Positions 1 through 40,001 of a DNA stretch of 40,001 bases are shown here, piece by piece (position 1 is the first letter of the stretch; each line of letters begins with the position of its first letter). The DNA is from Hassallia byssoidea VB512170 (GTDB lineage: Bacteria; Cyanobacteriota; Cyanobacteriia; Cyanobacteriales; Nostocaceae). The stretch covers positions 1 through 40,001 of the forward strand of contig NZ_JTCM02000059.1 of the NCBI RefSeq assembly GCF_000817785.2. Direction: 5' to 3'. A program made the translations under genes and the position numbers. Under the pieces are notes generated by a model. It saw nothing but the letters and a program-made list of their open reading frames with translations, searched no databases and was not told the DNA's origin.

Positions 1-481
1 TACCTGTGGGGGTAGGGGGTTTGAGATTTTCAATTACTTGTCTGGCAATTTGCGGATCGAGATAAGCTGCACCTTCAACCGCAGCAGCGATCGCATTCAA
101 CAACCGCTCGACACTCGCCCCTTTGATACAATAAGCATCAGCACCGCTAGATAACGCAGCAATAATTTCTGTCTCTGTTTTGTGAGATGTCAGCATTACT
201 ACATGCGTTTCTGGTAATGCTGCTTTGATTTGCTGTGTCGCCGCAATTCCATCCAATCGCGGTAAACCAATATCCATCACCACCAAATCAGGTTTCAATT
301 TCAGTGCAGCTTGCACACCCAAATAACCATCTTCCGCTTGTCCAACAATTTCCAACTGTGGATGAGCCATTAATGACTGTTCTAATCCGAGTTGCATCAT
401 CGGATCGTCTTCAACAATTAACACCCGCAACGGTGCAGCATCTAAAGGTATATTGAACGCAGAGACTGTATTTGAAGACAT
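1..481 (-). CDS. Response regulator, receiver domain (3' part outside the window)
   Basis: The frame reads from ATG at 481 leftwards and stays open to the edge, giving 160 residues. After a short N-terminal tail, residues 19-140 form a CheY-like receiver domain: RVLIVEDD with the acidic pair D25/D26, phosphoacceptor D70 in VVMDIGLP, T98 in VVMLTSH and K120 in AYCIKG. The segment after the receiver begins a linker (AAYLDPQIARQVI) typical of NarL/FixJ-type regulators, so a C-terminal LuxR-like helix-turn-helix is expected beyond position 1 but is not visible. It would be phosphorylated by a histidine kinase and act on DNA in the cytoplasm. It lies downstream of era on the same strand, but 400 bp of repeats separate them. 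The family is sure; the target genes and partner kinase are unknown. Confidence 0.88.
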   Translation of the reverse strand, partial: MSSNTVSAFNIPLDAAPLRVLIVEDDPMMQLGLEQSLMAHPQLEIVGQAEDGYLGVQAALKLKPDLVVMDIGLPRLDGIAATQQIKAALPETHVVMLTSHKTETEIIAALSSGADAYCIKGASVERLLNAIAAAVEGAAYLDPQIARQVIENLKPPTPTG

Positions 482-484
482 TTT

Positions 485-888
485 TTGTGTGTTGGTGGAT
501 AGTGGATAGTGGGGCATCGGGCATCGGGCATGGGGCATGGGTAATGGGTAATGGTGAGCCAGCGCGGTCTTCTCCCTTTGGGAGAGGCTAACGCCAAGGG
601 GAGCCAGTGCGGTCTTGGGAGCAAATCGCCACTTGCGCGTCTGCCGGGAAACCCGTCCAACGCAGTGGCTCCCCAAGTGGAGCATCTGGCGTGGTCTCCA
701 CGCCAGGTGCTTCAAGTCTGGCGACCGAACGCACTGGCTCCCCATGAGCGACTGGCGTGCATAGAGAAGGGGGGAATGGGGAATGGGGAAAGGGACTCAT
801 GGGAAAGAATTATTACCAATTCCCAATTCCCAATTCCCAATGCCCAATGCCCAATGCCCAACAACTATCAACCAACAACTAACTCCTT
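485..888. repeat. Repeat-filled spacer: heptamer repeats and palindromic elements
   Basis: This 400-bp gap has no credible gene. At 495-553 it carries short tandem repeats built on gggcat/gggtaat units, and at 775-868 the complementary-type units (caattcc, caatgcc). Between them (about 554-760) lies a mosaic of palindromic dispersed repeat, including a perfect hairpin at 686-706 (ctggcgtgg, loop tct, ccacgccag) and repeated gagccagtgcggtctt-like blocks. Open frames here are created by the repeats themselves. Confidence 0.85.
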
Positions 889-1863
889 TTACTCTTCCAC
901 GCGATAACCGAGTTCTGCCAAACTGACGCGAGACTGACGCCACTTTGGTTGTACCTTGACGAATAATTCTAGATAGACTTTGCCGGCGATTAACTTTTGG
1001 ATTTGTTCGCGAGCTGCACTACCTATAGCTTTGAGCATAGCTCCACCTTTACCGATGAGAATGCCTTTTTGGGAATCTCGTTCAACGTTGATGGTAGCGA
1101 GTACGCGAGTGATAGCTGGTGTTTCTTCCACTTTCTCGATCGCGATCGCTACCGAATGAGGAACTTCCTCACGAGTCAACAACAAAATCTGTTCTCGAAT
1201 CAATTCCCCCATAATAAAGCGTTCCGGTTGGTCAGTTACCAAGTCGGGTGGATAGTAGAACGGTCCTCGTTCTAAATGTTCAATTAATAAATCTTGCAGT
1301 TCTGGTAATCCCGTCGCAGTCTTGGCAGAAAATTTTCCTGTTTGCCATTTATAGGATTGTGCTAACTCAGTGTAACTATCGTCTATAATCTGAGAATCCT
1401 TCGGTTGTTGATCGATTTTGTTCACACCCAAAATTACAGGTGTTTCGCTTCTAGTCAGTAACTCGGCAATATAGCGATCGCCTGTACCACAAATCGTCGA
1501 GCCATCCACCACAAACAGCACTACATCCACCGATTCAATCGCAATTTTCGCATTTTTCACCAGCACTTCCCCTAATTGATGATGGGGTTTGTGAATTCCT
1601 GGTGTATCAACAAATATTAACTGCGCTTCTGGTGTCGTTAAAATCCCTCGCAAACGATTGCGTGTAGTTTGCGCTACTGGAGAAGTTATGGCAATTTTTT
1701 GTCCTACTAATTGATTCATCAACGTAGATTTACCGACATTTGGGCGACCGATAATGCCGATAAAACCCGATTTGAATTCAGGAGGAGCCTGGGGGACAGT
1801 TACTTCTCCTGATAAAGAGAAGGTATAATTCTCAATACTTTTCACCTTTGGCTCCACCGTCAT
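889..1863 (-). CDS. era: GTPase Era, ribosome-associated
   Basis: Era is a small GTPase that binds the 3' end of 16S rRNA and assists 30S subunit maturation. The 324-residue product has the G1 loop GRPNVGKS at 39-46, a T-rich switch I region, G3 DTPG at 86-89, and G4 NKID near 148-151. The C-terminal third is the KH domain with GKGGAMLKAIG, which binds RNA, and the ending VSLAELGYRVEE is Era-like. It is slightly longer than the usual 300 residues because of an N-terminal extension of about 30 residues before the G domain; a shorter start cannot be excluded. It is divergent from pfkA, with 136 bp between the two starts, so both promoters must lie in that spacer. Confidence 0.96.
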   Translation of the reverse strand: MTVEPKVKSIENYTFSLSGEVTVPQAPPEFKSGFIGIIGRPNVGKSTLMNQLVGQKIAITSPVAQTTRNRLRGILTTPEAQLIFVDTPGIHKPHHQLGEVLVKNAKIAIESVDVVLFVVDGSTICGTGDRYIAELLTRSETPVILGVNKIDQQPKDSQIIDDSYTELAQSYKWQTGKFSAKTATGLPELQDLLIEHLERGPFYYPPDLVTDQPERFIMGELIREQILLLTREEVPHSVAIAIEKVEETPAITRVLATINVERDSQKGILIGKGGAMLKAIGSAAREQIQKLIAGKVYLELFVKVQPKWRQSRVSLAELGYRVEE

Positions 1864-1985
1864 AGTTTATATATATGATAAGTTGATTTAATTGGACACA
1901 AAACAAACATAAAATCACCCTGGAAATTTTGACGATTGCCTTTACTTAAGTTTAATTTACTACTAATTATATTATTCGGAGAATA

Positions 1986-1994
1986 ATGTCATAA
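1986..1994 (+). other. Minimal leader ORF (ATG TCA TAA) before pfkA
   Basis: A GGAG at 1978-1981 is followed after four bases by ATG TCA TAA. The stop ends five bases before the pfkA ATG at 2000. The Shine-Dalgarno-like site is well placed for this dipeptide ORF and too far (18 bases) for pfkA itself. It could allow stop-start re-initiation at pfkA, or be chance. Confidence 0.3.
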
Positions 1995-1999
1995 AAGAT

Positions 2000-3082
2000 A
2001 TGGGAGAACCAAAACGCATTGGAATTCTGACTAGTGGTGGAGATTGCTCTGGTTTAAATGCTGCAATCAGAGCTGTAGTGTATTGCGCTGTGGGAACTTA
2101 TGGTTGGGAGGTTTTGGGAATTCGGCAAGCGACTTTAGGATTGATGGTACGTCCTCCACAATTCACAAAACTGGAAGTTGACCAAGTTAATACGCTATTA
2201 ACTGCTGGTGGTACAATGTTAGGAACAACTAACAAAGGCGATCCTTTTGCCTTCCCGATGGCAGATGGAAGTGTATGCGATCGCTCTAATGAAATTATTG
2301 CAGGCTATCACCAATTGAATTTAGATGCTTTAATTGGAATTGGTGGTGATGGTAGTTTGGCAATTCTCCGCCGACTTGCACAACAAGGTGGTATAAATTT
2401 AGTTGGTATTCCCAAAACAATTGATAACGATATTGGGATTACAGAACATGCGATCGGTTTTGATACAGCAGTAAATATTGCCACCGAAGCACTAGATCGC
2501 TTACATTTTACCGCTGCAAGTCATAGCCGCGTCATGATTTTAGAAGTGATGGGACGTGACGCAGGACACATCGCCATTGCAGCGGGAATTGCGGGGGGAG
2601 CAGATGTAATTTTGATTCCAGAAATTCCCTACACAATTGAGCATATTTGTCAAAGAATCAAAGAACAGCAAGAGAAAAACAAAAATTATTGTTTGATAAT
2701 TGTATCTGAGGCAGTTCGCACTCAAGAAGGTGAAAATGTCACAATTACAAATCGCTTAGGTCAATCTCGATATGGTGGTATTGGTGAATATTTAGCCGAC
2801 CAAATTATCCAGCGTATTAATGCAGAAACACGAGTTACAGTTTTAGGACATATTCAACGAGGTGGAACAGCTTCACCTTTGGATAGATTAGTCGCAGCAG
2901 CTTTTGGTGTAGCAGCGGTTAATTTGATTGCAGAGGGTAAATATGACCAGATGGTAACGTGGCAAAATCGTCAAGTTGTTAGCGTACCAATTGCCGAAGC
3001 GATCGCTCAATATAGAGCCGTCGATCCAAATGGTACTCTAGTTAAAACCGCTCGTGGTATCGGTATTTATTTAGGAGATTAA
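2000..3082 (+). CDS. pfkA: 6-phosphofructokinase
   Basis: It phosphorylates fructose 6-phosphate to the 1,6-bisphosphate in glycolysis. The 360-residue protein starts with the phosphofructokinase motif ILTSGGDCSGLNAAIR, has IGGDGS in the phosphoryl-donor loop near residue 115, PKTIDNDI near 138, and the substrate-site block VILEVMGRDAGHIA. In the usual numbering, glycine 104 (GGDG) with lysine 124 (PKTIDND) is a mixed signature: ATP enzymes of the E. coli type have Gly/Gly and PPi enzymes Asp/Lys. Gly/Lys is known in actinobacterial ATP-dependent enzymes, so ATP is the likelier donor, as an inference. ATG 2000 lacks a well-placed ribosome site; a GGAG at 1978-1981 instead fits a tiny start-stop ORF just upstream. 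Confidence 0.95.
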   Translation: MGEPKRIGILTSGGDCSGLNAAIRAVVYCAVGTYGWEVLGIRQATLGLMVRPPQFTKLEVDQVNTLLTAGGTMLGTTNKGDPFAFPMADGSVCDRSNEIIAGYHQLNLDALIGIGGDGSLAILRRLAQQGGINLVGIPKTIDNDIGITEHAIGFDTAVNIATEALDRLHFTAASHSRVMILEVMGRDAGHIAIAAGIAGGADVILIPEIPYTIEHICQRIKEQQEKNKNYCLIIVSEAVRTQEGENVTITNRLGQSRYGGIGEYLADQIIQRINAETRVTVLGHIQRGGTASPLDRLVAAAFGVAAVNLIAEGKYDQMVTWQNRQVVSVPIAEAIAQYRAVDPNGTLVKTARGIGIYLGD

Positions 3083-3085
3083 ATT

Positions 3086-3121
3086 GTAGGGTGCGTTAGC
3101 CTTCGGCATAACACACCCTAC
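3086..3121. repeat. Palindromic dispersed repeat (gtagggtgcgtta family), possible pfkA terminator
   Basis: It starts four bases after the pfkA stop and has inverted ends gtagggtg / caccctac. Related copies occur at 25589-25666 and 31276-31341. The hairpin could serve as a terminator, but no T-run follows. Confidence 0.7.
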
Positions 3122-3157
3122 GTCTACTCCTACCCATTACCCATTACCTATTTAACT

Positions 3158-3200
3158 AATAACTCCCATCACAATTCGCCTTCATTTACAGCTTGATTGC
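3158..3200 (-). pseudogene. Degenerate copy of the 3' end of the aspartoacylase-type gene
   Basis: Read on the minus strand, this stretch encodes NQAVNEGE and then, with one base restored, FVMGVIS and a stop. The intact gene at 10900-12024 ends in NRAVNEGEFVLGVIQ and a stop. Over about 43 bp I count roughly 80% identity with one single-base gap. Nothing further upstream of the gene is recognisable here. The copy lies in direct orientation relative to the intact end, with the PIWI-RE island between the two, so it resembles a worn attachment-site duplication. Confidence 0.7.
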
Positions 3201-3435
3201 CTCGTTCCCAAGCGATGCAGCCACAGAACGCAAGTGCAGTGGGCTTCTGCCTTAATTTGTGTCTGCCAGGTAGATGCGAAACGCCTCACGCTCACCGATT
3301 GGCAGGAGAAGACTTTATCAAAGCCTCTGACATCTGTATGCAATGCCAATAGTTTTAATATAACTTAATCAAAATATCTATGCAAATCTAGGAATGCAGC
3401 TATACAATTAGAAAAATCGAGTTGAGGAAAAAGCA
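3201..3435. other. Left flank of the PIWI-RE island, no gene seen
   Basis: No ORF of note and no recombinase remnant can be recognised in this stretch. It should hold the promoter of the operon; the AT-rich part at 3345-3400 is the likeliest place, but I cannot name -35/-10 boxes with confidence. A Shine-Dalgarno-like GAGG lies at 3424-3427. Confidence 0.4.
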
Positions 3436-4689
3436 ATTTCAGAGTTAGTTAGCCCAAAAGAAGCATCGCAACGCCTGGGTGTGAGTGTGGATACTCTGAG
3501 GCGTTGGGAGGCAGCGGGAAAAATTAAGGCAATGAGAACGCCAACAGGACACCGAAGATATGACTTAACTTCATTAGTCACGGGCAATGAAGAAGTTAAT
3601 ACCTCTGCAAGGGTGATTTCAATCACAGAGGATACGCTGCAACAGATAGCAAAGGGTTTATGCAAGTATGAACAGCAAATCTTTAAAAGCCCTTCAGATT
3701 ATCCGAATGAATTGCAATTAGGCGTAGATAAGCTGGCACTTGCTTGTGTAATGGCGGGAGTAAGTCAACCGATACAAGGAGTTCCGGATTTTATTTCTAG
3801 ATGGGCGCAGATTCCCTTAAAAGAGTGGAATATACAGCTTGATTTTGCTGAAGAATTGCTTGAAGAACAACTAATAGAAGAGCAAAAACCGAGTGGATTT
3901 TGCATTGAAACAGCAGAAGAATATTTTGATGAATCGGGTAATTTCCAGAAACAAGTAATTAATGAGGTAATGACTAAAGCAGCACAAAAGCCTGAGTTAT
4001 ATACAAGTTTTAGACGTTATCTCATTGAACACCCTGTAATAACCAAGGGAGATTTAGATGTTGATAGCATTCTGCATTTTAAGCCCGTGCTAGAAATACT
4101 TAAGAATAGCTATGAAAAAGCTCCTGAATCTTACAAGTTAGATGGGATATTTTACTGCTGCGGTCATTGTGGCGGGTTAATGTATCTGAGCAAAAATGAT
4201 GAATTAAAGTGTGAAAATAAACATTGTGAAAAGCAAAACAAGCCTGAGAAAGCTTTCCCCACCGATGAAGATGATGAGGTTTTTTGGTTGAAGCCGGATT
4301 TACGATATTTTATTCATCGTCCAGGAAAACCAGAACTGAGATTAACAGAGAGATTGCGACAATTAAACCTAGAAGTGCAGCTATACCCTGAGCTTGATAA
4401 ATACGATTTACACTTGGTTTTTTCCGACAATATAGTTTGGGCAGTTGATGTTAAGTTTTGGGAATGTGCATATAATTTAGCGAAAAAAGTTGATAAGCCT
4501 ATTCCTAGACTTAAGCATCAGCCATACCAAGATTCATTCTTTGTCTTTCCTGATGAAATTCAAAGTTACGGTCAGGAATATCTGCAAGAATTTCGTACTT
4601 ACTGTACAGTTCCGCTTAAAAAGTATCAGGTAATGTTTGAAAGTGAATTTGTTAAGAAAGTTATGACTAAATTAGAGAAACACAAATGA
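3436..4689 (+). CDS. PIWI-RE-associated nuclease: HTH, zinc ribbon and PD-(D/E)xK domain
   Basis: First gene of the PIWI-RE operon. The N-terminus SPKEASQRLGVSVDTLRRWEA followed by TPTGHRRYDL is a MerR/IS607-TnpA-like winged helix, so DNA binding is expected. Counted from GTG 3481, a zinc ribbon has C227-x2-C230 and C244-x4-C249, and the C-terminal domain has D309, D323-V-K325 and K-rich helices, which fits a PD-(D/E)xK nuclease. Known pPIWI-RE islands include such a REase-fold nuclease. Start choice: no ATG, GTG or TTG precedes GTG 3481, yet the frame is open from 3412 and the residues before 3481 are the first HTH helix. ATT at 3436, eight bases after GAGG, gives a natural MSELVSPKEA start, so I place the start there (418 residues). 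The stop overlaps the next start as ATGA. Confidence 0.75.
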   Translation: MSELVSPKEASQRLGVSVDTLRRWEAAGKIKAMRTPTGHRRYDLTSLVTGNEEVNTSARVISITEDTLQQIAKGLCKYEQQIFKSPSDYPNELQLGVDKLALACVMAGVSQPIQGVPDFISRWAQIPLKEWNIQLDFAEELLEEQLIEEQKPSGFCIETAEEYFDESGNFQKQVINEVMTKAAQKPELYTSFRRYLIEHPVITKGDLDVDSILHFKPVLEILKNSYEKAPESYKLDGIFYCCGHCGGLMYLSKNDELKCENKHCEKQNKPEKAFPTDEDDEVFWLKPDLRYFIHRPGKPELRLTERLRQLNLEVQLYPELDKYDLHLVFSDNIVWAVDVKFWECAYNLAKKVDKPIPRLKHQPYQDSFFVFPDEIQSYGQEYLQEFRTYCTVPLKKYQVMFESEFVKKVMTKLEKHK

Positions 4690-7600
4690 GAAATACTTCC
4701 AAGTGGTATCAGCCATTAAAAACAGATTTAAACAAACATTTATGCGAGGTCGAATTAGGGCTGTATTTGTTAAATACCTTGGTTCCAGACGCTAGTGCTA
4801 ATAGTTTGTGGGTGCTGCTGACTGGATATGCGTATAATTTTGCAGAGTGCCAAAATTGGACAAATAATCACTATCAAATGTTGGCATCCGCTCGTCATCT
4901 ATTGCCACAATATCACAGTCCGGCTAACTGGGAAGAAGCCTTACAGCGTTATCAAGAATCCCCACCCGATATTCACGGTTACGAAATTTATCAGGTTGAT
5001 GAATATTGGCGATATCAATTGCGAACTAATATTACAGTTGCTAATAACAGATTTGAAATTTATAACTCTGCCTTAAATCTGCCAGTAGAGTTATCGCAAA
5101 GAAGTGATATACACTGGGCTAAAGCTGGAAAATATAAATGTGATGTCAAGGATAAAAAAGAAACAGTTGAAATAATTCCAGAAATTGCAAGTTTACCCAA
5201 ACCCCCACAGCACAATCTAGCTGGTGTGCAACAGAGAAATCCTCTGAAAGTAAGCTGGAAAGAACTAAGAAAAACAGCCGACTGGATGGATAATCAATTA
5301 GAAAAGCGGGGTCAAAAACCGCAGTGGATAAGACGTTTTAATCAAGTCAAGCTACAAATATTCAACGATAAACAAGAATTAATTGATGCAGAATATTTAA
5401 CTATCAATAAAATACTGCATCTAGTCGGGATGGTCTCTTCTGGTAAGTCCAACCTCATGAAAATATTAGCAGTATGGGGATGGCAAAATAAATTATGCGT
5501 AACCCTTGTAGTCACGGATGTGCTGCAAATTTTTGAATTGACCAAAATGTTTGACGAATTAGGAATTAATGATGTAGCTCCTATTTTAGGAAATTCTAAC
5601 AAAGTAAGCCATTTAAATAGATTGCACAGAGCCGTTTATAACTCTAATCGCAATCAGCCTTTTAAACAAGAGCATACTGGGTTTCAATGGCTAAGTAACA
5701 CCTGTTTATTGACATCATTTGTTCATCCGAAAATGAACACACAATTTGCAATGGGGACGCAGCCATGTTTTTCTTTAGAAACTATCGATACAAATGAAGA
5801 AGAATCAGAAGCATCAATCAAAACTAAAGTTTGTCCAGCTTACGGTGTATGTCCCTATCATAAAAAAGAACGTGATTTAGTTAACGCTTCTATCTTGATT
5901 GCCACACCTGGAAGTTTAGTTTACACCAGAGTACCACGAGCAATCAACCGAGAGAGCATTCTTTATTTTGAATTAGTTTGCAGACGCAGTGATTTGGTGA
6001 TTGTCGATGAAGTTGACCAACATCAGGCTTACCTAGATAAAGCATTTAGCCCTGATAAAACATTACGCAGACCGTCTAGAGATGCCTGGTTAGATAAACT
6101 TTACGATAATATTGAAGCTAAATTGAAGTATGAAAAGTCACAAGTTCTTGAAAATGAGCTTGTATCAAATTGGTGGAACGCTTGCCAGAAAGCAAAAGTA
6201 ACTGCCGATGAGATATATCACTTATTAAGCAAGGAAAATAGCTTATCTAAATGGCGCGAGAAAAAAAATTATTTTACCGATTGGTTATTATTAGGAGAGG
6301 TTGCCAATTTACTAACAACATCGGATAATACCAAAAATATCGAGCAATTTAATAATTTAATGCAACGTGTATTTGAGCCATATATTAAAGATTTAGATAA
6401 CGAGCATAATCCTTTATTTGCGCTAGCTAAAAAAGATAAAAAAGGTGCAGCAATTAAGGAATGGGTTGAAAAAACAGCAACCGTTCAATTGCCCCAAGAA
6501 AAACTTGCAGAAATTGCTCTAACACTAGAGTTTGCCTTGCTAGTCTGCGACTTGCAAGGCAAACTCTACTTTATGATGAACAAATGGCAACAGGTGCAAA
6601 GTACATTGAATTTAGATATATCAGATTCAATGTGGTTTGATTCTCCACCATCAGACTTTAATCCGATTATTCCAGCAATGCCAATGGGTAATCAATTAGC
6701 ATTTCAATACCACAAATCTTATAAAGAATCACTAGGCAGTTTACAGTTTTTCCGCTGCACAGGTGTTGGACGCTGGTTACTACTGAATTTTGATGAATTG
6801 TTCAAAGGAGATAATATTGCCAGTCCCCACCTATTGCTGATGTCAGGAACAAGTTATGCAGGAAAGTCTCCTGCATACCATGTTGATGTGCCTGTGTCTG
6901 GAGTGCTTGTACCAGATACGTCACAGCAAATAAAAATACACTCAGAGTTGTTAAAATTATCTAATAAACAACAGCCTATTTCTGTCTCCGGAGCCGGAGA
7001 TAATAAACGTCGTAATTTAGAAGAAATAGTTAAACAACTGGTAGAAAAAGAATATCTAAGTCAAAAAATTAAGGAATTGCAAGGTAGAAAAATTTTATTA
7101 GTTGTCAACAGCTACGAGCAAGTTGATTGGGTTTATCAGTGTCTAGTAAACTTGGGATGGAAAGATAAAGTTATAGCTTTATCCCCAGATGATGAAATCT
7201 CTGATGAATGGGATGATAATCGTAACTTTTTGCAGCGAGGACAATCACCAGATTTTGCTACCAGACCGGAAGTAATTTTAATAGTTCCACTAAAAGCGAT
7301 TGAGCGAGGTCATAATATTGTCGATAAGGATGGAAAAGCAGTAATTGGAGCAGCTTATTTTTTAGTTTTACCTCACCCCATTCCTGATGATTTATCTTAT
7401 GCTATTCACTCGATAAACCGTTGGGCAATTGACAATTATAAAAAAGCTAAAGGGGAAAATTTAAATAAATTAGGTAAGAATTTTCGTGATGCTGCTTACG
7501 AACAGTGGTGTCATTTCTTACACCTATCAGTCAGATTGACAACTCTCCCAGATGATGACCGTAATGCAGTGTATTGGGATATCATTGTTTCTCTTTGGCA

Positions 7601-7877
7601 AGTGATAGGTCGTTTAATTCGTGGTAATGCCGATGCACAAGTTTTTTGGTGTGATGCTAAGTTTGGCATAAATACCGCCAAAAATGAGGATGGCAAAGAA
7701 GATACTTCTGCTAGTAGTGTGCTAGTTGGGATTGTATATTTACTCCGTCCTTATTTTGAAAATGATCCAGAAATTCCTATATACGATCGCGCTATTGTTC
7801 AATCTCTTTATCGTCCTTTTTATCAGGCGATCGCTAACACTATAAACCTTTCTGGTTTACCCCAAATCAATCTTTAA
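4686..7877 (+). CDS. DinG/XPD-like Fe-S superfamily 2 helicase of the PIWI-RE system
   Basis: The product has 1063 residues. Walker A is GMVSSGKS at 248-255. Between the Walker motifs are four cysteines, C340, C361, C383 and C389 (the last two in VCPAYGVCPYH), the arrangement of the 4Fe-4S cluster of DinG/XPD helicases. Walker B is DLVIVDEVDQH with D441-E442-V-D444, motif III-like LLLMSGTS near 720, and motif VI QVIGRLIRG at 972-980. The first 240 residues are an accessory domain that I cannot assign with certainty. In described pPIWI-RE loci a DinG-type helicase is one of the three core genes and is thought to open duplexes or R-loops for the PIWI protein and nuclease. ATGA overlap with the nuclease gene implies translational coupling. 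The frame is intact. Confidence 0.82.
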   Translation: MRNTSKWYQPLKTDLNKHLCEVELGLYLLNTLVPDASANSLWVLLTGYAYNFAECQNWTNNHYQMLASARHLLPQYHSPANWEEALQRYQESPPDIHGYEIYQVDEYWRYQLRTNITVANNRFEIYNSALNLPVELSQRSDIHWAKAGKYKCDVKDKKETVEIIPEIASLPKPPQHNLAGVQQRNPLKVSWKELRKTADWMDNQLEKRGQKPQWIRRFNQVKLQIFNDKQELIDAEYLTINKILHLVGMVSSGKSNLMKILAVWGWQNKLCVTLVVTDVLQIFELTKMFDELGINDVAPILGNSNKVSHLNRLHRAVYNSNRNQPFKQEHTGFQWLSNTCLLTSFVHPKMNTQFAMGTQPCFSLETIDTNEEESEASIKTKVCPAYGVCPYHKKERDLVNASILIATPGSLVYTRVPRAINRESILYFELVCRRSDLVIVDEVDQHQAYLDKAFSPDKTLRRPSRDAWLDKLYDNIEAKLKYEKSQVLENELVSNWWNACQKAKVTADEIYHLLSKENSLSKWREKKNYFTDWLLLGEVANLLTTSDNTKNIEQFNNLMQRVFEPYIKDLDNEHNPLFALAKKDKKGAAIKEWVEKTATVQLPQEKLAEIALTLEFALLVCDLQGKLYFMMNKWQQVQSTLNLDISDSMWFDSPPSDFNPIIPAMPMGNQLAFQYHKSYKESLGSLQFFRCTGVGRWLLLNFDELFKGDNIASPHLLLMSGTSYAGKSPAYHVDVPVSGVLVPDTSQQIKIHSELLKLSNKQQPISVSGAGDNKRRNLEEIVKQLVEKEYLSQKIKELQGRKILLVVNSYEQVDWVYQCLVNLGWKDKVIALSPDDEISDEWDDNRNFLQRGQSPDFATRPEVILIVPLKAIERGHNIVDKDGKAVIGAAYFLVLPHPIPDDLSYAIHSINRWAIDNYKKAKGENLNKLGKNFRDAAYEQWCHFLHLSVRLTTLPDDDRNAVYWDIIVSLWQVIGRLIRGNADAQVFWCDAKFGINTAKNEDGKEDTSASSVLVGIVYLLRPYFENDPEIPIYDRAIVQSLYRPFYQAIANTINLSGLPQINL

Positions 7878-7893
7878 TTAATTGCAAATCATT

Positions 7894-9240
7894 ATGCCAT
7901 ATAAAACAATCCGTTTCTGCTCTTTAAAATTAAAATCTGACTTGCCAAAGCAAGAGTTTTATGTAATGAAGTTTCCCGAAGAAGCAAAGGATGTCATTAG
8001 AAGGCTTGCAGCTAAACAAAATGGGACATCATTTGATAAAACGAGTCTTCCAGTCAAGTCACTTTACAAAGGGTTAAGACTTGCCCCTGGTTTAATTCAC
8101 ATTGGTAAAATATCGCCAAAGAGAGATAACGATGAAGAAACTAATAAAGAGAAAGAGGAATTTTGGTTATATAGTCCTCAGCAACTAGACACAAAAAAAT
8201 TGTCGGCAATTTTAGCTTATTGGATAGAAACAGAATTTCCAGATAAACCTAGTAAACGAGGGCAGGTTATCAGTGCTGAAGAAAAAGAATTAGCCACTAG
8301 TTATTTGTCTGAGGAGAAATTGATTTGGGAGAAGAAAGAGGTATCTTATACAAGTAAGTTTCCTCCTCATCCCAATAAAACTCCTAATTTATCTAACAGT
8401 GATTATGTTTGGTTGCCTCACATCATAGCTGCAAAACTAAGTCAACCAAAGCTAAAGTTTGAAGTTGATGGACAACAACTCCAATTCTACCGTTCTGTTC
8501 CATCTAACGGAAAAGGAGCAGAGTTAATTTCTTGGCAGCCATTAAATTACACAGAAAACGGACAAACTTACTATTATTCAATAGTTCTAACACTGAGTAT
8601 CATCTTGGAGCCTGGTTTGCCTTATCCCCGATTTGATATTACACCAAGTATTAGACGCTGGCTAAGTATCAACGATTGTAAATTATCAAATAATCACGGC
8701 AGTAACGCCTACATCCGTGCCAAACTGAATTGGGGTAAAGGACTAAATCCTGATGATTTGACCGAATATTTTATTAATTGCCGAATGGTTTTAAAAAAAG
8801 GTCTAGCCAACTGGGATGAAAATTTAGGCGAACTATTAGCAAAATTAGATATTATTTCAAATAATCCGCAGGAAATTTTAGCTAATCCATCGTCAGCATT
8901 CAACGATAAACCTAATATTGGGATTACCTATAAAGAAGGCATGAAACCTAAGCATAAAGTGGCGAAAGGAGTGCCTACAGTCAATACTGATCAACTTTTG
9001 AAGCAAATAGATAATGTATTAACAGAATATTTTGAACCCATATATTGTCAACGTCAGAATTCTAAAACAAGCAAGCAACCGAGTCAGTTCTTTGACTTGA
9101 AAAAGCCGGAAAATAATTTTGATGAGCCTCTGTACAAGAAAAAAGCAGAAACAGAAAAAACATTTGAAGTAACTAAAAAGAATGAATTTAAAAAAAAAAA
9201 AAAAAAATTAAAAACTGTCTCAAGAAAAAAACTGAGTTAG
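7894..9240 (+). CDS. pPIWI-RE protein, N-terminal half (frame ends after A18 tract)
   Basis: Starts at ATG 7894 (MPYKTIRFCSLKL), 16 bases after the helicase stop; a TTG at 7882 would add four residues and is less likely. The half is 448 residues long and corresponds to the N-terminal module of pPIWI-RE proteins (KGLRLAPGLIHIG, FDITPSIRRWLS, GSNAYIRAKLNWG). Near its end the protein becomes lysine-rich and runs into AAA codons of an 18-A tract at 9190-9207, then reads 11 further codons and stops at 9238-9240. The next ORF continues the same protein in another frame: 7894-10799 is one base short of a multiple of three, so one extra A (or two fewer) restores a single protein of about 969 residues, a normal size for the family. 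Confidence 0.72.
   Translation: MPYKTIRFCSLKLKSDLPKQEFYVMKFPEEAKDVIRRLAAKQNGTSFDKTSLPVKSLYKGLRLAPGLIHIGKISPKRDNDEETNKEKEEFWLYSPQQLDTKKLSAILAYWIETEFPDKPSKRGQVISAEEKELATSYLSEEKLIWEKKEVSYTSKFPPHPNKTPNLSNSDYVWLPHIIAAKLSQPKLKFEVDGQQLQFYRSVPSNGKGAELISWQPLNYTENGQTYYYSIVLTLSIILEPGLPYPRFDITPSIRRWLSINDCKLSNNHGSNAYIRAKLNWGKGLNPDDLTEYFINCRMVLKKGLANWDENLGELLAKLDIISNNPQEILANPSSAFNDKPNIGITYKEGMKPKHKVAKGVPTVNTDQLLKQIDNVLTEYFEPIYCQRQNSKTSKQPSQFFDLKKPENNFDEPLYKKKAETEKTFEVTKKNEFKKKKKKLKTVSRKKLS
9190..9207 (+). repeat. Homopolymer A18 at the frame switch of the PIWI-RE gene
   Basis: Eighteen consecutive A follow gaattt. It is by far the longest homopolymer I see in the window, and the two halves of the PIWI-RE frame meet exactly here. 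It is a strong slippage site for RNA polymerase, for replication, and also for sequencing chemistry. Confidence 0.95.
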
Positions 9241-9272
9241 AATCAGATTATCAGAAGCGCAGAGAAGAACTT

Positions 9273-10799
9273 GTGAGAAAACAAGAGATCGAGCGTCTTA
9301 ACTGGAAACCAAAATTAGAAGAAACAGAAGAAGATTTCCAATTACGATTAAAGCAGTTTAATGATAACCTTAGTACAGCACAAGCAAAATTGCGGAGTGC
9401 TATTCGTTCATCCATAGGTGAACAATTGACAATTTGGATTTGGCACATTAAATCAGAAAATCTAGAGAAACGTCTCAAAGCTATAAAGTATTGCCTGGGT
9501 TTGCCAAAAGCAGAACCAGGAAGTCATTCTTTTCCAGAAGGTTTAACAGTAAATATCTGCGTCAGTGAAGTTGCTTCCTTGGCACAACGTTTAGATTTAT
9601 CTCCAGAAAGTAAACCTAACAGCAAAGAGCGAGAGAAGGCTATCAACAAGCGCAAAAGTGAAGTAGCTAACCTTGTTGAATCACCCAAATCTGAATTACT
9701 AGGAAAAGTGGGAATTTGGTTTGAACTTTACGATAAAAAACATTGGAAATTTGTACAAAAAGATAAAGAAGGAGAACAAAAAAAATATTGGCTAGCACCT
9801 TGGGGAGACCCTAAACGTGCTATTCGTATGGGTTTTTCTGACGAGGGATTTGTCAGCAAATTTATTACCCCAGAGCGAAAAAGTTATTATCAAAAAGCAA
9901 TATGTAGCTTTGTTGATCTGTTGCGTTCTCTAGGGGTGCGCTTAGAGCCATCTAAGATACAACTTTCCAATGTAGATAAAGATACTCCTATTAATGAAGT
10001 GGGGCTACGGCTGATAAATCGTACTTCTCAAACTGGGGAAAATGGAAAACCACAGTTAATTCCTGTGATGGTCAAAATGTGTTCTTTGACTAACGAAACA
10101 AGCGCTATTTTCCCAGGTATCACAGAATGGATACCCTATGATGAAGCATTGACACGCATAAACAATGATGGAGATGGGTCTATAAATAATGATGATAATG
10201 GTAAAGCTAGAATCCGCACATTTATTGAGTATGTTCTAAAGACACCAGAGCTTCGGGGAAAGCCAACAATACTTTACTGTGAAGCAGAGAATATCCGTCA
10301 AGTCTGGACATGGCTACAAGATACACAAATTGACTCTCGTGGATTATCTTTTGCAGAACGAAAAAATCAGGTTTTCGATGCCATGCCCGAATTACGTGTT
10401 ATCCGAATACGTTCTGGTAATGAAACAGCAGAATGGTATGGAATAGATGGGGAGAAATTATCTGGATTTACTACTGGTATATTTAAAAATTCAGATAACG
10501 ATCGCGTATTTTTTAGTATTGGGGAGAAGCCTGCAACAATGAAGGTTCCCAAAGATTTCTCTAGAATTGATAAACCTGGAAAAGTTTGGCATCATCCTTC
10601 TATTATGGAGATTACAATAGGTTACAGGCAAAAAGATGACGACCCCTTAGAATTAGCTGCGATCGCCCACCAATCTCGAAAGGGAGTTTTGCAATATGAA
10701 GACTTTTTACAAGTACCTAGAGTCCTGCATTACGCTAAACAAATGGGTGATTATGTCCTCATGCTAGATGATGATGATGATGAGCAATCTGATAACTGA
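9273..10799 (+). CDS. pPIWI-RE protein, C-terminal half with the PIWI/RNase H-like domain
   Basis: The frame is open from 9192, inside the A tract; GTG 9273 is the first ordinary start but has no good ribosome site, so it is probably the continuation of the preceding half. The part before GTG (TELESDYQKRREEL) and after it is a charged, helical, coiled-coil-like stretch. Further on, DPKRAIRMGFSDEGFVSKFITP and the region up to the end (VGLRLINRT, TILYCEAENIRQVWTWLQD, LRVIRIRSGNETAEW, PSIMEITIGY) agree with my recollection of pPIWI-RE proteins: the MID-like and RNase H-like domains with conserved Arg and Glu. I cannot verify a complete DDx catalytic set by eye; several members are thought to be inactive as slicers. 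It ends in an acidic DDDDDE tail from a GAT repeat. Confidence 0.72.
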   Translation: MRKQEIERLNWKPKLEETEEDFQLRLKQFNDNLSTAQAKLRSAIRSSIGEQLTIWIWHIKSENLEKRLKAIKYCLGLPKAEPGSHSFPEGLTVNICVSEVASLAQRLDLSPESKPNSKEREKAINKRKSEVANLVESPKSELLGKVGIWFELYDKKHWKFVQKDKEGEQKKYWLAPWGDPKRAIRMGFSDEGFVSKFITPERKSYYQKAICSFVDLLRSLGVRLEPSKIQLSNVDKDTPINEVGLRLINRTSQTGENGKPQLIPVMVKMCSLTNETSAIFPGITEWIPYDEALTRINNDGDGSINNDDNGKARIRTFIEYVLKTPELRGKPTILYCEAENIRQVWTWLQDTQIDSRGLSFAERKNQVFDAMPELRVIRIRSGNETAEWYGIDGEKLSGFTTGIFKNSDNDRVFFSIGEKPATMKVPKDFSRIDKPGKVWHHPSIMEITIGYRQKDDDPLELAAIAHQSRKGVLQYEDFLQVPRVLHYAKQMGDYVLMLDDDDDEQSDN

Positions 10800-10899
10800 T
10801 GTAACTTCTTGCGAACAAGCTCCTTCTCGCAACGAGTGAGTAACTACACGGGATGCAGAGCATCCTGGTAGTCATTCCCAACACGACTGCTGTCAGGAA

Positions 10900-12024
10900 C
10901 TACTGAATAACTCCTAGTACAAACTCACCTTCATTCACAGCTCGATTGCTAGAAGTATCATAAACCAATCCATCTTGTTCGCAGTAGACATCAATTACAA
11001 CAGGTAACTTACCCTCTTTATTAAAACTAAGAATTTGATAAAGTCGTTCTCCAGCTTTAACTTCGCTACCCAATTCTACCCTTGATTGAATCATTCCCCC
11101 GGAGGAAGCATAATACTTTATCACATTACTTCTAGCTCGAAAACACATTTTTTGAGAAATGCTTTCATCCACAGTTAAATCAAGCAAAACACCTTTTTTA
11201 ATTAAATAATTTTTCACACCCCGCACACCTTTAGCAACTGAATCAGGAATCATTTGCATTCCCGTACCCAGTTCAAGCGTCCAAGCTTCCACATCAAACT
11301 GAATTTCTCTCCCAAGTTGTTGAAAACAATCTTCCAGCGCTAACCAAGGTTTGATAAACGCTTCATCAAAAGCATCACCATCATATTTATCAAGTATAAA
11401 TCCGTGTTCGAGTAAAAAGTATTTAGCGCTTTCTTCGCGATTTCGGAAATAATAAAGATAATTTATGCCTTGATTTGAAGCACTGTGTAAATCAATCAAG
11501 TAATCTGCATCTAAACTGAGAGATTGTAGTTGATAGCGAAACCGCTCAGTATAAGGCACGCTACTAGGAGAATTAATTTTCTCTAAAAGTTCTCCAAACT
11601 TATCCTTGATTCTGCTGAGATAATTCTCTCTGACAACCTCAATATCAAGATTAAGTTGAGATTTAGCAAAAGCTAGTAAATCATCAGCTTCCTTTTCATA
11701 ATCCCAAAAAATGCGGTTCCAATCCTTCGCTTCATAAACGCAATATCTACCAGAAGAAAAAACATGCGATCGCTCATTAGTTCCCATCGGATTACAAACC
11801 GGAACCAGCCAAACTTCCCCAATTAAATCCGTATCATTTATCGTCTGTAAAAACTCAATAAGCTGATAAATCACAGCATTACCAGCAATTTCCGCACCAT
11901 GCAGATTAGATTGAATGTATACCTTCTTACCAACATTAGCACCAACAAACTTGTAAACTTGCAGCGATAAAACATCACCACTAGCCATTTGACGCAACTT
12001 AATCGTCACAATCTCTGGAATCAT
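10900..12024 (-). CDS. Succinylglutamate desuccinylase/aspartoacylase family peptidase
   Basis: A zinc-dependent carboxypeptidase-like hydrolase of the M14/AspA group. Near the N-terminus it has SNLHGAEIAGN (His and Glu zinc ligands), and later LIDLHSAS with the third His; a C-terminal beta-rich part follows (VELGSEVKAGERLYQI). I place the start at ATG 12024 (MIPEIVTIK), 374 residues. A longer frame to 12102 would add 26 residues read from a gcgcctttgcg repeat and would overlap the phosphatase gene, so it is unlikely. The substrate is unknown; members deacylate N-acyl amino acids. It follows the histidine phosphatase gene by 46 bp on the same strand, so the two may be co-transcribed. Its 3' end abuts the PIWI-RE island and is duplicated on the other side at 3158-3200. 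Confidence 0.85.
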   Translation of the reverse strand: MIPEIVTIKLRQMASGDVLSLQVYKFVGANVGKKVYIQSNLHGAEIAGNAVIYQLIEFLQTINDTDLIGEVWLVPVCNPMGTNERSHVFSSGRYCVYEAKDWNRIFWDYEKEADDLLAFAKSQLNLDIEVVRENYLSRIKDKFGELLEKINSPSSVPYTERFRYQLQSLSLDADYLIDLHSASNQGINYLYYFRNREESAKYFLLEHGFILDKYDGDAFDEAFIKPWLALEDCFQQLGREIQFDVEAWTLELGTGMQMIPDSVAKGVRGVKNYLIKKGVLLDLTVDESISQKMCFRARSNVIKYYASSGGMIQSRVELGSEVKAGERLYQILSFNKEGKLPVVIDVYCEQDGLVYDTSSNRAVNEGEFVLGVIQ

Positions 12025-12070
12025 CCTATATACTCTTTGCGCCTTTGCGCCTTTGCGTGAGATTATTTTC

Positions 12071-12709
12071 TTAAGTCCCCGGTAAATTCCGCAACCGCTC
12101 ATCTTGATGAGTACGGTCTGCTAACACTTTTAACAGAGGACCATGTGAAGTAAATTCTACAACACTAACCGACCCAACCGGACATCCCAAACGAAAACGA
12201 AAGCGTCCGACATCAATTCCCAACAGACTGCACAGCATAATTCTGATAGTTGCCTTGTGGGAAACAATTAACACATTGCCATCGCGATAAAGCTGCTTAA
12301 TTTCTTCAATAACCTGAGTAGATCGAGAAGCGATCGCAACAGCCATTTCCCCACCAGTCGGTGCATACCACGCCGGATCTGCTAACCAGCGGATATAATC
12401 ATCGTGAAATTCTTTACTTACCGCTTCGGGTGTGCTTCCTTCCCACTTACCGTAGTGAATTTCCTTTAAACCATCCCGCAGTTGTGGTTGCATTTCAATA
12501 GCTTCACACAAAGGTCTTGCAGTTGCCAAAGTGCGGTGCATCGGACTGCAAAAAATTGCCTCCCAAGGAGTAGAACTGTATGAAGAAGCAAAAGATGAAG
12601 CCATTTCCATACCATCTGGTGTCAGTTCTGGATCTAGGGAACCGCAAAAAGCATTATTGCGACTCCATTCAGTTTGTCCGTGACGCAAAAAATAAAGAGT
12701 TAAAGTCAT
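12071..12709 (-). CDS. Histidine phosphatase family protein (phosphoglycerate mutase-like)
   Basis: 212 residues. The catalytic loop LRHGQTEWSRNN near residues 8-19 carries the phosphohistidine, FCSPMHRTLATARPL provides the Arg/phosphate pocket, KEIHYGKWEGSTPE holds the acid-base Glu, and LIVSHKATIRIML carries the second catalytic His. This is the branch-1 histidine phosphatase fold; whether it acts on phosphoglycerate, sugar phosphates or a cofactor precursor cannot be told. The start ATG at 12709 sits directly beside a ggatttt tandem repeat that fills its upstream region, and no ribosome site is visible. The final residues (HQDERLRNLPGT) end 46 bp before the peptidase gene. Confidence 0.88.
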   Translation of the reverse strand: MTLTLYFLRHGQTEWSRNNAFCGSLDPELTPDGMEMASSFASSYSSTPWEAIFCSPMHRTLATARPLCEAIEMQPQLRDGLKEIHYGKWEGSTPEAVSKEFHDDYIRWLADPAWYAPTGGEMAVAIASRSTQVIEEIKQLYRDGNVLIVSHKATIRIMLCSLLGIDVGRFRFRLGCPVGSVSVVEFTSHGPLLKVLADRTHQDERLRNLPGT

Positions 12710-12710
12710 G

Positions 12711-12746
12711 GGATTTTGGATTTTGGATTTTAGATTTTGGATTTTG
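12711..12746. repeat. Heptameric tandem repeat (ggatttt)n
   Basis: Five imperfect units of ggatttt/agatttt lie directly before the start of the histidine phosphatase gene. The rest of the 200-bp spacer up to 12907 contains a HIP1 site and nothing else I recognise. Confidence 0.85.
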
Positions 12747-12907
12747 CGGAAAGTCTGAGGGTCGGTTTCCTCGGCTCAAAACGCATCCTCGACGGATTTT
12801 AGATTGTTATGCAGGGCGGATATCCATAACTATAGTCAGAACCAGAATACAAGCGATCGCTAATATATTGAAAAAAGTGCCAGTAATAGATTCACTTATC
12901 CTCACAA

Positions 12908-14284
12908 ATGGTTACAACAGCAGTCAATCCCTATCTTGATGGAAACTTTGCACCAGTACACAAAGAAATCACCAGCGACACGTTGAAAGTCATCGGTGAA
13001 CTACCTCCCGACTTATCCGGGATGTTCGTGCGAAATGGTCCCAACCCGCAATGGACACCCATCGGACAGTATCACTGGTTTGATGGGGATGGAATGTTGC
13101 ATGGTGTGCGAATTAGCAACGGTAAAGCCACTTATCGCAATCGCTACGTGCAAACAAAAGGATGGAAAATTGAGCATGAAGCAGGTATTGCTCTTTGGAG
13201 TGGAATCCTGGAACCGTCAAAAGATAATCCCCACGGTTATTACAAAAATACTGCCAATACTGCTTTAATTTGGCACGCTGGTCAATTCTTAGCGCTGTGG
13301 GAAGGTGGTGCGCCTCACCTCATCAAAGTTCCCAATTTAGATACAATTGGTGAATATACTTATAATGGTAAGCTAAAATCTGCTTTTACCGCACATCCGA
13401 AAGTAGACCCGGTAACGGGTGAGATGATGTTTTTTGGCTACTCGTTCGCACCACCATATCTGCAATATAGTGTAGTTTCTTCTAGTGGTGAATTATTGCG
13501 GACAGTACCGATTGATTTGCCGATGGGAGTGATGATGCATGATTTCGCCATCACGGAAAATTATACAATTTTTATGGATTTGCCCTTGACATTTAGCCCG
13601 CAACGGGCACAGAGGGGAGAACCGGGGATGATGTTTGAGCGCGATCGCCCCAGTCGTTTTGGTATTGTCCCCCGTCACGGCGACAACAGTAATATCCGCT
13701 GGTTTGAAAGTCCCGCTTGCTACGTCTTTCACACCCTCAACGCTTACGAAGAAGGCGACGAAGTAGTGCTTATCGCCTGTCGCATGAATTCTACTACTAT
13801 CTTTGCTTCACCACAAGACACACACGCCGATCCTCAAGCTAATATTACCCGTTTGCATCAATGGCGATTTAACCTCAGCACAGGTGCGGTGCGCGAGGAA
13901 ATGTTAGATGATGTACCTACAGAATTCCCCCGTGTAAATGAAAATTTCTTGGGAAGACAAACCCGATACGGCTACGCTCTTAAAATGGAAGAGGGTTTGA
14001 TTAAATACGACTTAAGCAATGGCAAATCTCAAACTCACAACTTTGGAAAAGGACGCTATGGTGGTGAAGCAGTGTTTGCACCCTCCCCTAATCCGACATC
14101 AGAAGATGAAGGCTGGCTGATAACTTTTGTTCACGATACAACTGAAGATACATCAGAACTCGTGGTAGTCAATGCCCAAGATGTAAATGCCGAACCTGTA
14201 GCGCGAGTGTTAATTCCGCAACGTGTACCCCACGGCTTTCACGGTGCATGGGTTTCTGAAGAACAGTTGAGTATTTCTATGTAA
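12908..14284 (+). CDS. Carotenoid oxygenase (RPE65/apocarotenoid cleavage family)
   Basis: A non-haem iron dioxygenase that cleaves carotenoids or apocarotenoids. The 458-residue protein starts ELPPDLSGMFVRNGPNPQW, typical of the family, and has the four histidines that bind the ferrous iron at positions I count as H163 (TAHPKVD), H211 (MMHDFAIT), H275 (VFHTLNAYE) and H445 (HGFHGAW). Conserved glutamates such as those around NAYEEGDEVV support them. The product class (retinal-forming or other) cannot be derived. It ends soon after the last His block, as in other members. It has its own upstream region of about 200 bp and a repeat-rich downstream spacer. Confidence 0.93.
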   Translation: MVTTAVNPYLDGNFAPVHKEITSDTLKVIGELPPDLSGMFVRNGPNPQWTPIGQYHWFDGDGMLHGVRISNGKATYRNRYVQTKGWKIEHEAGIALWSGILEPSKDNPHGYYKNTANTALIWHAGQFLALWEGGAPHLIKVPNLDTIGEYTYNGKLKSAFTAHPKVDPVTGEMMFFGYSFAPPYLQYSVVSSSGELLRTVPIDLPMGVMMHDFAITENYTIFMDLPLTFSPQRAQRGEPGMMFERDRPSRFGIVPRHGDNSNIRWFESPACYVFHTLNAYEEGDEVVLIACRMNSTTIFASPQDTHADPQANITRLHQWRFNLSTGAVREEMLDDVPTEFPRVNENFLGRQTRYGYALKMEEGLIKYDLSNGKSQTHNFGKGRYGGEAVFAPSPNPTSEDEGWLITFVHDTTEDTSELVVVNAQDVNAEPVARVLIPQRVPHGFHGAWVSEEQLSISM

Positions 14285-14409
14285 ATAAACATCACAATCT
14301 CGTGCAATCTCGTTCCCACGCAGAGCATGGGAACGAATATCCAGGAGGCAGAGCCTCCACTAACCGGATTACAAGGCAGCAGCCCAGTAACGAGAAAGTA
14401 GAGATGTTT
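14285..14409. repeat. Spacer with ctcgttcccacgcagagcatggg-type dispersed repeat
   Basis: The gttcccacgc ... gcatgggaacg inverted repeat and the neighbouring ggaggcagagcctcc hairpin are dispersed palindromic elements. They may end transcription of the convergent genes on either side. Confidence 0.65.
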
Positions 14410-14826
14410 CTAGGAAGAATTTGTTAATTGAATCAACTGTTCAGGTGTAAGAATTCGCAAAGTTGTAACCGGAAAATCTTGAGGATTGCGAGTAACAATT
14501 GCATCTAATTGATTAACTAGCGCAGTGCTGTATTGAATTGCATCTTCAAAATCTCGAAAGTTAGCAGTTAATGCCATTCTAATTACTGCTTCATTAACAG
14601 TAGCAACTTGGCAATATGTGACCAACCAGTTCAAAAAATCTGTTGTCCATTCTCGACCTCGTGATTTGCGGATAATGTAATAAAGGTCACTGAAGGTTGA
14701 GGCTGAGATATAACCTTCAATTTGACCTTGCTCAACCAGTAATAATACTTGTTGACTTGCCTCAAAATGAGGCTGACGTTCAAGGGCTACGTCTACGATA
14801 ACGTTGGTATCTAGAAGTACTATCAC
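14410..14826 (-). CDS. PIN-domain ribonuclease toxin (VapC-like)
   Basis: Predicted Mg-dependent endoribonuclease. From GTG 14826 the protein has 138 residues and starts MIVLLDTNVIVDV, placing the first catalytic Asp at residue 6; further acidic residues follow in NFRDFEDAIQYSTAL and LDAIVTRNPQDF, as expected for the PIN fold. A longer frame from 14856 exists, but the GTG overlaps the stop of the upstream antitoxin gene as GTGA, which is the normal arrangement for such pairs, so I choose the shorter form. No obvious defect is visible; RNA target unknown. Confidence 0.85.
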   Translation of the reverse strand: MIVLLDTNVIVDVALERQPHFEASQQVLLLVEQGQIEGYISASTFSDLYYIIRKSRGREWTTDFLNWLVTYCQVATVNEAVIRMALTANFRDFEDAIQYSTALVNQLDAIVTRNPQDFPVTTLRILTPEQLIQLTNSS

Positions 14827-15104
14827 AAATCGTATTTTTCCTTCAATCCTTCCCATCTCGCCTGTTCCGGGTCAAAGTCAGGCGGAACGGGAGGAGCATT
14901 TTCTAGTAACTCCCTAAGTGATTTTACCTTAGATTTTCTCTTTGGTTTCTCTTGTTGTGTCTCGGTTTCGGGATTTGTGGAACTCGCACTCTCAACTGTC
15001 TGCAAAACAATCACTTCCACATCTCCAGGTGGCATTTTAACTGGTTCGGTAATTACTAAATTACCTGCGTCGTCAATTTTTGCTTTGAGTTTGTAAGCTT
15101 GCAT
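14823..15104 (-). CDS. Antitoxin partner of the PIN-domain toxin
   Basis: 93 residues. The N-terminal half (MQAYKLKAKIDDAGNLVITE) has the short beta pattern of a swapped-hairpin or related DNA-binding domain, the middle is a Lys/Glu-rich linker, and the C-terminus (DFDPEQARWEGLKEKYDL) is a helical tail of the sort that wraps around PIN toxins. Assignment rests on position: it directly precedes the toxin with a four-base GTGA overlap. Such antitoxins usually repress their own promoter, which would lie in 15105-15200; no operator is evident. The exact antitoxin family is not certain. Confidence 0.75.
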   Translation of the reverse strand: MQAYKLKAKIDDAGNLVITEPVKMPPGDVEVIVLQTVESASSTNPETETQQEKPKRKSKVKSLRELLENAPPVPPDFDPEQARWEGLKEKYDL

Positions 15105-15315
15105 ATTCTTGCTCCTTATTTATTTCTAGGATAAAGCTGGGTAGACTCATAGTGCGATCGTATTTCTAAGTTTTGGTTGTGGGAGATGCGATCGCATGGG
15201 CGGTTAAGCTGTAGTAAAGGCGATTACAAAATTTTGATGTTAATTTGTCTAGCTAACTTGGGAATAATTATATTTAAGTACACTCGATAAGTCAAAGAAA
15301 TAACGGAATATTTCT

Positions 15316-15939
15316 ATGAATGCTAATTGTCCTCATTGTCAACAAATTGATAGGATACAAAAAATTAGTGCTATACACTCTTTAGGAATTTCTCATGTGC
15401 AAGCCTCTGGAAACATTGATTTTTTTAATAGCTTTAATATAAATAGTTCAAGTCAAACCGCTCTTAGTATACTTTTTACACCTCCACCTAAACCACCACG
15501 ACCACGATTTTCAATTTCATTTGATATCAAAAAAATTAGTTTAGTATCAGGATGTTCTTTTATTGCTGTAATGTTAGTTTTATTGGTAATCCCAAGAAAT
15601 ATACTACCTGAATTTATCGTTAACCTATTAGTATGGGTTTTATTTTTAACGGTAATTTTATTTGTTGCATCTATAACTGTTATCATGCTGAGATTATTTC
15701 CAATAGTGGATAATACTATATTTAGTTATAGTGGAAATACTCATGAAGAACACTTAAAAAGTTGGCAGCAAGCTTGTAATATTTGGAATAAATTATATTA
15801 TTGTCATAGATGTAATATAGTTTACGATCCTGCTAGTCCAACAGAAATAGCTTCTCCAGAAAAATTCCGTATGTTTTTTAGCAAATATATTACTGAGAAG
15901 CGGATTAAAAATTGGTTAGGCGCTTTGCTTAACTTGTAG
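15316..15939 (+). CDS. Membrane protein with split zinc-ribbon cysteines, unknown function
   Basis: 207 residues, not recognised as a named family. The N-terminus has NCPHC (C5, C8) and the C-terminal half CHRC near 165, so two CxxC pairs could form one zinc ribbon across the chain. Between them are a proline-rich stretch (PPPKPPRPR) and two hydrophobic helices at about residues 75-95 and 100-125, predicting a two-pass inner-membrane protein with both ends on the same side. Codon use is AT-rich compared with the neighbours on the left. The gene stands alone between the toxin-antitoxin pair and the second island. Real gene likely, function open. Confidence 0.6.
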   Translation: MNANCPHCQQIDRIQKISAIHSLGISHVQASGNIDFFNSFNINSSSQTALSILFTPPPKPPRPRFSISFDIKKISLVSGCSFIAVMLVLLVIPRNILPEFIVNLLVWVLFLTVILFVASITVIMLRLFPIVDNTIFSYSGNTHEEHLKSWQQACNIWNKLYYCHRCNIVYDPASPTEIASPEKFRMFFSKYITEKRIKNWLGALLNL

Positions 15940-16146
15940 CATCCTTGAAATGCGAAGATAACCAACGTTGTGATTTAAAGAAAATGGGCGATCGCACTCG
16001 CAACACACCCAAAACACATCCAAAAAAACTTAAAACCTCCTCCAGTCCTCTTTCAGAGGACTTTCGCTATTAGCCTGGGGTTACAAACCCCAGGCAGATG
16101 AGGTTGCAGACACGACGACATATTTAACTCTTGACGTGGTGGAATT
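15940..16146. repeat. Spacer with paired hairpin repeats
   Basis: Contains two adjacent dispersed hairpins: agtcctctttcagaggact around 16043-16061 and cctggggttacaaaccccagg near 16075-16095. Both are typical of multicopy cyanobacterial intergenic repeats. No gene is seen. Confidence 0.65.
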
Positions 16147-16201
16147 CTAGGTGCTAAAACACTCCGCTACTGCGCGATCGCAAATAATCCCCGTCGCAGA
16201 C
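16147..16201 (-). pseudogene. Degenerate copy of the 3' end of metH
   Basis: Read on the minus strand the segment encodes TGIICDRAVAECFST followed by TAG; intact MetH ends [15 protein letters not shown] followed by TAG. Aligning 16148-16201 with 25721-25774 I count 43 matches in 54 positions with no gap. Homology stops about there; only a short acagattaat match beyond it recalls metH further in. The second island lies between this copy and the intact metH end, in direct orientation. Confidence 0.8.
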
Positions 16202-16262
16202 AGATTAATGCGCTTAACTGAAATAACCTAAACTTAGATATGAACTACTAGGAGTGGAGAAG

Positions 16263-16907
16263 ATGTTGTTGGAATTAAAGCGCATCCAAGTTCCACCGGG
16301 ACAAAGAGTGCTGCTGAAAGATGTAACCTGGCAAGAATTCAAAACTATTCTCGAAGATTTAGGAGAACACCGTGCAGCCAGAATTGCATACGACAGCGGA
16401 ATACTAGAAATTATGGCACCATTGCCAGAACACGAATATGATAAAGAAATTATTAGCGATTTAGTTAAAGCGCTTTTGGAAGAACTGGATATTGAGTTTA
16501 GATGTCTTGGTTCTACCACTTTCAAAAATCAAGCAATGGCTCAAGGTATAGAACCAGATCAGTGTTTTTATATCCAACATGAATCCAAGATTCGTGGAAA
16601 GAAGCGACTAGATTTAACAGTAGATCCCCCTCCAAATTTAGCTTTAGAAGTTGATATTACTTCTCGCACTCATCTTAATATTTATCAAGCATTAAAAGTT
16701 CCAGAACTTTGGCGTTTTGAAAAAGGTAAGCTGCAAATTAATATCCTGCAAAATGGAATTTATGTAGAATCTCAAGAAAGCTTAAATTTTCCTCGATTTG
16801 CGCTGAGAGAGGTGATTCCTCAATATCTTGAGCGAAGCACAACAGCAGGTAGAAATGCAACCCTCAAAGCTTTTCGTCTTTGGGTGCGACAACAGATGCA
16901 ACAGTAA
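16263..16907 (+). CDS. Uma2 family (DUF820) PD-(D/E)xK nuclease-like protein
   Basis: 214 residues from ATG 16263, chosen because AGGAG lies nine bases upstream; a GTG at 16254 would add three residues. The order of motifs is that of Uma2 proteins: ARIAYDSGILEIMAPLPEHE, then DITSRTHLNIY with the LALEVDIT acidic strand, and the aromatic PELWRFEKGKLQI. The fold is restriction-endonuclease-like and the family is greatly expanded in cyanobacteria, often next to mobile DNA; its true activity is not settled. It is the first gene inside the second island, right of the metH remnant. Confidence 0.85.
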   Translation: MLLELKRIQVPPGQRVLLKDVTWQEFKTILEDLGEHRAARIAYDSGILEIMAPLPEHEYDKEIISDLVKALLEELDIEFRCLGSTTFKNQAMAQGIEPDQCFYIQHESKIRGKKRLDLTVDPPPNLALEVDITSRTHLNIYQALKVPELWRFEKGKLQINILQNGIYVESQESLNFPRFALREVIPQYLERSTTAGRNATLKAFRLWVRQQMQQ

Positions 16908-16938
16908 GGATATATGAGTTGCGATCGCCCTAACCGTT

Positions 16939-17066
16939 AAGTTTTTGGCGTTGCTGATTGAAAATATGAATTAGTCTCACGCACTCGTCGCAAAGACGCA
17001 AAGTTACAAAGAAAAAGAAGCATAATTTTATAATTTCATATTTTGATTCACCAACGCCAAGTTTTT
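16939..17066. mobile_element. Miniature inverted-repeat element with 8-bp target duplication, copy 1
   Basis: The element spans 16947-17058 (112 bp). Its ends are inverted repeats starting ggcgttgctgattg, with 21 of 24 positions matching, and it is flanked by the direct repeat aagttttt at 16939-16946 and 17059-17066. It codes for nothing. The central part has the cgcaaagacgcaaag tandem motif. An 8-bp duplication with ggcgttgctg-like ends recalls IS6-type transposition, but I cannot name the parent element. Confidence 0.85.
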
Positions 17067-20000
17067 TATACAGGCGATCGCCTAACCCACGATTTATTAT
17101 CAGATGAAACTACATATGAAATTATGCCACGCATCTTTGACAACATAGATTTGCAACTGCTACCGATTTTGCGAGAGACTCTGAAAGTCTCTTACAGGTC
17201 AGATTTTTGCGTTGGTTACTTCAATCTCAGAGGTTGGCGGAAAATAGATGATTTAATTGAACAATATCTTGGCAGTGAAAAGGCTTGTTGCCGTCTGCTG
17301 ATTGGAATGCAAAGCTTACCCAGTGATGAAGTTCATGCAGCATTCACCCTTGGTAATGGTGAAGGACGTATTGACAACAGTGCGATCGTCCGCTTCAAAA
17401 AACGGATGGCAGCCGAATTTCGCAAGCAGTTAACTATTGGTGCCCCTACGAATTTAGATGAAGCGGGGTTGCAACGGTTAAGTCATCAGCTAAAAACAAA
17501 GAAACTAATTATTAAACTGTTTCTGCGTCACTCCCTCCACGCCAAATTATACTTGGTGCATCGCAATGACCCCAATACTCCGACCGTGGGATTTTTGGGT
17601 AGCAGTAACCTGACTCTGCCCGGACTGGCGAAACAAGGGGAATTGAATGTTGATATTTTAGATCACGATGCTTGCAATAAGCTGCAAAAATGGTTTGATG
17701 ACCGCTGGAAAGATTATGGCTGTGTAGATATTTCCCAAGAACTGGCAGATATCATTGATGAGAGTTGGGCGAGAAAAGAATTAATTCCGCCTTACCACAT
17801 CTACTTAAAGATTATTTATCATTTGTCTCATGAAGCGATCGCAGGTTTATCTGAGTTTCGCATCCCGCGTGAATTTAATAATTTATTTGATTTCCAAAAA
17901 GCAGCAGTGCAGCTAGCAGCGCGTCATGTCACCAAACGCGGTGGTGTGTTGGTGGGGGATGTAGTTGGTTTGGGGAAAACTTTAGTAGGAACTGCCCTAG
18001 CTAAAATATTACAAGAAGATTGTTTGTTAGAAACGCTAATTATTTGCCCGAAAAACTTGGTGCAAATGTGGCAGGAATATGTAGATAATTATAAGTTATA
18101 TGCGAAAATTTTGCCGATAAGTAAGGTACAAAGTAAGTTACCAGAATTACGCCGCTACCGAGTTGTATTAATTGATGAAAGTCACAATTTGCGTAATCGG
18201 GAAGGTAAAAGATATAGAGCGATCGCAGAATATGTTAAAAATAACGAAAGTAAATGCATTCTTTTATCTGCCACTCCCTACAACAAAACTTATCTTGACC
18301 TTTCTTCCCAACTGCGGTTATTTGTCCCAGAAGACGAAGATTTGGGGTTTCGACCAGAAGCTTTAATCAATGAACTAGGTGGCAGTTCTGTAGGAGAATT
18401 AGAGTTTATCAGAAGGCATCAATGTTCTGTACGCTCTTTAGCGGCTTTTGAAAAAAGCGAACATCCCGATGACTGGCGAGAGTTAATGAAACGTTACATG
18501 GTGCGGCGAACGCGATCGTTTATTAAAGAGAATTATGCCCAAACTGATGAAACCGGACGTAAATATTTAGAATTTTCCGATGGCAGACGTTCTTATTTTC
18601 CAGACCGCATTCCTCGTACTGTCAAGTTTACTTTAGAAGGTTCGGAAACTGACCTTTATTCTCGCCTTTATTCTGAATCAATCGTAGAGATAATAAATCA
18701 ACTGAACCTACCTCGTTATGGGTTAGGAAATTACGTTATCAGCAAACACAAACAACCACTCACCGACAACGAACAGCGCCAGCTTAATGCATTATTTCGT
18801 GGCGGACGTAGGTTAATGGGATTTTCCCGTACTAATTTATTTAAACGTTTAGAAAGTAGTGGCTTTGCTTTTATCCAATCAATTGAACGCCATATCTTAC
18901 GGAATTTTATTTATTTATATGCTTTAGAACAGGGACTTGATATTCCTATTGGTACTCAGGATGCAGAGTTATTAAACACAAGTAATAATGATGAAGATGC
19001 AGATTTAGCAGCAGTTTTGTTTGATACGGAAACCGAAGATTATGTTGATGATTCTCTGCAAGAGTCAACAGACACAGAAATAACAGAAAAAAGTTTTCGA
19101 CAAAAAGCAGAGTCAATTTACACTGAATATGCAACTCGATATCAACGGCGGTTTAAGTGGTTGCGTTCTACATTATTTGATATTAAAAGGTTGAAGAAGG
19201 ATTTGTTAACAGATGCCAAAGCATTAATTAATATGTTACAAAACTGTGGCGAGTGGAACCCCAAAGAAGATGAAAAACTTGCCGCTTTGGTCGAACTGCT
19301 AACAAAAACTCACCCCAACGATAAGGTACTCATTTTCACTCAATTTGCAGATACAGTACGCTACCTTGCTGATAATTTACAAGCGATAAAACTTACCAGT
19401 GTCGCAGGGGTGACGGGTCAATCAAAAGACCCTACGGAACTCGCGGTCAGGTTTAGTCCTATTAGTAATGGAAAAGGTGAGAAAGTAACAAATAATCAGG
19501 AATTACGTATTTTAATTGCCACCGATGTTTTGAGTGAAGGTCATAATTTACAAGACTGCGCGATTATTGTTAATTGGGATTTACCGTGGGCAATTATTAG
19601 ATTAATTCAAAGGGCGGGACGGGTAGACAGAATTGGACAAAATGCAGACAAAATTCTTTGTTATTCTTTTCTACCAGCAGCGGGTGTAGAACGTATTATT
19701 AATTTACGCTTAAGATTACGCCAAAGACTACAAGAAAATGCTGAGGTAGTGGGAACTGATGAGGCATTTTTTGAAGATGATTCTACTCAGGTAATTCTCG
19801 ACCTCTACAATGAAAAATCTGGGATTTTGGATGGCGAAGAAGATACAGAGGTAGACTTGACCTCGGAAGCATTTCAAATTTGGAAAAAAGCCACTGATGA
19901 CAATCAGGCTTTGAAAAAGATGATTGAAGACATGCCAAATGTGGTTTATTCTACCCGCGCCCATACTCCCGAAACTGTGCAACCGGAAGGGGTATTACTT

Positions 20001-20513
20001 TACATGAAAACCACCGAAGGTAATGATTCTTTGATTTATGTTGACCGCGAAGGAAATAACGTCACTCAGTCGCAATTAGCAGTTTTAAAAATGGCGGCTT
20101 GTGAAGAAAATACTCCCGCTATTCCCAGAGATGAACAGCACCACGAGTTAGTTAAAAAAGGTGCTGAACTGATTGCTGAGGAAGAAAAAAATATGGGTGG
20201 TCAGTTGGGAAGACCATCAGGTGCAAGATTCCGCACTTATGAACGATTAAAAAGTTACGTTCAGGAAATGAAGGAGACGTTATTTATTACTGAAGAACTG
20301 CTAAAGGCAATTGATGATATTTATCGTTACCCGTTAAGACAGTCAGCAATTGATACTTTAAATCGGCAATTAAGAAGCGGCATTAATAATCAGCAATTGG
20401 CAGAATTGGTAGTAGCTTTGCGGATGGATGACCGTTTGTGTTTTGTCAGTGAAGAAGTAGAGAAACGAGAACCATCAATTATTTGTTCGCTGGGATTATT
20501 TCCGGAAAAGTGA
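17043..20513 (+). CDS. PLD-domain plus SNF2-type helicase
   Basis: 1156 residues if the TTG at 17043 is used. The N-terminal third carries a phospholipase-D-type motif, HAKLYLV (H166, K168) followed by GFLGSSNLT, a nuclease or DNA-end-binding fold. The helicase part has Walker A GDVVGLGKT with K312, DESH at 378-381, ATPYNKT, and motif VI QRAGRVDRIGQ at 856-866, as in SNF2/RapA translocases. The C-terminal 250 residues are unassigned. The first codons (17043-17058) lie inside the right end of a miniature element, so the native start may have been ATG 17124 (MPRIFDNI). With the following nuclease and methyltransferase genes it forms a defence-type module. Frame intact. Confidence 0.87.
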   Translation: MIHQRQVFYTGDRLTHDLLSDETTYEIMPRIFDNIDLQLLPILRETLKVSYRSDFCVGYFNLRGWRKIDDLIEQYLGSEKACCRLLIGMQSLPSDEVHAAFTLGNGEGRIDNSAIVRFKKRMAAEFRKQLTIGAPTNLDEAGLQRLSHQLKTKKLIIKLFLRHSLHAKLYLVHRNDPNTPTVGFLGSSNLTLPGLAKQGELNVDILDHDACNKLQKWFDDRWKDYGCVDISQELADIIDESWARKELIPPYHIYLKIIYHLSHEAIAGLSEFRIPREFNNLFDFQKAAVQLAARHVTKRGGVLVGDVVGLGKTLVGTALAKILQEDCLLETLIICPKNLVQMWQEYVDNYKLYAKILPISKVQSKLPELRRYRVVLIDESHNLRNREGKRYRAIAEYVKNNESKCILLSATPYNKTYLDLSSQLRLFVPEDEDLGFRPEALINELGGSSVGELEFIRRHQCSVRSLAAFEKSEHPDDWRELMKRYMVRRTRSFIKENYAQTDETGRKYLEFSDGRRSYFPDRIPRTVKFTLEGSETDLYSRLYSESIVEIINQLNLPRYGLGNYVISKHKQPLTDNEQRQLNALFRGGRRLMGFSRTNLFKRLESSGFAFIQSIERHILRNFIYLYALEQGLDIPIGTQDAELLNTSNNDEDADLAAVLFDTETEDYVDDSLQESTDTEITEKSFRQKAESIYTEYATRYQRRFKWLRSTLFDIKRLKKDLLTDAKALINMLQNCGEWNPKEDEKLAALVELLTKTHPNDKVLIFTQFADTVRYLADNLQAIKLTSVAGVTGQSKDPTELAVRFSPISNGKGEKVTNNQELRILIATDVLSEGHNLQDCAIIVNWDLPWAIIRLIQRAGRVDRIGQNADKILCYSFLPAAGVERIINLRLRLRQRLQENAEVVGTDEAFFEDDSTQVILDLYNEKSGILDGEEDTEVDLTSEAFQIWKKATDDNQALKKMIEDMPNVVYSTRAHTPETVQPEGVLLYMKTTEGNDSLIYVDREGNNVTQSQLAVLKMAACEENTPAIPRDEQHHELVKKGAELIAEEEKNMGGQLGRPSGARFRTYERLKSYVQEMKETLFITEELLKAIDDIYRYPLRQSAIDTLNRQLRSGINNQQLAELVVALRMDDRLCFVSEEVEKREPSIICSLGLFPEK

Positions 20514-20528
20514 CATTGTAAAAATATT

Positions 20529-20620
20529 AGGACTTACGCTTGCATTGCCTGAAAAACCTAATTTGTCGTAGCGGTAATTCATGAATTACCGCTACTTCAA
20601 AACTTTTTGGCGTAAGTCTT
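20529..20620. mobile_element. Small palindromic element with aggacttacgc ends
   Basis: Ends aggacttacgc and gcgtaagtctt are inverted repeats. In the middle lies a perfect 28-bp palindrome at 20568-20595 (half-site gtagcggtaattca). It is non-coding, begins 16 bases after the helicase gene stop, and may end that transcript. No clear target duplication could be found. Confidence 0.7.
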
Positions 20621-20711
20621 AAATATAATGTAAATAAACTTAATATAAACATTTATAAATTTGGACACAGGAAAGAGAAAATAATTTTAATTAATTTCTC
20701 ACAAAGTACTT

Positions 20712-21728
20712 ATGAGTGAATTAAATACAGACAATTATGGTGAACTACTAGTTGCTGTCAAGCAGCGCATTCGCGCTGCACAGTATGAAGCTTTGAAGGC
20801 GGTTAATAAAGAATTAATTGCTCTCTACTGGGATATTGGACGGTTAATTGTTTCTCGTCAGCAGGGACAAAGCTGGGGGAAGTCAGTTGTTGAGCAATTA
20901 GCGAGAGATTTACAAGCTGAGTTTCCAGGTATTAGCGGTTTTTCGGTTAGGAATATCTGGAATATGCGAAATTTATATCTTACATACAGCCAGAATGAAA
21001 AACTGCAACCAATGGTTGCAGAAATTGGCTGGACTCATAATCTAGTAATTATGGAGAAGTGTAAAGACGACCTAGAACGAGAATTTTATATCCGTATGAC
21101 GCGGAAGTTTGGTTGGACGAAAAATGTTTTAATTAACCAAATTGAAAATCAAAGTTATGAGAAAACTTTACTAAATCAAACTAATTTTGACCAAACTGTT
21201 TCAGAAAATATTCGTCAACAGGCTCTCTTAGCGGTTAAAGATGAGTATACATTTGACTTTTTAGAACTTGCTTCGGAACATAGTGAACGTCAGTTAGAGC
21301 AAGCAATTTTGGCGAAGGTGGAACCATTTCTCCAAGAAATGGGCGGAATGTTTACATTTATCGGTAGTCAGTACCGTTTAGAAATTAGTGATAAAGAATA
21401 TTTTATTGATTTATTATTATTTCATCGTCGCTTGAAATGTTTGGTGGCTATTGATTTGAAAATCGGTGAATTTTTGCCGGAATATGTGGGGAAAATGCAG
21501 TTTTATTTGGCGGCGTTAGATGACAAAGTAAGGTTAGAGGATGAAAATCCCTCGGTGGGTATTATTCTCTGCAAATTGAAAGATAAAACGATTGTGGAAT
21601 ATGCGTTGAGGGAATCGAATAAACCTATTGGTGTAGCAACTTATCGGATTGTTTCAACCTTACCACAAGAGTTACAGGATAAACTTCCTACACCGAAACA
21701 AATAGCGAAATTGTTGTCAGGGTTTTAA
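20712..21728 (+). CDS. PD-(D/E)xK nuclease of the DUF1016/YhcG family
   Basis: 338 residues. The N-terminal DUF1016 helical domain runs from residue 5 to about 150 (ALYWDIGRLIVSRQ, FSVRNIWNMRNLY). The C-terminal nuclease domain contains D233 in YFIDLLLFHRRL and the D248-L-K250 motif in LVAIDLKIGEF, then a conserved FYLAALDD and SVGIILCK. The family is common in defence islands and next to restriction-modification genes, and is thought to cut DNA. It sits between the PLD helicase and the methyltransferase, all on the plus strand, with gaps of about 200 and 330 bp, so separate promoters are possible. Start ATG 20712 is clear. Confidence 0.9.
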   Translation: MSELNTDNYGELLVAVKQRIRAAQYEALKAVNKELIALYWDIGRLIVSRQQGQSWGKSVVEQLARDLQAEFPGISGFSVRNIWNMRNLYLTYSQNEKLQPMVAEIGWTHNLVIMEKCKDDLEREFYIRMTRKFGWTKNVLINQIENQSYEKTLLNQTNFDQTVSENIRQQALLAVKDEYTFDFLELASEHSERQLEQAILAKVEPFLQEMGGMFTFIGSQYRLEISDKEYFIDLLLFHRRLKCLVAIDLKIGEFLPEYVGKMQFYLAALDDKVRLEDENPSVGIILCKLKDKTIVEYALRESNKPIGVATYRIVSTLPQELQDKLPTPKQIAKLLSGF

Positions 21729-21794
21729 CCCAAGATTTAGCCAAGTAGAAGTTTGAAAATAGAGCATATTTCAAAACATATATTTGCAATGTCC

Positions 21795-21828
21795 AGATCC
21801 CCGACTTCGCAGGAGTTGTCGGGGATCT
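21795..21828. terminator. Inverted repeat after the DUF1016 gene
   Basis: Perfect 11-bp arms agatccccgac / gtcggggatct around a 12-base loop, 67 bases past the stop and followed by aactttt. It may act as a terminator; the same sort of gatccccgac repeat is dispersed in cyanobacterial genomes. The rest of the 326-bp gap to 22054 has a HIP1 site and AT-rich sequence that should include the promoter of the methyltransferase gene. Confidence 0.55.
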
Positions 21829-22054
21829 AACTTTTCATTAATGATTTTGGCTGTTTCGGTATTTACACTCAAGCTAAATTTTGTTTGTAGCGGTTATTAC
21901 AGATAGAGGGCGATCGCTCCTTCATAAACTTATTACATTTGTCCTTCTTTAAATAAACCTCTCCAGCCCAAGTATAAAGCAAACTATAAAGCTTTTTCGG
22001 GCGGATTCGTCATGCTCAAAAATTCTATTTTTTCTTTAATAGTCTAAGTATACT

Positions 22055-25000
22055 ATGAAACTGAATTTTAAACAGACACGCGATTTCCTGTATAACTTCC
22101 AATTCGAGGATTTATTTATCGAGGAGTTGGGTTGGTCACAACCGATACGCAGAAAGGCTGTAAGCTTGGAAATTGAGGGCAAGATTTTTCAGTACAAATG
22201 TATTGCAGAGATATCAGGTGTAGCTGTTTATGAAGTTACCGCAGCAGATGGTGAATCAGTTGCCGGGAACGGTTTCCGTTCCGGCAAACTGATGAACCCG
22301 GAGGGTGAAATTCCAGAAGCTAAAATTCGCGCTGCTATTTACCAAGAAATTACTAAATTAAAAGCTGAAAATTTGCTGATTTTTCTTGATGATAAACGCA
22401 CCCGCAGTCTTTGGTATTGGGTAAAGCGGGAAGAAAATAAAAGCTTTATTCGTGACCATTTATATGTAAAAGGTCAACCAGGAGATTTATTTTTAAGTAA
22501 GCTTGGTTCTCTGGTTATTGATATCACTGAACTAGAAAACAGTGAACCGACTGTTGTAGAAATTGCTTATCGACTGCAAAAAGCTTTTGATGTTGAACGA
22601 GTAACTAAACAGTTTTATAAAGAATTTCAAGAACAGCACAAGCAGTTTTTAGCCTACGTTCAAGGCATTAATAATACTCATGACCGACGTTGGTATGCAT
22701 CCGTGCTTCTCAATCGCTTGATGTTTGTTTATTTTCTCCAACGTAAGGGTTTTATTGATAATGGTGATTTAAATTATCTGCAAAACAAGCTAAAAGAAAG
22801 CAAACAGCAAGGCGATAATCTTTATTATAACACCTTTTTGCAAGTATTATTCTTTGAATCTTTTGCTAAACCAGAGATAGACCGCAACCCATCTGTACAA
22901 GCTTTAGTAGGAAATATTAAATACTTAAATGGGGGATTATTTTTAAGACATCGCATTGAGCAAGAGTATAATATTGTTATAGTAGATGAAGCGTTTGAGA
23001 AAGTTTTAGATTTATTTGCGCGTTATTCTTGGAATTTGGATGACACCCCAGAGGGAAAAGATGATGAAATTAACCCCGATGTTTTAGGGTACATTTTTGA
23101 AAAATACATTAACCAAAAAGCGTTTGGCGCTTACTATACTCGACCGCAAATAACTGAATATCTCTGTGACAGAACAATTCACAAATTAATTGTAGACCGC
23201 GTCAATTCTTCGATTTCAGACAAGTATAAACCATTTGAGGATATTAACGAATTATTCCTCAAACTGGATGCTAATGTCTGTCGTCTACTAATTAAAGATA
23301 TTCTCCCCAATTTATCGATTATTGACCCGGCTTGTGGTTCGGGTGCGTTTCTTGTGGCGGCGATGAAGACGCTAATTCAAGTTTACAGTGCGGTAATTGG
23401 TACGATTAAATTGATGGGAGATGCAAAACTAAAAAGAGAACTTCAAGATTTAGAAAAATCTCATCAATCGCTATCTTATTTTATTAAAAAGCGGATTGTT
23501 ACTGATAACCTCTTTGGTGTAGACATCATGGAAGAAGCAACGGAAATTGCAAAATTGCGTCTTTTCTTGGCGTTAGTTTCTTCTGCCCACAATGTTGATG
23601 AATTAGAACCGCTACCTAATATTGATTTTAATATTATGGCGGGTAATTCGCTGATTGGGTTAATTAAGGTCGATGAAACTGCTTTTGATACAGTAGGAAA
23701 TACTAAACAAGGTAATTTATTACAGCAGTTGACAGCAGATAATTACAAAAAAATTCTCGAAGAGAAGAATAAATCGATTGAACTTTACAAAAAACACGCT
23801 TTTATTCCTGGTGAGGAAAAACTTCCTGGTGGAGAAGTGGGAACGCATCAAGATGGAAGGTTGTTAAATTTGCGTAAATCTATTGACAACCTGAATAAAG
23901 AATCGCAAAAGAAGTTAAATTTTTTATTGTTGGATGAGTTTAGTCAAAAACTGGGTATTAAATACGAGGAAGTTCAGTTAACTGGTAAATCTAAGAAGCA
24001 TGTTTTGAAAGTTGATGATATTGCTGCTTTGAAGCCTTTTTACTGGGGTTATCACTTTGACAAGGTGTTAGAACGCGGTGGTTTTGATGCGATTATTACT
24101 AATCCACCTTGGGAAATTTTTAAACCACAAGCGAAAGAGTTCTTTGCACAGCATAATGACTTGGTGACGAAGAACAAAATGGATATCAAGGCTTTTGAAA
24201 AAGAACAGAATAAACTTTTACAAAATATTGAAATTGCTAACGCTTGGTTAGAATATCAAAGTCAATATCCTCACGTCAGTGCTTATTATCGTTCAGCCGA
24301 ACAGTATAAAAATCAGATTTCTATTGTTAATGGTAAGAAAGCTGGTACAGATATTAACCTCTACAAGCTATTTTTAGAACAGTCCTTTAATTTGCTAGGC
24401 GATGGTGGGCTGTGTGGAATTATTGTACCTTCAGGTATTTACACCGACCTTGGTGCAAAGCAGCTACGGGAAATGTTATTCTCTAAAACTAAAATTGACG
24501 CACTGTTTGGATTATCTAATGAAAGATTCATTTTTGATACAGTACATCATGCTTTCAAATTTTCTTTACTGACTTTTGAGAAAGGTGGAGTAACTGATTC
24601 ATTTAGAACAGGTTTTCGTATCAACCCGCGTGAAGCAGTTAAAGTAGAACAGCTAGATATTTTTTTCAAAAATCAAGATGAGCAGGTTAATATTTCAGTT
24701 CCACTAATTCGCCGTTTATCTCCTGATTCTCTCTCAGTGATGGAGTTTAAGAATGAGGTAGATATCCGCATTGCTCAAAAAATGCTCAAGTTACCCTTAC
24801 TAGGTGAAAAGATTGAGGGTAAGTGGAATTTGCGGTTAACTCGTGAATTTGACATGACTAATGACAGCAAATTATTTAAGCAGCAACCTGGTAAAGGAAG
24901 GCTACCGCTTTATGAAGGTAAGATGGTTCATCAATTCACTCATCAATTTAGTAAACCAAGATATTGGGTTGATGAAACAGAAGGTAGGAACGCTGTTTTA

Positions 25001-25633
25001 GGACGAAGTGAGAGCGATAAAGGTCAAAAATTAGATTATCAATGCTATCGCCTTGGTTTCCGGTCGGTAGCATCAAGTACCAATGAGCGCTCGCTGATTG
25101 CAAGTATTGTGCCGAAATCAATATTTTGCGGAAACTCACTTTTAGTTTCTTTGAGATATTTAGAAGATAATCAAATCAGCCTGAATAATTCAGAGATGCT
25201 GTTTAGTGCAGTGGTGTTCAACAGTTTTGTAATTGATTATTGTCTGCGGCAGAAAGTAACTACAAACCTGAATATGTTCTATGTTTACCAACTACCAATA
25301 CCACGTTTAACAGAAGGCGATCGCTACTTCAACGAAATCGTACAACGCGCTGCAAAACTCATCTGCACCACACCCGAATTTGACGAACTCGCGCAAGAAG
25401 TCGGACTGAGTTCCCACACAAACGGTATCACCAACGAAAGCGAAAGAGCAAAACTCCGTGCTGAACTCGATGGAATGATAGCCCATCTCTACGGCTTAAC
25501 TGAATCAGAATTTGCTTACATTCTCAGCACATTTCCCATCGTTCCCGAACCCGTCAAAGAAGCTGCATTACAAGCTTACCGCATCTTAGTAGGGTGCGTT
25601 ATGCCGCAGGAAGATCGCACCTTGAATTCTTGA
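22055..25633 (+). CDS. Eco57I-like class I SAM-dependent DNA adenine methyltransferase
   Basis: 1192 residues. SAM motif I is IDPACGSGAF at 423-432, and the catalytic N6-adenine motif NPPW is at 683-686, with FGVDIMEEATEIAKLRLFLAL between them, the order of gamma-type/Eco57I methylases. The first 200 residues are a separate domain (FLYNFQFEDLFIEELGW, LLIFLDDKRTRSLWYWV) in which I find no convincing PD-(D/E)xK site. The C-terminal 350 residues should hold the target recognition domain (NLRLTREFDMTND, PLYEGKMVHQF). It probably protects host DNA while the neighbouring PLD helicase and DUF1016 nuclease act on unmodified DNA; this division of labour is inferred. The last 14 residues are read from a dispersed palindromic repeat. 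Confidence 0.9.
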   Translation: MKLNFKQTRDFLYNFQFEDLFIEELGWSQPIRRKAVSLEIEGKIFQYKCIAEISGVAVYEVTAADGESVAGNGFRSGKLMNPEGEIPEAKIRAAIYQEITKLKAENLLIFLDDKRTRSLWYWVKREENKSFIRDHLYVKGQPGDLFLSKLGSLVIDITELENSEPTVVEIAYRLQKAFDVERVTKQFYKEFQEQHKQFLAYVQGINNTHDRRWYASVLLNRLMFVYFLQRKGFIDNGDLNYLQNKLKESKQQGDNLYYNTFLQVLFFESFAKPEIDRNPSVQALVGNIKYLNGGLFLRHRIEQEYNIVIVDEAFEKVLDLFARYSWNLDDTPEGKDDEINPDVLGYIFEKYINQKAFGAYYTRPQITEYLCDRTIHKLIVDRVNSSISDKYKPFEDINELFLKLDANVCRLLIKDILPNLSIIDPACGSGAFLVAAMKTLIQVYSAVIGTIKLMGDAKLKRELQDLEKSHQSLSYFIKKRIVTDNLFGVDIMEEATEIAKLRLFLALVSSAHNVDELEPLPNIDFNIMAGNSLIGLIKVDETAFDTVGNTKQGNLLQQLTADNYKKILEEKNKSIELYKKHAFIPGEEKLPGGEVGTHQDGRLLNLRKSIDNLNKESQKKLNFLLLDEFSQKLGIKYEEVQLTGKSKKHVLKVDDIAALKPFYWGYHFDKVLERGGFDAIITNPPWEIFKPQAKEFFAQHNDLVTKNKMDIKAFEKEQNKLLQNIEIANAWLEYQSQYPHVSAYYRSAEQYKNQISIVNGKKAGTDINLYKLFLEQSFNLLGDGGLCGIIVPSGIYTDLGAKQLREMLFSKTKIDALFGLSNERFIFDTVHHAFKFSLLTFEKGGVTDSFRTGFRINPREAVKVEQLDIFFKNQDEQVNISVPLIRRLSPDSLSVMEFKNEVDIRIAQKMLKLPLLGEKIEGKWNLRLTREFDMTNDSKLFKQQPGKGRLPLYEGKMVHQFTHQFSKPRYWVDETEGRNAVLGRSESDKGQKLDYQCYRLGFRSVASSTNERSLIASIVPKSIFCGNSLLVSLRYLEDNQISLNNSEMLFSAVVFNSFVIDYCLRQKVTTNLNMFYVYQLPIPRLTEGDRYFNEIVQRAAKLICTTPEFDELAQEVGLSSHTNGITNESERAKLRAELDGMIAHLYGLTESEFAYILSTFPIVPEPVKEAALQAYRILVGCVMPQEDRTLNS

Positions 25634-25666
25634 CGGTGCGTTGCGCTGTGCGACAACACACCCTAC
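25589..25666. repeat. gtagggtgcgtta palindromic repeat overlapping the methyltransferase 3' end
   Basis: Ends gtagggtgcgtta and caacacaccctac are inverted. The element includes the stop codon of the methyltransferase gene, so that gene's last codons derive from it. The remaining gap to metH is a g-rich tandem repeat (ggggtaggggggtgggg). Confidence 0.75.
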
Positions 25667-25719
25667 ATTTAAATTTCTCCCCCTCTCCGCGTGCGGGGAG
25701 GGGGTAGGGGGGTGGGGTA

Positions 25720-28700
25720 CTACGCGCTAAAGTACTTCGCTACTGGGTGATAGCAAATAATCGCCGTTGTAGACTGTTCTGGATAAATCTGCTCACTTTC
25801 ATCCATAAACAGATTAATCCTGTCAGTTTCCAACAACTCCAGCTGCTTGTACTGATCCTGAATATTCGGACAAGCCGGATAGCCAAAACTATACCGCGAA
25901 CCGCGATATCTCTGCGCCAAAATATCGCGAATATTATCCGGTTCCTCAGCCGCAAACCCCAACTCACGCCGAATTCGAGCGTGCGTCCACTCAGCCAGCG
26001 CTTCTGCAACCTGCACCGCCAAGCCGTGAAAATACAGATAATCAGTGTATTGATTATTGGCAAACAACTTCTGAGCAAACTCAGTCGCAACCTCACCCAC
26101 AGTCACCGCTTGCATCGGAAACACATCAATTACCCCCGACTCCTTCGGCGCAAAGAAATCTGCAATACACAGCCTCCTCAAAGACTTCTGCCTCGGAAAC
26201 TCAAAACTTGTTACCTCCTTGGCGTCCTTGGCGTCTTGGCGGTTCGTATCATAAACATACAGCGTATTCCCCTCAGCTTGACAAGGAAAATATCCATAAA
26301 TCACCTGCGGATGCAACAAATTCTCCTCAATAATTCGCTGCTTCCACCCCTCCAAAATCGGATACACCTTCTCATTCAAAAAAGCCTGATATTCCTCCTT
26401 AGATTGTTCCTTCGGCTTGCGGAATTGCCATTGCCCCGCAATCAAAGCTTGCAAATCTAAATAAGAGAATATCTCCTCCAAAGAAATATCACTAGGCTGC
26501 AATAATTGCGTACCCCAAAAAGGTGGTGTCGGACGTTCAATATCCACCGTCACCGCTTCAGAACGTCGTGTATCTACTTCAATGGGGAGTAGGGAGTGGG
26601 GAGTGGGGAGTGGGGTTTCTAACTTTTGACTCCTGACTTCTAACTCCTGACTACCGACTTCATTCAAAAATCCCTGCAAATTATCCCAATGTCCTTGGGA
26701 TTTTGCGGGCATTAATTTATCCATGAAATGCAAGTCAGAAAATGCATCTTTGCCATAAACAACTTTACCTTTGTAAGCGTTTTGGCAATCGTCATGGACA
26801 AATTTAGGAGTCAACGCTGCACCACCTAAAATCACGGGGACAGTTATTCCCTTTTCGTTGAAAACCTGCAAATTCTCTTTCATGAAAGCGGTAGATTTCA
26901 CCAGCAAACCACTCATGGCAATACAATCAGCTTGATGCTTTTCGTATGCTTGAATGATGTTTTCCACAGGCTGTTTAATCCCTAAATTAATCACCTTGTA
27001 ACCGTTGTTTGACAAGATGATATCCACCAGGTTTTTACCAATGTCGTGAACATCGCCTTTTACTGTGGCGATAATAAACGTTCCCTTGGCATTATTGCCT
27101 GATTCTGACTTCTCCATAAACGGTTCTAAAAAAGCAACCGCTGCTTTCATAGTTTCCGCTGATTGTAATACGAAAGGTAGCTGCATTTGCCCGGAACCGA
27201 ACAATTCACCGACAACTTTCATCCCATCGAGCAAAAAGACGTTTATAATCTCTAAGGGGGGATGGTTCTCTAAAGCTTTTTGCAGATGTTCCTCTAAACC
27301 GATGCGTTCGCCGTCGATGATGTGACGCTTCAAACGTTCTTCGATGGGGAGACTTTCATCTAAAGAGCGATCGCGTTTCGTTGTCACTCCTTCAAATAAT
27401 GTTGTCAACTCTCCCAACGGGTCATAAACGCAGACATCACCTTCAAATCTCCGCTCATCGTTAATCAACTGAAGGCAAACTTCTTGATGGCGTTCTTCAA
27501 TCTTAGAAAGTGGTAAAATCTTGTTAGGACTAACGATCGCCGCATCCATTCCCGCTGCGATCGCTTCGTGCAAAAACATCGAGTTCAGCACTACCCGCGC
27601 TGCTGGGTTTAAACCGAAGGAAATATTCGATACACCCAAAATTACATGACTTCCCGGCAATTCTTGACGAATGCGCCGAATCGCTTCTATTGTCGCTTTT
27701 CCGTTTTCCCGGTCTTCTTCAATCCCCGTGGAAATCGGTAGCGCCAGCGTATCAAAGAATATCTCTGTTGCCGGAATGCCGAATTCTAAAGCTTGACGAT
27801 AAGCACGTTGAGCAATTTGGAATTTTTTCTCAGCAGTTCTCGCCATTCCATCTTCATCGATAGTGCCAATGACTACACCAGCACCATACTTTTTCGCCAA
27901 CTCCAACACCTTCAAGAAGCGTGGTTCACCGTCTTCGTAGTTGGTGGAATTGAGCAAACACTTACCGCCGGCAACTTTTAAACCTGCCTCCATCTTTTCC
28001 CATTCGGTGGAGTCGAGCATCAAAGGCAGCGTAACATTATTGACAATGCGCGAAACTAATTCGTGCATGTCTCGTTCGCCATTACGTCCCACGTAATCGA
28101 CGTTAACATCCAGGATGTGTGCGCCTTCTTTGACCTGTGCCCTCGCCATTGAAACGAGTCCATCCCAGTCTTCCGCGTTTAGCAAATCGCGGCATTTTTT
28201 AGAACCGCTGGCGTTGAGACGTTCGCCGACAATCAAGAACGAGTTATCTTGGTCGTAGGGTTGCGTGCTGTAAATTGACGCTGCTGCTGGTTCAAGTTCC
28301 GGATGTCTGACTTTTGGCTTCAGGTCTTTGGCAACTTCTGCCATTTGTTGAATGTGTTCTGGACGTGTCCCACAGCAACCCCCAATCACTTGGACACCCA
28401 AATCTTCAACAAAGTGCATCAATGACATCCGTAATTCCATCGGTGTCAGGCGGTAGTGTGCTTGACCGCCGACGTTTTCCGGTAAACCCGCGTTGGGAAT
28501 ACAGGAAACGATAAAAGGCGAATGTTCGGAAAGATATTTGATGTGTGGTTTCATCAAGTCTGGACCGGTAGCGCAGTTCAGACCGAGAATGTCAATTTTA
28601 TACGGTTCCAAAATGGTGACAACGGCGTTAATTTCCGTCCCGACCAACATTGTCCCCATCGTTTCCATTGTCACCGAAACCATCACCGGACGGCGATCGC

Positions 28701-29256
28701 CTTTTTTCGCAAAGACTTCTTCAATTGCATTCAGCGCGGCTTTGATTTGCAGCACATCTTGGCAAGTCTCCACAATAAACAAATCGACACCACCATCCCA
28801 AAGTCCTTCTGCTTGTTCGGCAAAAGAGACTTTCATCGTGTCAAAGTCAATATGTCCTAAGGTAGGTAATTTGGTTGTCGGTCCCATCGAACCGGCGACA
28901 AAGCGGGGTTTTTCTGGGGTGGAAAATTCAGCAGCGACACGCTTTGCTAGTTCTGCGGCTGTTTTACTTAGGTAGTATGCTTGGTCTGCCAAGTCGTATT
29001 CTGCAAGTACAATTGAGGCACTACCAAAAGTGTCAGTTTCGATGACATCTGCACCAGCGCTGAGAAAATCGCGGTGAACCTTAGCGACAGCTTCGGGTTT
29101 GGTGTGGACGAGATATTCGTTGCAACCTTCGTACTGAGGACCACCGAAATCCTCAGCCGTGAGGTTTTGCGTTTGCAAATTCGTTCCCATCGCCCCATCG
29201 AAGACGAGAACCGGACGGTCTGGACTGTGCAAGCGTTCTAGAAAGGAATGGATCAT
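25720..29256 (-). CDS. metH: Cobalamin-dependent methionine synthase
   Basis: Transfers methyl from methyltetrahydrofolate to homocysteine via B12. From ATG 29256 it has 1178 residues (a longer frame from 29298 adds 14) and the four classical modules in order: homocysteine domain with GLNCATGP and [10 protein letters not shown] zinc cysteines; pterin domain ([35 protein letters not shown]); cap and B12 domain with the axial-ligand motif DVHDIGKN; and the SAM-dependent reactivation domain to the end ([14 protein letters not shown]). Two intergenic-type repeats are inserted in frame, at about 26577-26665 in the linker between B12 and reactivation domains, and at 26217-26250 inside the reactivation domain. 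The upstream region was searched by eye for a cobalamin riboswitch and none was seen. Confidence 0.97.
26217..26250. repeat. Dispersed repeat ccttggcgtcttggcggttcg within metH
   Basis: It encodes [10 protein letters not shown] on the minus strand. A close copy lies in the spacer at 31428-31458, so this is a mobile or expanding repeat lodged in a coding sequence. Confidence 0.8.
26577..26665. repeat. Heptameric tandem repeat within metH
   Basis: Units of ggggagt followed by gactcctgacttctaact units, the same kind of sequence that fills spacers elsewhere. It keeps the frame and encodes about 30 low-complexity residues ([20 protein letters not shown]) in a domain linker. Confidence 0.85.
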
Positions 29257-29474
29257 ATTTTCAAAAGAAGAATTTACATAAGTCGAGTGATACTCCACTT
29301 AATTTAATATTTTCCTCAATTTATCGCCCTTCGGAAGGTTTTTCCTTGATTTAGTATATTTAAAGATTGTGTAAATTAAGCGTAACAGCTGAGGAAGTGA
29401 AAAGCAACTTGCTTGATGCCTGAGATTTATCTAGGCGCAGAGTAATAGTAGATACTTATTTATTCCTGGTATTT
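29257..29474. other. metH upstream region, no gene
   Basis: AT-rich leader of metH. No riboswitch core, tRNA or ORF is recognised. It must contain the metH promoter. Confidence 0.4.
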
Positions 29475-29689
29475 GATTTTTCGGCGTTGCTGATTGAAAA
29501 TATGAATTTGTCTCACGCACTCGTCAAGGCAGCGCGTTGCGGAGAGAAGTCTGAGCGGAGGTTTCCTCCGATCAGAACTTCGGAGGGTTCCCCCCGTTGT
29601 AGCGACTGCCGCGCAAAGGCGCAAAGGTACAAAGAAAAAGAAAGGTAATTTTGGCATTTCATATTATGATTCAGCAACGCCGATTTTTC
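29475..29689. mobile_element. Miniature inverted-repeat element, copy 2, with a nested repeat
   Basis: The element spans 29483-29681, with ends ggcgttgctgattg and the inverted cagcaacgcc, flanked by the perfect 8-bp direct repeat gatttttc (29475-29482, 29682-29689). Compared with copy 1 it carries about 85 extra bases near 29530-29613, after cgcactcgtc, made of the gcggaggtttcctccg palindromic repeat family, so one repeat has inserted into another. Confidence 0.87.
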
Positions 29690-29742
29690 AGTAATATTTA
29701 AGATATTAAGATTATTTTCATTAGTTATTTAAGTATAAAAAA

Positions 29743-30555
29743 ATGAACTTTAAGGACTGGGCGACCAGAGTAATGCTAATTTCTCTGATATTCATCGCTC
29801 TAATTGTGGCGTTGCTTGCGGGTAGAGCCACACAACTACAAAATAATACATCAAATCCGGCGATCGCTTCTTGGAGTCAATATCCAAACGTACACATGCG
29901 ATCGCCGATCAAACCAAGCAGCGCTGCAAATCCTCGCAAATCTCTATTCAAAACCACTGCGGCTTTTACAAAGTACAGACCCAGATATGAGATTGCTTGG
30001 GCAGATCCAAGCAACTACGGAGAGCGTTATACCAAAGACGTTAATGGCATAAAAGTCAACAATCTACCGATTATAGTACTTCATGAAACTTCTAATTCTG
30101 CTCAGAGCGCGATTAATTTTTTTCAAACACCTCATACCGACGAAAATGTGCAAGCAAGTTACCACGCGATGATTAAGTTAGATGGAACAGTTATTTATAC
30201 AGTTCCACCAGATAAACGCGCTTTTGGTGCAGCGAATTCAGTATTTGATAGTGCTAACGGTTCAGAAAGCGTGAAAACTAATTTGAATTTACCACCATCT
30301 GTAAATAACTTTGCTTATCACGTTTCTTTAGAAACCCCACCAGACGGTTGGACTGACACAGAACCAATTCATAGCGGTTATACTGATGCTCAATATTATT
30401 CTTTGGCTTGGTTAATCGCTCAAAGTGATGTCCCAGACGATCGCATTACCACCCATCGTTTAGTAGATCGTTCCGGAACACGAATCGATCCCAGAAGTTT
30501 TGATGGAGAGAAGTTTCTCAACTTACTTCATAACTTTCGTCAAGTAAGTGAATAA
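29743..30555 (+). CDS. N-acetylmuramoyl-L-alanine amidase (Amidase_2 fold)
   Basis: Cleaves the bond between muramic acid and the stem peptide in peptidoglycan. The 270-residue protein has one N-terminal hydrophobic helix at about residues 10-27 (VMLISLIFIALIVALLAG), a signal anchor, then a proline/serine-rich linker. The catalytic domain begins near 100: IIVLHETSN with the first zinc His, YHAMIKLDGTVIYTV, FAYHVSLETPPDGW, and THRLVDRSGTRIDP with a further zinc His. It should therefore act in the periplasm. It stands alone, preceded by the miniature element. The biological role (cell separation, recycling) cannot be read from the sequence. Confidence 0.9.
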   Translation: MNFKDWATRVMLISLIFIALIVALLAGRATQLQNNTSNPAIASWSQYPNVHMRSPIKPSSAANPRKSLFKTTAAFTKYRPRYEIAWADPSNYGERYTKDVNGIKVNNLPIIVLHETSNSAQSAINFFQTPHTDENVQASYHAMIKLDGTVIYTVPPDKRAFGAANSVFDSANGSESVKTNLNLPPSVNNFAYHVSLETPPDGWTDTEPIHSGYTDAQYYSLAWLIAQSDVPDDRITTHRLVDRSGTRIDPRSFDGEKFLNLLHNFRQVSE

Positions 30556-30651
30556 TGACTCAGGAACCAAGAACGCAATAATGAAGTAAGAAAGCTAAAA
30601 TTAAAGCCTAGCTTGCTGCCCAAAGCAATTTTATACTTATATGTAAGCATT

Positions 30652-31224
30652 ATGACCGCAATTACCATCAACTTTAATAATGTCCTCAAACTTAGCGACG
30701 ACCAATTTTATCAACTGTGTCGTGATAATCCCGATGTCAAATTTGAACGTAATGCTTTTGGAGAACTAATTATAATGTCACCAACCGGGGGAGAAACAGG
30801 AAAATGTAATGCATCTATGACTGCGGATTTTATAATTTGGAACCGTCAAACAAAACTTGGAGAGGTATTCGACTCCTCCACCTGCTTTAAACTCCCTAAC
30901 GGTTCTGACCGCTCCCCCGATGTATCTTGGATAAAATTAGAGCGGTGGAATGCACTTACATCAAAACAACGCGAAAAGTTTCCTCCTATCGCTCCCGATT
31001 TTGTATTGGAGTTAATGTCCCCATCCGATAGTTTGAGTGAAACGCAAGCCAAAATGCAAGAATATATGAATGCAGGTGTAAAGTTAGGTTGGCTAATTGA
31101 TAGAAAAACTCGCCGTGTTGAAATTTATAGACAAGGGCAACAAAAAGAAGTATTAGAGTCTCCTACAAGCTTATCTGGAAAAGATATATTACCTGGTTTT
31201 GTCTTAGATTTACTTTTTGTATAG
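30652..31224 (+). CDS. Uma2 family (DUF820) PD-(D/E)xK nuclease-like protein
   Basis: 190 residues from ATG 30652; an earlier TTG at 30613 would add 13 residues from sequence that does not look like the family. Motifs: FERNAFGELIIMSPTGGETG, then SPDVSWIKLERW with the acidic residue, FVLELMSPSD (second acidic site) and AGVKLGWLIDRKTRRVEIY. It belongs to a different subgroup from the copy at 16263. It lies 96 bp after the amidase gene on the same strand. Function of the family is unsettled; several workers consider it linked to mobile DNA. Confidence 0.88.
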   Translation: MTAITINFNNVLKLSDDQFYQLCRDNPDVKFERNAFGELIIMSPTGGETGKCNASMTADFIIWNRQTKLGEVFDSSTCFKLPNGSDRSPDVSWIKLERWNALTSKQREKFPPIAPDFVLELMSPSDSLSETQAKMQEYMNAGVKLGWLIDRKTRRVEIYRQGQQKEVLESPTSLSGKDILPGFVLDLLFV

Positions 31225-31490
31225 GGTTAACATTTTCCAAAACTATAGGACTCATATTTTATTTTTGAAATACACGTAGGTGCGTTATGCCTTTGGCTAA
31301 CGCACCATCTTTTATGTTTCGGTGCCGTACTCAAAGGCGCGTAACACACCCTACATATACTTACACAAGGAAATAATGTTCGCTCGTTGAATAGTTATCA
31401 TTTGGAAAACTCTCTAATTCTCCATTCTTGGTGTCCTTGGTATCTTGGCGGTTCGTATTAAAAATAATTTTCACAACCCATATAAAATTG
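31225..31490. repeat. Spacer with two palindromic repeat copies
   Basis: A perfect hairpin at 31279-31306 (ggtgcgtta / taacgcacc) belongs to the gtagggtgcgtta family and may terminate both convergent transcripts. At 31428-31458 lies a copy of the ccttggcgtcttggcggttcg repeat also found inside metH. Confidence 0.75.
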
Positions 31491-31709
31491 CTATATCACC
31501 GCGCTGTAAGGAACTTCAGCAAACAGTTCGTCGTAAATATCATTCTCAGCGCTTAACCAATCCTGATAAGCGTGAGATTCTATCGGATAAACAGGTTTTT
31601 TGCCACTTTGGAGGGAAATAGCTAAATCTAGCAGTACTGATAACTGCTCATCGTTGAGTTGCTCAATTATCCTTTCTAGTTCTTTGCGAATGTTTATCGG
31701 ATTTGCCAT
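31491..31709 (-). CDS. Small protein, translationally coupled to ribBA
   Basis: 72 residues. An N-terminal helical stretch (NIRKELERIIEQLNDEQLSVLLDLAISL) is followed by a tail rich in aromatic and acidic residues (YQDWLSAENDIYDELFAEV). It resembles small cyanobacterial proteins sometimes annotated as antitoxins of the DUF2281/DUF2283 type, but no toxin gene follows, and I do not assign a function. Its ATG overlaps the ribBA stop by one base (TAATG), so it is likely translated from the same message. Confidence 0.6.
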   Translation of the reverse strand: MANPINIRKELERIIEQLNDEQLSVLLDLAISLQSGKKPVYPIESHAYQDWLSAENDIYDELFAEVPYSAVI

Positions 31710-33406
31710 TATGCGTCTAAGGACTGCGTTTGACTAAAACTATAAATTGTTTGCGTCTTTAGTTGTTCGCAACAAATCGATGAAGGTAAAGTACCATCAG
31801 GAAAGGTTTGCCGATCGCATTGCACTTGCAAATGACTCAAAGGGTCAATCCCTGGAGAAATCATAAATTCAAACTTCTCAACATAAGGCAAAGTTGCCAA
31901 ATTGTCAAGGATTTGACCGATCGCCTGTACATAAGGATGACTGTTTTGCTGATACCAATCAGGTGTAGCTAGCTGCGGTTGATCGAAACCCAAATGTACA
32001 GTTAAAGATGGTTTGTCAAATAAAGCGATCGCTAAGGGACGCGCTTCTTCTTGCAACAATAAATCATGGCTTTTCGCTAAATGCCGCAGCTTCTCTAAAC
32101 GTTCATAACGTTCCGTTACAGCTTCTGGGTCATCTTGCCAATGAATCGCTACCGTTACCAGATACGTCTGCAACAGCATATGATCTAGCTTTCTCGCCTT
32201 TGTTGCCAGATAATAAGAATTGTAATCGTTTGCCTCAATCAACAGCGGTACGCGATCGACAACTTCCAATCCGTAACCCTTAACACCCGCAATTTTCCTC
32301 GGATTATTGGTAATTAGGCGAATCTTATGCACGCCTAAATCCATCAGCATTTGCGCTCCCATCCCATAATCTCGCAAATCAGCGGGAAATCCCAAACGCT
32401 CGTTTGCCTCGACTGTATCGAGTCCCATATCCTGGAAGCTGTAAGCCTTCAACTTGTTAATCAAGCCGATGCCCCGCCCTTCTTGCCGCAAGTATACTAC
32501 GACACCTTTACCCGCCTGCTCAATCATTTTCAGAGCGGCTTGCAGTTGCAGTTGACAATCACAGCGTAGAGAACCTAAAGCGTCACCTGTCAAGCATTCT
32601 GAATGCATTCGCACCATTACAGGCTCATCTTTAAAGGTAGCTGGGTCGCCTTTGACAATCGCGACGTGTTCAGTATTATCCAGGGTGTGACGGTAGCCGT
32701 ATATTTCAAATCGCCCGTACTGACTCGGTAATTTTGTCACGACATCGCGATACACCAAGCGATCGTGTTTGAGGCGATAACTGATTAAATCGGCAATGCT
32801 AATAATTTTCAGCTTATGATGTTTAGCATACTCAAATAACTGAGGCAATCGCGCCATCGAGCCATCAGGGTTTTGAATTTCACAAATTACCCCGGCTGGA
32901 TATAACCCAGATAATCGAGCTAAATCAATTGCCGCTTCCGTATGTCCGGCGCGTTTTAGTACACCGCCTTGCTTGGCGCGAATCGGGAAAATATGACCTG
33001 GGCGACGTAAATCTGAAGGCTGTGTCGCTGGATTGAGCGCCACTTGAATAGTACGAGCGCGGTCTTCTGCGGAAATGCCAGTACTGACACCTAACTGAGG
33101 ACCTGCATCAATGCTGACAGTGAAAGCAGTTTGATTAGTGTCTGTAATATTGCTTACCATTAATGGTAAGTCAAGTTCATCAAGGCGATCGCCTGTCATC
33201 GCCAAACAAATCAGCCCTCGTGCTTCCACCGCCATAAAATTAATCATATCCGGGGTAGCAAATTGGGCGGCGCAAATCAAATCGCCTTCATTTTCTCGAT
33301 TTTCGTCATCTACTACCACCACGGAGCGACCCGCTTTCAGGTCTGCTAAAGCGGCATCAATCAAGTCAAATTCAAAAGTTGAGGATGTGGTCTGAGACTG
33401 CGACAC
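31709..33406 (-). CDS. ribBA: Bifunctional DHBP synthase / GTP cyclohydrolase II (riboflavin synthesis)
   Basis: Provides both starting compounds for riboflavin. I choose GTG 33406 ([16 protein letters not shown], 565 residues); a frame from 33466 adds 20 residues that do not look like the family. The N-terminal half is DHBP synthase, with [13 protein letters not shown] and [12 protein letters not shown] active-site blocks. The second half is GTP cyclohydrolase II: zinc cysteines in [16 protein letters not shown], then [11 protein letters not shown] and the [13 protein letters not shown] block, then ITNNPRKI. About 120 further residues form a C-terminal extension often seen in cyanobacteria. 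A one-base TAATG overlap couples the small ORF downstream. The spacer to argC should contain its promoter. Confidence 0.95.
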
Positions 33407-33469
33407 AGAGTATTTCCAACGACCAACGTAAATTTTTTTAACAAAACCTACTTTTCGATTGTACAACCT

Positions 33470-33590
33470 TTAAAGGGGAATGGGGAATGGGGAGGGGGGA
33501 ATGGGGAGATGGGGAGAGGGGGAGATGGGGGGATGCTCCCATAAATTTCTCCTTGTCCCCTTGTCCCCTTGTCTCCCACTCCCCCACTTC
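33470..33590. repeat. G-rich heptamer tandem repeats
   Basis: Units of ggggaat/ggggaga, then cccttgtc units, fill the ribBA-argC spacer. These lie upstream of ribBA and argC, which diverge. Confidence 0.85.
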
Positions 33591-33703
33591 GGTTTTCAAT
33601 CATAGCGATCGCATAACTAACCTAACGCGAATGGTCGCATCTAGTTGATGATAGTTGATAGCCAATAACGAATTAATCATTCATCAAAAAAGGATTTGAT
33701 ATC

Positions 33704-34762
33704 ATGGGCAATTTAAGACGCGTACCCGTTGGCATTGTTGGCGCGTCAGGCTACGGCGGAGTACAGCTAGTTCGACTACTGATGGATCATCCAGAAGTCG
33801 AAGTTGTTTATTTAGGTGGCGAGAGTAGCGCTGGCAAACCGTTTGGCGAACTTTACCCTCATTTGGCTCATGCAGTTAATCTACCAGTTGAGGAGGTAGA
33901 TCCAGAAATTATCGGCGATCGCACTGAAGTGGTGTTTCTGTCTCTTCCAAATGGTCTGGCTTGCGAAATGACTCCAAAACTGTTGGAAAAAAAATGCAAA
34001 GTACTCGACCTCAGTGCAGATTACCGCTTCAGTGACTTGACAACTTACACAACTTGGTATGGCAAACAGAGAAACGATAACGCCACAGCTGCGACAGCAG
34101 TTTATGGCTTACCGGAATTGTATCGCTCGCGCATTGCCGAAGCGCAGTTAATTGGCTGTCCCGGTTGCTATCCTACCGCCAGCCTTCTGGCACTTTCGCC
34201 ACTTTTAAAGCAAGGTTTAATCGTCCCCGAAACCGCCATTGTCGATGCTAAGTCTGGCACCTCCGGCGGCGGACGGCAAGCGAAAATCAACTTCTTGCTA
34301 GCCGAAGCAGACAACTCTCTAGGGGCATATGGTGTCGTCCGTCACCGCCACACCCCGGAAATTGAGCAGATTTGCAGTGACTTGGCGGGGCATGAAGTTA
34401 TGATTCAATTTACACCCCACCTCATCCCAATGGTGCGGGGTATTTTAGCTACCGTATACGCCACCCTCCGCGATCCCGGCTTAGTGCGAGACGACTTAAT
34501 TACTATTTTTAGAGCCTTTTACCGTAACTCTCCTTGGGTGAGAATTTGCGAAACAGGCGAATATCCGCAAACAAAGTGGGCTTGCGGTAGTAATCTTTGT
34601 TATATCGGTTTAGAAGTTGACCCGCGCACCGGTCGCGTCATTGTCATGTCAGCAATTGATAACTTAATTAAAGGTCAGGCAGGTCAAGCTATCCAATGTA
34701 TGAACATTATGATGGGCTGGGATGAAACCCTCGGTTTACCCAAATTGGGATTTTATCCTTAA
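33704..34762 (+). CDS. argC: N-acetyl-gamma-glutamyl-phosphate reductase
   Basis: Third step of arginine synthesis: NADPH-dependent reduction of N-acetylglutamyl phosphate. The 352-residue product begins with the nucleotide-binding [18 protein letters not shown], has the catalytic cysteine C155 in GCPGCYPTA, the SGTSGGGR block, and the substrate-binding HRHTPEIEQ. Length and ending are normal. ATG 33704 is preceded by aaaaaagga, a fair ribosome site. It is convergent with eno; the 100-bp gap between them is made up of tandem repeats. Confidence 0.96.
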
Positions 34763-34764
34763 AT

Positions 34765-34860
34765 TGAGAATGGGTAATGGGTAATGGGTAATGGGGAAAT
34801 AAAACTTTTTTCCACGTTCCCAATTACCTTTTTCCCAATTACCAATTCCCAATTCCCAGT
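34765..34860. repeat. Tandem gggtaat / ccaatt repeats between argC and eno
   Basis: The left half has gggtaat units and the right half cccaatt units, so the two halves are roughly inverted and could fold into an imperfect hairpin between two convergent genes. Confidence 0.8.
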
Positions 34861-34862
34861 TT

Positions 34863-36481
<1,619 letters not shown>

Positions 36482-37312
36482 ATGAAACCTATTCTCATGA
36501 CCGTTACGGCTTTAAGTATTGTTGCCTTAATTACGCAAAAAGTTAATGCAATACCAATATCTTCTATCCAAGTCACTTCTAATACAATTAGTCAAGCGAC
36601 ACCAGTAGATATATCTTTACTAGCTAAAACTATTACTGGTTTTTTGCAGAGCGATCGCTATCAAACTGAGTCGCAAATTTTAGTTAGTGCTAAAAATCAA
36701 GGCATTGATTTCACTACTTACGCTAAAGTGAAAACTATCGCTCAGTCTGATGGCAAATTTCGCTCGGAAATTACTTTTACACGACAAGGAGAACAACCCA
36801 AACCTCCTACTCTAGTCATTTCCGATGGTAAACAAGTTTCAGTTTACAAATCAGACTCAAAACAATACGCTGTAACTTCCTACGATAATTTTGGCAAGTC
36901 AGACGATTATTTTTTAATTGGCATGTCCTCCTCCCTATTTCTGCAAATTCCCAGTGATACCAGAAAAATTTTTGCTCGCGGTCAATTATCAGATAAAGAA
37001 ATTTTGCAACAAATTGGCTTGACCCCCAATTTGGACCTGAAAGCAGATCAACGCACAGTTGAAGGCGAATCTTTTTATGTCTACAATTACACAGATCGCA
37101 AAGAACAATTAACCTTTAGCGGTTTCGTCCAGCCACAAACAGCTACTCTCAAGCAATTACAAATATCAGGCAAATCCCAAGGATTAGACATTTTGATTGC
37201 CGAAAAAATCCTCAATAGAACCGCAAATCCTGCCGTAACCCCGCAAACATTCACATTTTCAGCACCAAAAGGTGCAAAAAAAGTCAAATCCCTCTCCATC
37301 AGCCCATTTTAA
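36482..37312 (+). CDS. Secreted DUF2092-like (LolA-fold) protein
   Basis: 276 residues from ATG 36482. Residues 1-22 (MKPILMTVTALSIVALITQK followed by VNA) are a signal peptide with probable cleavage after VNA, so the protein is periplasmic. The mature part has the repeated beta-strand pattern seen in DUF2092/LolA-like proteins: FTTYAKVKTIAQSDGKFRSE, PPTLVISDGKQVSVYKSDSK, QYAVTSYD, and a final FTFSAPKGAKKV. Such proteins bind lipid or act on the cell envelope; a precise role is not known. The gene stands alone. Confidence 0.75.
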   Translation: MKPILMTVTALSIVALITQKVNAIPISSIQVTSNTISQATPVDISLLAKTITGFLQSDRYQTESQILVSAKNQGIDFTTYAKVKTIAQSDGKFRSEITFTRQGEQPKPPTLVISDGKQVSVYKSDSKQYAVTSYDNFGKSDDYFLIGMSSSLFLQIPSDTRKIFARGQLSDKEILQQIGLTPNLDLKADQRTVEGESFYVYNYTDRKEQLTFSGFVQPQTATLKQLQISGKSQGLDILIAEKILNRTANPAVTPQTFTFSAPKGAKKVKSLSISPF

Positions 37313-37329
37313 ACACTTAAAAGACTTAC

Positions 37330-37530
37330 ACAAAAACCACCGTTCGCGAACGCATGTGCGTCTCGTAGAGAAGCGTCTCCGCGATTGAGAAGCTTTGATG
37401 CCTTCTCCGTCATGAGAGGCTTCGCCAACGGCAACCCCTTCGGGGAACGGAGGAAACCTCCGCTCAAACTTCTCTCTCTTAAACTCTTATTCCTCTGCGT
37501 CCCCTGCGTTCTCTGCGGTTCGATTTTTCC
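37330..37530. repeat. Palindromic dispersed repeats between DUF2092-like gene and gloA
   Basis: Contains nested inverted repeats (accccttcggggaa, cggaggaaacctccg, gcgtctcgtagagaagcgtctccgc) and a ctctgcgtcccctgcg tandem block. The same families occur at 545-760 and inside the miniature element at 29530. No gene seen. Confidence 0.75.
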
Positions 37531-37609
37531 TCCTAAAAGCGTAACTCCTATTTGTGAAAGATAGCAGCATCCCCATCTAAAATCGGTAAAGAAGCAATCA
37601 AGAATAATT

Positions 37610-38044
37610 ATGCGCTTACTACACACAATGTTACGCGTCGGCAACCTCGAAGAATCCTTGAAATTTTATTGCGATGTTCTGGGAATGAAATTATTGCGAC
37701 GAAAAGATTATCCAGGTGGAGAATTTACCCTCGCTTTTGTCGGTTACGGTGACGAATCAGACAATACAGTGCTAGAACTAACCTACAACTGGGGTGTTGA
37801 AAAATATGACCTAGGTAATGCTTACGGTCACATTGCCTTAGGAGTCGATGATATTTACTCTACCTGTGACGAAATCAGAAATACTGGCGCGAAAGTAGTC
37901 CGGGAACCAGGACCGATGAAACACGGTTCAACGGTAATTGCTTTTGTAGAAGATCCAGATGGGTACAAAGTAGAACTTATTCAACTTGGTACACAGGGTT
38001 CAAATGCCAAACAGGAGTCACAAGAAAAACTTGTAACTCAGTAA
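37610..38044 (+). CDS. gloA: Lactoylglutathione lyase (glyoxalase I)
   Basis: Detoxifies methylglyoxal as its glutathione hemithioacetal. 144 residues, starting [20 protein letters not shown]. Metal ligands can be placed as H5, the Glu in [11 protein letters not shown], the His in [11 protein letters not shown], and the Glu in GYKVELIQ. The size and order are those of the bacterial Ni-dependent enzyme. The last 20 residues after VELIQLG are a variable tail. Its stop is 16 bp before the start chosen for the porin gene; they may be co-transcribed. Confidence 0.94.
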
Positions 38045-38060
38045 TTATGTTGTTACATAG

Positions 38061-39869
38061 GTGAGATTTCGCGTGAAGCAATGTCTGCGGCAAAGAATTT
38101 ATTCTCAAAAGTTGTCTTCCGAGAACTTAGTTGGTTGCAAAACTATCAGCAACCGACAATATAAACTCGTAGTAAGCGCTTTAGCGCTTATTTTAGGCAC
38201 TAAAGTGCCTACTACGAGTAAGTCCTATTGGATTGTAGCGGTAAGTATTATCACGACATTTGTCCAGACATGCTTGCCATTAAAAGCACAGATGAATATT
38301 GAAGGGGAGACTCCTTGGAGACAAGGGGACAAGGAGACAAGGGGACAAGGAGACAAGGGGGACAATTTTTTTCTATTCCCAATGCCCGATGCCCATTGCC
38401 CAATTCCCATTGCCCAATTCCCAATTGTCAATCAAGTAGCGAATAAATCTGTTAATGTGGACGCGGATTCTGAGTTTTTAACTCCGCAAACTTCGGTTTC
38501 TCAATTGTCTGATGTTCAACCGACAGATTGGGCTTATCAGGCATTACGATCGCTTATGGAACGCTATAATGTTATCTCTGGTTTTCCTGATAACACCTTT
38601 AAAGGCAATCGTCCTCTCAGCCGTTATGAATTTGCCGCAGGTTTAGCGGCTACTTTAGATAAAGTTGAAGGCTTGATTGCGGAGGCGATCGGCGATCAAT
38701 ACATTCAAGAAGATATTATCACCTTACGACGGTTGCAAAAAGAATATCGCTCTGCTTTGGATGATTTACAAAAACGTGTCAACACAACAACCATAAGCGC
38801 AAATTATCTCGAAGCACATCAATTTTCTACCACAACAAAGCTCAATGGTCAATTAATTTTTGCCCCCACCAGCGGTAGTCATGCCAGCACTACCATAGTC
38901 GCTCGTTCGCGGTTAAATCTCAATACCAGCTTTAACGAAAAAGATTTACTCGTCACTCAGTTAGAATCTGGTAACAATGGCGGTGATGCGATTAATTTGG
39001 CACAAAAGGAAAATTCTAATAATGTGGCAAACAGCGGCTTTATCGGGAATTATGGAGGACTCGATTACACTAACGTAGACAAAAACTTGCATCTGAGGCG
39101 ATTATACTACTCGTTTCGTCCTTCGCCAGATTTAGCTGTAAGCGTTGGGGCAAAAATGCTGCCACGGGATTTTATAGATCGTAACAGATACGCTAACAAC
39201 GAAGCGGTTGATTTTAGTTCCACCTTTTTTATTAATAATCCTCTGATTGTTCAAAATGAAATAGATCGAGAAGGTGGTGCAGGTGCAGCGATCGCATGGC
39301 AACCAAAAAATAGCAAATTCACCGTGCGATCGCTTTACATCGCTGCCAACGCTAATGAATTCAATTCAACTACAGACAAAGGCTTATTTGGCGATCGCCA
39401 TCAAGCCAGTGTCGAAGTAGAATATTCCCCAAGTCCGCGCTTCGCATTTCGGCTACAATATACTAATGCCGAAATTAACAATACTGATATTAATGCCTTT
39501 GGTGTCAATGCCGAATATACCTTAAATCGCAACACCGGAATTTTTACCCGTTTGGGAGTCGGTAACTATCAAGGATTTAACACTGCCATCAACCAAAATA
39601 TAGATTTACATCCTTTGAGTTGGGCTGTTGGTGTCGGTTTGCGTAACTTCGTTCTTCCCGGAACCGTTGCTGGTGTAGCGATCGGTCAACCTTTCGTAGC
39701 TGAGGATTTTGGTAACGCTACCCAAACCAACTTCGAGGCGTTCTACAATCTACAATTAAGCGACAATATCAGTATTACCCCTATACTATCCCTAGTCAGC
39801 AACCCTAATAACGATAGCTCCAACAGCACCATCTGGCAAAGTACACTCAGAACGGTGTTTTCGTTTTAG
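38061..39869 (+). CDS. SLH-domain outer-membrane porin (OprB/iron-uptake porin type)
   Basis: 602 residues. A hydrophobic signal segment lies at about 53-75 (YWIVAVSIITTFVQTCLPLKAQ), unusually far from the start. After it comes low-complexity sequence, then an SLH domain (LSDVQPTDWAYQALRSLMERY, ISGFPDNTF, PLSRYEFAAGLA), a coiled-coil stretch (QEDIITLRRLQKEYRSALDDLQKRV), and a beta-barrel ending in F (TLRTVFSF), as in cyanobacterial OprB porins. It should anchor to peptidoglycan and form an outer-membrane channel. Two repeats lie in the N-terminal part, at 38166-38218 and 38315-38430. The GTG start at 38061 has no good ribosome site; GTG 38073 is an alternative. Confidence 0.85.
   Translation: MRFRVKQCLRQRIYSQKLSSENLVGCKTISNRQYKLVVSALALILGTKVPTTSKSYWIVAVSIITTFVQTCLPLKAQMNIEGETPWRQGDKETRGQGDKGDNFFLFPMPDAHCPIPIAQFPIVNQVANKSVNVDADSEFLTPQTSVSQLSDVQPTDWAYQALRSLMERYNVISGFPDNTFKGNRPLSRYEFAAGLAATLDKVEGLIAEAIGDQYIQEDIITLRRLQKEYRSALDDLQKRVNTTTISANYLEAHQFSTTTKLNGQLIFAPTSGSHASTTIVARSRLNLNTSFNEKDLLVTQLESGNNGGDAINLAQKENSNNVANSGFIGNYGGLDYTNVDKNLHLRRLYYSFRPSPDLAVSVGAKMLPRDFIDRNRYANNEAVDFSSTFFINNPLIVQNEIDREGGAGAAIAWQPKNSKFTVRSLYIAANANEFNSTTDKGLFGDRHQASVEVEYSPSPRFAFRLQYTNAEINNTDINAFGVNAEYTLNRNTGIFTRLGVGNYQGFNTAINQNIDLHPLSWAVGVGLRNFVLPGTVAGVAIGQPFVAEDFGNATQTNFEAFYNLQLSDNISITPILSLVSNPNNDSSNSTIWQSTLRTVFSF
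38166..38218. repeat. 53-bp palindromic element inside the porin gene
   Basis: Perfect 9-bp inverted ends ctcgtagta / tactacgag enclose two hairpins: taagcgctttagcgctta and ggcactaaagtgcc. It encodes the stretch before the signal segment of the porin. Confidence 0.85.
38315..38430. repeat. Tandem repeats inside the porin gene
   Basis: Units of ggagacaaggggacaa, then caatgcc/caattcc heptamers, are read in frame as QGDKETRGQGDKGD and PMPDAHCPIPIAQFP between signal peptide and SLH domain. Confidence 0.85.
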
Positions 39870-39879
39870 ATTAGGTTAG

Positions 39880-40001
39880 GGGGATTGGGTAATGGGTAAT
39901 GGGTAATGGGGAATGGGGAATTTTATGAGGGGAAAAGGTTAAAGGGGAAAGGGTAAAGGTATGGAAATAAAGAGTTATTTAAATAACTCATTAGATATTT
40001 T
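39880..40001. repeat. gggtaat heptamer repeats at the window edge
   Basis: Four or more gggtaat/ggggaat units at 39886-39920, then aaaggggaaag-type units. The sequence to the end is AT-rich and shows no gene. Confidence 0.85.

Follow-up and report, generated by a model that had tools for sequence, protein, structure and literature searches.

The window, that is, the whole stretch of 40,001 nucleotides that was analysed, carries at 3436-10799 a pPIWI-RE three-gene module, as the first-pass annotation had proposed, and the Pfam matches, the PADLOC calls and the predicted fold of a relative whose PIWI gene is intact all agree on this. Our best account, which we consider likely, is a horizontally gained pPIWI-RE system with guided or R-loop targeting, two levels of restraint and a PIWI protein that is reduced or made switchable by a run of 18 adenines (A18). 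The membership of the module is not new, because pPIWI-RE modules, including variants with a MerR-type HTH, were described in 2013 (PMC3702460). The predicted AUU start of the nuclease gene, its BldC/Xis-like HTH with repeats upstream and the PIWI gene split at A18 go beyond the known module. These modules have been predicted since 2013 and, among the papers listed, one is a dedicated experimental study, of a single PIWI protein from P. stutzeri. Handles on how the nuclease is restrained come from a clade in which some members are plasmid-borne, the AUU start is conserved and a candidate operator can be recognised.

Identity and layout of the module

In the HMM search all six module models (pPIWI_RE_REase, pPIWI_RE_Y, pPIWI_RE_Z, pPIWI_RE_X, MID_pPIWI_RE and RNaseH_pPIWI_RE, from Pfam) scored above their gathering cut-offs, with E-values from 5e-12 (MID) to 2e-55 (X), which is not chance. 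PADLOC called the three genes PprRE, PprDinG and PprPIWI. The Y domain and the REase of gene 1 gave 9e-31 and 7e-26 in Pfam, and gene 2 gave 1.6e-40 for pPIWI_RE_Z (Pfam) and 9.3e-254 for PprDinG (PADLOC). The features are as follows.

3153-3200, no strand: left copy of an imperfect direct repeat of about 48 bp, corresponding to the 3' end of the AstE-like gene that lies downstream
3376-3395, + strand: candidate operator, a degenerate 10-bp direct repeat ATCTATGCAA/ATCTAGGAAT, where the strong repeats of the relatives sit
3424-3427, + strand: GAGG resembling a Shine-Dalgarno site, 8 nt upstream of the ATT, in 13/13 genomes
3436-4689, + strand: gene 1, with BldC-like MerR HTH, pPIWI_RE_Y, zinc ribbon and PD-(D/E)xK REase; its start is predicted to be an AUU, at 3436
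4686-7877, + strand: gene 2, DinG-like helicase with pPIWI_RE_Z, Walker A, four Cys and DEVD; its ATG and the stop codon of gene 1 overlap
7894-9240, + strand: gene 3a, PIWI X-domain ORF; listed from TTG 7882, ATG 7894 being the start position of the relatives
9190-9207, + strand: A18 homopolymer, the frame break in a lysine-rich spacer from X to MID
9192-10799, + strand: gene 3b, ORF for MID and RNase H (PIWI); open from 9192 onwards, GTG 9273 being its first canonical start
10902-10948, no strand: right copy of the direct repeat, within the 3' end of this AstE-like gene, which spans 10900-12102 on the - strand

The gene order and the close spacing are those of the pPIWI-RE module: genes 1 and 2 overlap by 4 nt and, by the listed starts, gene 3 follows gene 2 after 4 nt. 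However, the three genes in tight order that had been annotated are actually four ORFs, because the PIWI gene is broken at A18 between X and MID; the order and the spacing stood. The X, MID and RNase H models all match the PIWI ORFs, in that order. No structured RNA or tRNA was found in the window at the threshold used.

The gene content and the motifs are established from the sequence, and the motifs named before in helicase, nuclease and PIWI part were all found in their places. Six aligned helicase sequences, that of the window among them, all keep the Walker A (G248-S255), C340/C361/C383/C389 and D441-E442-V443-D444 unchanged. The nuclease residues numbered D309, D323 and K325 in the first-pass annotation, which become D324, D338 and K340 when counted from the ATT, are invariant in 10 aligned sequences including the window, as are the zinc-ribbon cysteines C241, C242, C245, C259 and C264. 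The DPKRAIRMG, CEAENIRQVW and ETAEW blocks are present in the PIWI part.

Regarding the fold, the AlphaFold model of the intact Crocosphaera relative L077 gave 11 Foldseek matches with E at most 0.001, all of them Argonaute/PIWI entries and one of them a chain of the SPARDA complex. The Argonautes are thus its top matches, at low TM-scores (0.15-0.31), and the AlphaFold models themselves are of low confidence (mean pLDDT 57.5 and 62.7). Judged on this relative, the gene encodes a pPIWI-RE protein with a predicted PIWI/Argonaute fold. Sequence searches found no convincing relative of solved structure for MID-RNaseH or for the helicase. Neither a lack of similarity to PIWI-RE nor an assignment to plasmid replication or another system came out of the searches. 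We rejected a plasmid replication unit, as the Pfam Rep3_C match is weak (1.6e-4, 43 residues) and lies inside a helicase that matches PprDinG nearly over its full length.

The catalytic residues of the PIWI domain are retained in a subset of the family only (PMC3702460). The family is named after an absolutely conserved Arg and Glu. As putative counterparts, by our own mapping, R378, R380 and R469 are conserved in 8/8 and E446 in 7/8 of the aligned sequences, an ORF filter having dropped 12 of the 19 loci. The presumed first RNase H strand (PVMVKM, a putative assignment of the site) has no Asp in the window and in the aligned relatives, and the window has a Glu where seven close relatives have an Asp (CEAEN vs CDAQN). 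Because the first RNase H Asp appears to be missing, the PIWI domain of the window is probably unable to slice alone.

Predicted start codon and HTH of gene 1

With canonical starts only, gene 1 would span 3481-4689; we extended it to ATT 3436, as in the first-pass annotation, and it appears to start there, at a predicted AUU that is conserved in the relatives. The starts were counted across the HTH clade, in 13 genomes that are all distinct. Four contigs occur under two handles (L059/L080, L058/L081, L056/L083 and L054/L084) and each of them entered the count a single time, whereas L086 (the same as L060; no MerR HTH, ATG start) was placed among ten distant operons; L021, L025, L087 and L088 have no gene 1 match, and L089-L093 are outside this count. 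All 13 genomes share GAGG, 8 nt and ATT, and in none of them does an ATG, GTG or TTG precede codon 16-21 of gene 1. The 13 genomes form three identity groups, therefore this conservation is worth about three independent samples. Each of the ten more distant operons in which gene 1 was matched has an ATG no further than 33 nt from the stop that lies upstream.

Among the window, Nostoc L080 and Crocosphaera L077, codons 2-15 show 16 synonymous vs 7 non-synonymous differences and the third position takes 20/26 changes, while the five codons before the ATT show 0 synonymous vs 5 non-synonymous differences. The coding constraint, as read from these substitutions, begins at ATT 3436. This start also completes the HTH, since with it the E-value of Pfam MerR falls to 4.9e-13 (profile 2-38), against 1.1e-7 (profile 11-38) without it. 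One RefSeq copy of gene 1 is already annotated from the ATT, and two RefSeq records of close relatives give different starts. The predicted AUU start would show why automatic annotation can cut off the HTH.

It is quite improbable that gene 1 starts at a later codon, lacking HTH helix 1, or is entered by a frameshift from upstream. AUU starts are very rare, the RefSeq record of CCNP1411 begins at a later GTG, and codon 14 is a CTG, which is a rarer start, in 9/13 genomes (the four Crocosphaera/Cyanothece lack it there). Nevertheless, codons 2-15 show coding constraint, the first later ATG, GTG or TTG shifts between codons 16, 18 and 21 among genomes, and stops lie in frame close upstream of gene 1 in all 13. 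An upstream ATT/GTT codon was also rejected as the start, as it is ACT in L079 and variable elsewhere.

The HTH of gene 1 is predicted to be BldC/Xis-like. It matches NCBIfam HTH_BldC with 1.2e-9 and 37.8 bits, below the curated cut-off of 77. No Foldseek match reached E 0.001; the BldC-DNA structures 6ama/6amk were found with probability 1.00, 37-42% identity and E 0.009-0.025, and BldC structures occupied ranks 2-7 and 9. The phage Xis 4j2n also matched with probability 1.00, nearly as close as BldC, and in L077 an NCBIfam excisionase-type domain exceeded its cut-off, whereas HTH_BldC did not. Therefore, BldC-like DNA binding is not the sole reading of this domain.

Each BldC protomer contacts a 9-bp direct repeat (PMC5859096). 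Upstream of the operon, 12/13 genomes of the clade have direct repeats at lag 10 with at least 8/10 matches; the best repeat of the window is 7/10 and not significant (132/200 shuffles were as good). The BldC-like fold and the upstream repeats of the relatives lend indirect support to the suggestion that gene 1 may regulate itself through its HTH.

The A18 tract in the PIWI gene

The PIWI domains lie in two ORFs and not in one continuous frame, and the break falls at A18. This is the only A/T run of at least 14 in the 7.5 Mb genome, and only two runs reach 11, the second being an A11. Between X and MID, the tract falls within a spacer that is predicted to be helical. The PIWI gene is unbroken in 10/10 complete close relatives, and none of the close relatives has an A18 tract. 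As the tract is private to this strain, it gives no hint of a conserved programmed site, and a conserved programmed frameshift was rejected.

Long A tracts usually leak by slippage (PMC1088944, PMC4256274), and at the A11 of tssM1 of Citrobacter rodentium transcriptional slippage is about 20% (PMC4256274). Slippage of the RNA polymerase at A18 would be expected to give some full-length PIWI together with an X-only fragment. Because some full-length product is expected, by analogy the PIWI protein of this strain is probably made in reduced amount or switchable, and not lost outright.

There is a real possibility, although we do not favour it, that the operon is decaying and that A18 is an ordinary frameshift that disabled PIWI, with the other genes to follow. 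The break is confined to this strain and other pPIWI-RE genes are broken as well: gene 1 of L055 is frameshifted, and the RNase H matches have an internal stop in G042, G340 and G542. However, both halves are otherwise open (452 and 535 codons), genes 1 and 2 retain their motifs and, as said, long A tracts are usually leaky. Furthermore, the halves have diverged from L077 no further than an intact relative has (MID-RNaseH of the window 53% identical to L077, that of L080 43%); from the outgroup L086 they are more diverged than L080 (X and MID-RNaseH, 30% and 36% in the window, 42% and 43% in L080, 30% and 34% in L077).

Somewhat less probable, and to be held only tentatively, is that A18 is a phase-variation switch, with replication slippage toggling PIWI within the population. 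The tract is far longer than the others of the genome and lies in the interdomain spacer, but it is absent from the relatives, therefore no history of switching can be read. We find it rather unlikely that the length of A18 is a sequencing or assembly error in an intact gene. Homopolymers are prone to error and the complete close relatives are intact; nevertheless, a general homopolymer error is unlikely because no other run of this kind occurs in the genome, and although its exact length may be wrong, some long tract is still probably real. Finally, it is highly improbable that PIWI works as two polypeptides, X and MID-PIWI, like the short Argonautes with a separate partner: the break does fall between domains, but GTG 9273 lies 32 nt beyond the first stop, no clear ribosome site was seen before it, and the complete close relatives all lack the split.

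Spread, proposed working and known systems

The direct repeat of about 48 bp was found by pairwise alignment and is absent among the best 20 of 24 repeat families. In 4/4 genomes of the same genus the site is empty and holds one repeat copy; by this comparison the operon is an insertion. The module occurs patchily in 12/386 genomes of the phylum, this one included, some relatives of the operon are plasmid-borne, and defence genes neighbour it. Horizontal transfer is the best explanation for how the module was acquired. No relative was found in viral contigs or phage records at the sensitivity used. A module for DNA replication or repair instead of defence is unlikely: the ciprofloxacin sensitivity of the PsPIWI-RE knockout suggests a link to DNA replication (PMC10991935), but the patchy occurrence, the empty sites, the plasmid-borne relatives and the neighbouring defence genes argue against it.

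Restriction directed by R-loops or duplexes is a prediction of the 2013 paper. In the working that we propose, the PIWI-RE protein would carry a guide, or would sense an RNA-DNA hybrid, where the DNA of an invading plasmid or phage is transcribed. The R-loop would be opened by the DinG-like helicase, and the zinc-ribbon PD-(D/E)xK nuclease of gene 1 would make the cut. Through its BldC-like HTH the nuclease would bind the 10-bp direct repeats of the operon's promoter, lowering expression, and AUU-initiated translation of the nuclease would be a second level of restraint in the clade. A bolder and speculative reading stacks three brakes, namely self-repression via the BldC-like domain, weak AUU translation and PIWI dosed by slippage at A18. 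If it were true, AUU use may vary with the activity of initiation factors, A18 would yield a mix of X-only and full-length PIWI, and start-codon choice and RNA-polymerase slippage would help a PIWI defence system to avoid self-harm.

The DdmDE plasmid defence also joins a non-slicing PIWI protein with a helicase and a nuclease, and it is analogous in its working but made of different families; DdmD has helicase and nuclease in one protein, unlike the window. In the Foldseek search with the model of the relative a DdmD-DdmE chain stood at rank 14 (E 0.011).

The module of 2013 (PMC3702460) shares with the window the order REase, DinG, PIWI, the tight spacing and all the named domains, and an REase with an N-terminal MerR-type HTH was already reported there. 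The window differs in the PIWI gene split by A18 (the word "frameshift" is absent from the main text of that paper), in the identification of the HTH as BldC-like, in the direct repeats upstream in the relatives and in the conserved AUU start of the REase gene. PsPIWI-RE of Pseudomonas stutzeri (PMC10991935) belongs to the same PIWI family; as described there it is an active guided nuclease that needs D525 and D610, whereas the window protein, compared by this description, has no Asp in the presumed first strand. BldC (PMC5859096) has a similar HTH fold and binds short direct repeats in promoters, but it is a free-standing regulator with 9-bp repeats, whereas in gene 1 the HTH forms one protein with the nuclease and the candidate repeats are of 10 bp. 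In tssM1 of Citrobacter rodentium (PMC4256274) the gene is likewise broken at an A tract and gives short and full-length products; slippage was measured at its A11, and at A18 we infer it.

Identity of the module and the break in its PIWI gene

The first-pass annotation had recognised a three-gene pPIWI-RE operon at 3436-10799, and both its ORF positions and this family assignment were borne out. In the Pfam search that it proposed, all three genes matched pPIWI_RE families above the curated cut-offs: gene 1, the HTH nuclease, matched pPIWI_RE_REase (9e-31), pPIWI_RE_Y (7e-26) and MerR (1.1e-7); gene 2, the DinG-like helicase, matched pPIWI_RE_Z (1.6e-40); and the ORF 7882-9240 matched pPIWI_RE_X (1.6e-55). 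The product of 9273-10799 is PIWI-RE by profile (RNaseH_pPIWI_RE 1.4e-44, MID_pPIWI_RE 5.1e-12), and PADLOC called PprRE (2.8e-50), PprDinG (9.3e-254) and PprPIWI twice (4.7e-51 and 4.1e-82). Regarding its spread, the Hassallia genome has one RNaseH_pPIWI_RE copy; the domain occurs in 12 of 386 sampled genomes of the phylum and the MID-RNaseH protein was matched in 16 of 217 family genomes at E <= 1e-10, Hassallia being counted in both; none of 14 control genomes has the domain.

The PIWI gene is split at a run of 18 A (9190-9207). The X frame closes at 9240; that of MID-RNaseH, a different one, stays open over 9192-10799. In the 7.5-Mb genome no other A/T run reaches 14 nt and only one other reaches 11; runs of at least 16 were found in 14 of 208 family genomes, Hassallia included. 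X and MID-RNaseH share one frame in all ten complete close relatives (L014, L054-L060, L077, L078) and in an eleventh, L082, as far as the contig end; L079 and L085 end within X. None of the eight genes measured has an A run longer than 8; the X part of L078 contains a T9. By our reading of the alignments, the tract would lie in the part of the gene corresponding to the X-MID spacer of the Crocosphaera relative L077, modelled as three helices (residues 426-512).

Depending on the tract length modulo three, the PIWI product has about 440-450 residues in two classes and about 970 in the third. Leaky read-through by slippage would be expected at the tract, because A8-A10 runs stand at slippage sites in IS elements of Nostoc PCC 7120 (PMC1088944) and, in C. 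rodentium tssM1, transcriptional slippage at an A11 run gives around 20% of frameshift product (PMC4256274).

The window PIWI is 47% (X) and 53% (MID-RNaseH) identical to L077, and the Nostoc relative L080 is 40% and 43% identical to it. The identities to the outgroup L086, which is L060, are 30% and 36% for the window, 30% and 34% for L077, and 42% and 43% for L080, so the rate test does not uniformly favour constraint on the window PIWI. Broken operons occur among the relatives: internal stops in G042, G340 and G542, and gene 1 of L055 (G509, 6711-7915), which has a frameshift after the Y domain and before the zinc ribbon.

Start codon and HTH of gene 1

There is no ATG, GTG or TTG between the upstream in-frame stop and codon 16 of the window gene 1, and the first of these codons is codon 16, 18 or 21 in all 13 distinct genomes of the clade with a MerR-type HTH on gene 1. 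CTG, a rarer start, is found at codon 14 in nine of them and is absent from the four Crocosphaera/Cyanothece genomes. An ATT, the predicted start codon, stands at the same position (3436 in the window) in 13 of 13, and a GAGG ends 8 nt upstream; these genomes form three groups by identity, and the effective sample for this conservation is therefore small. In E. coli, infC and pcnB start with AUU.

Codons 2-15 behave as coding: among the window, L080 and L077 we found 16 synonymous and 7 non-synonymous codon differences, with 20 of 26 base changes at position 3, and the five codons upstream of the ATT showed 0 and 5. The HTH is complete if started at the ATT (Pfam 4.9e-13, profile 2-38). RefSeq places the start at this ATT in the TCL26-01 copy and at a later GTG in the CCNP1411 copy. 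All ten of the more distant operons in which gene 1 was matched have an ATG at most 33 nt from the upstream stop.

The best NCBIfam match of the HTH was HTH_BldC (1.2e-9, below that model's cut-off), with an IS607 transposase family also among the matches; in L077 an excisionase-type domain was above its cut-off. In the AlphaFold model of gene 1 (mean pLDDT 62.7), Foldseek aligned the HTH part to BldC (6ama/6amk; probability 1.00, rmsd 1.6-1.9, 37-42% identity), with the phage Xis 4j2n close behind. The search of gene 1 against solved structures gave no match that reached E 0.001, its top row by E-value being Can2 (283 columns, rmsd 12.8).

BldC protomers bind head to tail, each on a 9-bp direct repeat (PMC5859096). 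Upstream of the operon, lag-10 direct repeats matching at 8 or more of 10 positions were found in 12 of the 13 genomes, and were equalled by at most 10 of 200 shuffles in 11 of these 12 and by 22 of 200 in L085. The window repeat has only 7 of 10 matches and was equalled or beaten by 132 of 200 shuffles. Since the repeats are strong in the relatives but reach 7/10 in the window, autoregulation through the HTH can well be inferred for the clade, whereas for the window copy it is weakly indicated.

Insertion site and neighbouring genes

In four genomes of the same genus (G300, G445, G446, G447), era and an AstE-like gene are close together without the operon. These empty sites have one copy of the AstE 3' end, whereas two short direct copies flank the operon:

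3153-3200, left copy of the AstE 3' end
10902-10948, right copy of the AstE 3' end

The operon thus looks as if it had integrated at the 3' end of a gene. In the repeat search this gapped pair was absent among the best 20 of 24 families, and no integrase was seen among the ORFs inside the insertion. Close relatives are plasmid-borne, in Nostoc sp. TCL26-01 on a plasmid typed as non-mobilizable and in N. edaphicum CCNP1411 on one typed as conjugative, and each has a tyrosine recombinase nearby.

A phosphofructokinase gene (2000-3082) adjoins the operon. Among the four same-genus genomes its protein is matched in L073/G445 alone, over only 32 residues, and not at all in the other three; short DNA remnants of it are found in L071, L073 and L074, while era and AstE are kept. 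Around 40-50 bp at 21790-21839, which may be a dispersed repeat, resemble the AstE-side region of G300 and G447. A PIN-domain protein (14410-15104, minus strand), preceded by a small ORF without Pfam match, possibly forms a toxin-antitoxin pair with it. Further downstream, 16254-25633 holds more defence-type genes:

Uma2-like nuclease (PDC-S17)
PLD-SNF2 helicase (HKD+Snf2 / DrmD-like)
YhcG nuclease (PDC-S02)
type IIG-like restriction-methyltransferase

Putative nuclease and known PIWI-RE systems

Cleavage would most likely be carried out by gene 1 rather than by PIWI, because in ten aligned sequences gene 1 keeps D324, D338 and K340 (numbered from the ATT), and the presumed first RNase H strand of the window PIWI (PVMVKM) has no Asp, as in its aligned relatives. 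The five zinc-ribbon cysteines of gene 1 are invariant in the same ten sequences. The second RNase H site reads CEAEN in the window, CDAQN in seven Nostocales relatives and CHAQN in L060; both sites are presumed assignments, read from the window protein and its aligned relatives. The catalytic residues of PsPIWI-RE are known.

Regarding the fold, the AlphaFold model of the intact L077 PIWI is modest (mean pLDDT 57.5). All 11 of its Foldseek matches at E <= 0.001 were Argonaute or PIWI entries, one being a chain of the SPARDA complex, with low TM-scores (0.15-0.31) for this model of a relative of the window protein. The sequence search for solved relatives gave none that was convincing.

Among the literature matches listed, as far as their available text goes, there is no mention of an AUU start, BldC-type repeats or an A-tract split for pPIWI-RE, and those on AUU starts include none on pPIWI-RE by title or abstract start. 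The module, its gene order and MerR-HTH fusions were already described by Burroughs et al. 2013 (PMC3702460). The sole dedicated experimental paper on pPIWI-RE among the matches listed is that on PsPIWI-RE, whose abstract reports cleavage both of DNA with RNA guides and of RNA with DNA guides, as well as a phenotype with ciprofloxacin (PMC10991935).
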